Shown here: piece by piece, positions 1 to 64,000 of the stretch | Numbering within the stretch: position 1 is the stretch's first letter | Layout of the letters: the number at the start of each line of letters is the position of its first letter | Assembly (NCBI GenBank): GCA_951799445.1 | Contig: OX637297.1 | Location: 11,408,001 to 11,472,000 of the forward strand | Direction: 5' to 3' | Source of the DNA: Pseudisothecium myosuroides | Taxonomy: Eukaryota > Streptophyta > Bryopsida > Hypnales > Lembophyllaceae | Length of the DNA: 64,000 nt | Notes under the pieces: generated by a model | Told to the model about the DNA's origin: nothing | What the model saw: the letters and a program-made list of their open reading frames with translations, nothing else | Databases searched by the model: none | Made by a program: the position numbers and the translations under genes

Positions 1-740
1 TTGAGTTAGATTGAATTTTAAGTTTATATGTTCCTAGTGGGAGATGATGTAAACTTAATTGAGGAAAAACTTGGAAACGAATAATCAGCATCATTTTCAT
101 TTTTCAGTATACTCTAAACCCTAAAACCCGTAAACTATGAACTGCAGACCTTGAAAACATTAATGTAAAGCGCTGCCACTGTATACCCTAAACCCTATTA
201 AACCCTGAAACCCTGAACCCTGAAACCAAGAACCATGACCTTGAAACCGTGAACACTACACTACAACATGTACCCTAAACCCTATGACCGTGGATGGTAG
301 ACCCTATGACTGTGGACCCTACACCCTAAGATTGCATTCATTAGAATAGAAAATAACAAATATGAACATTCTAGAGTTCAAAATTTTTGTTGATTCTTTT
401 TGTAAGTGAGGTGTTCCACATGTTTCAGGTGCTCAAGCTTTTGGGTTCACGAGATTTTGTACAGTTCGTTTTTGTAGGATACGTATAATCAAGTCGTGTA
501 GGGGAAGAATTCCGAGTATTGATCGGGGAAGCATGTGACATTCTGTGAAGTGAAAGTCTTCAGAGCTTGATCCGCTTTGGTCAAAGTATCATTGACTCCT
601 AGAAAACGATGCAATGATACCATCCTTGAATGCGGCGAATTTCAAAATGTCAGTGAAGAATCGGAATTTTAGTGAAGCTTGGATTTCCGAAGTTCTAGTC
701 AGAAAATCAAGAGCCCCACGCCCTCCCTCCTTGTGGTCGG
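1..740. other. Flanking sequence with degenerate telomere-like motifs
   Basis: Bases 113-330 contain many CCCTAAA, CCCTATA and CCCTGAA variants, the degenerate C-rich strand of the plant telomere repeat, interleaved with unrelated sequence. The stretch 331-740 shows no gene I can support. An open stretch at 614-740 runs into the adjoining element and is probably chance. The last five bases (736-740, GTCGG) are the likely target duplication of the element that starts at 741. Confidence 0.5.
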
Positions 741-1746
741 TGTCGCAGCACAGAGTAAGTGAATTCCTTGTTATACTCCCAAAAACCACTCTAAAGCATA
801 ACAAAATGACTCTAAAGATCGAACCCACGAGATTCTGTGAAGTGTCTAGCTCTATTCCCAACTTAAGCTCAGCCAGTATCCAATTTCTACTTTCCGGTCC
901 TAGATCTAAAGCCGGAAACAACAACACACCAAAAACAACGACCAGACCTCTCTTTATCTCTTCCGGCCTGCCAAGCTATTCGGTCCTGTAATCCTATCAC
1001 AACCCAGGATCCTACAATTTCTAATCCTGGAACTTCTCTGGACCGATCCGATCCGGTCCTTTCACACGTACTCTCACTCCACTCCGGTTTAGTTTTGCCT
1101 CTGTTTCACCATCAGAGGGTTCGCCGCTTGCTTTTGAGAGTGGCAGGCCCGCCACTCCTTCCGTGACTTATAGTGGCTGAAGACCCACTTCTCTATTCCA
1201 CTACTTCCTACACTAGCACGGATCCGGTTTGATCTCTCACAGCCACCCGGACAGCGATCCGGTTTGCAGGTCACACAAAGACCCCCCGTACGATCCTCTC
1301 ATACTACAACGACCTTGATGCCAAGTTCCCTCCGCGCAAAGTTAGGTGGTTACAAGTGAACTCGTCCGTTCCAACATCAACTAAAGTCCTTCCGTTTACC
1401 AACTAGGGCAGCGAGACCTCACGGGAGATCGGACACTCAACCGGATTTCCTATCCAGGAGCTCTAGCGCGACTAAGGACTCCTTCCCTATCCGCCTAGCC
1501 TAACAACGATTTTCTCGCCCGGAACCGTGAACTGTAGAGGTGCTGAGGAACTGAAACCCACTCCCAACACTTAGAATACCCACTCACCTGCACATAAGAG
1601 CAAAACAAACACACTAAGGGGAGAAATCTCTCTAGAATCTGCATACATTTTCCTAACTTCTCACCAAAACAACCCTGCCACGCGCGAGAGAGACGTACAA
1701 CAAGAAATCAATAGAAAACACACAAAAACTCAAGAGAAAAGACTCC

Positions 1747-1767
1747 CAGTCTCCTTCACAGAGACTG
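1747..1767 (-). other. Perfect 7-bp hairpin downstream of copy A coding frame
   Basis: CAGTCTC and GAGACTG can pair around a 7-base loop, 175 bases after the stop codon of the element's coding frame. Copy B has the same hairpin, and the diverged copy C has a different sequence with the same stem length at a similar distance. A TATA-like TGTATAAT lies just upstream on the minus strand. Confidence 0.55.
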
Positions 1768-1941
1768 ACTATTATACACTTTAAAACTCAAAAGTCAACA
1801 AAAAGGGGCCCGGAAAGTCCGCGCGGAACTTTCGGTCCTTGTCGAGCCGGCCAGACCGGAAAACATCCGATCTAGACCAGATACACCGGATCAAATCCGG
1901 TCCGGTCCTAACTAACAAATATTTACAAAACTAAATCCTAT

Positions 1942-3708
1942 CTATCCTATCATAACCGGATCTACTCCTTGATCCGTTCCTTCGTCCATAACTTGGTCTT
2001 TGCCTTGGTCCACGCTCTGATCTTGATCCGCACCCTGATCTGGGGTTAGATCCATACTTTGATCCTGCCCCGGGTTCAGTGTGGGACTTCTAGGTGGTTC
2101 CGCTCCAAGCTATTCGAAGACGTCCGTCAGGATCCGGTTTCGCTCCCCGGTTTCACGTTCTGGGAGATCCAGTGACAAATCCAAGTTGATGGTGTGCGCG
2201 AGCTTCCTCCCACTCTTCTTTGACTGGGGAGTTCCCTCCTTTCCTTCCGTCTGAATGCCCACGTTCGGAAAAGACCCGGGCATTGAAAGGTCGGACAGAT
2301 GGAACGACTGTGACAACGTCACTCCGTTCAGCTTTTGGCTGCTCTCCTCCATCCGGTTTGCAGCTTCTCGCGCTTCCATCATGACCAATTCCACCTTCTC
2401 GGAATAGTCCGTCAAAATCCGGACCAACCTGGTTCCGGATATTTTCTTCTCCTTGAGGACTCCCTCGTCAAATAGCTTTGACTTGGTGATGGCCTCTCCG
2501 GTTGTCCCAAAAGTGGCCTTCACGTCCTTGGCTACTTTCCGGGTAGCCTCCGCCATCTCCCGTGTGGTGGCCATGTCCTCCTTGAGGAGCAACAATTCCG
2601 TCTTCAACGACTTGTTCTCCTCTTGGAGTCGTCGTATCTCCGCTTCTTGTTTCCGGATCTCATCCGGGCTGGAGATGAATTCTGCAACCACTCTAGCAAG
2701 GTTGCTATCTGCTGGTGCTCCCACCAACTCGCTGATCTGGTTCAGAATCAACTTCTTCACTGTCCAGTCTGCTCGCACATCGCTCAGGATGTTGATCAAC
2801 TAGTTGAACGGATCCGTCGGATCCGCTCCGGAAGGACCCAGTTCTTCAAAAACCGGTTTCTTCCTAGGGTTCGATGTCTCATCCGGAGGGGTTGGGGTTC
2901 CTCTCCGGTGAGGAGGCGTCGTCTTCTGCCGCTTGTGCTGCGGCCGGTGTTGCTCTTCCTCTTCTTCTTCTTCTTCCTCGGAACCGGATACTTCCTCCTG
3001 TACTTCTTCCGATTCCGATTCCCCATACTTCAGGAGTGACTCATGAGTCTTCCACTCCTTCTCCTCCGTATCCGTGAGGAGTTGATTGTGCTTGTAAAGA
3101 TGGAAGATGTAGGAACTCAACGGAGTCGGCCTACTTCCTCCGATCTTTGGAACCAGACGGCTGACCAGATCGGAAAAGATTCGGGCCCAGTCCACTTTCC
3201 GTTCCCCGCTCAGGGCTCCGAAAATCAGGTTCCCGATGGCGATTGTCACCCTCGTCGGCTTCTCCGGGTGGGTGATCGGAACCAGGAACTGCAGAAGGTT
3301 TCGATGCCGGTCGTCCAAACAATCCGCGACCGCATGCCCATCCTTCGAGTCTACCGTGGTCCGGAACTTCCCTCGGGTGTAACCTTCCTTCGAGGTGGCC
3401 ATCCCTCGACCTCCTAACCGGAAATCGTACACGGACCTCCACATTTCTTCCGTCCAACTGCCCGGAATCCCGCGGATGGTCTTGTTGAACTGATTCGAGA
3501 GTTTTCCCAACAGCTCTCGAATCATCCATTCCTCCCTAAACCCCCAGGGTTTATCGATCAGTCCTCCGCAACCCATCTTGGCAAGATCCTCTATGAGGTT
3601 GTCCTTTTCCTTCTCTTCTGCTGGAATAATTGGACACACCTTCCGGAATTTAACTTCTACTGCGGAGGAACTGGACGGTCCTGCTCTACTCTTGCGGAGC
3701 TGAGGCAT
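1942..3708 (-). pseudogene. Element-encoded coiled-coil protein, copy A (two nonsense codons)
   Basis: A 589-codon frame starting MPQLRKS, the start chosen because copy B is closed upstream and copy C starts at the equivalent place. Residues about 40-225 form a conserved globular region. It is shared with copies B and C and ends in a segment with the motif FLVPI.HPEKPTRVT. An acidic glutamate run follows (about 235-255), then a basic stretch (HKRQK), a heptad-like coiled coil (about 350-400) and a D/Q-rich tail. TAG codons interrupt the frame at 2800-2802 and 2110-2112; copy B has CAG and CAA at these places. The general layout recalls plant 'putative transposon protein' or Gag-like accessory proteins, but I cannot assign a family. 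The C-terminal D/Q region may act in protein contacts (inference). Confidence 0.75.
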
Positions 3709-3981
3709 GGACACGAACTGTGCTAACCGGATTCTGACTAAGGCTACCTTTCCCTCTCTTAGCCGCACGTCTCGTTTCTCACCTTCGCTCTTCCGATCTC
3801 AACCAGAATACCTCTAAACCTGCAATACACACTAAAGAGCTGCGCGCCCTTACACACACACACGCACACACAAACTCACAGAATAAGGGAGCAAATCGCT
3901 GGAGAAGGAAGCTAAGTATGCGCTGGAGAGCGATTTCCGCAAAAGAAATTTGAAAAAGAGTGGCAACTGGATTGGTCAGCC

Positions 3982-3989
3982 TATTTATA
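3982..3989 (-). promoter_or_regulatory. TATA box of copy A
   Basis: On the minus strand the sequence reads CTATAAATAGG, about 280 bases upstream of the MPQLRKS start codon and about 230 bases inside the element end. The same box is conserved in copy B. Confidence 0.6.
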
Positions 3990-4220
3990 GTCTGATTTGT
4001 CATCATGACCAAATCCGTTCCTGACCCAATCCGTTCCAACTTAGATCCGCTCCAACTCTAATCCGGTTTAGATTCAGATCAAATCTGGATTGTCACCTCT
4101 TCCGTTCCGTAGTTAATTTCCGGTTTCCCGTTATCTCTTGCTCAATTCCGGATCCCAGATCACGGTTTCCGTTCCAAGATTTAGATAACTTACAAAAAAC
4201 CAAAAATTCACATTGCGACA

Positions 4221-5866
4221 CTAGGGCGCACAGGGAGTTGTATTATGCAAATCGTTATAGGTCAAGTTCCTACCCACATGAATGCTTGACGATCATGCAT
4301 GATAAAATGGATCATGCAAAGACCGCTTTCTTCATTTTCTCTCACAAACATAAGGCTATTGATGGTCTAATCAAGTTGCCTGTATCTGTAACCGGTATGA
4401 TAGCCCATGGTCATGGTGATGTCCGTTATGCCCATTATGGCTTGGACATCTTCTCTCATAATTCCAACTACACAGTCGACTCCTTTGCTAAGTTGTTGCA
4501 AGATTTGGAATTGCCCCCAAAGTATTTTTCCAGGGAATTGTTTGTTGGTTCCAGGTCAGCTCCTCTTTTCGATGTAGTTCTACAAGGAGATCACATTTGC
4601 AAAACATCTCTTCGACCAGCTCCAGAGATCCCAATTTTAGGGCTGTCACTCCCTCCGATTTTGAATGTTCAGATGGACAATGCTACTGATGACAATAAGA
4701 ATAGATTTGTGTTTTGCTTCTGGTCCCTTCTTGTTGCCAAAATTTTTTTTCGGGAAGTGTATGTGAATTTCATGCTTGTGGGACATACTCACGATGACAT
4801 CGATGCATTGTTTGGGAGGTGGAGCATGTTGCTGAAGAAGGAAAACTTTCCCACCATTCCTTCATTGATGAAGTCCTTCATGGACGTAGAATCGGTTCCT
4901 ACAATTCCCCATCTTGTAGAAGAAGTGCCTGATTTTAAGGCTTTCATTCAGGGGTTCATCATAGAGAGAGACGAGTCACTTGTTGGGCACACCAAGGCTC
5001 AACAATTCAAGTTCTATCTGGAGTCAAATGACTATCCAGTCATGAAGTACAAGCTTCTGTGCACGGATGTAGACTGGCTGCCTAAAGAAGGTGGAGGCAT
5101 TAAATTATGGCAAGAAGACTCTGAAGGTCGGAGTTTGTGGCCGCATGGAGAGCCGGTCCCCGTTTTCTCACGCCCCATGAGAGGTGTTGATGACATATTC
5201 AAGGGTTTAACGGGATTCATCAATTATTGGGAGAAATTGTCCAACGAAGACCAAACTGGGGAGTACAGAAGACGGTATGAGCACTTAATATACTACTGGC
5301 GAGCAGTGAAAGCAGTGTTGCATGAACCAATTGAACCTCCATCTTCTTTGAAAGATGGCTTTTGGCCATCCACTCGTATTGTACCAACGATCGAAGATCA
5401 GTTTGAAGATAATGGTGAGATTCAGGAAGAGTTTGCAGAGGATGACATCTATGTTGAGCAATTACGCGATCGCCCACAACAATCCTTTCGGGTAATGCGT
5501 GATGTCTGTGCAGGATACTTTCTTGCTATTCGTCCCGCGGATGGCGATGCAAGGCCTGTTTGGATTGCAAGAGCCTTGTCTGATCCTGATAGCAACCCCG
5601 AAGAACCGAATTCTGTGCTCATTCAATATTTCAAGCCCACATCAAGAAACCAAAACATTCAAGAATTCTACACTGGTTGGGATTCTTCAGGAGGATTACG
5701 GTGGAAGGTTGACGAAGCTCTCCGTCCTATTTGGGAGCATACAGATTCCTTGATGACTGCATGGAAGTCACAGATCAAGAAGGACACGACTCAATGTAGG
5801 CTGAAGATTTTGGCCGCTCAAATTGAAGTGATTCACAACAATCTAGCTGCCTTGAATTCCACTTGA
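4221..5866 (+). CDS. DUF7869-like gene, C-terminal part (separated from its N-terminal half)
   Basis: This is the C-terminal 547 codons of a gene whose N-terminal 400 codons lie at 20911-19712 on the opposite strand. Bases 4221-4225 (CTAGG) are one half of a target duplication, and coding proper resumes at 4226 in perfect frame. It carries the family's signature blocks: MHDKMDHAK (about residues 424-432 of the joined 946), QMDNATDDNKNRF (about 550) and VGHTHDDIDALF (about 585). The spacing of conserved Asp residues (HDKMD, MDN, DDID) would suit an RNase H-like or transposase-like metal site; that is inference. The C-terminal segment (CAGYFLAIRP... to the stop) also matches the decayed paralogue at 11080-14471. 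No internal stop is present. The only ATG-type starts here are internal, so this half is not a gene on its own. Confidence 0.85.
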
Positions 5867-6398
5867 GCATAAATATTACTCTACTCAGTTCATTCTATAG
5901 TAATACTTTGCTTTTATATTGTGTAGGTAATACTTCTGTTTTTCTTATAGAATTTTGTATTGTGCGTCATACAAGAGACGTAATATATTTATGTGTTAAG
6001 TGTTTTTATACTACAGATTTGCTTTACATAAGCAATAGAAATTCTATGTCACGTGGTATACAATAAATAGTATAAGTTTGTATGTTTTGATTTAATTTGA
6101 TGGATTTCCATGGGAATCACGGTTCCAAGTGTATTAATTGCTTTTATGAAGCAATTGCATTTATATTTGATATGAATATATTTTAATATTGCATTCTACC
6201 TTTACATGTCTCTATGATTGACTTTAATTTCTTTCTAAATTAACTATAGAAAATTCATTTCAATATCTGAAAGAATTGGAAAAAAATGGTAATGGGTATT
6301 ACCACTTTTTATTTTGTTAACGTTTTAAGCACTTGTCACATTTTTGGATAGGGGCTTCTATGTTGTTACAACTTTCTTGCTTGTAAAGTTCACTTAGC

Positions 6399-6518
6399 AA
6401 CACCAAGTCATGTATATTTCATAGGTGTTCGTCCAAACTCAACGAGAATCGAACTTAGACCGCTTGAATGAGATAAACATTCCCGTACAACCAACTTTGG
6501 ACCTCATGACTTGGTGTT
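6399..6518. repeat. 120-bp fold-back (MITE-like) unit
   Basis: A perfect 14-bp inverted repeat (AACACCAAGTCATG at 6399-6412, its complement at 6505-6518) bounds the unit. A nested 7-bp pair GTCCAAA/TTTGGAC (6431-6437, 6496-6502) lies inside. The minus strand of the centre contains GTTCGATTC, which resembles a tRNA B box, but the expected T-stem does not pair. It could be a small non-autonomous hairpin element or a tRNA-derived remnant. Confidence 0.5.
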
Positions 6519-7713
6519 CAATAGATGGCATGATCTTCACATATATAAATTGAAACACGATTATTACATAGAATTGTATATTTTCAAAGAGCTACTAAGT
6601 ACAGTAAACTCTCATTTTAATGGAAATTATACTTTACAACTAATGAGCTTAGTGTTTATCACCCTAAATTTGCTAAACTCAAAATTCAATTTTTGGACGT
6701 CTATATGGATACTGGTATTTTGAGAGGGGCCAACTCTCTCAAAATATTGAATATGGTGTTTATTCACCTGACTAAGGTTCTTTTTACATTATATTGTATA
6801 GAATTGCTTTCAATGCCTCTTAAAAATGAACTATGTATTGAAGGTTGATAGTTTGATGTTCTTATTGTTTGTATAATTGTAGCATCTTCTTGTGCAATAT
6901 GTACTTGATGTAATGCACTATGAAAAAAACGTAGTGGAGAACATCGTGAAAAACTACGTTTGGGGATAAGGACTCTCCTACAGTAAGAGTTGAAATGCAG
7001 GCACAGAACATCCAACCACATCTTCATTTGCAAGCAAGGGGTCCTAACCATGACAAATTGTATAGTAAGGTCCACTTCATTTACGAATTTTCCAATCAGT
7101 TTTCACTAGAAAATTCAGCAACTTTAGGAAGCTCTAGCATGCTAAAAAATAAACCAATTTTGGAACCGCAAATTGCGTTGGAATTGAAATGAAGTGCACT
7201 TCAACTTCATAATAAGTGAAAAATGATAATTTCAAATCTTACAACAATTTGGATTTCTTTTATACTCTACCTACCATTTCATAGAAAACCTTTAGAAGAT
7301 AGTCAAAGTTTTTTTGCAATGGGGTGAAGAACAAGCAAGAAATCATACAAGCAATCCAAGTGGTATGAGATCAAGTATCTCTAAAGCAATTGTGAAGGTT
7401 CATTTCTCATATATACTTTTGAATACAAGTTGAAATTTTCACAAACATTGGCAACACTAGATAGTATATAGTGTATAGAAAACATCAAACTTTTTGTATT
7501 GTTTTCAATTGTATATGTGTGTTTGTGATTATGATAAAGTAGACTTTAGTGTGATTCCAATGCAATTCAAAATTCAAAATTTTGTTCAATTTCGAATATA
7601 TACGGGCCTCCCAAAGTTGACTTAATCTCAGCAGAATGCAAAAATTTGTAAATGAAGTAGACCTTATTGTACAGTGGGGTAGCAATCAAAATGGCATTTT
7701 TGAATTTGCAGTG

Positions 7714-8070
7714 AAAGAAATTTCAGTGCTGCCAACTTTGACAGCCTCCCGAGGGCTCAAGAATTATCTTTGACCATGAAATTTTTACCACAATATCATC
7801 TTTAAGTTAATTATATATGTATCAAATTTCAAGGCCAAAAGATTTACACAATAAAAGATATTTGAAATCTACCAACATGTGTAGTCGTGAGAAAAATTTC
7901 ACTACTGCCAACTTTGACACCCTCCCAAGGACTGAAATTTTTTCTTTTCCTATAAAAATTTGGTCATAGCCCCATCTTTATGTTGATTACATATGTGAAA
8001 AATTTCAAGTCCAATAGAACCCCACAAAAATATATATTCAAAATCTACCAGCATGTGTAGTTATGAGAAA
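7714..8070. repeat. Diverged two-copy tandem repeat, about 190 bp each
   Basis: Both halves contain, in order, TTTCA(G/C)T..TGCCAACTTTGACA, CCTCCC(G/A)AGG, a long AT-rich middle with CATCTTTA, ATATGT and AATTTCAAG, and TCTACCA.CATGTGTAGT. Divergence between the halves is substantial, so the duplication is old. No coding potential was seen. Confidence 0.55.
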
Positions 8071-8239
8071 CAGTTTGTTACGTTAGGTGACATTGGGGCC
8101 ATTCTACATCATATTATAGTATTCGATGAACTCCGATAGGAGTTCATCTTAGTTTTGGATGAGTTTCATCTAAATGTTTGAGTTCATCCATCTTAGGATT
8201 TGAGTGTTTAGGTGGGGAGAGTTCCTTGACTTGACATGG

Positions 8240-8264
8240 TTTAGGGTTTAGGGTTTAGGGTTTA
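8240..8264 (+). repeat. Interstitial plant telomere motif
   Basis: Three perfect TTTAGGG units plus a partial fourth. This is the telomere repeat of most land plants, here far from any visible chromosome end. Confidence 0.85.
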
Positions 8265-9124
8265 GTGGGAGGAGGCTAAACCAATTTCTTGAGTGTGGCA
8301 TGGGTTTGAAGGTACTCTCAAGCGTTTTCTAGCAATTTTAGATTGTTTTTAGAGTAATTGGAAGTGGAGGAGAGAACTTAAAAAGTTGTGAGAGTTTTTC
8401 CCCAAAATTTTTAATTTCCTTTCTTGTAGTAACAATTTTGAGTGGATTGAAAAATTTCACTTCTAGATTGTTACTTATACTTGTGGTAGTGGTAGAGGAG
8501 TTGCATACAAATCCAATGCTTCAATAATCGTAGGATTTTAGTGATTTTTGAGGAAGTTAGAGGGTTTTGAAGTTTGCTAGTTTTTTTAGACGAGTCCCTG
8601 GATTGAGCGCTCCGTTTTCTAGAATCTAGGATTTTCAAAGATTTTTCTGAAATCTAGGAAATTTGAAGATTTTCTGTCAAAATCTAGGAATTTGGAAGAT
8701 TACTAGAATCTAGGAACTTTGAAGATCTTGGAATCTATGATTTTAGAAGATTATTGAAATGTACATGTGTTATAATTTGAAAAATCCAGAATCTTGGATT
8801 TAGGTTAGATTCAGATTCTCTTTGAGAGGAAAAAAAAAAAAAAAAAGAGGAAGGTGCAAACTTTGAAATTCAATTCTAGGAGCATTTTAGCTTGGATTTG
8901 AGTAAAATTTGTGCCTATTTTATGTGAAATTTGCCAAGGAATCCAATGGTGTAGTTGGTTTGGCATTCAAACCTGATTTTCAGCCTGGAATGACGTTTTT
9001 CATCGGCTGAATGGTGTTTTTGAACACCAATTTTTCAAAATTTCCAAGAACTCAAGCCTAATTAGACACTTGTTCAGGTTGCCCTAAGCCTTTAGATAGT
9101 TGTAGGTATCCAAATAGTCATTTT

Positions 9125-9331
9125 ATGATGCAGAGTAAGAGTCAATATTATCGATCTCCATCACCAGACTACTTGGAGGATAGTCACATTGAAGACTTAG
9201 GACCAGCGGTGGATACCAACGAGGCTTTTGAGTCTATTTCGGTGTTGGATACCACTAGGAGGCTTCGGGTTTGGAGTGTGGGTACATTTGACTATATGGA
9301 CGACGATCCTTGCAGCATGGTGAGGGATTGA
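9125..9331 (+). CDS. Small unassigned open frame
   Basis: A 68-residue frame starting MMQSKSQYYRSPSPDY, acidic and without recognised motif. It is one of the few open stretches in this interval with non-AT-rich codon use. No splice sites or neighbours link it to another exon, so it could be an exon remnant or chance. Confidence 0.2.
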   Translation: MMQSKSQYYRSPSPDYLEDSHIEDLGPAVDTNEAFESISVLDTTRRLRVWSVGTFDYMDDDPCSMVRD

Positions 9332-11079
9332 TTTTCTGGAAGGGTAGGAAGTATTTCTCTTCTTGATTGGAAGCTCCAATTTGGACTTGGATGAAGGAGA
9401 AATGTCAACGATCTCCAAGCTTCAACGATTAGTACACTTTTGAGCTATTACTACAACATTTGGAATATGAGGTGCTTTAGACATATGAACGATGAACCGA
9501 GGAGCATACGCTCCAATTGCGCTAGGTAGAGCGCTATTGGCAGGCTCGTATAGAGCTTGTTTCTGCTCTCAAGGAAGGCGCTGCGGCAAGTTTGATTACT
9601 ATGGAGAAAGGATGCCATATTTAACTACTTTTGGACTTTCAATAGTCCAGAAGTAAAGAGGCGGTGAAATCCCCGGATGTTTTCTTATGGGTCTGGAGAT
9701 CTCCTGAAATAGGAACGCTTTGCATGCATCCAATCTAGCACCCACAAGTATGTCGGGGAGTGCTTCATGTGCTTAGAAATGAATGAAATCGTGTAGTTGT
9801 AACATAGTGGATCCGTAGTAGAGTTCACATGATTGTATTGGGAGATCTGTGGACCGGGTTTCCGTAATTTAGGCATCCAATTCACAGCACAACTGAAGTC
9901 TCAGAACCTATCGAGAGATCCCCCGATGACCACCACTTGTTGCAGACATGGCTTCCATTCCATATTAATCCCTCAGTGAGCGCTGATCTTCACATAATTC
10001 TATCGGGAGATCCCCTGACGGGGGTGTAGAATATGAGTCGGCTTCACTGACAATCTTGGTGTTGAAGTGGTACAATTTGATTCCTGTGCTATAGTGCAAG
10101 TGACATCCGAGTTCATCAAGAATGATTCACAATAAGGCACGTTGGGGGCAATTCTTTCAAAGATATATGGTATCTCGAGAGTTCAACGGAAGTACACACA
10201 AGTGGATTTGAAAGTCAAACATCAGTTCACAATTATCAAATGAGCAATTGCTCTTGGGAATAAGGAGTCCGGTTCTAGGGTTCACCGGGAGATCCCCCGA
10301 TGGACTGCTAATATAGTGGAGCTAAGGTAGTCAGGATATGACGAAGTGACAGGGGCATATCACAGTAACTTACTCACAGTGACATTTGAAGAACTGTAGA
10401 CCACTGAGTCACAGGTGCTCAGACGTTCGACATACATCAGAAGATGAATAACGGCTAAGTAAATATAATATTCCATCCGAAATAATGACATTAGTTTCAG
10501 TTTGTGTGAAGAACATTAAGGTTCTTTCATTGCAAAAAATAGATCCGTACTTGGTTGTCCGCTATATAATTGTGAAGATGCAAAACCCAGAAGACTAGAA
10601 TTCCAACAGTGACTAACTGTGAGAGAAAAGAAATGCATTATTCAGACTCATTTGAGTGCATGTATGACTAGAGCAATGTACTCTGTTCCGGACACAAACA
10701 TAAACTACTTCCATTTCAGGAGATGAGAGGAAGAAAGACATCCCGCGCTTCTGCTATCAAGTCATTGCCCCCATGCCGCACGCAAAGAATAGAAATCATA
10801 AACATATTAATATATTCATAAAGATTTATTTTACATACACATGTCACAAAAAGCAGCTCTAAAAAATTAATCGAAGAACAGTCATACTGACTCAGCGGAC
10901 TGTACTTCGAAACCCTTACTTGCGGCTGCGCTTACTGGATGTAGAATGTGTCGTGCGATATCACGATGGGAGTTGCGACCCGCAGAATATATTGTAACAT
11001 CTCACAATTGCCGCAACAACCGACACAGTGCATTGAGAGTTCCCACGACGGCCGTAGCGACTCTAGACTAGGCACTCAA
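9332..11079. other. Intergenic DNA with GATC-centred palindromes
   Basis: No gene is supported. It contains several members of the 18-bp palindrome family (9910, 10002, 10284, 10950) and a related GGAGATCTCC at 9695-9704. Stop codons are frequent in all frames. Confidence 0.45.
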
Positions 11080-14000
11080 TCATGGATCCACCACGTTTGC
11101 CCGATTCAAATTCACTAAGGCAGCCTCCCTACTCTTCTGAGGAATCGTCCGTGATTTTTGATCCACTCTCCTGGACCAATTCGCATACACTGCAGCATCC
11201 TCGTCCACCTAGGTGGGGGGACTTTTTTCAACGACCCATTTACCGTACCAGCAATTCCGATAAATCAATTCCAGACTCGTTTCGGAGTTATCGGGTCGCC
11301 AGTACTGAAGCAAGAACTTCCCGTTATTCACATCTCCTTCCACTCTGCATACAGTAGACAATGCTCTTCCCTACCAAACAGCACATGATTCCGGGACTTC
11401 CGGTCTGACAAGTACCCAACAGCCTGGTCATATGTCTAGCCATGAATTAAAGCTTTCCCTTAGCGCTTCATTTGTAGGGCCGCAGTAAGGCTCCGGCTCC
11501 TCTTCTTCCTCCGGAATCACGTCCATGGGATTCACCGTCGATCCTGGGCGAGGGACTCCATTACGCGCCACCCTCCAATCGTGTTGTGGCCAGAAGCCTT
11601 CCACCAACTTTGGAGGACACTCAGGTAGTGGTTCCTTCAGCTCATCGAGAACACACTTCCAGTAATCCACGTATGGACCGAACGCAGTTGCAAATCCCTC
11701 GCATCTAGAAATACCGTATTGCCAGTACTGAATGTATTTCTCGAGTCCTACCAGCATGAAAACCTTGTTCAAGGTAGCTTTCCGCGCCGCTTCCCGTGCC
11801 TTCTCTTGATTTCTATGCGGTATCGGAACCTTGCTGCCCGACATGGGCTTAAACGGAACAGGCTTTGGACAGCCGTGAGGGAGCATGGGCCGACCATTGC
11901 TGTCTGTCTTCCAAATGCGTTCAGAAGGTTTCTTCGACGGCAACCAGTTCGAATCAACTGCTGACCTTTTGAAGTTCATGACGGGGCCCCCATCAGTGTC
12001 CACGTAGAACTTCAACAGGTGTATCTCCCCCAATCCAATTAATTTTTCCCCGCGATCGCATTGGTAACCCTCCACGAACGACTTGAAATCCCCCACCTCC
12101 TGTATGAACTCCGGCATAAATGACAGTTCTTGGGACTGCATGAAGGCTTTCATGAGGTCAGCGACGACAAAAGTGTTCTTGGTCTTCAGGGCCTTGGAAA
12201 GGTGGCTGAAATATGCATCGATGTCCTCGTGAGTGTGTCCGACTAGTAGAAACCCAACCTGAATTTCCTTGAAGACACCTCGTGCAGTGAGCAAGGATAA
12301 GAACGCCATCAGATATTTGTTCTTGTTATCCTTGGCAGAGTTGTCAAGCTGAAGGTATAAATTTTCAAGAAGGGGGGTACTTCCGACTCGAGCTCCAGGT
12401 TTGGTGAGGGTTAGGCTGTCCATACATCTAGACTTTCCTCAAACAATGAGTTAGCCAGCGGATATGGAAAGAGGTCGCCTGCCTCTCGAATAGGTGGACC
12501 CTCCAGCCGGCGCAACAACCTCGCCAAAGACGAAATGGTGAAGTTGGAGTCCGCCGGCCAGCAAGATGGAGCATAATGGACGTAAGCACCGTCACCATGG
12601 CCATGAGCTACCATTCCAGTAACGCTCATCGGAAGCTGCCCCAAACCGGCCGTGGCCTTCGTTGTCACACACAGTCTGGGTAGAGCCATCTTGGATGTAT
12701 CCATCTTGTCGTGAATTATACATAAAATTCTTCGAGGATCTTGTTTGGATTCCTCACGCCAAGACACATACAAACGACGGCAAGAAGCTTGGTGATTCAG
12801 ATGATGAGTCCGCTGCTTCACGAACTCCACGTACTCGGGGCTTCCTTTTGGAGACTTCAGAATAAACTGCTGTAGGTCGTCGCACGTAGTACATTTTGCA
12901 AACGAACTTCCGACAGGCTTAATGGAGACATTGTTGAAGTGCTCCCGCTTGAGTCTACTAATAGTCGACTGGCTCACGAGCGGCAGACCGTAGTCGGCAT
13001 TCAACTGCACATCCAGAACTGGTACGCTTAAGCATCGGTACGAGCGAAGGGGAAGGAATGCAAATGACAAGCAATGCACCAGAACAGTGATTGTGATATC
13101 TCACGATCATTGATCTCGTCGGGAGATCGCACGACCAATAAAGCAGTGACAGGAGATTAGGGGCACTACCTCGTTGGCGTCTGCTCGGACTCGTTTCCAA
13201 TTTCTTCCGGGAGGAAGGAATTTTAGAGTGCCCGTTCGCCCGTTCTCGATTCCGCGCATTTGATGGGGCATTTGATCAGCATTCTCGTCAATAATGGCTT
13301 TCATAGTCCCAGCGACCTGAACAGTCCGAGTCTGCGGGCGCTTAACCCCTTTGTTTTCGTGCGTCCCTGATATGACGCCGTCGTTGTACATCTCAATGTA
13401 ACTGTGGTAAGTGGACTTCGGGATGCCGTAAATTATGTACCACGCCTTGCCACAAACATCAACTCCCTGTAGCGTGACGTATTTCCGCTTCCGCTCCCCG
13501 TATCTTTTGTGTAGTTGTCCTCCCACTCCAATCCCATATTCACGGCGCTCGCCAAACGACTTCAAATAGTACTTCTGCCTTACTAACAGCGTGAACTCCT
13601 GGTTATAATGCTGACAACACAGACGTCTGCAGCACTTCTCCGAGCTGACTTTCCAAATCTCCTCGTCTGCCGTTTTGCGGGAGTATTACGATTCTTTCAG
13701 TTCTAGATTGGAGTTGCGAACTATAAACCGGTATGGTGCTTTCATTCTACCTCCGAGGTAAGCAAGAGGGTCGTCCATATCGGGAATGGCGGCAAAATGA
13801 TCCACTGTCTCCTTCAACGAACGACCGTTGGGAAACCAGCACTCCAAAATTGGCCACCTGTCGTGAGACATTATGGCTTCGGTGTCACCCACAAAAACAT
13901 CGAGGACTGTCACACCTACAAAACCTTCACCAAGTGTTTTGTCTTGGAAATGATCCTCCGGCCTCCAACAAATGATACGACCCGAAGAAACAAGGAGTTC

Positions 14001-14471
14001 GTCGGCGTCCTTCCGATGCACATCAAGTCCAAACCAGGCTCCTTGACAAATATACGGACATGGATCCATCGGGGGATCCCCCGACGCTCTAACAACGTCG
14101 GCGGCTCTCCACAACACTACATTCTCTTGAACATCCTCTAATGTGTTCATACCCCTCTGACAGGGAAAGCATTTCAAATCCTAGAATTCTAATTTGATAG
14201 ATTGAGGTCGCACCAGAATGTAAATCCAAGGCTCAACAGGTATGGGCACACCCAGCCATTGGCCCTGGGGACGAACCTCTTTAACAATCCCTGATCCAAC
14301 TTCACTGAATCCATGCACAAACAGTTTAACCCAATCACCATTCACAAACGCTTCACATCCACCGGTGGAATCCTGGGATTCACCCTCTATATGCGTTCCG
14401 TCCACATACGGAACTATCGCGTCAGCAACAGACTCACAGAATGAATCCATTGTCAGAGTGAATTCTATCAA
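11080..14471 (-). pseudogene. Decayed DUF7869-like paralogue
   Basis: The reading runs from about 14471 to a TGA at 11080-11082 and aligns with the split DUF7869-like gene from end to end. Matching blocks include an N-terminal VKLF...GI segment, KVSSEKCC, GVDVCGKAW, ENADQMPHQ, CIIHDKMDTSK, QLDNSAKDNKNKY, VGHTHEDIDAYF and FLLQYWRPD near the end. A GT-AG intron (13005-13169) is inferred, because removing it restores similarity (ANE to LNADYG); the split gene lacks it. Disruptions are TAG 14181-14183, TAA 13686-13688, a frameshift near 12415, TGA 11428-11430, TAG 11371-11373 and TAG 11209-11211. Several stops fit C-to-T changes. It is not functional as read. Confidence 0.8.
13005..13169 (-). other. 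Intron in DUF7869-like paralogue
   Basis: On the minus strand the donor is GAG/GTAGTG and the acceptor GATGTGCAG/TTG, 165 bp. It contains two of the 18-bp palindromes (13090 and 13118). Excising it keeps the frame and matches the paralogue, which has continuous coding at this place. Confidence 0.6.
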
Positions 14472-16231
14472 ATCCCTTGGACGAGATTAAAACGATATGT
14501 AAAACCTGTACATCATACATTCAAGGAGTTAGGCATGTCTACAGAAGAGTGCTGCATTTAGGGCCTTGAAACCTCAGGACCTGAAGGACAGAAGCATCAA
14601 CGTCTGTACAGTCGTGGGAACTCACGATCACACGGCAACACAACATGAACAAGTAAATCTAGTTACTGTCAACAAGAAGTTCGAAAGCCTAGATGCAATA
14701 GTGCGATCTCACAAGGGCCGTCTGAGAACCACTAGGAAGAAGCCAAGGCATCCAGGAAAATGTTGCAGAAGTTTAGAAGTCATTAACCAACAAATATTCA
14801 GTACATTGTGGGATCCCACAACACTCCTGGCGCTGAATCACTTAAACCAGAGATCGCGGTATCCCAAGATCCTCCCGGCAAATAACATAGACCGCTACAG
14901 AAATACAAATGAAGTAGTGGGTCAAATTGAATCACTCTTACGAGTCCCCAACATACTATCAATCAATCGTGGGATCCCACGAGAACGGCATCGTGTATTT
15001 TCCAATAGAGTGTTTGTGAACCCCCCCTGAGTTGGAGAACCTCGTGCCAACCAAAAATGATCGTGAGATCCCACGATGCTCATACAAGATGGACGAGGAG
15101 TATGACGGTCATCGACAAGTAAGGCGCCTATAAGTGCACAAGGAAGGCCATAGCCAAGGTTCAATCGATCGTGGGATCCCACGACGAAATGATAGGAGAT
15201 CCCTCGACTACCAGACCGCGATATCTCTAGACTCGGAGATTGAGAGGTCTCACCACGCTCTATATGCAGAGGTCGTGGGATCCCTCGATGATTACGAATG
15301 TTGGATATATACACGTATTCTACCATCGTAGACCAACGTATCTACAGAAGATCGTGAAATTAGGTTTCCTGTCACTGGTTTCATGACATTCGACACTCTA
15401 TAAATATTCTCAATTACTGTACAAAAATTCTCTACTTTTAAAGTGGGTTTTGCAGTAATTGAGACTCCTGAACCTCCATGTATACAATAGGAAACGTTCT
15501 TAGAAGTAGTTGAATTTGATGGCTGGATTTTCCTCATGCAAGTTCCCCTAATTCCTAACGCAACCTAAATTCACTACTTTGTGAAGATGTTCTGACCGGT
15601 TGTCATCCACGTACAAGGTTCTCATATCAATTTGCCCTCAGAGCAGTGCCGTCCTGCGATTCAAAAGGAACCTCGATGTCACCACAGCATGGTGATCCCT
15701 TAAGCACGTGAGTTTTTCGCAAAATGAGACCAATGCGCGAAGAAAATTATCGCAGTCAAACTCCGTTTCACTCTCAATCTACGACATCCTCAGTTTGTGA
15801 CAGAGTTTTGTGGCGTCAATTCGACTACAAAATCCTCGACATTCGAAATTGCATAACACTTGCAAGGGATGCATTCTTACCTTGCAGCAACTGCCTCGGT
15901 CAGAACTTCGTGCGCCTCCACGCCCACTCTGTCGCCAACGCCGGCAGACACCCACTCGCCACTCCGCAGCCTGCTCTGCCTATTCACGTGTGCAAACGAA
16001 AAGAGCAAGCTCCAGGTTCTTTACGGGTTATGAACCAGGTGGGTGACGTGGCTGGTTGGAATTCTTCAGCTCAGAATTCCCGCTGTGAATTTTGAAATCA
16101 CCAAGCGATCCTTGATTTTGAATGTTGGATGCGTTCTTGAGTGCCGTGCCACAATCAACAACGGCTGGGGGGTATGTGCGGTCCTTTACTTCGGAAGTTG
16201 ATTGCATTCTTGAATTCCACGCATCTCTGAC
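14472..16231. other. Upstream region of the paralogue, palindrome-rich
   Basis: Densest cluster of the 18-bp palindromes (seven between 14611 and 15185, another at 15272). No gene is supported between 15300 and 16231. The last bases (16227-16231, CTGAC) are the reverse complement of GTCAG, which matches GTCGG at 736-740 in four of five positions. This is expected if both are the target duplication of copy A, separated by inversion. Confidence 0.5.
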
Positions 16232-16461
16232 TGTCGCAATGTGAATTTTTGGTTTTTGTAAGTTATCTAAACCTTGGAACGGAAACCGTGATCTGGGATC
16301 TGGAATTGAGTAAGAGATAACGGAAAACCGGAAATTAACTACGGAACGAAATAGGTGACAATCCGGATTTGATCTGAATCTAAACCGGATTAGAATTGGA
16401 GCGGATCTGAGTTGGAACGGATTGGGTCAAGAACGGATTTGGTCATGATGACAGATCAGAC

Positions 16462-16469
16462 TATAAATA
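16462..16469 (+). promoter_or_regulatory. TATA box of copy B
   Basis: CTATAAATAGG, about 275 bases upstream of the start codon at 16742 and 230 bases from the element end, conserved with copy A. The upstream 200 bases are dense in GGAT/ATCCGG-type words, a composition shared with copy C. Confidence 0.6.
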
Positions 16470-16741
16470 GGCTGACCAATCCAGTTGCCACTCTTTTTCA
16501 AATTTCTTTTGCGGAAATCGCTCTCTAGCGCATACTTAGCTTCCTTCTCCAGCGATTTGCTCCCTTGTTCTGTGAGTTTGTGTGTGCGTGTGTGTGTGAG
16601 GGCGCACAGCACTTTAGTGTTTGTTGCAGGTTTAGAGGTATTCCGGTTGAGATCGGAAGAGCGAAGGTGAGAAACGAGACGTGTGGCTAGGAGAGGGAAA
16701 GGTAGCCTCAGTCAGAATCCAGTTTAGCACAGCTCGTGTCC

Positions 16742-18511
16742 ATGCCTCAGCTCCGCAAAAGTAGAGCAGGGCCGTCCAGTTCCTCCGCAGTAGAAGTTAA
16801 ACTCCGAAAGGTGTGTCCGATTATTCCAGCAGAAGAGAAGGAAAAGGACAACCTGATAGAGGATCTTGCCAAGATGGATTGCGGAGGACTGATCGATAAA
16901 CCCTGGGGGTTTAGGGAGGAGCGGATGATTTGAGAGCTATTGGGAAAACTCTCGAATTAGTTCGACAAGACCATCCGCGGAATTCCGAGCAGTTGGACGG
17001 AAGAGATGTGGAAGGCCGTGTACGAATTCTGGTCAGGAGGTCGAGGGATGGCCACCTCGAAGGAGGGTTACACTCGGGGGAAGTTTTGGTGCACGGTGGA
17101 CTCAAAGGATGGGCATGCGGTCGCGGATTGTTTGGACGACCGGCATCGAAACCTTCTACAGTTCCTGGTTCCGATCATCCACCCGGAGAAGCCAACGAGG
17201 GTGACCATTGCCATCGGGAACCTGATTTTCGGAGCCCTGAGCGGGGAACGGAAAGTAGACTGGGCCAGGATCTTTTCCGATCTGGTCAACCGTCTGATTC
17301 CGAAGATCGGAGGAAGTAGGCCGACTCCGTTGAGTCCCTACATCTTCCATCTTTACAAGCACAATCAACTCCTCACGGATACGGAGGAGAAGGAGTGGAA
17401 GACTCATGAGTCACTCCTGAAGTATGGGGAATCGGAATCGGAAGAAGAACAAGAGGAAGTATCCGATTCCGAGGAAGAAGAAGAAGAAGAAGAAGAGGAG
17501 CAACACCGGCCGCAGCACAAGCGGCAGAAGACGACGCCTCCTCACCGGAGAGGAACCCCAACCCCTCCGGGTGAGACCTCCAACCTTGGGAAGAAACCGG
17601 TTTCTGAAGAACCGGGTCCTTCCGGATCGGATCCGACGGATCCGTTCAACCAGCTGATCAACATCCTGAGCGATGTGCGAGCAGACTGGACAATGAAGAA
17701 GTTGATTCTGAACCAGATCAGCGAGCTGGTGGGAGCACCAGCGGATAGCAACCTCGCAGGAGTGGTTGCAGAATTCATCTCCAGCCCGGATGAGATCTGG
17801 AAGCAAGAAGCGGAGATACGACGACTCCAAGAGGAGAACAAGTCGTTGAAGACGGAATTGTTGCTCCTCAAGGAGGACATGGCTACCACACGGGAGATGG
17901 CGGAGGCTACCCGGAAAGTAGCCAAGGACGTGAAGGCCACTTTTGGGACAACCGGAGAGGCCGTCACCAAGTCCAAGCTGTTTGACGAGGGAGTCCTCAA
18001 GGAGAAGAAGATATCCGGAACTAGGTTGGTCTGGATCTTGACGGACTACTCCAAGAAAGTGGAATTGGTGATGATGGAAGCACGAGAAGCTGCAAACCGG
18101 ATGGAGGAGAGCAGCCGGAAGCTGAACGGAGTGACGTTGTCACGGTCGTTCCATCTGTCCGACCTTTCAATGCCCGGGTCTTTTCCGAACGTGGGCATTC
18201 AGACGGAAGGAAAGGAGGGAACTCCCCAGTCAAAGAAGAGTGGGAGGAAGCTCGCGCACACCATCAACTTGGATTTGTCACCGGATCTCCCAGAAAGTGA
18301 AACCGGGGAGCGGAACCGGAACCTGACGGACATCTTTGAACAACTTGGAACGGACCCGCCTAGAAGTCCCACACTAAACCCGGGGCAGGATCAAGGTATG
18401 GATCTGATCCCAGATCAGGGTGAGGATCAAGATCAGAGCGTGGACCAAGGCGAAGACCAAGTTATGGACGAAGGAACGGATCAAGGAGTAGATCCAGTTA
18501 TGATAGGATAG
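16742..18511 (+). pseudogene. Element-encoded coiled-coil protein, copy B (two nonsense codons)
   Basis: A 590-codon frame starting MPQLRKS, colinear with copy A. It has the conserved N-terminal region with HPEKPTRVTIAIGN, a glutamate run at about residues 238-250, a basic HKRQK stretch, a strong coiled coil (IRRLQEENKSLKTELLLL) and a C-terminal tail of repeated DQG/DQ units. TGA (16931-16933) and TAG (16958-16960) replace CGA and CAG of copy A, both C-to-T changes. The rest is open. The function is unknown; a structural or Gag-like accessory role is only a guess. Confidence 0.78.
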
Positions 18512-18684
18512 TTAGGATTTTAGTTGTAAATATTTGTTAGTTAGGACCGGACCGGATTTGATCCGGTGTGTCTGGTCTGGATTGGATGTTTTCCGGTCTG
18601 GCCGGCTCGGCAGGGACCGAAAGTTCCGCGCGGACTTTCCGGGCCCCTTTTTGTTGACTTTTGAGTTTTAAAGTGTATATTAGT

Positions 18685-18705
18685 CAGTCTCTGCGAAGGA
18701 GACTG
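18685..18705 (+). other. Perfect 7-bp hairpin downstream of copy B coding frame
   Basis: CAGTCTC/GAGACTG with loop TGCGAAG, 174 bases after the stop codon. A TATA-like GTGTATATTA is at about 18673-18682. If the unit is an LTR, this could mark a second promoter and the start of the transcribed repeat region (inference). Confidence 0.55.
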
Positions 18706-19711
18706 GGAGTCTTTTCTCTTGAGTTTTTGTGTGTTTTCTATTGACTTCTTGTTGTACGTCTCTCCCGCGCGTGGCAGGGTTGTTTTAGTGAGGAGATAGG
18801 AAAATGTATGCAGATTCTAGAGAGATTTCTCCCCTTAGTGCGTTTGTTTTGCTCTTATGTGCAGGTGAGTGGGTATTCTAAGTGTTGGGAGCGGATTTCA
18901 GTTCCTCAGCGCCTCTACAGTTCACGATTCCGGGCGAGAAAATCGTTGTTAGGCTAGGCGGATAGGGAAGGAGTCCTTAGTCGCGCTAGAACTCCTGGAT
19001 AGGAAATCCGGTTGAGTGTCCGATCTCCCGTGAGGTCTCGCTGCCCTAGTTGGTAAACGGAAGGACTTTAGTTGATGTTGGAACGGACGGATTCACTTGT
19101 AACCACCTGACTTTGCGCGGAGGGAACTTGGCATCAAGGTCGTTGTAGTATGAGAGGATCGTACGGGGGGTCTTTGTGTGACCTGCAAACCGGATCGCTA
19201 TCCGGGTGGCTGTGAGAGATCAAACCGATTTCGTGCTAGTGTAGAAAGTAGTGGATTAGATAAGTGGGTCTTCAGCCACTATAAGTCACGGAAGGAGTGG
19301 CGGGCCTGCCACTCTCAAAAGCAAGCGGCGAACCCTCTGATGGTGAAACAGAGGCAAAACTAAACCGGAGTGGAGTGAGAGTACGTGTGAAAGGACCGGA
19401 TCGGATCGGTCCAGAGAAGTTCCAGGATCAGAAATCGTAGGATCCTGGGTTGTGATAGGATTACAGGACCGAATAGCTTGACAAACCGGCAGAAATAGAG
19501 AAAGGTCTGGTCGTTGTTTTTGGTGTGTTGTTGTTTCCGGTTTTAGATCTAGGACCGGAAAGTAGAAATTGGATACTGGCTGAGCTTAAGTTGGGAATAG
19601 AGCTAGACACTTCACAGAATCTCGTGGGTTCGATCTTTAGAGTCATTTTGTTATGCTTTAGAGTGGTTTTTGGGAGTATAACAAGGAATTCACTTACTCT
19701 GTGCTGCGACA

Positions 19712-20911
19712 CCTAGCAACAATCAAATGCAAATCTAACTTCTTGGCCCATGTTAAAGCTGATTGAGACCCAGCAGGTGCACTTCTCCTAAGTGAATGGT
19801 ATCTATTACATGTGGAACAACGTGCAAAATTGTCTCCAGGTTTCTTGGCGTCGAACTCTGAGAAGTTCACCTTCCTAATCTTGCTCAAATTGGATGTAGA
19901 TACTTCCTTCAATCCAAAGACCATGTTCACAGAGTTAATTTCAGGAATGGCTTCCTTCCATTTCCAAGTAGCCGGAAGAATCATGGAGACTACCTTCTTG
20001 CCCGACTTAAGCGTCCAAGTACGGTGAGGCATATGGTCAGCGTTCTTCTCTAGAATGCACCTCAAAGTGGCAGTGGCTTGCTCGGTGTGCTTTCGAGGCT
20101 TCCGCAAACCAGTATTTCCGTAGGGCTGGGCATTGAAATCATGGTCCGCATATCCTTGGAAACGATGAAAAGTTGCTTCCGATACTCCAGCGATATGCCT
20201 CCAAGCAGACATACAAACATCTATACCCTCCACGGTGACCATCCTCTTTCCTTGCGTATCACGATGAACTTGTCTATGAACATCAAGCTTCATGTGGTAT
20301 CGAAACTTATACGATGTGTCACGATACATACGCTCTCGAAAAGCTCTAATCTTGTCTCTAGAAAACGGTTGAACGCAGTTGTTGACACAACAAGTGTTGC
20401 TTGAAACACTATTTATAGAGTCTTGAGTGAGAAGAGCTTTGGCCTTCACACATGTCTCTCTTGGCGGGTTCCTCACTGTACTCGTATACCGTGTGCTCCG
20501 TGTTGACGGAGGAGCCAAAAGAGTTGCTTGACGACAATTGTAATTGTAACGGAGCTCGTGATTCCAAAGACTTGCACCATTATAGAACACGTTCTCAATC
20601 ATCCACGCACGTATGGAAAACCTCCATTCATCTGGAACATGATCGACATCCAAGGTCTTCGAGATTTGGACGGCAACATAAGAATTGCCAAGTGCACCTG
20701 TAGCACCAACTACAAGCTCGGAGCTTACACTGTGACAAATCCCTTCAGCTACTGCAAGACCACCCTCATTGAAAAGTGTTACTAACTTTGTGCTCCAAAG
20801 ACTTCGTGGAACACCTTCGCATTCGGGAATATCCAATGCCTCCTCTGGCTGAATTTGAACATTGTCATCTGAATAGTAATCCTCTGCTTCGATAACACTT
20901 GCTGGGTCCAT
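19712..20911 (-). CDS. DUF7869-like gene, N-terminal part (400 codons)
   Basis: An open frame starting MDPASVIEAEDYYSDD and ending KKLDLHLIVAR at the element junction. It contains cysteine clusters (NTCCVNNC near residue 175; FARCSTC near 375) and the blocks VEGIDVCMSAW and ENADHMPHRTW shared with the paralogue at 11080-14471. The frame runs a few codons into copy B and stops there. Its continuation is at 4226-5866 on the plus strand; the phase is exact across the CTAGG duplication. The gene has no stops in either half, so the split is recent relative to decay of its paralogue. The upstream DNA (21.1-22.5 kb) is an array of TTCACCT palindromes. Confidence 0.85.
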
Positions 20912-23900
20912 GATCTGTTCATCATATGAAAGACGATCTCAATAGCCTATTTGACAAAAACAAATATAGGTGTTGTACTGGCATAGAGTTTTCTTTTTGA
21001 AACAAGTCAAACATATACTCCATAAGTCGTAAGAAAGACTAGTAGTCACAATAACTCACTTACAATGAAGGTGAGTAAAGGTGAAATAGATACTTCCTAA
21101 AAGTGCTATCCTACCAGCAGTCTACCCAAATTAAATAATTTGATCAAGTCGTTTTCACTTCAAGCAAAATTAGTTGAAAATAATATTCAAGTCATATTCA
21201 CCTCAAATGAAGGTAAATCAAGAACTTCCAGGAAAAAGTTTCAACTCTAATATTGGAGTAAGTACAGGTAAGTTGATCAAGATCTATAATTGATATTCAC
21301 CTCGAGTAGAGGTGATTGATGAAATGAACTTTTCTTATATACCCAGATTGAATTTAAGTAAATCTACTCTGCCTCATTGATTGTTAGGTCATCATAGTTT
21401 CAGACCTTTATATAGTTTAGTTCATTGGAAAAACCTATTCCCAAGTAATTTGCAGGGCAATTTGAAGGGCAATTACAAACCATACAAAGGATGAATTCTG
21501 AACAAACGATAGCAACCTGAGTACATTTTAGAAGTGCTTTTCACCTGGAGTTAAGGTGAATTGAAATACTGTCCAATTGATATTCACCTCGAATGGAGGT
21601 GAACTGACAAACTCTCCACCAGATTTTCACCTCGAGTGGAGGTGAACTGACAAACTATCCACCTGATATTCACCTCGAATGGAGGGGAACTGACAAACTA
21701 TCCACCAGATTTTCACCTCGAGTGGAGGTGAACTGACAAACTATCCACCTGATATTCACCTCGAATGGAGGGGAACTGACAAACTATCCAATTGATATTC
21801 ACCTTGAATGGAGGTAAATTGACTAACTCTTCAATTGATGTTCAAGTGGACTAGACGAGAGTTATAAACTTTCTAAGATATATTCCCCTCAAATGTAGGT
21901 AGTCTGACTAATATCTACAAGTGATATTGAACTATACTGGACGTATACTTGCAAGCATATAAAAGTAATATTTGTACTCAATAAAGGTAAATTAAATACA
22001 ATGTGTATATGATATTTAGGATTTGGGTAGGGAATAAAAACCCTATATTTACGTGGTATTCACCTCGACTGGAGGTGAATTGGAAACAAAGTATCATAGA
22101 TATTCACCATGAACGTTGATGATTCATAACTAAGTTCAAATGATATTCACCTCGACTGGAGGTGAATTGGAAACAATGTGTCAAAGATATTCACCTTGAA
22201 CAGTGATGAATTCATAACTATGTTCAAGTGATATTCACCTCAAGTGGAGGTGAATTGGAAACAATGTGTCATAGATATTCACCATGAACCGTGATGATTC
22301 ATAACTATGTTCAAATGATATTCACCTCGACTGGAGGTGAATTGGAAACAATGTGTCAAAGATATTCACCTTAAAAGGTGATGAATTCATAACTTTGGTC
22401 AAATGATATTCACCTTGAACGGTGATGAATTCATAACTTTGATCAAATGATATTCACCTCGATTGGAGGTGAATCAAACTATTTCATTGACATTCACCTT
22501 AATCAAATTCTATAAGTATCCTTATGACATACAGAAACCAGAACTGGACTCATTGATTTTAACAGCATTGAAACTTGATCACCTCAAATTGTTAGGAATA
22601 GTCTATTTGAAGAAATTCATGCCTGAAGAAGATTGTTGTCATCTCTTATTCTACTAGAAGGCAAGAAGGCGGGATCGTAACACATTCATATTGTGAAATA
22701 TATATAAATATCACTGAACATCATTCGCAATATGAAATCCAAATTTATGGACTTTCAGAACGTCTTCTAATCCTGTTTTCCAATCAGAATAAAAAGCGAT
22801 ACACTCAGCTCGACTGTGAATTCATATCGTTCATAGCAAATTCCTTTCAATTGAAGAATTACAAGTACACCACTTGCAAAGTGTACTCTGCACAGTGAGA
22901 GCTGCTACAACCTGCTGTCACTTACTAATAGAATCCAATACAAACAACAAGACTAATAACAAGAATCATAATGGGGTGCAATTTTGCTTGCAATTATCAG
23001 TCACTAAGACAATTGAAAACATCAATTTCAATGTAGACGCATGCCTCCCAGAACTCCTCCGTATAATCTTCAGAGTTCATAATAGAGCAGTGAACACAGA
23101 AGTTCGAAAAATTTGGTCAATCGCTTGAAATCTCTTTTATACAAAGACATTCGAACAAGTACAAGTGACAACAACTGAGACCAACTTCTTGCAAGAAATA
23201 TGATTGAAGATAGAATTGTCCCTTATGATTGCACAATTTCTGCTACTCAAACTACATCTGCGGTGAATTGCCTCACACATTCTAGACTGCAATTCAGAAA
23301 ACCAAAAGACGAATGGGATTCAATTGAACAACGCAGCGCATGCAAAGCAATTCTACTTTCAATCCTACTTTTTAAGGTTTAGGATTCTCTTATTCACTAA
23401 ACTTTGTCATTACTACAACAACAATTAGCACACTGAAATTCACCTTCTACATACTAAACTACAAGTTGAAGGACTTCATTTCACCAATGTCGTCTCCACA
23501 AAACATTCTCAAATGCATGTGAGCAGAATCTGCACCACTAGTATTACCTCTGCTATCTCAGATGGCACTACTATACTACAATAACAAAGCAAACGCCTAA
23601 ATCCTAAAGCCGCACCAATTGGAAATCACCGAAGAAAAAAAAAATTCTAAACGAGAAATCCAAGAATTGGACAAAGCTTTTCCTAATGCAATTGCTACCC
23701 AATTTTTGCTCAACTGAACATACACTTGCACTGAATTGAAGAAAATTAACAAAGTTACATCATGATTACGAATTACAAACCAAAATCACAACCATTGACA
23801 AGATGAGTAATGCAGGCCGATATTTCTGTGGAGTCCGCACAAGCAAGAAAAGAAAAGCATATTGCACGGCATAAGGAGGATCAAATTCAAAACAAAGGGA

Positions 23901-24800
23901 TACGTCATACCTCCATGGAAATTGTCTGACTCCTTCGACCGCAACCTGAACACGATATGAACCTTGTAGTGAGTGCTGCAGCACGACTTGAAAAAGTTGC
24001 CCACTTGCCACAACTCGTCCACTTGCCCTCCAGTCTTGAAAAGTTGAATCGCAAACACTCATAAGCAACAATATTCGCACACCTCAGGCACAAGAGCAAA
24101 GAGACCTCACAAGAGTAGACAAACAAACTTCGTCAAAAAATTTGGAATGGACGCAACAATAGTCACTGAGGCGGGAAATTTTGGGAGGGAAGTGCGTTTC
24201 CAAAGTCGAAACGGTTCTCCTCGAATCTAGAGCGCTTACAACGGAAGAATGACAGATCCTTCTCCACCTGCAAAATCTAAATCCATTTACTACTTCAAAG
24301 GCATTCATGTTGCCGTCACTTTATTCCACCGTCTCTAAGCTTGCAGGTAGGCAACAGAGTGGGAAAAGGTCACATTCACCTACTTGCATTTATGAAAACA
24401 GTCCTCGTCAGGGAATTTCAGGAATACGAAGTTCAGGAGTTAGATCCACATGAACATACTTTTAGCAAGATCGGATAATCCGCACATTATGCACCTGACA
24501 TGGTCCAGGCCTACCCTTTGCATAGCTCATCCCACCCAACCTCATTCCATTTGGCTATTTAAAACACATCCAATGAAATTGGATCCAGTGCTCAAATGAA
24601 GGTTCCGATAATCTTACATTGGATATTAAATTTGGAGCAAATTATCAATGGAAATTGATGAAATTATCTTCATATGGATTTGTTTGCCATATATTCTTCT
24701 TCCTAAAGTGGATGACAATTCGAATTGCCAGCAAACTTTGGAGCAATAACGCTCTATCCATACCATAAAAGAAGCTACTGGTTTTGTTTTGGTTAGGTTA
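20912..24800. other. Gene-poor DNA upstream of the DUF7869-like gene
   Basis: Apart from the palindromic array at 21190-22490, I see no supported gene. Short open frames (for example 22463-22657 and 23766-24308) lack recognised motifs, splice context or repeats of coding pattern. Confidence 0.4.
21190..22490. repeat. Palindromic array 1 (TTCACCTCGANTGGAGGTGAA)
   Basis: About 15 copies of a roughly 21-bp palindrome made of TTCACCTC and GAGGTGAA arms. From about 21580 to 21850 they recur every 42-44 bases with a spacer like CTGACAAACTATCCA. From about 22050 to 22480 they recur about every 85-90 bases, alternating with a weaker ATATTCACC.TGAA..TGATGAATTC unit. The arms are better conserved than the spacers in several copies. 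The array starts about 300 bases upstream of the start codon of the leftward DUF7869-like gene. Confidence 0.8.
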
Positions 24801-24819
24801 GATTTGTTTGTTTGTTATA

Positions 24820-25620
24820 GTGGAATCTCAAGGATCTTGTTTCCATCGATTCCGTTTATGGTACCATTTGAAAGCACTCTATGACAAGGGATGCATGGGC
24901 TTTGTTTTGTGGCATTTGCACATACGGTGTGAAAAATATTGAAATTCAAAGTTTATATAAAACACAAAATTAGAAAATTAGTTTTGCTTTTACTTTGAAT
25001 GTAGCAACAACACAAGGCAGAGTAGTATCTATCCATACTTTAAATTTGTTTGTTTGTTTGTTTGTTTTGCTTGTATGTCACGTTGAGATCTCCCAGACCG
25101 TGCGTCCCCCAATAGTTTGCTTCGTACCGTCAAAAAGCCCTCGGCGAGGAGGGGTGCACCGGCTTTGTTTTGTGGGGTTTGGACTCACAGTGGGGAAGTT
25201 ATGGATTTATGAGTTCTTTTGGATTCTTAAAAACTACTAAATTATACTAAATTATGTATCTAGTGAAGTGTGTGTCAATTTGTTACGTTGTTGGTACTGC
25301 TGGAAAGCCCTAGGCAAGGAGGGGTGCTGAAACTTTGTTTTCTGGCGTTTGGACCTACGGTGGAGAAGTTATAGATTTTTTATTTTTTTTGGGTTTTAAA
25401 AGTGACTTTTACTTTGGGTCAAAAAAGTAGGAAAATACTTTTACTTTGATTTTGGTCGCGTTCATGGTACCGTCTGAAAGCTCTTGGCGAGGAGGGGTGC
25501 AGAAGCTTTGTTTCGTGGCATTTTAAGGTACAGTAGAAAAATTCTAGCTTATTGAGTTATTTTTGGTTTTAAAAATGATTTTTCTTTTTGTTTAGGCTAT
25601 GGCAATGACACAGGGCTACA
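24820..25620 (+). repeat. Repeat cluster, left member of an inverted pair
   Basis: Four diverged direct copies of a unit containing GGTACC(G/A)T..GAAAGC, CGAGGAGGGGTGC, GCTTTGTTTTGTGG, a TTTGGAC...GG segment and GAAGTTAT, near 24830, 25080, 25296 and 25460. The same units occur in reverse orientation at 30718-31935. Between the two clusters lies about 5 kb of AT-rich DNA. A fold-back or composite non-autonomous element is possible. Confidence 0.55.
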
Positions 25621-25639
25621 TTAGTTAAAACTAAAGAAA

Positions 25640-28600
25640 GGCACTCAGAGCGATTTTATAGGAATTATTCTAGAAAAGAAGCAAACTACTTCCTCAATAC
25701 TCATGTGATACTTGGATCACACTAAAGTGATATTTATTGACTGGAATAAATATCAAGAGTAAGTGATACATACTTAGGTGAAATTCAATATTAGTTTTAA
25801 AAAATAATAGTGATTTGATTATTTTCAATTAAGTAAATTAAAGATTTTTTTTAGTGAAACTAGTCAACTAACTAGCCAAAAATCATGCATAAAAAAACAT
25901 TTTATATTGTAAATGAAAACTTACCACACACGACAAGAGATTCATCAAATTTTACAATGAATGCTCTTTATTTTATCCTTTTTGATGTTAGAATATTACT
26001 TTGTAATAAGTCTCAAACCATATAGAAATGACATGCTTGTATTTTGAAAGAGAGTCAATGAATTTCTTTAATTAAAGTAGAGCGCACAAAGTTAGTGGTA
26101 CTGATTTGTACTTCTCAATACATCGAAGTAACTATTTTAAGTATATATTTATATTTATGCCTTTCCAATGTAATGAAACTAATATTGTAAGTGAAGATAA
26201 AGGGTGGTACATCTTTATTTGTTATTTAATTAATTCCAAACTATAAGATTAGATAAAAGCTAAAAATAAAAATATGACTCGAGGTGGATTTTTTTAATAC
26301 ATTAGAATTTACAAAAACAATGTAATTTTTTGGGGATTATTTTGTATTCAATCTATCCAATACGTACATTACTAATCATGATTCTAATTTTTTAATAGGA
26401 TATTTTTAGCACAAAAATATAACATTAATTTAATTGGTCATAAGAGAAAAATATGAAGACTACAGTTTTGTAGTATTAAAAATTATATCAAGGTTGAGAA
26501 GTCTATAAATTCAAACTTACTAAGTAATTCAATAATTTATAACAATTGAAAATTCATTCATATTTTATATAATTTCGTATGTTGAAAGAGTATATTAAGT
26601 TACTAGAGTTCAACTAGTATAATGTGCTAAAAAAATTATTCTTAACCACTTTCCCAATAAATGCAATCTCCAAAATTAATTCACGACATCTATAATTTAG
26701 TAATAACTTAGAGCTAATATATGGTGCACTAAATCATATGCACTCCAATTATAAGTAAGATATATAGGTAAGTACTACCACATATTTAAAAAATTGTACC
26801 GAATGTAGGATACAAGATATAGATGCTAGAAATTTATTGCTACTATGTTCAAACTATAGGATTGCTGATCCGTTCAGGGGAAGAAGAAATATTGGTATTG
26901 GTCAAATTTGGATGGGCGATTTTGCCCAGTAGTATCTGTTCCTTAGCGACGTGCCAACTTTAGGGCGGTTAGGATTTTGAGTGCAACTGAACTGGTTTGG
27001 GGATTCCTGTGCATATTGTAGTATTCACATACTGTAGTGCATATTGTGCTGCATACTTTAATATTCACATATTATACTGGACAGTACATGATTTGTGTCT
27101 GTGGCTTTTAATTTTTTAAGCCTGCTTACAGTATCAGTTTAAATTTTCTAACTATGAGTGCAAATTCCAAGGTTCTTCTACTCATGTTGTTTGAACTGGC
27201 CGGTTACAAATTTAGGAAGTGCTAGCCACGTAGTGAATGAAAAACCACCGGAATTTTGTTGCAGCCAGTTTGAAGTTCTTACTCCTTTACAGTTTTCTAC
27301 CTCCCCATTTATTTAGGTTACATAAGTTTACCATTTATAATTTTTCCCATTTTTCTTGGCCGATATTGCCTAAAGAGTTCTTTTCACCTTCTAATTTATT
27401 TGGTTTGCAAGCAATTTTGGCATGACTTTTGGAGAACTCTTCTTTTCCAATTTTTTGGAGTTAAAGTAGTTTATGGTTATTTTTCCTTTCCATTTTTTGG
27501 GGTCTTAACGTAGTCTACAATTTCTTTCTCTTCTTATTTCTTTGGACTCAAGGTAGTTTATATTTTCTTTTCCATCCCATTTTTTTGGGCTAAAGGTAGT
27601 TTATTTTTTCCGGTCCTTCCCATTTTTTTGGTGATTAAGGTAGTTTACAATTTCTTCCCTTCCCATTTTTTTGGTGATTAAGGTAGTTTACAATTTCTTT
27701 CCCTTCCCATTTTTTTGGTGATTAAGGTAGTTATATTTTCCTTACCTTCCAATTCTTATGATACTTTAGGTAGTTTAGGATATTTGTTTCATTTCCAATT
27801 TCTTATAGATTTTTAATATTTGAATAATGTAGCAAGCATTGCAGTAGGTCGAACTTCCGAAAATTAAGATTACTTTCTAAAATTTTATACATACTAATTG
27901 TTTGAATAGATGACTTTAAAGAGATAGACAGTGTAAGTCAATGTTTTCAATTTCTGGAAAGTAATAAACACATTCATAACAATAAAACATGAAGTAAACA
28001 TTCTTAAACTTTTTGAAAATGAGGACCTACCCAGTAGTCATTAGTGCCAACAAATGTCTATAAATATGTACAAGAAGCCATGAAAAGTTTGCATTTGATT
28101 TTTTCCTGTTCTAAATATATATAACTGAGGTAGATATATAGGTTCTAACCACAGTAATAGGAGCTAGTATTGGACGTTATTGAGGTGCTCATGCAAGTTC
28201 TTATTGGAATATTCTAACAGAAATTGTTGCTTATTCATCTGAAATAGTCCTCAATTGGATGAATTGAAGAACCATTAATATGGATGACTGAATGAGTGCT
28301 TACAACTACATTTCTGTTAATTTATTCAAACTTAGAAACTGAACATCATTATTTTCTTTTGTATTATGTCGAATAGTCGTAAGTAAAAAACAAAGCATTA
28401 CCAAAAAAATTCATGTTTTAAGGCATATTCAACAATTAGAACAAAGATTCTTTAAAAAAAGCAGTGGTTATGCCAAAATTGTCTCCTATTAATGTGCTGG
28501 GATCTTATAGCCTTTTTATTACAATGAATGCTTTCTACCTGAAGGTATGCCTTGCTAAGAGAATCGATCAATTTTTTGGTCACCCAAAAAAATCACAAAA

Positions 28601-30540
28601 ACTAAAATTATAAATTGAGAAGTTTACCTTTCTCATCAAAAATACTTTGTACTATTGTATGTATTAAAGAACTTGATTCATCCCATTAATTTTGGACTAG
28701 TGATGAAAAAGTTATGGAGTGTTTTATTTATCAAGCAATCTCATCATCTTCTTCAAAAAATAACTCATGGCTCTTTATTGAACTCCACTTTTACATTTTT
28801 GTAAGAAAAGAAGTTGCACGTGGGTGGGGTTGCTAGTTAAAACAATGTCATTGTTGCAATTAGTGTATTTGAATTCCATCTTACAAATACTGAAGAAATC
28901 ATTTTTTCCTTGATTGTGGTATTTTATATAGAGTATTTGCTTCAACATTTCAATTTCTTGAAGAATTAAAATGAAGTGTGCTTTTAAAACAAAAATATAG
29001 AGTGACCCTCAATTGACGTCTTCAACACAATTTTTTTATTCAATACCTATAGAGCTGTGGTATTTTAGTTAAATAGATTCAAAGTAACAAAATCAAATCA
29101 CGGAAGGTGCCAAAACAATTGGCGTTCTTTACTTTAAATGCAAAGATCTTGCTAAACATGTGGGAGAAGTTTTTTAAATTTCTACCACACATACTTTTAT
29201 TTGTGTACTGCAGGATTGAAGGATGTCAAACATTAAGAAAATTTGTAAAGCCTATAAAGGAAAAGTGTCACAAAATCTGAATCATTTTAGTGGAATACAA
29301 TAGAACACCTAATTTAGTTGCATTTTGGCAATCATTACACAATTAACCAGAATAAATGTTTACAATGTTACAATGCACAATGTTGATTGTCAATGCAACG
29401 TTTGGTTAAGTTCATGATTATTTTGCATTACATGAAAGTGTCAATATTAGTTGCAACAATAACATAAAGGGTACTAGAATTTAAAGCATGAATTACTTAC
29501 AACCGCATTTTTGTGTTAACATGAAATATGAAATGTCCATTTATAAACTATAAATTTTTTTAGGAATATGTACACTTTATTACGCCACAATATGTCCATT
29601 ATGACCTCTAAATATAATATTTATTGATTTTAGAATAAAATCATTCAATTAAACCCGTCATTGTTGGGTACTACCTCAAAATCTCTAAATAGCAATCATT
29701 CTCTTCAAGGCCATTTCATCTACATTAAAGCTTCTAGGAAGGTTAATTATGGAGGGCAATGATTAACGCTTTTAAAAATTACCTTGTGTAAAATTTTGAC
29801 GATTTCTTTTGAGCTTAATATTGGAGTATACCATTCTTTGCAAACATCAAAAATCGTTTTTTTTTCTCTATTTGTTAGAAATATTAATATATAGTCAAAT
29901 AGGGGACCAAAGAAATGTCCAAAATTGCAAAATTGAGAATATTATTATAAAATGCAACTTCAAAGAAAAAATTGAAGATGACAATGAAACATAATTTGGA
30001 AAATGTGATGTATACATCACATTTAGGTACCGGTAATTAGATCAAGCACTACACTAACCAATTTTTTTCAATAGAATTATTAAATTTTTTTTAATAGAAT
30101 TATTCAAATAATTCTATAATATCCACGTTCAACATCTCTTTTTGAATTTAAACTTCAAAAATGTTGAGAACATAGTATAGTGTAGCATGTCTGGGTTTTG
30201 TCCCAAAATCTTTCAAATCAAATCTTTCTATGCAGTTAAAAATACTTTGTATAAAAAACAAAGTTCTAAATTGTTTTGAATTTTTTTTAATGTGAAAATG
30301 ATTTCAAGTCTTCCTATCTTCTTGTCACATGTCAAATTTCTCACCAAAAAAATATGAAGATGAAGAACATATTATACATAATTCAAACCAGTTCATGTCT
30401 TTTCAAAATGTACTCTACAATTTTTTTAAATGATTTCTATAGTCATTTTTTCTTACAATTGTAGTGCGTCTGAGGCTTATTTCTACAAGCCCTAAACACT
30501 ATAAAATGAAGATTTTAAACGAGCACCGTTGCACAACATC
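25640..30540. other. AT-rich interior between inverted repeat clusters
   Basis: No coding signal was recognised in about 4.9 kb of strongly AT-rich sequence. A tandem repeat lies at 27420-27790. No transposase is visible, so if the flanking inverted clusters define an element it is non-autonomous. Confidence 0.4.
27420..27790. repeat. Tandem repeat, about 45-60 bp unit
   Basis: About seven diverged copies of TTCCCATTTTTTTGG, (TGA)TTAAGGTAGTTTA and CAATTTC in tandem. The three best conserved copies lie at about 27590-27735. Confidence 0.65.
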
Positions 30541-30571
30541 TTGAATACAATGATCAAAATCATTCACATTG

Positions 30572-30577
<6 letters not shown>

Positions 30578-30612
<35 letters not shown>
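30578..30612. repeat. AT dinucleotide microsatellite
   Basis: An uninterrupted (AT)n tract of about 34 bases at the left edge of the right-hand inverted repeat cluster. Confidence 0.9.
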
Positions 30613-30613
<1 letters not shown>

Positions 30614-30717
30614 TAGCGTGTCCTGAGCCATTGCCACAATCCAAAAAATAAAAGTAAAAGTATGTTTTTATTTTTTTTATTTAATAAATACTTCGAAATT
30701 CAATAACTTTCACATTG

Positions 30718-31935
30718 CAGGTCCAAATGCCACAAAACGAAGCCCGTGCACCCCTCCTAGCCAAGGACTTTTTGACAATACCAAGCACGCCCTTGGGGAA
30801 CACACGGTCCGGAAGATCTCAATGTAACAAACAAACAAACAAAACAAAACAATCAAAACAAACAGCCAAACTTAACCCCTAAACGTCTGGATTCATCTCC
30901 AAAATTGACGATTTCAGAAAATCCATTATAAACTACAATTTTGGAATTGGTATACAAATGAAAGTTGTAGATTTTGATTTTTAAATTCTATCCGTATGGT
31001 TAGATCTACTAATGCTATCACCAATCTTTTTCTATAAATTTTGAAAAGAAAATTTCAGAATTCCTTCTAAATTCAATTACAAGTAAAATATTATCATTTT
31101 TTGAGTAAAACTTGTTGGAATGGATTTGAAATAAGGTTCTCTTCATATGGTGATTTTTGGAAATTTTTGTGACCTTTACATCTTTGACCTCATTTTTGCA
31201 CATCTAGTTTTGAACTAAAGTCAATGCAAATTGACCACTTGACATACTTCCACATTTGTAATTTTAGAAATGTATATATTCTAGTAACACCAAATCCAAC
31301 CGATGGATAGGACAACAACTTGATAAAGTATCACCAAAAATTAGGATGACTTTCATCCAAGCAGGAATGAGATAGAAACAAGGATCTGACTCTGTTCATC
31401 GTCTAGAAAATGGACGTCGGAGCGCTCCAGGGTTAAGGTATGGACTTATGCCGCTGGCACAATCAAAACAAAAGTAAAAGCTATATTTAAAACCAAAAAT
31501 AACTCAAAAATCCATGATTTTACCACCATAGGTCCAAACTCTACAAAACAAAGTGTGCCCTATGTTGTTGCCACATCCAAAAAGTAATTTTTAAAATTTT
31601 AAATTCAAAAAGAACTTTGAAATTCAATAATTTTTCCATCGTAGATCCAAACGCCAGAAAACCAAGCCACCCTCGCCGAGGGCTTTCCAGTGCTACCAAG
31701 AACATCATAATTTGACACACAGTTCAATTTTTTTTTCATTTAGCATAATTTAGTAATTTTTGGATCCATAAATATTTGAAATTCAATAACTTCTGCACCG
31801 TGAGTCCAAACACCATGAAACAAAGCCCGTGCACCCCTCCTGGCCGAGGGCTTTCCGACGATACAAAGCACGCCCCCGGGGGATGCACGGTCCGGGAGAT
31901 TTCAACGTGACAAACAAACAAACAAAATAAAACGA
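30718..31935 (-). repeat. Repeat cluster, right member of an inverted pair
   Basis: Inverted counterparts of the 24.8-25.6 kb units: GCACCCCTCCT(A/G)GCC, CCACAAAACGAAGC and AGATCTCAATGTAACAAACAAAC at 30720-30845, with shorter copies near 31530 and 31640 and a full copy at 31795-31930. Apparent open frames in both clusters (CHVEIS, TV.PP) follow from nucleotide repetition and are not treated as genes. Confidence 0.55.
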
Positions 31936-32339
31936 AACAAATAGCCTGTTTTGAGGTATGAATTTTTTAAAAGTAGATGATGTCACAAAGTACCGAAAAG
32001 CATGATTTCTTTTTCATCACCAGTTTGGCGTTGAACGTTTAAAGTGTATGTTTGTTGTCCACTAAGGTAGGAGGCTTGCACTATGATTGGGCATTTTGAA
32101 CCGAACATGACACAAAGGTACATTTTGCTTTCTTTAATGTTCCAAAATGTACAAAAACTGTACATTCTAGGAGGTGGTCGCTTTTAGAGCTGTATGGCAT
32201 TTCAACTTCAAAATTTCTTACCTAATTCCACAAACCTCCAAATAATATGAAACAACTTGGGTTAGATGTCATTTCTTATTGTCTTTCAAGGAAAATTAAG
32301 AAAATAAACATTTTAACCTCTTTAAAATTCAATTTTCAC

Positions 32340-32405
32340 GGCCTGGGTCGGGTAGGGGACTGGGTCGGGTAGGTGGACTGGATCGGGTAGGAGGATGGGT
32401 GTCGG
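32340..32405 (+). repeat. Short GGTCGGGTAGG-type tandem repeat
   Basis: Four near-direct units of (A/G)CTGG(G/A)TCGGGTAGG in tandem with 1-6 base length differences. Confidence 0.6.
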
Positions 32406-32759
32406 ATATAACAGGGGTCGGATTTCAGTAGGGGCCTTATCTTTTGTGGCTAGGGTTTTTGGGGTTTGGTTTCCTGGGCTTCCGCTTGTTCGTCGTGCTT
32501 GATGTGCTCGGCTTGTTCCTCCGTGCAAGCGCTCCTGTATACCGAGGTGTTTTTTGAGTTCTCCTGCGTTGGCTGGGTGTAGGCGTGTAGTTGCTTTTCA
32601 TTGAGGGTGTTGGGGTTTGCAGTATTCCAAAATATTGTCTGCATCATGCCCAAGTTCAGCCCTGTTTCTAGTAACTCCAGGTCGTAACTTTGAGACGCCT
32701 TAGCAAGTAGATAGAAGGGTTTCTATTTTTCAATTTCTTGGCTGAGGATGCCGATCTAG

Positions 32760-33010
32760 GAGCAAAACAGCCACCGATTTGTAGTCTGCTCTGTAATTGA
32801 ACTACTAAATGTCATTGGAGAGGAAGCAACTGTAGTCTACCAAAGCGCTGTGTTTTGACCGTGGTGCTGCCACCGAGGTCTCGTTCCTTGTTGCGGAGAA
32901 GACAAAGGCATACCGGACTATGCTAGATCGTGGAGCTGCTTGGCGCCTGTTGCGGAATAATTTACGGACGTCCCTACAACTACGTCAAGGAGCGCAAGCA
33001 GCCACGGCAG
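32760..33010 (+). pseudogene. Possible exon remnant
   Basis: A stretch of about 80 codons that reads coding-like (VIELLNVIGEEATVVYQSAVF, then DRGAATEVSFLVAEKTKAYR). One extra T in a run near 32857 is needed to join the two parts. It ends at GCAG/GTGATT, which could be a donor. No family was recognised. The surrounding 31.9-34.7 kb has no other supported gene. Confidence 0.25.
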
Positions 33011-34734
33011 GTGATTTTTCTAAACTTCGTCATTCTTACTGCTTTGCTTTAGATCTAGATCTGCTCCTGTAGTCTGTCGGCTCTGATTTGGTGTGTTTGG
33101 GATGTTAGAAATTGTGCAAATTTTGGCGATTTCTAAAGCTTGCCAAGTAGCCTTCCTAAATCGCAAATTGTCGCTTAGACACGGAACCTTAGTCTCCTGT
33201 GACTTACGTACTCTTGTCTTGCGGTTGTGTACTCTTCTCTTGGTTTGCCAAACGGCTACCTAATTTTGGAGAAATGACACCAACAAGAGTTTTATAATTC
33301 AGGTAAACCCTCGCTGATGTAGATAAGCAGGTCCGGAATTTTTGTAACCAGAAGCAGGTCCGGTCCGTGTACATTTCACTGTGGTTGTGAGGTTTAGAAT
33401 GGATACATATTTTTTGCAATTTGTCATGGAGACCAAGAGGACACGCCCGGTTGGTGCAACTGCCTGATTAAGAAGTATCCGAGCGTGTCATGGAGAAAAT
33501 GATTGTGCAGGTTTTTAAGAAACGGTCGAGGATTTTCGTTGAGGATTTTCGTTTCAGGATTTTCGGTGAGGACTTGCTAGGCTTGTTTATTGACTTTTTG
33601 TTTCATCGATGGTGGCCGCCAAATTCTGATTTGCAGGAGAGAATCTTGATTATCTTTGCTTGTAATTTTTTGGGGCTGCCTTGATGTAGATCAGTATATT
33701 GATCTGTGGGAGGGCAACGTTAATTGAGCCCTGCGCTTTAGGATGAGCTTGTATTGCCAAAGGAATCGAAAGAGACTTTCTATCTTCTTGGTTTTGAATT
33801 TTGAACTGGTCTGAGTTCTCCGTACTCTTCCTTGGAGATCTGGATCTTCATTCATTATTTTAAGATTATAAGTTTACTAATTCATAGCTAGGTTCATCTT
33901 GTGATTCATTAATGACCGATCAGATTGTTTTTGTTTCCGATCAGACCGTTTCCGAATTCTTAGCTATATCGATCCAGTGATCAACGTTGAACCGATCAGA
34001 TTGCTCCGATGAGGTTAGTCCCTTCTGATTTGGTAGCTGCATCGATCCAGTGATCGAGGATGTTTATGTTTAGCTACATCGATTCAGTGATCGACTGATC
34101 AGGATGTTCATGGATTTCGAGCTGGAGGAAGACCGTAAACCAACATGTTTATGAATTTCAAACTCGAGGAAGCTCACTGTGCATTTTAATGATTTCCGAG
34201 GCGCTTTATCAGTTTTGAGTGAATCGTTGTGAACACTTGAGGGTTTAGGACCGTGAGTATACCATGTTGCCTTTGCAGTCATTGTTGATTCTTTGTGAGC
34301 TTTGCAGTCATCGTTCATTATTCGTTGATTACTTGTGACCTTTACGGGCATTTGAGTCATTGTTGATTCTTTGTGAGCTCCTTAGGCAGAGTTCAAATGA
34401 GCAGTTTCAAAGCTAGAGTTCAGAATTAGGTTCCAATGAGTAGTTCTAATTATTAGCTTTCCAATGCTTTCAGTTCTTCAAGCTGTAACTATTGTAACAT
34501 TGTGGAGGTGTCACTACTTTTTGAGGAATGTCAATCTCACTTCAGCATGTGGTTTGATTGTTTGCAGCGTGTACGACATCCAAATTTCTAGAAGACTTCC
34601 GTGGCATTTTGGCTATATATCTTCATTTGTGAAGTTAGAGGTGAGCGATTTTAATGGATGTTAGTCTTTCCCTTACATAAAATGATTTTTTCCTTCTTCT
34701 ATTCTATATCTAGAACAAGTATTCCAAACTCAAA

Positions 34735-35650
34735 TCACCTTGATTCGAGGTGAATCAAAGGCCGCTTTGTCTTTCTTGTAGAACTAGTATCCCAAACTCA
34801 ATTCACCTTGAGTGGAGGTGAATCAAAGGCCACTTTGTCTTCTTGTAGAAGTTGTATTCAAACCTCAAATCACCTTGATTCGAGGTGAATCAAAGGCCGC
34901 TTTGTCTTCTTGTAGAAGTAGTATCCCAAACTCAATTCACCTTGAGTGGAGGTGAATCAATCAATGGCTGCTTTGTCTTCTTGTAAAAGTAGTATTCCAA
35001 ACTTAAATCACCTTGATTCGAGGTGAATCAAAGGCCGCTTTGTCTTTCTTGTAGAAGTAGTATCCCAAACTAAATTCCCCTTGAGTGGAGGTGAATCATC
35101 AATGGCCACTTTATCTTCATGTAGAAGTAGTATTCCAAACTCAAATCACCTTGATTCGAGGTGAATCAAAGAACACTTTGTCTTTCTTGTAGAAGTAGTA
35201 TCCCAAACTCAATTCACCTTGAGTGGAGGTGAATCAATCAATGGCCCCTTTGTCTTCTTGTAGAGGAAGTATCCCAAACTCAAATCACCTTGATTCGAGG
35301 TGAATCAGTGGCCGCTTTATCTTCTTGTAGAAGTAGTATCCAAAACTCATTTCACCTTGAGTGGAGCTGAATCAAAGGCCACTTTGTCTTCTTGTAGAAG
35401 TTGTATTCCAAACTCAAATCACCTTGATTCGAGGTGAATCAAAGAACACTTTGTCTTTCTTGTAGAAGTAGTATCCCAAGCTCAATTCACCTTGGTGCGA
35501 GGTGAATCAATGGCCGCTTGGTCTTCTTGTAGAAGTAGTATTTCAAACTCAAATTTCCTTGAATGGAGGTGAATCAATGACCGCTTGGTTTTATTGTAGA
35601 AGTAGTATCCAAAATTCAAATCACCTTGATTCGAGGTGAATAGTTGGTAG
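34735..35650. repeat. Palindromic array 2 (TCACCTTGANTNGAGGTGA)
   Basis: About 14 units of 62-70 bp. Each has a palindrome of TTCACCTTGAGTGGAGGTGAA type, or the alternating variant ATCACCTTGATTCGAGGTGAAT, followed by CAAAGGCC(G/A)CTTTGTCTTCTTG and TAGAAGTAGTATCCCAAACTC. The palindrome is closely related to that of array 1, but the spacers are unrelated. The array ends about 190 bases upstream of the ParB-like gene start. Confidence 0.85.
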
Positions 35651-37280
35651 TTCCATTCGAGGTGAATTATATCTATTTCTCATTTATGAGGTTATTTAAT
35701 TCAATTACATTATAGCATAGAGTGTTCATTTAGGCGCCAATGGTAATTCGATTACTATTACTATTAATAAGAAGAACATTCGGGTCTCAAGTTGAATATC
35801 TTTTCTAATTGAATTCTCCTTGTATGATTGCGTATAGATATGGATGAACATAAGAAAAAACTTGACTTATATTTTGATCAATATGAAGTACCCAGAGACT
35901 TGGTCGAAGAATTTGGTGATGAGGCTGACAATGGGAATTATTGGAAACTAAAAGAACCAGAGAGCGTTGAGTTCTGGAGCATCATTCTTTATCCAATGAC
36001 TCAAAACGTTGGATTCATGAAGAAATTCAAAAATGGACCTGACGCCACACTTCCAATTTTCTCACTATGAAGAAGTTGTTGATATTGCCAAAGGTCCTCC
36101 AGGAATGATTTTGGTCACGGGCTTGATCAAGAACGACCCAGACATGCCGGAGGAATACAAGTACACTTATGCCGTCAATCCTCAAGAGATGCCATTTAGT
36201 ATTCATGAATGTTGTACGTCTCTCATGAACTCCCAGTACAAAGGCCTCTATAAGGAGCTCGAAACACAAATCCAAAAAGGAAGGTGGATGAATAAGGATG
36301 GAAGACTACTGCCTTCAACAATTCTGGCAACTCGACTGAAGCAGCTGTTAGTCTCTTTTCAAATTGAGACAACAACATTAAGGACTACTTACAAGAACAT
36401 GACCCCTCAACACTTGTCTCGAGAGTCAAGTGGCGTGGTTGGAAGTCAACAATCCCGCCTAAATCTCACCCCTGAGACAAGCAGAAGTGAAAATAAAAAA
36501 CGTCGAGCTAGTACTTCAAGAACGGTACATGCTAGCACGCCAATGAAGACGTGGGACACTACAACAACTGAAGCCGATGACCAAGATTCTGAGTCTAGCT
36601 CACTCTCAGTCCTTACAAACATACCAAAGGATTTCAAGTTTATACCCAAGGATAAAGACTCTGGGAAAGCGAATTACGAGGATTCCTTGAAGATCTATAA
36701 TAGTTACTGGTCTGAATGCCAAGAAGCATATTGTTTTGGTAGTGATAAAGTTGAAGAGATTTCAATTGATTAGTTGATGGTACCTCTTCCTGATATGAAT
36801 TGCCGCAGTCTAGAGCCATCCGGCATCGACCACACCATGCATTATTTGATGGAGATGCCTGACAAAGATAGAAAGCAGGCCCTTTGTGCTATGCCTATCG
36901 GATTGGAGGAAATGCCAAAGGATTGGAAAGACATAAAAGATTGCAAGTTCTACATGATCAATGGCCAGCACAGTGTCGAGGCATCAAAGAAGATGAGGAC
37001 CAAGGCATCTGCATCCAAGATTGTGGAGAAGTTTGCAAAATGGCCACGCTTCATTGTCTGGAGCAAGGACCACTCCATTCTACGACGAATTTCATCTTAC
37101 TATAATCGAGTGAATCACTTCGACAGATATACACCTACCTGGGCAACTAATATAATTGGTGCTCGTGGAGTGTGGTTAAGGATGGGAGAACCAACTCCTC
37201 CGAAACAAGCGTCCAAAGTGGGATGATCAGTTTCAAGATCAAAGTCACAATCCAAAGGCAACAACGCCGAAAATTGGAAG

Positions 37281-37462
37281 GTATATCATAGGAAAGTAGT
37301 TTGATATTATACAACTAAACTCTTTCTAATACATATAAGTTAGGAGGTCATCTGTCTATTCTTGAAGCTTGCAGAATGCAATTTTCTAGTTCATAATTCA
37401 CCTCCATCCAAGGTGAATTTTTTATTCAGTGACTAACTTGTTTACATTATCTTTGATTGTAG
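37281..37462 (+). other. Phase-0 intron with TTCACCT palindrome
   Basis: Donor AAG/GTATAT, acceptor TTGATTGTAG. It contains AATTCACCTCCATCC plus AAGGTGAATT near 37396, a member of the palindrome family seen in the two long arrays. Confidence 0.6.
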
Positions 37463-38826
37463 AAATTTGATGCTGCTTGCCAGCTATGGTTTGGTATGAT
37501 TGACATTAAGAAGCAGCAGAGAACCAAGTCTGGCAAGACCGTGAAGGTTGAGATTATAAACAAGCTCAAAATTATTACTACTCCAACAGATGTCTATGAA
37601 TTATACTTTGAACTCATTTCCGCTGCCTCAATGGGAGAGTTGATCGATCTGGAGTCAAAAACTTTGTTCAAGAACAACAAGGGTTGGGTTCCGGAGAAGG
37701 ATGGCATCATCAGTAAAGAGTTCTTCAAATGGCTTGGCAACCTTTCCAATGCAAGCCTCAAGCAACTTGCAGAGTATCTATTGATGAAGCCTAACCCACC
37801 AGAGAAGAAGAACAAGAGAATGGAGGATTATCCAAAGGTGACATTTAAAAAGCTGAAGAAGGTTGTACCAAACTGTTGTACCTATCGACAGTGGTGTGAG
37901 AGGCGCAAAAGAAATCAAATTGTAAAGGTGCAGCTCAATGATATGAAGCCCGAACTTGATTTGTTAACCACGACGGGAGAGACTAAGAAGGACATGTGGA
38001 AAAAATTCAAAAAGGATTACAAGATTACGGACGCTGCCATGCATGTCCTCATTACAGGTCCATCTGAGATATTCTTCACTGCATCGAAGTTTTTGTGTAA
38101 CATCAACAAGAGCATTCGAGAATTGTCACCTATGCCGAGGAATTTTTGAAGGTCTTCTTGAAAAATAAAGAAAGGTTTACAGTTCCCACCGGTCAAGCAT
38201 TCTACCGTCCATTCAACGAAAACACAGACGACTTAGCGAAGTGGGCCAGAGGTGATTGGGATCATTTGGATGTTGACCGTATAAAGATGGGATTCATGGA
38301 CTTCAGAATTTTTCCAAGCAACAAGACGGAGGCTAGAGGGATGGCTACTCCGTATTTTTATTCTTTCTTGATGATGCTGATGCGGCTAACCGATCCTGAA
38401 ATTCTTGATATCCCTGTGTGGGTGTGGTTATCTAGAGATAAGAAGACCGACTCCAGTCTCATACACCATTTTTACCATTCTGTATTTACAGAGAATTATG
38501 TCCTTCACCACGTAGAGTACATACCGGCAAAGTACGAGCGACTTGAGGATCTTGAGTTGAATAAGAAGAAAGTCAAAGTGAACGTTCACATCATGTTCCT
38601 CATTAAGAAGAACCACAAGGCAAAATGCAACTCTTTGCCAACAAAATTCAAGGCTCCGGAAACGCATGAATTCCTTACCTCGGGAGCTTACAATGAAATG
38701 CAATACCGAATTTATGAGAACGAATTATGGATGGAGTTCTACATAAGCATTTTGGCTTTATTTTGTAATCCTGGAGACGCGGTCTTTACAATATACGGGG
38801 GTGGAAAAATCATCTGTGCGGCGTGG

Positions 38827-38946
38827 GTGAGTATGTTGTTCTTTCTAAGTATTCACCTCCATTCAAGGTCAATTGACATGTTTGTTTGTTCTTGGAATTT
38901 ATTATCAAAAATATTTTATTCTAACTATTTTTTCATCTTCCTCCAG
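38827..38946 (+). other. Phase-0 intron, open in frame
   Basis: GTGAGTATG...TTCCTCCAG, 120 bp, a multiple of three without stop, so its retention would not break the frame. It interrupts coding just after the GGGKIICAAW motif. It also holds a weak TTCACCTCCATTCAAGGTCAA palindrome. Confidence 0.6.
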
Positions 38947-39741
38947 ATGAATTTGCTGATAAATTATATCATTGGGGATTCTGACGAGACGAAATCCTTT
39001 AGTGACCTCTCGCAATTGTCTGTGGACTTGGACAAGGCGGATTTCCTTCAGTCAGGGTACTATGTTGATGAAGAGAAGTATCCAAAGACGGTCGATAATG
39101 ACACCTCGTCATCCGGTAAGGGCAAGAGAGATCGTATTCAGTTGGTTGCTCAAGATTCGGAGCACGACATCATTGACCAAGGAGAAGGTGACGAAGTCCT
39201 GATGATTAATCCTCCCGCGTCCCAAGAGTTTAGCACTCCACATGCTGGAACAGTTGCCCCTATGGATCCACCAGCAAGTGAACGTCGTGGTTCATCGTTC
39301 ACTTCTCCATCCCCTTCTTCAGAGCATGATCGAGGAAAGGGGAAGTTGGATGAAACAAAAGATCTTACTATGAAGGATTACATGAAAATGGTGCATGAGA
39401 GGATGCAGAAGTATGAGGAGGAACAATTTGAGGAGAGGAAGCGTTCAACGATTGAATATGCTCAGTTGATGACTATCATCAAGGGAACTCTACCTTCTGG
39501 AAACTCTTCCCTTCCAGCTATTGAGATGAATGAGCCGGCCCCTCATGTGTCGTCGGAGAACCGTGTATTGGTATCTTCAGATAGTGGAGCTCATGTTCTT
39601 CCTAGGACATCCATGGAACTGGATCCAACGTTGCATAGTCTTTCCGAGGCGTAGTAGCAGTCAAATGACCTGCAAACTCCTGCAATGAGTTCGGAGGTTG
39701 AAAATGAGGAAGTCAATGATCCCCAAGGTTCATCTCAGTGA

Positions 39742-40269
39742 ACTCTCACTGTAATGATTTGGGATCTTTTGAAGTTGCGCTATTTTTGTTTTTTTAAGTA
39801 TGGTTTTTTTTACTTTTATAGGATTGTTTTGTATTGTTGAATGTAATTTTGAAGTTGTAAATATTGCAATCGTTTTTTCAAGATTTTTAATTATTTTCAA
39901 AATGTATGTGTATAGAATTGCAAAAGTATTCCATCTTTTTTTCACTTGCTTTTATATGTAAAATCCAATTTCACCTTTAAAAAATTGTGAGTATTACATA
40001 TTTTTTTTTCAAGATTTTAATTGTGAATTCATACATAACTACTTAAGTGCATGAAAATATGAATATTGAATTTTTTTCATTTATATTATAAATGTAAATC
40101 CATAGTTACATGTACATAAATTATAAGTGCGACTTTTGTTTGGTGATTTTTGATGTGAATCCACACTTATGTGCATTAGATTGTGAACATAATATATTTT
40201 CATAAGATTTGAAGTGTAAATCTACATTTGTTTTGGAAACTACTCATTATCCACTTGTAATAATAGACA
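39742..40269. other. AT-rich spacer or intron
   Basis: No coding signal. It ends in AATAGACAG, a possible splice acceptor for the exon that begins at 40270, so it may be intronic rather than intergenic. Confidence 0.35.
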
Positions 40270-41537
40270 GGTTCTCTTAATGAGGACATAGTGCCCCAAC
40301 ATCTTCCACCTTCTACCATCGATCCTTCGAATGTGTCCTTCCCAAAGAGCCCTTCATGTATTCCAAGATCAAACCATCCAAATTCTGGTGGAAGAATCGA
40401 CCCTAACATAGAAGTGTCACTTCAAGGAGTCCAATTGCAAGAGGATATGGAGGTTGATGTGAATATTCCAGATGATGTTCTCATGGAGGTTCATATACCA
40501 CCTCTAGCAAATAATGCATGCACTAAAGAATCTTTACAAAGTCCTACACCTGAGGAAATTGTAAGTGGTCAACTTTTCTTTATTTTAATGTGCATCTATT
40601 GAGATATTTATTCTTATGACTTGGATCTTCTACTATTTGAGTCCCTTCATTTGTGTTTCTATTTTGTGTTCAAATGTTTACTAACAACTGTTGGCGTATT
40701 TTTTTGCCTTGATTTTAACAGAGGAGCAATCTTTTAAAAATACGTATAGGTGCAACACAAGAGCCTATCGTTCCTCCGCTCGCTTCCTGGCCGAGAAGAA
40801 GGTGGCTCAATGTCATTCTAGACCTGAATGGGATCCTTTGTGTATCTAAGGAAAAGAAAAATCTTCCTAAGGGCACAGTCTACAATGATCTCTCGGAGCC
40901 ACATTCCAGCGTTTTTCCAGTATCTATTGGTTCAAAAGTTGTATATGTTCAACCTCATTGCGAGGAATTCCTCCAACAATTAGCCACAGTCGCATACATT
41001 TCTGTTTGGAGTTCCATGATGACTTCTACAACAAAATTCATATGCGAGTACCTATTTAGAGGATTAGAGACACCATGGAGTATCCTTGGGCAAGAGTTTT
41101 GCGACAATCTTAAGTGTAGGGGTCCGCAAGGAAACATCACAACTTTGAAAGTGAAGGGAACCGACAAAGACATGTTCCTCAAACCTCTAAACAAACTGTT
41201 CGATGCACAGAACTCAAAGTTTACTATTGGCAATACTATTATGGTAGATGGCAGTCCCAAGAAGCATGTTCTGAACGAGCCTGAAAACGTTGTGCTTTCG
41301 GATTCATGGTCAAAGGAAGGAGATGGTTTTAAAGACACTTTCTTGCTGGATGAGCTTTTGCCTTGGATTACACGCTTGCATGGCACCAAGGATCGTGGAC
41401 TATTGTTCTTTCAGAAGAATGACAACATTGGACGGCGGATGCTTGTTGAGGAGCAGGATACGCGAGAATACGATGAACTTATAGACACCATAGACGAGTC
41501 TAAGATGCTAGTTAAGGATCATTCCAGTCGTCGCTAA
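40270..41537 (+). CDS. FCP1/NIF-type phosphatase-like gene (two exons)
   Basis: Exon 40270-40560 (GSLNEDIVPQHLPPST...TPEEI) joins in phase 0 to exon 40722-41537 across a 161-bp GTAAGT...TTTTAACAG intron. The second exon carries HAD-type FCP1/NLI-interacting-factor features: LNVILDLNGILCVS at the place of the DxDxT/V nucleophile motif, VAYISVWSSM, a FCDNLKCRG segment, IMVDGSPKKHVLNEPENVV (motif with DDSP normally) and a C-terminal DELLPWITRLH helix. Family members dephosphorylate phosphoserine, classically on RNA polymerase II tails. Here the nucleophile pair is DLNG, not DxDxT, and DGSP replaces DDSP, so activity is doubtful. The true start is unknown; the first exon opens at an acceptor. Confidence 0.7.
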
Positions 41538-41718
41538 TACTGAACAATATTCCTTGCGTTTGTGCATTTTATCTATTGCTATGGTATTTCATTAAAGACG
41601 AGTGTATCGATTATAGTTCTATCATAGTTGTCTTGCAAAATGGATAATTGTTTAATTCATTTCAAGTTGTTTTATTGTTTGTATTCCAATTGTCCACCCT
41701 TTATTCTTTGTAATCACA

Positions 41719-42545
41719 TTGACTTTTGTGACTCTTCAAGATTTGCGTGATTGTTCCGTACCATATACTGGTAGTGTTTCCAAGTGTAATGCGTCGGTGG
41801 ATTCCATTTTAGAATACGGCCAATATGCATTATCTCAAAGCGGTGTGGGTCACATTATGGTCTCGACAGCTACTGCACTATCTACTATAGACTTCTCTTC
41901 AAGACCCATTAATGATGGTGTGGTGGATAGTCCACCAAGCGGGAGAAAGCAATTGCTTCTAGTGAGCTCCCCGTCGCCACTCAAATCTTGAAAAATAGCT
42001 CCAGCTTGTCTACGTTTAGCTGATGTTATTGTTCTACAAAGAAAGTTGTATGTTGACAACAGACACATTCCTACAACTTCTAAGGTATGAATGAATTTGT
42101 TTTTTTATCCATTTGCTACAATTGTGTTCTATGCACGTGTTGGATTACTTTAACACATATTATTGCAATTATAACTTTTTAATTTATTGTCTTCTTTGTT
42201 TTATAGGTATCGAGTGGATCCCAAAGAAAAGAGTGTATAGGCACAAAGTCCATTCCAATACCTCCACGACCTATCAATTCAGCAAATGCTGAATATCCGA
42301 GGAAATTAGGATTACAAGTTCAACTTGGTCTACTTCCTAAAAAATTGGTACAACGTCATCGTCCATCGAAGTCACATGATGAACGACTCATGCATTGTAC
42401 TCGTCGACTTTGGGATGCATGGGAGAGGAGGTCCTTGAAGATGCAAGAACTACAACATCCCCACCAAATACGCCCTCAAGAATGTAGTCGAGGACCTGAG
42501 ATATGGAAAGCAATGGTAGAGCTAAGGAGTAGATCTCATGCATGA
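41719..42545 (+). pseudogene. Downstream exons, unassigned
   Basis: An open stretch 41719-42084 (one in-frame TGA at 41989-41991) ends at AAG/GTATGA. The next exon, 42208-42545, starts after TTTTATAG and reads VSSGSQRKECIGTK, then LMHCTRRLWDAWERRSLK..., to TGA 42543-42545. The phase is compatible. No domain was recognised. It may be the tail of the phosphatase-like gene or a separate gene. Confidence 0.4.
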
Positions 42546-43722
42546 AACTATGTATAGCTATAGGGATTTCATGGATCAAGATGAATAATCTGTTATATAT
42601 TATATGGTATATGTTATACCTATACATATTACTATAAATTCTATACAATCATTTGACATTTGGATGCAAGATTGAATCACATTATTAGATTTACAGTGAA
42701 ATAGGCATTCTAGAAGTCCAAAGCTAATCTAATGCTTGTCATATTTGGCAATCTTACTATAAATATATGGACCATCAATCTCCAATTGTTTTTTTAGTTT
42801 ATGTTGCTCTTACTGTAAGTATTAATGTTACGATTTGATTATTGCCTATGAATGAATGACTTCTGCATTGCAAATGAATGATATTTTTCACCATGATTGT
42901 ATGTAATTGTAGCATGTAATTGGATTGAAAACGGCTATCAATACTCTCATAATTTGAGAATTCTCTCAAATTAATGAATATGGTGTTAATAAAGAGTGCT
43001 TCAAAAGATGTCATGAATAGTGGGCAAGTGAATGTGGTCATGAACACATCATCCAACAACTAAAAAAACATGCTAATTTGTTAAGATGACAGTTTTCCTC
43101 TTCTCCTTACACTTGGCACTACTCCATTCCAACTTTCCAAGTCCAAGGTCTTATATCTATACAAGCTAGCCCTAAAAAAGATTGCAATTTTTTTGCCATT
43201 TCAACAAAATATCAGTTGTAACCGTCAACATTCAAACAACCCAAGTTCCCAAAACAATAACCTTTAAAACAGAAATAACCCATTTAGTATGCTTTCTCAA
43301 TTACTTCTAATGCCCAGTTCTTGTTGCAAGCGTATGTACTTTGTACTTATAATAAAAACCACACTGCACTTGGAAAAATCTCATATGAGGTCAAACAACC
43401 CACAGACAATCACTTCAACGACTTTCAGACAGAATGTGAGCAATATGCAACAAATAGAAAAATTTCTACTTTCAAAGATAGGAAATATGGAGATAGAAAA
43501 TTATCCAAATTTTTATTTTGTCTGGAAAAATAGCAAATGTTTAGACTCTTATAATTCCAATGTTTGAATAAGTATTTTTTCAAAAAATGCTTCCTATGTT
43601 CTTGCTCTCTACTTCGGGACATGTATCATAACCTTATTAGTTCCAACCTCAAAGAGTAGAAAAATACACTTTCCTAGCTAACCTTTGGTTCAAAATCTAA
43701 AATAACCCTTCATTGCAAATAG
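42546..43722. other. AT-rich spacer or intron
   Basis: No gene is supported. It ends TTGCAAATAG, a likely acceptor for the exon starting at 43723. Confidence 0.4.
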
Positions 43723-44194
43723 GTGCACCGTGCATGCAAGTTGGGTACAGGAAGAGAAACAACCGCGACAAAGAGTTCAAGAAAGGATTTTGAGAAGAAG
43801 TTGAACATGAAGTCAGACATGAGTGTACAGAAGTGCAAAGAGGAGATTGCCTTTTTCACTGCGCAAATCGAGAAGTTTTTTGAAGAAGAGAGGGGGTTAG
43901 ATAGCGGAGGACTGAACCCTAAGCTAGCTTCCGAGGTTGCTTTTATCACAGATGCGGATGTCGAGGACTTATTCGGGAAGTGCACAAAACTGCGCACAAC
44001 AAACACATTTTTGAAGCCAGATGCAAGAAAGGACCTGATGGATCTATATTTGAAGATTTATGGATCAGTATCCATTACCATCAACGAGTTCACCGGGTGG
44101 CTTGTGAAGGAATACATTGACAATTTGAAGAAGAAGAAGGTCAACTGGACTGGGGCGGCTTCAACGACAGCTTTGGAGAAAGCCAATCGAGCCC
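43723..44194 (+). pseudogene. Coiled-coil/RING gene, exon part left of the LTR-like insertion
   Basis: Starts after an AAATAG acceptor and reads VHRACKLGTGRETTATK, then helical, charged sequence to GAASTTALEKANRA, where the LTR-like unit begins at 44195. Bases 44190-44194 (AGCCC) are the target duplication; its partner AGCGC is at 54715-54719. The frame continues exactly at 54716 (HRLLLRLLNPECSD). No known domain lies in this part. It reads as an internal exon fragment, and the first exon of the gene was not found. Confidence 0.65.
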
Positions 44195-45484
44195 TGTGAG
44201 CTCCCAATTTGTCACTTGGGACTCGTAGAATTATTTTTTTGGAAATTTGCAATTTAAAGTTGATAAAAGTATAGAAAAACCCATAAAAAGAGTGTAGAAC
44301 CAAAATAGGGTTGTGTCATACCCATTATAGTATATGGTCTAGATTTGTGTTTTTTACTTAGAATCCCCCAAACCTTGCCTAAAAATAGTATAGAAATAAC
44401 GGAAAGGTTAGATTTGGAGGATTCGAGTCACACAGCCCCAAAAGGGCTAAATCCCACCATGAATGTGGCGATTCATGGCTAGGTCGGTCCGAGGGATCCA
44501 CAGCGAGGCCACTAGGTCGGGTCCTAGAGTTAGATTTAGAATTCCCCATTAGATCGACGAATTCCCAAATCCCGATTGTTAGCATGCAGGAGCCACTCAC
44601 GCAAGACCGGGCCCGTGGAGGAATCTACAGCCCAAGGATGGTGTTCGAGGGTGAATCCCATGCCAGGAGTCCAACAGCGAAATTGGTTCGCCAAGATTCC
44701 TCCACCTACAGTAGATTCCCACACCGTCGCTAATTCAAGGAGATGGCCAGTTTTAATCTCCATTGACCAATCGTGCCAGGTACAGAAACACACCCGCACG
44801 TCTTTCATGCGACTCCCTGAGAGGTCACGTGAAAAATCCCGGCATCTTCCGACTTGCAGAAGAACCTTTTTCCGGGTGGTCAACCCTCCTAACCTCCAAC
44901 GGGAATTTCATGGAAATTACCCAGGTTACAATAAAATCTCACTAAAAATTAGACTAGCTTGTTTTATGTTAATAATGCGCTCCGTGAAGTTTCACGATAT
45001 TCTGATAGCGGCAAGTATCCGAACCGGCGAGATTCCTCGGGAATTAACCACGTGGCGGGTTCCCCGCCACGTTGACCGGCATTCCGGGCCCATACGATGG
45101 CGAAACGAAGTCAACCAAAAGTCCTTCCCGACTCTCTTGCACCTACCGGAGACCCTAGGCTATTCACATTTCTCAAAATAGGAGACCCCCAAGATCTAGG
45201 ATTTTACCACGATTTGGTATTTAAACTAAATTAGCCTACGATGGGTTTTTGGCCTCGGTCCGGGGGGATAGAGGGGTCTAGGACTAAACACGGCGATCTA
45301 GATTGAACGGCGCAATCCGTTCGGCGATTGGAGCTAATCTCCAAAAGTTAGGATGTTGGTCCAGCATAGATGGTAGAAGTAGAAATTTAGGATGTAGGAT
45401 GAAAATCTTTGAGGATGAGGATGAAAATCCCCGTTGATAAGGTTACCTTAGAACTCTAGAGGGAGGGGTGAGCCCTTGGAAACC

Positions 45485-45492
45485 TATATAAG
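45485..45492 (+). promoter_or_regulatory. TATA box of outer LTR-like unit
   Basis: CCTATATAAGGGCCCC, about 1.29 kb from the unit's left end, followed by a pyrimidine-rich stretch TTCTCTCTCT. It is identical in the inner unit at 47841-47848, as expected of a core promoter in a long U3 region. Confidence 0.7.
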
Positions 45493-47840
45493 GGCCCCAT
45501 TTCTCTCTCTAGAACACCCCCAATTCTTGTTTTGGGTCCGTGGGTCCAAGTTATTTTGGATATTTTGGCGTTTGAAGCCAAAAACCTCTACGGTGTTTTC
45601 GGAGCACTTTTGGCTCCATTGTTGCTTATTTTCAAGCTTTGAAGGTCCTTAGGGGTCCTTCTACCTTGCCTTGTTTACTCTTTGTGTACTCTTAGTGTTC
45701 TTGTTTTGAGTTGAGAGACCCTCTCTTTTCGTGTGTATCTTTGTTTGTGTCCTTGAGAGCTAGCTTGTGTGGTTTAGAGGCCTTGTGGTGTCTTACACTA
45801 ACCCTAAAGCAACCCCCCACTGTACCTTGGCGATGCCGCTTTGGGGGCCTTTAGCGTGTGAGATTGTTGTGTTGTCACGTGTTCCTAACTTGTGGGGTCT
45901 CTAAGTGCGCTCTTACCCTTGATCTAACGTTTTCCTTGTTGAGTGGACCCCCCCTTGTGGGACGGCGAAGCTTTGACTTTGTGGTGTGGGTTTCTCTTAA
46001 GTATTGGTCTACCTTCTTCTAACTTCTCTCTTGTCGAGTGGACCTCCCTCCGGGACGGCGAAGTTTTGACCCTATGTACGTTTCCTTTTAAAAGTTTTGT
46101 CTTTACCCTCTTCTAAAGTCCCTCCCATTGTGTGAGCCCCCCTTGGAAACGGCAAAGCTTTGAACGTGTGACAAGGTCAAAGTCCTAAAGTGTGTGTTAA
46201 AGTTTAGGCGACGGAGCTTTGAACCCCTAGAGTGCTATCAAGTCCTAAAGTTGGTGTTAAACCCAACTTGACGGCGAAGCTTTGAACCTCCCCCGTGTTT
46301 AGTTCCAAAGTCTAGTTTCCAAGACCTTTGTGGAAACGTCCAGAGTTTAGCTTCCAAGATATGTAGGTTTTCTTTGTGTTTGGCAAGTCCCATGGTTCTA
46401 AGTTTTAGTTAGACTAGGGTTCCCCAAGTTCTAGTTTCCCCCAAGATAATGAGTCTAAGTGTCCCCAAGGTTTAGTTTTCTCCCTAGTTTTTTTAGTCTA
46501 AGTGTCCCCAAGGTTTAGTCTTCCCCCTAGTTTTTTTTAGTCTAAGTGTCTGTGAGCTCCCAATTTGTCACTTGGGACTCGTAGAATTATTTTTTTTGAA
46601 ATTTGCAATTTAAAGTTGATAAAAGTATAGAAAAATCCATAAAAAGAGTGTAGAACCAAAATAGGGTTGTGTCATACCCATTATAGCATTTGGTCTAGAT
46701 TTGTGTTTTTTACTTAGAATCCTCCAAACCTTGCCTAAAAATGGTATAAAAATAACGAAGAGGTTAGATTTGGAGGATTCGAGTCACACAGCCCCAAAAG
46801 GGCTAAATCCCACCATGAATGTGGCGATTCATGGCTAGGTCGGTCCGAGGGATCCACAGCGAGGCCACTAGGTCGGGTCCTAGAGTTAGATTTAGAATTC
46901 CCCATTAGATCGACGAATTCCCAAATCCCGATTGTTAGCATGCAGGAGCCACTCACGCAAGACCGGGCCCGTGGAGGAATCTACAGCCCAAGGATGGTGT
47001 TCGAGGGTGAATCCCATGCCAGGAGTCCAACGGCGAAATTGGTTCGCCAAGATTCCTCCACCTGCAAAAGATTCCCGCACCGTCGCTAATTCAAGGAGAT
47101 GGCCAGTTATAAATCTCCATTGACCAATCGTGCCAGGTACAGAAACACACCCGCACGTCTTTCATGCGACTCCCTGAGAGGTCACGTGAAAAATCCCGGC
47201 ATCTTCCGACTTGCAGAAGAACCTTTTTCCGGGTGGTCAACCCTCCTAACCTCCAACGGGAATTTCATGGAAATTACCCAGGTTACAATAAAATCTCACT
47301 AAAAATTAGACTAGCTTGTTTTATGTTAATAATGCGCTCCGTGAAGTTTCACGACATTCCGATAGCGACAAGTAACCGAACCGGCGAGATTCCTCGGGAA
47401 TTAACCATGTGGCGGGGTCCCCGCCACGTTGACCGGCATTCCGGGCCCATACGATGGCGAAACGAAGTCAACCAAAAGTCCTTCCCGACTCTCTTGCACC
47501 TACCGGAGACCCTAGGCTATTCACATTTCTCAAAATAGGAGACCCCCAAGATCTAGGATTTTACCACGATTTGGTTTTTAAACTAAATTAGCCTACGATG
47601 GGTTTTTGGCCTCGATACGGGGGATAGGGGAGTCTACGACTAAACATGGCGTTCTGGATCCAACGGTGCAATCCGTTCGGCGATTGGAGCTAATCTCCAA
47701 AAGTTAGAATGTTGGTCCAGCATAGATGGTAGAAGTAGAAATTTAGGATGTAGGATGAAAATCTTTGAGGATGAGGATGAAAATCCCCGTTGATAAGGTT
47801 ACCTTAGAACTCTAGAGGGAGGGGTGAGCCCTTGGAAACC

Positions 47841-47848
47841 TATATAAG
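47841..47848 (+). promoter_or_regulatory. TATA box of inner LTR-like unit
   Basis: TATATAAG in the same context as at 45485, 1.29 kb from the unit's start. Confidence 0.7.
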
Positions 47849-48249
47849 GGCCCCATTTCTCTCTCTAGAACACCCCCAATTCTTGTTTTGGGTCCGTGGG
47901 TCCAAGTTATTTTGGATATTTTGGCGTTTGAAGCCAAAAACCTCTACGGTGTTTTCGAAGCACTTTTGGCTCCATTGTTGCTTATTTTCAAGCTTTGAAG
48001 GTCCTTGGGGGTCCTTCTACCTTGCTTTGTGTACTCTTTTGTGAAGTTTTTGGTACCTTGTTGTAAGTAGAGAGCCTCTCTCTCCCTCTTGTACGTGTTG
48101 TGTTCTAACTTGTGAAGTTTAAGAGTCTTTTTGTATCTTGCACTAATCTTAAAGTCACCCCCCACCGTACCTTGGCGATGCCGCTTTGGGGGGCCTTTAG
48201 CGTGTGAGCTTTGTGTTGCCACATGGTCTAACTTGTGTGCTTTCTCTTT

Positions 48250-48605
48250 GTGTTTTTTCTTACACCTTCTTCTAACCTTCTCCTTGTTGAGTGGACCCCC
48301 CTCCGGGACGGCGAAGCTTTGAACCTCCTTTGTGCATGTTTTCTAAGTTATCCCAAACCCTCTTCTAATCTTCTCCTTGTTGAGTGGACCCCCCTCCGGG
48401 ACGGTGAAGCTTTGAACTTCTTTTGTGCATGTTTTCTAAGTTATCCCAAACCCTCTTCTAATCTTCTCCTTGTTGAGTGGATCCCCCTCCGGGACGACGA
48501 AGCTTTGAACCTCCTTTGTGCATGTTTTCTAAGTTATTCCAAACCCTCTTCTAATCTTCCCCTTGTTGAGTGGACCCCCCTCCGAGACGGCGAAGCTTTG
48601 AACTA
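48250..48605 (+). repeat. Four-copy 92-bp tandem repeat inside inner unit
   Basis: Each unit contains CTTCTAA(C/T)CTTCTCCTTGTTG, GAGTGGACCCCCCTCCG, GGACGGCGAAGCTTTGAAC and TTTGTGCATG. The unit length is near but not a multiple that preserves one frame throughout. The outer unit has only diverged relatives at about 45920-46060. Confidence 0.75.
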
Positions 48606-49215
48606 GTGACAAAGTTGAAGTCCTAAAGCGTGTGTTAAAAGTGTAGACGGCGGAGCTTTGAACCCCCGAGGTGCCAAGAAGTCCTAAAGTTGGTGTTAAA
48701 ACCAATCTAACGGCGAAGCTTTGCACCTCCCTCGTGTTTAGTTCCAAAGTCTAGTTTCCAAGACCTTTGTGGAAACCTCCAGAGTTTAGCTTCCAAGATA
48801 TGTAGGTTCCTTTGCATTTAGTGAAGTTTAGTTGTTCCCCAAGTGTTTAGTGAGTCTGAGTGTTCCCCAAGTTAGTGTGTCTAAGTTACTCCCCAAGTAT
48901 TTAGTGAGTCTGAGTATTCCCCAAGTTTTAGTGTGACTAAATTGTTCCCCAAGTTCTATTTCCCTTAAGTCCTATTTTCCCCAAGTTTTAGTGTGACTAA
49001 ATTGTTCCCCAAGTTCTATTTCCCTCAAGTCCTATTTTCCCCAAGTTCTATTTTTCCCAAGTCTTATTTTCCCCAAGTTCTATTTCCCTCAAGTCCTATT
49101 TTCTCCAAGTTGTTTTCCCCAAGTTCTATTTTTCCTAAGTTCTATTTTCTCCAAGTTTTCTTTCCCTTAGTTCACCAAAAATCCAGTTTGCCCAAAAATC
49201 CAGTTTTCCCTTAGT

Positions 49216-49382
49216 AGTCAAGGTGCAGAGCCAAAACAGACCAGATCAAGTCGAGAACCAAACAGACCAGATCAAGTCGAGAACCAAACAGACCAGATCA
49301 GTCGAGAACCAAACAGACCAAATCAAGTCGGGAACCAAACAGACCAGATCAAGTCGAGAGCCAGAACAGACCAGGTCACATC
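49216..49382 (+). repeat. Minisatellite of inner unit
   Basis: Six to seven copies of a 25-27 bp unit AACAGACCAGATCAAGTCGAG plus AACCA. The equivalent place in the outer unit holds an unrelated minisatellite (52010-52190). Confidence 0.8.
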
Positions 49383-50098
49383 ATCCGATATCAAAAGAAA
49401 ACAAATAAATAAATTATTTATTTATTTATTTTTGAACCCGACCCTCCAGCAGCTAGCCAGCCAGCCGGGAGGCCAGGCTTGGTCCGGCAGGCAGTTGGGG
49501 CCCCAGTTCGGTCCCCATTTTTGAACTCCTTTTTCTTGATTTTTGGTTTTTCTCACACTAGATAAACAAAACAAAGGAAAATGGGGGGCTGACCTATTGC
49601 TAAGTAGGGATTAGGGTCTAAAATCAAAAAGGGAGAAGGGAGAAAAGAGCGGAGCACCACCGTACCTGCACACAAGGAAGTCTCACCCTCACCAACAACT
49701 ACAAAACACTCTACACACAATGGAAGAAGGATAGTGAACAATCGAATGAAATAGGGGAGAGGTGAGAGAGACGATAAATAGTGACCTAGGCTTAGGCTTA
49801 GGTAGGATTAGAAAAGGAAATCTTGAGAATTTGTGGTGACCGTTGGGAGGAGGATTAGGATGACACAAAGGCAAATTGTGTAAGAGGGTAGGAAGAACAT
49901 TTAAACCCTTCTCGTAGTTTGAAACCATAGTGTAAGACTCATAAAAGCTTAGGTGGAATAGTGCTAGTGTAGAAGAGAGGGGAAGAAAGAAAAGAAAAGG
50001 AGGAAGGAAAAGAGGGAGTTTAGATCATCAAAAATTGTAATATTTTCTCAATAAGCGGTGAGCTTGAAGAAAAATTCAAAACAAAGCCAAAGACTACC

Positions 50099-50161
50099 AT
50101 GGAGCGTGAGGATGTACACGTGGACGTGGACGAAGTCATTTCCGACACCGGTAGTGAAGAG
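50099..50161 (+). CDS. Short coding exon within inner LTR-like unit
   Basis: ATG in a favourable context (ACCATGGAG) opens 21 codons, MEREDVHVDVDEVISDTGSE and a final E, ending at a strong donor GAG/GTGAGT. The outer copy has the same exon with one silent and one conservative change and the same donor. It looks like the first coding exon of an LTR-driven spliced transcript whose remaining exons (in the lost internal region) are absent here. That reading is inference. Confidence 0.45.
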
Positions 50162-51124
50162 GTGAGTTTTTGATTTAGTCTTTGATGTTTCTCCCTAATT
50201 AGCATTTATTTTCCTAATCAGCCCTTAGAGCGTGATTAGCATCCGTGATTAGTGCAAATTAGAAGTTTAGATTCAAAAGTCTATAGATTAGTGATAGGGG
50301 TTTCCGAAAACATCTTATAATTAAGATTTGACCGTAAACTGACCGCGTTAGGCTAAGTTAAGCGGTAGGGGGTAGGACGGAGGAATTTTGAGTAGAAATC
50401 ATCCAAAAAGAATCATGGACGGACCTTAGGGGTTTAAATTAGAAAGAGAATTTAGGATTAAAATTAGGGATTAATTAGCGGTTAGAATTAGAATCAATTT
50501 ACATTTTATTTCTTAAAGTTAAAATTCTAAGGTCAAAATCTAGAGTTAACTTTGGGAAGTTAAAAAGTAGAATTAATTTGGAAGTTTAACTTAGGGGATT
50601 AAAATTTCCAGTGAAACCTTAGGGTAGCTTAGAAAAGGAAGTTAGGGTTAATTAGGAGTAAAAAATTCCGAGTGGGAAGTAGAAATTAAAAAGTAAAACC
50701 TTGGACTAAATTTAGGGGGTAGAAATTACGAGTAGATTTTTAGTTAGAAATAGAGTTAAAATTAGAAGTCAAAACTCAGAGTAAACTGTGGAAATAAGTT
50801 TAGAAGTTAAGCCCTAGAGTTAAAAAGTTGGAGTTAAATTTAGGAGGATAACACTTAGAGTTAAACTAGGATTAAAACGATAGGATTAAAGTTGGAAGTA
50901 GAAAGTCAAAAGTCAAAAGTCAAAAGTTAAGATTAAATTTAAAGGTTAAACTTTAGAGTCAATTGGGGAGTAAAAAGTTATAGTAAAAGGCTAAAAGTAG
51001 AAGCTAAAAGTTAAGAGGTAGAAGTTAAAGTTAGAGTTGTTGGAAGTAGAAAAGATCTAGAGTCAAAGTGAAAACATAGAGTCAAACCTAGAGGTTAAAA
51101 TTTAGAATTAATTCTAGAAGTAAA

Positions 51125-51410
51125 AACTTAGAGTTAAAAGTTAAAACATAGAGTTAAAATTCAAGGGTAAATCTTAGAGTTAATTTAGGAGTAAAAACTT
51201 AGAGTTAAAAGTTAAAACATAGAGTTAAAATTCAAGGGTAAATCTTAGAGTTAATTTAGGAGTAAAAACTTAGAGTTAAAAGTTAAAACATAGAGTTAAA
51301 ATTCAAGGGTAAATCTTAGAGTTAATTTAGGAGTAAAAACTTAGAGTTAAAAGTTAAAACATAGAGTTAAAATTCAAGGGTAAATCTTAGAGTTAATTTA
51401 GGAATAGAAA
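51125..51410 (+). repeat. About 60-bp tandem repeat in purine-rich tail
   Basis: Four nearly identical units containing AAAACTTAGAGTTAAAAG, TTAAAACATAGAG and CAAGGGTAAATCTTAG. The outer copy has only diverged AGAGTTAAA repeats here, so amplification happened in the inner copy. Confidence 0.8.
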
Positions 51411-52009
51411 CCTAAAGTCAAAAGTCAAAACATCGAGCACAAGTCGGTAGTTAATATTTAAGAATCAAGTTAAAGAAGTAAAATCTAGAGTTACATTCCG
51501 AAGTTGGAACTTTAGGGGTAGTTTTTAAAAGTAGAACTCCTAGGTGAAGTCTTAGAAATCCAAGATAGTCTTAGGGGTTCATGGAAGGAACATAGGGGTT
51601 CCCCTTTTTATGTAGTTAGGGACGTTATAAATGACGCCGACTACTCAGTCGACCCTCGACATAGGATAGATAGTTAGGGAGTTCGGATTTCACCATCACT
51701 CTAAACATCGCAGTTAACTTGTGAGTTACTACATGCATTACTAATTATTCGCTGCCATCCACGACACTTAGGAAACGTTAGCAAAAAAGATCCATTGCTT
51801 GGAAGGCACAGTGGACCGCGCTCACATCACCCCCATATATTAAAAAATGTGGATAAAAGCATAGAACCTGGTCGGTGTTCGCTTTATTACCAAGGGTGGG
51901 TAATCTAGCGCCCACAGTGTCCCCAAGGTTTAGTTTTCCCCCTAGTTCTTTTTTCCTTTGAGTTATTTTTTTTAGCCTAGCCTACCCAAAGTTTGCAAGA
52001 AAAAAACCA

Positions 52010-52195
52010 GTCTAAGTTCACAGTCAAGTTCACAGTCCAGTTCACAGTCCAGTTTACAGCAAGTTCACAGTCCAGTTCACAGTCCAGTTCACGATCCAGT
52101 TCACAGCCAGTTCACAGTCCAGTTCACAGCTAGTCACAGTCCAGTTCACAGCCAGTCACAGTCCAGTCACAGCCAGTCACAAGTCCAGTTCAGAA
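52010..52195 (+). repeat. Minisatellite of outer unit
   Basis: Tandem CAGTTCACAGTC units with small deletions. It occupies the place taken by a different minisatellite in the inner copy. Confidence 0.8.
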
Positions 52196-52911
52196 AAACA
52201 GAACGTAACAAAAAAAATAAAAAATAATAATTAATTAAAAAATTAATTATTGAACCGACCCCCCTCCAACCAGCAAGAGGCCGGCCAGCAGGAGGTCGGC
52301 TTGGCTCGGCAGGCTTGGTCCAGGGCCCTGGGCTCCACATTCTCCTTGTTTTTTTTGAATTTTTCCTTTCCTAAACAAAAAAGAGGTGTTGGATTAGATG
52401 GGCTAGGGGTAGAGTAGGGGAGTAGGAACTAGGGAAAAGAGTCTAAAAAGGGAAGAGGGAGAAGAGAAATAGAGGTTGCCATTCCAATCGCCACCTGCAC
52501 AAAAACATCCGATCCAACCTGCATCACCACTCACACCTACACACAATGGAATGAAATTAGGGAGAAGGATGTGTTATAGGAGTGGAAAGGAGAGAGACGA
52601 TGAATAGTGCCTAGTTAGGAGATTAGGTAGGAAATCTAGAAGAACTCCTTGCAACCGTTGGGAGGAGGATTAGGATGACACAAAGCAAGGTTGCGTAAGA
52701 GGGTAGGAAGAACATTTAAACCCTTCTCGTAGTTTGAAACCATAGTGTAAGACTCATAAAAGCTTAGGTGGAATAGTGCTAGTGTAGAAGAAAGAGGAAG
52801 AAAGAAAAGAAAGGAGGAAGGGAAAGAGGGAGTTTAGATCATCAAAAATTGTAATATTTTCTCAATAAGCGGTGAGCTTGGAAAAAATTCAAAACAAAGC
52901 CAAAGACTACC

Positions 52912-52974
52912 ATGGAGCGTGAGGATGTACACGTGGACGTGGACGAAGTTATTTCCGACACCAGTAGTGAAGAG
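52912..52974 (+). CDS. Short coding exon within outer LTR-like unit
   Basis: The 21-codon counterpart of the exon at 50099, MEREDVHVDVDEVISDTSSE and a final E, again ending at GAG/GTGAGT. The differences from the inner copy are GTC to GTT (silent) and G to S. Surrounding DNA carries more changes, which hints at past constraint, but the sample is small. Confidence 0.45.
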
Positions 52975-54714
52975 GTGAGTTTTTGAGTTAATCTTTGATG
53001 TTTCTCCCTAATTAGCATTTATTTTTCTAATCAGCCCTTAGAGCGTGATTAGCATCCGAGATTAGTGCAAATTAGAAGTTTAGAGTCAAATAATTATAGA
53101 TTAGGAATAGAGGTTTCCGAAAACATCTTATAATTAAGATTCGACCGTAAACTGACTGCATTAGGCTAAGTTAAGCAATAGGGGGTAGGATGGAGGAATT
53201 TTGAATAAAATTTCATCCAAAAAGAACCATGGACGGAAATTAGGTTTAAATTAGAAGGAGAATTTAGGATTAAAATTAGGGATTAATTAGCAGTTAGAAT
53301 TAAAATCAATTTACACTTTTACTTTTTAAAGTTAAACTTCTAAGGTCAAAATCTAGAGTTAACTTTGGGGAGTTAAAAAATAGAATTAATTTAGAACTTT
53401 AACTTAGGGGTTTAAACTCTCAAGTCAAATCTTAGGGTAGGTTCATGTAAGAGTTTAGAGTTGATTAGGGAGTCAGAAATTAGAGTAGAAAATAGAGGTC
53501 AACAGTAGAATTGAAAATTAACTTAGGAAGGAGATTTTTGAGTTAGGAATAGAGTAAAAAGTAGAGGTCAAAACTTGGAGTAACATTTAGAGTTCATCTA
53601 GGATTAAAACGATAGGATTAAAGTTGGAAGTAGAAAGTCAAAAGTCAAAAGTCAAAAGTTAAGATTAAATTTAAAGGTTAAACTTTAGAGTCAAGGGGGG
53701 AAGTAAAAAGTTAGAGTAAAAAGCTAAAGTGAAAAGTGAAAAGTTATAGTTAGATTTAGAGGGTAAATCTTAGAGTTAGTTGGAAGTAGAAAAAATCTAG
53801 AGTCAAAGTGAAAACGTAGAGTTAAACCTGGAGGTTAAGATTGGGAATTAATTTTAGAAGTAAAAATTTAGAGTTAAAAGTCAAAAACCTAGAGTTAAAT
53901 TAGGAGTAAAAATCTACAGTAAAAAAGTGAAAAGTTAGAGTTAACTTTAAAGGATAAATCTTAGAGTAGTTTAGAAATAAGAACATTGAATTAAAAGTGA
54001 AACTTAGAATTACCCTAGAAGGTTAAAGCTTGGAAGTTAGGAGTTGAAGTTGATTTAGAAGTAAAAACCTAGAGTTAAAAGTCAAAACGTAGAGTTAAAT
54101 TTAGAAGGGTAAATTTAGAATAGAATAGAAGAGTAAAAACTTAGAGTTAAAAGTTAAACCTAGAGTTAAATTCCGAGGATAAATTTCAGAGTTAAATTAG
54201 GAGTAAAAACCTAGAGTCAAAAGTCGGTAGTTAATATTTAAAACCAAGTTAAAAGAGTAAAAATCTAGAGTTTCATTTAGAGGTCGAAAATTAGAGTAAG
54301 AGTTGAACCTTAGAATTAGTCTTTAGAAGTAGAACTTCTAGGTGGAGTCTTAAAACCCCACGATAGTCTTAGAGGTTCATGGAAGGAACATAGGGGTTCC
54401 CCTTTTTACGTAGTTAGGGACGTTAGAAATGACGCCAACTACCCAGTCTACCCTTGACATAGGATAGATAGTTAGAGAGTCAGGATTTCACCATCACTCT
54501 GAACATCGCAGTTAACTTGTGAGTTACTACATGCATTACTAATTATTCGCTGCCATCCACGACACTTAGGAAACGTTAGCAAAAAAGATCCATTGCTTGG
54601 AAGGCACAGTGGACCGCGCTCACATCACCCCCATATATTAAAAATTGTGGATAAAGGCATAGAACCTGGTCGGTGTTCGCTTTATTACCAAGGGTGGGTA
54701 ATCTAGCGCCCACA

Positions 54715-55158
54715 AGCGCATAGGCTCCTGCTGCGACTATTGAATCCAGAGTGTAGTGACAACAAAACAACTTTAGCATTCAAGCAGAGTATTGGCACAT
54801 TGCACCGAGATGAGATTAGTGGTGTGGGAGCAATGGTAAGAGTAGAAGGAGGCCAAGTCAGGTCAGAGAGCGCTCCATCGAGTGCAGGGCTTAGGGACCT
54901 TTGTCCTTACAGGGTGTCATTTTCTGATTTAGATGCAGTCTGGGGTTTAGGCAAATTGAAAGTGAGATTCTTGGAATTGCCACAAGTGAAGTCAAGTTCA
55001 TGGAGGTAGAGTGCAAGAAAATTGGGGACAAGCTTCTTGGATTCAAGTTTACTATGGATGATCGGCACACCACAGCAAAGGAAGATGAAGCGAAGGTGTT
55101 GCAACTGCAAGTAGAGTTCGAGAGAGCTGCAAAGGCGGTTTTAGAAGTGGAGCCGCAG
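54715..55158 (+). pseudogene. Coiled-coil/RING gene, exons right of the LTR-like insertion
   Basis: Coding resumes at 54716 in the frame of 43723-44190. The first part ends at ATG/GTAAGAG (54835) and the next exon is 54913-55158 after TTGTCCTTACAG; the 77-bp intron is in phase 0. A TGA at 54925-54927 breaks the second exon. The peptide runs through IESEILGIATSEVKFMEVECKK and a helical LQLQVEFERAAKAVLEVEPQ. It ends at CAG/GTATGC, again in phase 0. Confidence 0.6.
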
Positions 55159-55909
55159 GTATGCGTTTGTATTTACCTTGTTTTGGTTTTCCTGGGAATT
55201 TAGTAGTATGGATTGCTTATGGTGGTTTGAGGGTTTTGCTTAGGACGTTGCTGTTGTGGATTGCTTAGGGTGGGTTTAGGTTTCGGAATTTGACTTAGTT
55301 GCTGTGGATTGCTTAGGGTGGATTTAAATTTCCAAATTGGACTAAGCTACTGTAGATTGCTTAGGGTAGGTTTAGGTTTAGGAATTTGACTTAGCTGTTG
55401 GTGATTGCTTAGGGTGGGTTAGTTTTCTTGGGAATTCAAATGGTGTAGATTGCTTAGGGTGGTTTTAGGGTTCTGTTTAGGATTTTGCTGCTGTAGATTG
55501 CTTAGGTTGGGTTTATGTTTTTGAATTTCACTTCGCTGCTGTGGATTGCTTAGGGTGGGCTTACGTTTTGGAATATCACTTAGTTGGTGTAGATTGTGTA
55601 GGCTAGGTTTAGGTTTTGGAATTTAGCTTAGCTGCTGTGGATTGCCCTAGGTGGATTTAGGTTTCGGAATTGGACTTAGCTGTTGGTGATTGCTTAGGGT
55701 GGATTAGTTTTCTTGGAATTTTGCTGCTGTGGATTGTGGAAGGTAGGTTTAGGTTTAGGAATTTGATTTAGCTGCTATGGATTGCTTAGGGTGGGTTTAG
55801 GCTTTGGAGTGGACTTCACAGTTGTGGATTGCTTAGGATGGATTTAGGGATCAGAGTTTAGACGGGATTTTCTGAGCTCTCATAATTGGACTTCTTTCTG
55901 TATGTGCAG
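55159..55909 (+). other. Intron made largely of tandem repeats
   Basis: GTATGC...TATGTGCAG, 751 bp, phase 0. About twelve diverged units of 55-65 bp, with GTGGATTGCTTAGGGTGG, TTTAGGTTT and GGAATTTGACTTAGCTG, fill most of it. The word TTAGGGTGGGTTTAG recalls telomere repeats but the unit is longer. Confidence 0.65.
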
Positions 55910-56635
55910 GCTATCGGCATTTCCGTCGAATGTGTTGAGCACGATGAGTTCAAACAGAAGTTAGGAATCCTGCGGAGTAAGAAGGATTCACTTAAGAGGA
56001 AGCTGGACGTTTCTTGATTTGTGGTAGAGTCCAGTCGAGAGAGGGCAATAAAGGGGGAGGACTTCTATTAAGACATTGAAGAGGAGCAGATGAAAGCTGA
56101 ATCAGATCTCCAAATTCTGAGGAGGGAGATTGTTGACACGAAGAGACATACAGCCTCTATGGAGGAGCAATGTGGCCAAATGGAAAAGGGAAGTGGTCTG
56201 TCGTTGTGGCCCAAGCCAGCGCTCCATCCGCCAATGGAAAATGATGTACACATGAACCCTCCAAATTTGCAGCTACATCCTTGTGTGTTTTGCAATAGAG
56301 GTTATCCGTATTATGATATTGTCATTGCTTCTTGCAAGCACATTTATCATATCTTTTGCGCAGCAGCACTTGCCAAAGTCGACAACAGGTGCACTCATTG
56401 TAATGAGGTTTTCCACCCTCATTGGTGGCAAAATTTTGGCTTGCAAGCTGCATACTCAGGGTTGGAAGACAAGACCGTCAAGCTCAAATTACCAGTGAAG
56501 TTAGAAGAGCTGAGGCAACGTATGAATGAGAATGCCAGTTTGCATGTACTGAATTGTAAGTGTGTTCCTTGTTTGATGGCTGCCTACTATAGTGCTCCTC
56601 TAGGTGTGTTTTTATGCTCCTTTCAGTGCTTTTGA
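55910..56635 (+). pseudogene. Coiled-coil/RING gene, zinc-binding exon
   Basis: Starts in phase 0 after GTGCAG. TGA (56015-56017) and TAA (56069-56071) interrupt it, both explainable by C-to-T changes. After a coiled coil (MKAESDLQILRREIVDTK...) comes a RING-like cysteine/histidine array: C-x2-C (CVFC), C-x-H-x2-H-x2-C (CKHIYHIFC) and C-x2-C (CTHC), followed by HPHWWQNFGL. RING-type domains usually serve in ubiquitin transfer or protein contacts. The spacing is close to but not a textbook RING, so another zinc finger is possible. The end at 56633 may lie past the real donor near 56556 (AATT/GTAAGTG). Confidence 0.6.
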
Positions 56636-56879
56636 TAAGGACATCAAGCAATTGATTAGAAGCCCTTATTGCGGAAGCTCTTGTGCTGCTTGCCTCAAAG
56701 TACTTTCACCTTAATTCATTGTGGAAATGCTTGGTAGAAAGTGCCCTCCTACTTTTGCAGGTACGCTTGTTCCTTACTGCTTATGACAGGGTCATTACCA
56801 ATTACAAATAGTACTCATTGCTTAGAGAAGGCCCTCACTGCTGAGAGTTGAAGTGCTTATAACTTACTTTGTGAGTGTG

Positions 56880-57195
56880 GCGTTGAAAAAACAAAGAAGG
56901 TGCTTAGTACTACTCAATGGTGCTTAGTGCTGACTAGTGGTGCTTAGTGGTGCTCACTGCTGCTTAGTGGTGCTTAGTGTTGCTTAGTGGTGCTCACTAG
57001 TGCTTAGTACTCACTAGTGGTGCTTACTGGTGCTTATTGGTGGTCATTGCGCAGTGGTTTAGGGTTGCTTATTCCTTATTTAGCAAGTGAAGACCTTCTT
57101 TCTAAGTGCTTATGCAAATTTCTTGCTTATTCCTTATTTAGCAAGTGAAGACCTTTCTAAGTGCTTATGCAAATTGCTTGCTTATTCTATATGAT
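56880..57195 (+). repeat. Short tandem repeats and a duplicated 58-bp segment
   Basis: TGGTGCTTAGTG/TGCTCACT words repeat about fifteen times (56915-57050). They are followed by a near-perfect direct duplication of TTGCTTATTCCTTATTTAGC plus AAGTGAAGACCT and AAGTGCTTATGCAAATT (57065-57122 and 57123-57180). This is probably intronic. Confidence 0.6.
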
Positions 57196-57216
57196 ACTCT
57201 GTGTGCATGGTCTCAG

Positions 57217-58016
57217 TCTAGTCTCAAGCATTCAGATTGGGGGTCATGTGGATCCATACAACAAGATTTAGATCCGGTTAGTGGAGGACGGAATGCAGCC
57301 AAAGCAAGTGTGCATAGGCTGCCATCCCTTGCAAGTAACACTCCGTCTGAAGAACCGGCCAATTGTGAATTAGGGCTAGCGGTTTCGAACTCACAAGGAC
57401 AAGAAGTAGATTCTCTTGAGAAGAATCGCAGCGTCAAACGTTGTGCAATTGTACCTGGAGACCTCATTGTAGATCCAGGTACAAACATGATTGCCACCAA
57501 GTTTTGAATAATGAGTGCCCCTAGTTTAGGCTACAGAGTAATGCTAAGTCTAATGCCATTCATATTGATTGAAATTTGCCACAGAACCTTTGGTGGAGGC
57601 AGAAAGAGAGCGATGTGGTAAGCTTGCTTGCAACCTATTGGATTTAAGAGCTTTATAGGGTGTAAAACTTATTCCTGCTTTTTGAATTACAGTTCCATGG
57701 GTAGGTTGCAATTGCAGGAGGGTTTTCATACTTTGCTCCCTTTATGCAGAGAATTCAAAACTTCTCAGTGAATGTGAGCTTCCTGACAATCCAAAGCTCA
57801 GATGAACACTGCTACAGAGACATGTAGATCTGCCAGAAGATGATGGAGAATGGGAGGAAAAAGGTAGCTCTAAATGCTTTAGAAGAAAAGAATGTAGATA
57901 TGGCAGTCGAATTAGACACTCAAGTGGAATCAAACGGGGAGGAAACAACAAAATGCACCGCCACTGAGAAGGGTAAGGCCAAATCAAAGGGCTCAAAAAG
58001 AAAGACACGGGAGTAG
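57217..58016 (+). pseudogene. Candidate C-terminal exons of the coiled-coil/RING gene
   Basis: Open stretches with plausible splice borders: 57217-57479 (SSLKHSDWGSC..., donor CCAG/GTACAA); about 57584-57618 between TTGCCACAG and GTAAGC; and from about 57749 after TTTATGCAG to TAG 58014-58016. The last has a TAG at about 57809 and a basic end (KGKAKSKGSKRKTRE) that could be a nuclear localisation signal. Assignment to the upstream gene rests on strand and proximity only. Confidence 0.35.
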
Positions 58017-58710
58017 ATTCCATGTATGGCTGCAAGCAGAGTTTCTACTCGAGCTGACAGTAAACAAAAATAAAAAATAAATTGTTTGGGACTCTGACAG
58101 CATTGGGCAATCAAATGGTACAGCAGGTGTTATCTTATTACCCCAATACCCTGAATTGGTTGTTTTTGAGTTCTTTCATAGTCTCATTTTTCCTCAAATA
58201 CATGGAACGCCCATTTGGAAGTCTCATTCCTTGTACCTCAGGTATATGGTCATGTACGGTCATGTACATGTACATGTACTGAAACATACGTGTCCTTGCG
58301 GTAGTACCATACTACCGTGATGACGATGGTACAACTTCTAAATGACTTGTACGGAAAATCTTAGTGAAATCTGAGTAAAATCTTCATCAACAGTTTTTTA
58401 CATTAGGATGTTAAATCAGCATGGTCTTATAATACTCAGATTGGACCCAAAACACCTGTGATATATTTTGTATCAATTATGAATACTGCTTGAGATGATG
58501 AATTTGGATATGCTCTCTACTGACTAAACTTGCTACTGTTTTCTGCCATGATAAAATGAATTGCAGGTACTTTGTACTGCTGTCACCAGAAGCCTACAAA
58601 TTCAGGAGATGGAGAGGCAGGCTCCACCAGTTGAACGCTTAAGAACTTGGAAATTCTTGCACCTAGCCCCTCTCTTACGCAGTTCCTTTCCCAACTATTA
58701 GAGATAGAGA

Positions 58711-59426
58711 ATGGCGTCTTCTTCAAAGCAGGATAGAAGCAGCAAAGGACACAAACATGGCGGAGGGTCCCAATAGAACAAGCTGACCTTCGAGAGGATG
58801 GTGAAGAAGTCTACTTTCACCACAGCGGTGCGTTCCTACAATCCTCCGGTTTTAGTGTCGCGTGACCATTTCGATTTGTGAACCACTGCTGGGTCCACTC
58901 TTCCTCCTTCTAGCAGTAATGTAGCGTGTGCATGTATTCTTTCTATTTTTAGGAAGCACGAATCCCATGAGTGACCTCGAGCGGCGTGGCTAATGTTGCA
59001 CTTGCTTAACGCTGAATTTAGGGATTGATGATTGATGCTGTAGATTCATTAGTCCAAATTGGGTTGAATTCAGGAATGCTTGACTAAAAATAATAGTGTT
59101 TAGCACCCTAGTCTGTATGTCAAAATCATATAGCTCATTGGATTTGTGGACTTGCATTGCAGACTGTGCCCGTGAATCTTGTTCGTTCACATGGAGACCA
59201 CATAGAGAAATTTGTGCAAATTCAATCAGATGAAGAAAGTGCGGTTTGAAATGTCACGCTCAATGTGCAGGTGAACTCCAAAACCGGAGAGGCCGAATTT
59301 AAATTTGGGAGTGTCTAGAAAGACTTCATCGCCTCTAATTGCCTACGGGAAGGCGACAAACTCACATTCACACTCACTGACACGTCCAAGTCCTTTGTCT
59401 ACATAACGCGCCACAAAAACCAATGA
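58711..59426 (+). pseudogene. B3 DNA-binding domain gene remnant
   Basis: ATG at 58711 opens MASSSKQDRSSKGHKHGG, broken by TAG 58774-58776; coding-like sequence (VKKSTFTTAVRSYNPPVLVSRDHF) continues to about 58880. A second exon, 59163-59426 after TTGCATTGCAG, reads TVPVNLVRSHGDHIEKFV, then GEAEFKFGSV.KDFIASNCL and REGDKLTFTLTD...FVYITR. This is the C-terminal half of a plant B3 domain (family pattern W.DF...N.L.EGD...F). TGA and TAG interrupt it, the latter at the conserved Trp (TGG to TAG). B3 proteins are plant transcription factors. This copy cannot make an intact domain. Confidence 0.7.
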
Positions 59427-60202
59427 GGAGGTGGACCCTGATTTGGAGTGAGGCAAGCATGGCAGTTTTAGTTTAACTGAGGGTGTTGAGACCGTGGAAC
59501 TCCTGCGAGCTTAAGATAGAATTGGAAGTTATTAGTCCATGTAGAAAATCAGATTGATGTTTGGAAGGGCTACTTTTGCATGCATGCAGGCTACGGTTGC
59601 AAGCAAGCGGTTTTGTAGGGCGGCTTTACGTTTTGAGAGTGGTACTCAGAGTACTGAAGTGGAAGTTGTTCATTTCATGGAGGAGGGAGTTTTAGGGCAG
59701 CCATTACTTGGCGTTTTCAGTCCATGCATGAACACTACTTTTTGTTTTTGACAAGGCGTTTAGACAATAAAGATGTGGTTTCATATTTATGACTGCACTT
59801 TTTACTCTAAAATGGGCAACTCCCTTCCCTGAGTACAGTCTATCAAAATGTGCATATGAAAGAAACTAGCGCTGCCAAAGACTTGTTCATTTCTTGAGAC
59901 ATGTACCCATAAACATACTTCAAGTAGGTCGGCTTCATGTAGCGCAGGATTAGTTTCGTTGAACTTGTTTTAAAAATCTTTCTTTGTGTTTTGCTTTCTC
60001 CCGAATTCCAGAAATCACAACAACTATATTGAGTTTGACAAGGCCATTCACATAGTGCAATAGAAGTCCAATGAAATGTAGTGACAATCATGTAGAAATC
60101 AGATGACTTTCATTGATGTTGAACAAGGCCATTCACATAGTGCCATAGAAGTCCAATGAAACCCAGTCACATAGTTAAGTAGAAAATTAGATTACTTTCA
60201 TT
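59427..60202. other. Intergenic DNA with a local duplication
   Basis: No gene is supported. A segment with TTGA(C/A)AAGGCCATTCACATAGTG and CATAGAAGTCCAATGAAA is duplicated at about 60035-60078 and 60120-60165. Confidence 0.45.
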
Positions 60203-60678
60203 GATATTGTGGGAGTACGAAAACTTAGAATAAAGGAAAATAGCATAGGAATAGGGTAGGAGTTAGTCAAAAATTTCAAAACTTTGGTAAGAAGTAAGAA
60301 ATTAGATCCGGATACAGATAGATTCCGGATAGTTAGAATCCGAGATTTCAGATCCTTTAAACCGGGTTCTTTCGAGAGCAAAAGCGGATCTTAAATCCGA
60401 GTTAGGTTGGATCGGAACGAGCTACGGAATAGGTATCCGACCTACGCCGCTAGGGAACCGTTACGGGAACGGACCTCTTTCCGTTCGCCAAGTGGAACGG
60501 TCGGCAGCTCCACTAGTACTTAAACCGTCGCCAGACCTAATCTTCCTCATTCTTCACTTTGCTGATTGTCTTACGCACTTAGCTGAGAGAAAGAGTGGTG
60601 AGTTAGAGATCGCGACAGGGAGAGACGGGTGAGGTCGGTGCCGATTGCACCGGATTTAGTAGTCGGTGTCGGTAAACT

Positions 60679-62580
60679 ATGGCGGAGTCCAGCAAACCGG
60701 TAGCGCGCCGACCTTCTGTCACAGCTCGGATAGTTAGACCGGCCATACCCGCCGACCCAGCGCATTGGAAGGAGTTAGAGACAGATCTGACCCGGATGGG
60801 GTGCGTAGGTTTGATCCACCGACCGTGGAATGTTAAGAACGCGGAGATGTTGGAGCAGCTGATCTCAGGAGTCCCGAATCAGTTCGAGTTGATTGTGAGA
60901 GGCCAACCCGGAGCATGGACGGCGGATGTATGGGCTGACGTATACGGGTTTGGGAAGGACGGATCCGGATTAGATTCTTGGGTAGAGACGTACGGGATTG
61001 GGAAGTTCCGTAATCCGGTTACCACTAAGGACGGATACCCAGTGAGTGACTGTAAGGATGCTAGGCAGAACCGGGTGTTGGAATTTTTGATTCCAATCAT
61101 GTATCCGGAAAAGCCCACCCGAGTTACGGTTACGGTGGCCAACACTATCTTTGGAGCTTTAGAAGATAAGGTAGTTCACTGGGGGAAAGTCCTAGCCGGG
61201 ATAGTAAAGAAGCTCGTGTCGCACGTAGAGAAGGGGAAGCCGAGTCTTCTCAGTCCGTACCTGTTTCACCTGTATCACCATCAGGAGGTGCTGACGAGTG
61301 AAGAGATGGTGATTTACAACACCGGATTAGAAATAGTGAAGTATGGCCTCACGCACGAAATTCCACCGGATACCCCAATCGAGGGGGAGGAGGAGGAAGA
61401 AGAAGAAGACGAAGACGAGGAAGAAGAACCGCAGCAGCAGGACCTGGTCGACAAACGGGAGAAGAGAAGGAAGTCGACCAATCCGAACTCGAGGGTGGAA
61501 CAGTCAACCCCGGAAAAAGGAGAGTCAAGTCAGCCCCCGGGATCGGAAATGCAGTCAGACTTCTTCGACGTCGGAACACAGTGGATGGAGGAGGCTAAGC
61601 ACATGCACTTTGACATGTCGGATATGATCCTGGGAATTGCTGCGGAGCTGAAGGTGGAGCCGGAAGATATCATAAAGGAGATCCGGCGACTACCGAGCCC
61701 GGATCTGATTCGTGAGAAGGACGAGCGGATCAAGAGCTTGGAGAAGGAAAGGGATGACCTGTTAGGTCGGGTGAATTGGGCGGAGACGGATGCCGCAGTT
61801 ACACGGCAGAAGGAGACGGAAGCTCTCCAACTCGTCCACAATTTGACCGCGTTGGTGGAGCAGCCCTCGGAAGCTGTGATCAAATCCCGACTCTTCAGCA
61901 ATCAGCTGAGTGGCACAGGCCACTTATCCGGGTCCAAGGTGGTAACCATCTTGGTGGACTTCTAGGCCCGGATGGAAGGAATTTTGAAGGAGATGGCGCA
62001 ACTGTGGGGGCACCTCGACCCAAACAAGCCCTTGGACTTCACCCACTTTCCGGAGCTGCCCAACGTCGACTTGTTGAAGACGCCCCAAAATCCGGGGCCA
62101 AGGATCAGTCTACAGCCATCTCCAAGACCTACTCCAAGTCAGACACGGATCCAGACGAAGACCACTAAGTTCGGCCAGACAAGGAGTATCCAGTCGATTC
62201 CGGTAGTAGCAGGAAGTACCGTTCCGACATCCAAAACATCCGTCTGGAGCGATTTAATCCACCGGATGGGGGCCTTGTCAAACCCAGCTCGGACCAATCC
62301 GGTCGACTTTACACATATGCAGAAGGCATCGCCCAAGAAGAATACAACACCGATTCAGCTAGACGATTCACTCGAGAGAGAGACCAGAGTGGAGATGATC
62401 CAGGAGTCCGAGAAGGGGGGATTCACTTCCGGGGATGAGACGGCCTCGGATGACGACCCGCCGCCGATCAAGCGGAAGATTCCGACCCGGGCTGCAACAA
62501 AATCTACTCCACCGAAAACGAGCAGGAAACCACCTGCAGGGCCGAGTAGCAGCTCGAAGAAATCAAAGCGGGGAAAGTAG
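60679..62580 (+). pseudogene. Element-encoded coiled-coil protein, copy C (one nonsense codon)
   Basis: A 634-codon frame starting MAESSKPVARRPSVTAR and aligned with the copy A/B protein: LTRMGCVGLIHRPW, VPNQFELIVRGQPGAWT, KDGYPVSDCKDARQNR, YPEKPTRVTVTVANTIFGAL and SPYLFHLYHHQEVLT. A glutamate run (residues about 235-250) and a coiled coil (IREKDERIKSLEKERDD) follow in the same order. A single TAG at 61963-61965 breaks it; downstream codons stay open to a basic C-terminus (SSSSKKSKRGK). The tail lacks the D/Q repeats of A and B. The function is unknown. Confidence 0.75.
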
Positions 62581-62764
62581 TTAGTTAATATGTTTGCAGT
62601 ATTAGGATTTTGAATCTGGAGTGGATTTTCCGTGCGTGGGGCCCGGTTCCGAATTCTTAGGAGTAGTTGACTTTGAACTTTCCGGATATTACGGTTGGTT
62701 ACTGATTGGTCACTTGGATTTTCAGGTGTTCTTTTTTTGGCTTTTTGTTTGGGCTTTTTAAGTG

Positions 62765-62784
62765 GAGGGCAGCTTGTTGCCCTC
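62765..62784 (+). other. Perfect 7-bp hairpin downstream of copy C coding frame
   Basis: GAGGGCA/TGCCCTC around a 6-base loop, 185 bases after the stop codon. The sequence is unrelated to the hairpin of A and B but the stem length and place match. Confidence 0.55.
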
Positions 62785-63721
62785 TCATTCCATCCTTGCC
62801 CATTTTGTGTGCATTAGTTTATGTTCATATTCTCTTTTCTCTAATCTGAGCCACTAAGTGGACATTCGGATTTCTGGCTATGTGTGCGTTTTCTTGAGTT
62901 GTTTATGGAGTGTCAAAAGTGTGAGAGAGGGCGGGTGTGGGGGAATCCGGGTTGAGAATTAGTTGGACCTGATTTGAGCGAGTAAATTTGTGAGGAAACT
63001 TTACTAGACTTGTGAGTAAGGACTTGCGCGTGGTACCTTTAAATTGCCGTAACGGTGATCCGGTTCTAAGGAGTGGTGCGGATGCGAGTCCGGAATCCAG
63101 GGAGGGTTCCGAGCGGAGATAAGCGACCGCCAGCGGAAAATCGCCACTCACCAGAAGGTCTGCCAACCATAGGATCAGTCTGGTAGATAGATGCACGAAT
63201 CTCTTTCAGTTCCGGCTGTCTTGGTCTGTCGTTGTAGTAGAAGCAGAAGGATGCAATTCTGAGTGATCTGTTTTCCGGGCAAGCTACCCGGGGAATTGTG
63301 AGGATTATTACTTCCTCTACTCTATAATAAAAACTCGGTTAGGATTGTTTTGTGTGAAGTTTTGTGCAGAGAAATAGATGTCTATGAGTGGTGCGTTCCT
63401 ACCCCTCTAAAAGATCAAATGCGGACACCCTGAGGGTAAACAGGGGAATAGAAAACCAGTCGCAGTTAATAAGTGAGACCCGAAATCCGGATCAAATCGG
63501 AAACCGGAAAGGGATAGATCCGGATTGGGATCTGGAAGACCATTGTGTTAGAAATAGGAAAAGAAAGAGGTGTTGCTTGGGTTTTGTTGTTTTGATCAAG
63601 ACCCGGATACTCCTTAGCTTGCTGAAACATACTAGAATCTCCTGGGACGATATTTCGTGTTATCTTATCATCTTTTTGGTGTTAAGGATACTTACGCCTA
63701 GATTGCGCGTACGATAGATAT

Positions 63722-64000
63722 TCAGAATGGGTGAAACCCCACTTTACAAACGCTAATTCTGCCTCAATAGACATCACTCAAAAAGCTATGTATACAAACA
63801 AAGTGTTTATGGGGTGTGCCACTGATCGTGCCGCCCAGAGACGCTCCAGCTTCACTGCCATACAATTGCACCAGGTCACAAATTCAAATAAGCAGAGGCC
63901 TAAATACATTGTCTACAACACTAGTGAAGGAATACAAGCACGCATTCCAAGCCAAATGGACCTATTACCTTAAACCCAAAACTGCGTGGCTGTAGTTTTC
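63722..64000. other. Right flank
   Basis: An open stretch 63731-63973 has no recognised motif and may be chance. Nothing else is supported. Confidence 0.3.

Follow-up and report, generated by a model that had tools for sequence, protein, structure and literature searches.

Solo LTRs form when the two LTRs of one retrotransposon recombine with each other, and they leave matching target-site duplications on either side. Excerpts from PMC2775673 attribute inversion 2z3 of Drosophila buzzatii to the transposon Galileo, whose copies proved to be chimeric. In maize, mismatched 5-bp duplications around recombinant centromeric retrotransposons were read as products of recombination, and the passages available from the same source also report misassembly (PMC4806543). 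Inversions of Atlantic cod, in the part of PMC12368964 drawn on here, were ascribed to recombination between similar transposable-element copies at both breakpoints. Here, we describe a locus in Pseudisothecium myosuroides. The window, by which we mean the whole stretch of DNA analysed (64,000 nucleotides), lies on contig C11 (16.9 Mb) of a 388-Mb genome in 222 contigs, of which C1 measures 55 Mb. We put the probability at roughly 87% that two LTR insertions, and then an inversion between the inverted LTRs, split a DUF7869 gene in this window. The inverted LTR pair, the exchanged duplications and, at both sites, a single-copy target in unoccupied paralogues are directly observed.

A DUF7869 gene in two halves

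The 5' half of the gene is located on the minus strand (20911-19712). It comprises 400 codons without a stop, starts with ATG (MDPAS...) and ends GCTAGG. The 3' half lies on the plus strand (4226-5866), ~13.8 kb away (5866 to 19712), and comprises 547 codons, the sole stop being the last one. It is directly preceded by CTAGG at 4221-4225, and it carries a match to the Pfam domain DUF7869 (PF25273, 3e-41). The sequence-only reading had proposed a single DUF7869 gene whose two halves are these frames, joined at CTAGG, and this is borne out by homology. In a tblastn search with P0003, a homologue from Ceratodon purpureus, residues 15-401 match the minus-strand half at 70% identity and residues 400-941 match the plus-strand half at 72% identity, so that both matches meet at the junction. 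In addition, the genome contains no fewer than 37 other copies that run over the junction uninterrupted.

The 5' half has 39 further genomic places among the best 40 scored of 1061 first-look candidates, and the 3' half has at least 41 further genomic matches. Outside the window, 36 of the 39 matches of the 5' half adjoin a match of the 3' half, 35 with an overlap of exactly 5 bp and one with an overlap of 24 bp; for a 37th copy the continuity was read directly from its sequence. The 5-bp overlap in the paralogues corresponds to the CTAGG that is present twice in the window. CTAGG was read once in 11 of the at least 37 crossing copies, and from the match overlap it is probably single in the remaining ones as well. 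Eleven copies were fetched with their flanks, and both halves are in one piece in ten, five with the whole 946-codon frame and five damaged to some degree. The nearest copies common to both gene halves and to the flanking element sequence are L039, L040 and, on the 5' side, L049.

Predicted homologues give a similar but less uniform picture. In an alignment of 21 near-full-length homologues, picked for length from 120 listed of 321 matches, all 21 are gapless through the junction. A check for homologues that begin at the junction, suggested along with the proposal of a split gene, came out mixed over the same 120 listed matches: 77 cross the junction, 14 start near it and 29 start later. The 14 have individual start points that lie no more than 20 residues from the junction (P0003 residues 387-420). 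We do not read them as natural starts, because starts scatter over the whole gene, and they look like broken or mispredicted copies. A further paralogue had been aligned across the junction in the sequence-only reading. Its piece ASCRRLYVSWREE does occur on the minus strand near 12.5 kb, in a distant relative that is 28-30% identical to P0003. This DUF7869 paralogue (11080-14471, minus strand; outer limits from the sequence-only reading) is broken or intron-bearing, and it is found on the same side as the second split repeat described below.

The DUF7869 gene is one copy of a high-copy mobile-element family and no single host gene. The rest of the element continues from the 3' half to its 3' terminus (5867-6760, plus strand) through a hairpin and then ...GAATATGGTGTT; ten copies cease matching at about 6760, where their alignments end. 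The 5' non-coding part of the same element, with repeats, occupies 20912-24950 on the minus strand. Its 5' terminus was sought and not found up to 24950, and lies further out.

The openness of both halves had been taken as a sign that the break is recent, a claim for which we find no support. Compared with the fetched copies, the halves carry 41 private substitutions, some of which may predate the LTR insertion: 12 synonymous, 29 non-synonymous and no stops, against ~11, 28 and 1.5 expected from random change. The halves thus look unselected and their substitutions neutral. Because the counts match the neutral expectation, the absence of stops is within chance, and openness says little on age.

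Solo LTRs and exchanged target-site duplications

Self-alignment of the window in inverted orientation pairs 739-4220 with 19713-16232 over 3487 columns at 95.1% identity. The left arm is a 3480-bp repeat at 741-4220 on the minus strand, the strand being assigned from the coding strand of a full-length element. The right arm at 16232-19711, on the plus strand, is 95% identical to it in opposite orientation. Both arms start TGTCGCA and end TGCGACA. Elsewhere in the genome, the best 40 scored of 1039 candidates include 39 further long matches to this repeat, of which 37 are near full length and 2 partial; nine fragment matches, all on C11, were left out of the counts. A full-length relative at C4:26377077-26389927 has two 3487-bp LTRs in direct orientation, 99.8% identical, which enclose 5.9 kb, and both of its outer flanks read gtatc. 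It contains matches to gag (2.5e-9), RVT_1 (1.1e-13) and rve (4.6e-12), in the order gag, reverse transcriptase and integrase on the coding (minus) strand. From this relative, with its two LTRs, gag, reverse transcriptase and integrase, both breakpoint repeats are identified, by sequence, as solo LTRs of one Ty3/gypsy retrotransposon with 3.48-kb LTRs. The same relative rules out a DNA transposon as the nature of the 3.48-kb element.

The 5-mers flanking the two LTRs do not pair within a copy. The left LTR has GTCGG before it (736-740, plus strand) and CTAGG after it (4221-4225). Read in the same direction, the right LTR has CTAGG before it (19712-19716, minus strand) and GTCAG after it (16227-16231, minus strand). 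Within one copy the flanks agree at only 3/5 (GTCGG/CTAGG) and 2/5 (CTAGG/GTCAG) positions. Across the two copies, 4221-4225 and 19712-19716 match at 5/5, and 736-740 and 16227-16231 match at 4/5. By simple arithmetic, with equal bases assumed, such a cross-copy match would occur by chance in about 1.5 of 100,000 cases. At 19 other sites of this LTR, tallied by eye and mostly those nearest to the left copy rather than a random sample, the flanking 5-mers match each other at 5/5 in 16 and at 4/5 in two; at the remaining site, L028, the 5' flank is the internal end of the element. On C4, two further copies of this LTR lie in inverted orientation 4.7 kb apart, and each has kept its own duplication (5/5 and 4/5). 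In the window, none of the four LTR ends and none of the four flanking 5-mers is missing, and no base has been lost or gained.

If the locus was inverted, the bases up to 740 and those from 16231 downwards must once have been one sequence. We examined 141-740 (plus strand) and 15632-16231 (minus strand) as the two halves of this second split repeat. Among the 39 and 39 other genomic matches listed for the two stretches, the best 40 scored of 162 and of 158 candidates, 13 matches of the first half lead straight into one of the second half, 11 with an overlap of 5 bp and two with an overlap of 1 bp; unpaired matches are uninformative at this depth. We fetched ten of these 13 junctions; each of them reads straight through, with a single GTCGG in eight and a single GTTGG in two. 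Since these unoccupied copies read GTCGG or GTTGG, the A of GTCAG is derived, a later G-to-A change from GTCGG. A search for the precise 29-base sequence expected at the unoccupied second site gave no match; each of the ten fetched junctions departs from it by at least one base.

The proposal of a split gene was thus right about the halves and incomplete about the rest. It missed that CTAGG is a target-site duplication and that the breakpoints are the ends of two inverted solo LTRs. It also missed the reciprocal split of the second repeat and the status of the gene as part of a mobile-element family.

Origin of the rearrangement

According to our reconstruction, two different repeats would each have received a copy of one Ty3/gypsy LTR retrotransposon, the two copies lying in opposite orientation. 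One insertion, into the DUF7869 mobile-element gene, would have duplicated CTAGG, and the other, into the second repeat, would have duplicated GTCGG. Both insertions were presumably reduced to solo LTRs before the exchange. The inverted LTRs would then have recombined with each other, probably by homologous recombination, flipping the ~12 kb between them together with part of each LTR. This inversion would have carried the 3' half of the DUF7869 gene off from the 5' half and exchanged the target-site duplications. We read the event as insertion followed by inversion because the LTRs are inverted at the breakpoints and the second repeat is split reciprocally. A simple insertion into the gene is ruled out, since the halves face the wrong way for a single insertion. 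The gene was already broken by the LTR insertion, ahead of the inversion, and the inversion most likely arose by recombination between the LTRs.

Alternatively, the plant may carry two ordinary solo LTRs, and the assembler may have flipped the segment between the 3.48-kb inverted repeats. A flip between the same repeats predicts identical sequence, and such errors have a precedent in the maize centromere study, whose available passages report five elements with mismatched duplications that had been misassembled in an earlier reference and were corrected (PMC4806543). The window, however, contains no N, and a 55-Mb C1 in an assembly of 222 contigs suggests that the reads were long enough to span 3.5 kb. 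In addition, the LTR arms differ at ~5% of positions and are readily told apart. Because of the absence of N and the contigs of up to 55 Mb, we consider an assembly flip unlikely.

A real inversion might also have come about through double-strand breaks and end joining, or through aberrant integration, with no homologous recombination between the LTRs. A chimerism test of the LTRs based on private substitutions gave permutation p values of 0.67, 0.16 and 0.04 at three thresholds, and the nearest neighbours along the LTRs show no clear switch, which leaves some room for such a route. End joining, however, would rarely leave every one of the LTR ends and flanking 5-mers intact, without loss or gain of a base, and we regard this route as highly improbable. 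Least credible of all is that the halves are two different truncated DUF7869 copies lying near each other by chance: the genome has dozens of copies, but both halves break off at one and the same position of the gene, with an identical CTAGG, and are nearest to the same copy group (L039, L040 and L049).

The two element families and known systems

The retrotransposon has an open reading frame within its LTRs. In the full-length element, each LTR contains a 535-codon frame on the same strand as gag and pol. The right arm of the window retains 516 codons of it (16961-18511, plus strand, the sense strand of the retrotransposon), and the frame is broken in the left copy. We aligned 22 LTRs: the pair from the window, another 18, and the two that belong to a single element. 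The length of the frame region is divisible by three in all 22, and the frame is open throughout in only four, the other 18 having internal stops. Changes private to one copy number 120 synonymous, 173 non-synonymous and 9 stops, against a neutral expectation (28, 68 and 4 per cent) of ~85, 206 and 11; those common to at least four copies number 29, 15 and 2. This pattern suggests that the LTR frame encodes a protein that was under purifying selection during the active life of the element. The frame has weak Pfam matches, below the curated cut-offs. A limited literature search turned up no account of an open reading frame within the LTR of a plant, though such accounts may exist.

The DDE-type transposase fold has the element order b1-b2-b3-aA-b4-aB-b5-aD, with three catalytic acidic residues, one in b1, one following b4 and one in aD. 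Our structure model of the DUF7869 protein has an RNase H-like fold with this order, which points to a DDE-type transposase. A first model, built from 21 sequences, was poor (pLDDT 58.5) and was set aside. D427, D430, D552, D592 and D594 are each at least 90% conserved in 92 DUF7869 sequences, a figure that concerns conservation and not geometry. Foldseek with the model gave no PDB match at E 0.001, the best being Mos1 at 0.084, and the DUF7869 profile had no match to solved structures by sequence at E up to 1. Scanned with hmmscan at E up to 1, P0003 and P0013 match only PF25273, and no KDZ (Kyakuja-Dileera-Zisupton) profile; a remote relation to KDZ is possible. The named sources of DUF7869 homologues are mosses, liverworts, molluscs, a ribbon worm and a lancelet, and a literature search on the name DUF7869 found no paper.

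A wider interpretation may be offered tentatively, and we hold it to be rather doubtful. The split gene might belong to an undescribed, eukaryote-wide superfamily of DNA transposons with a DUF7869 transposase, and the retrotransposon might encode a selected protein inside its own LTRs. Each solo LTR would then double as spare gene and recombination arm, and on the small, repeat-rich C11 such arms may keep flipping segments.

The probable cause of the rearrangement is ordinary and well understood: a retrotransposon-mediated inversion that split a mobile-element gene, by a mechanism known from Galileo in Drosophila. The locus offers an unusually readable record of solo LTRs rearranging a plant chromosome, with both insertion sites legible from paralogues within one genome. 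A genome-wide scan for the signature of exchanged duplications could show how many such inversions there are. Side results are a testable function for DUF7869 and an LTR that seems to be protein-coding. The domain in the split gene is the one that Pfam lists as PF25273 with no function given; the difference is that our model points to a DDE-type transposase.

Like ordinary solo LTRs, both arms are single LTRs without an internal part, but their duplications are exchanged. As in the excerpts on Galileo and 2z3 (PMC2775673), copies in opposite orientation occupy both breakpoints, the duplications are exchanged, and the target is single when unoccupied. Galileo, in contrast, is a DNA transposon with chimeric copies, whereas the copies here are solo LTRs along which crossover mapping finds no clear switch. 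The unoccupied sites there are non-inverted chromosomes, those here are paralogous repeats, and the segment here is only ~12-15 kb. The maize centromeric retrotransposons are likewise LTR elements with mismatched 5-bp duplications, but the available passages of PMC4806543 contain no pairing of duplications across two copies that flank an inversion. The inversions of Atlantic cod, as far as the part of PMC12368964 drawn on here describes them, are large and involve hAT-derived tandem elements, whereas solo LTRs flank the segment in P. myosuroides.

Possible coding capacity and distribution of the LTR

The LTR that is present in the window as two solo copies in inverted orientation may perhaps encode a protein itself. 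A sense frame of 516-535 codons lies within it, at 16961-18511 in the window and at 1383-2987 and 10747-12351 in the numbering of the full-length retrotransposon copy on C4. Among the 22 aligned LTRs, the length of this frame is divisible by three in every one, the frame shows an excess of synonymous changes, and it is still open in only four. C11, the contig that contains the window, makes up 4.4% of the genome and looks rich in this element: when the left LTR was the query, 39 long matches were listed and 26 of them fall on this contig, a share that is biased because the query itself came from C11 and the top candidates alone were scored. One guess is that C11 is a small sex-linked chromosome.

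Ends of the DUF7869 copies and other repeats

In the window, the DUF7869 element terminates at 6716-6760 in a hairpin followed by TGAATATGGTGTT. Because a similar terminus occurs at about 42940-42987, a second, related element may end near 42987. In L048, a DUF7869 copy elsewhere in the genome, part of the 5' region is lost, and plant telomere-like CCCTAAA repeats stand at the point of loss (oriented positions 25-70). In L046, another such copy, what looks like an end of the same LTR family as in the window adjoins the 5' region (feature at oriented positions 1-225).

Among the matches listed, 14 of 120 homologue predictions start within 20 residues of the junction at which the two halves of the split DUF7869 gene would join (P0010, P0018, P0019, P0030, P0042, P0046, P0051 and seven others). 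In these cases the gene caller probably placed the start beyond a frame break or an intron.

The window also carries a direct duplication of 1.9 kb (44194-46069 and 46550-48415, 92.7% identical) and several tandem-repeat blocks (34711-35641 and 49798-54714).

An inverted LTR pair on C4

A second inverted pair of the same LTR is located at C4:28367025-28370495 (minus strand) and 28375201-28378681 (plus strand), with 4.7 kb between the two. Each LTR keeps its own matching duplications (5/5 and 4/5), and the pair is a natural control without a flip.
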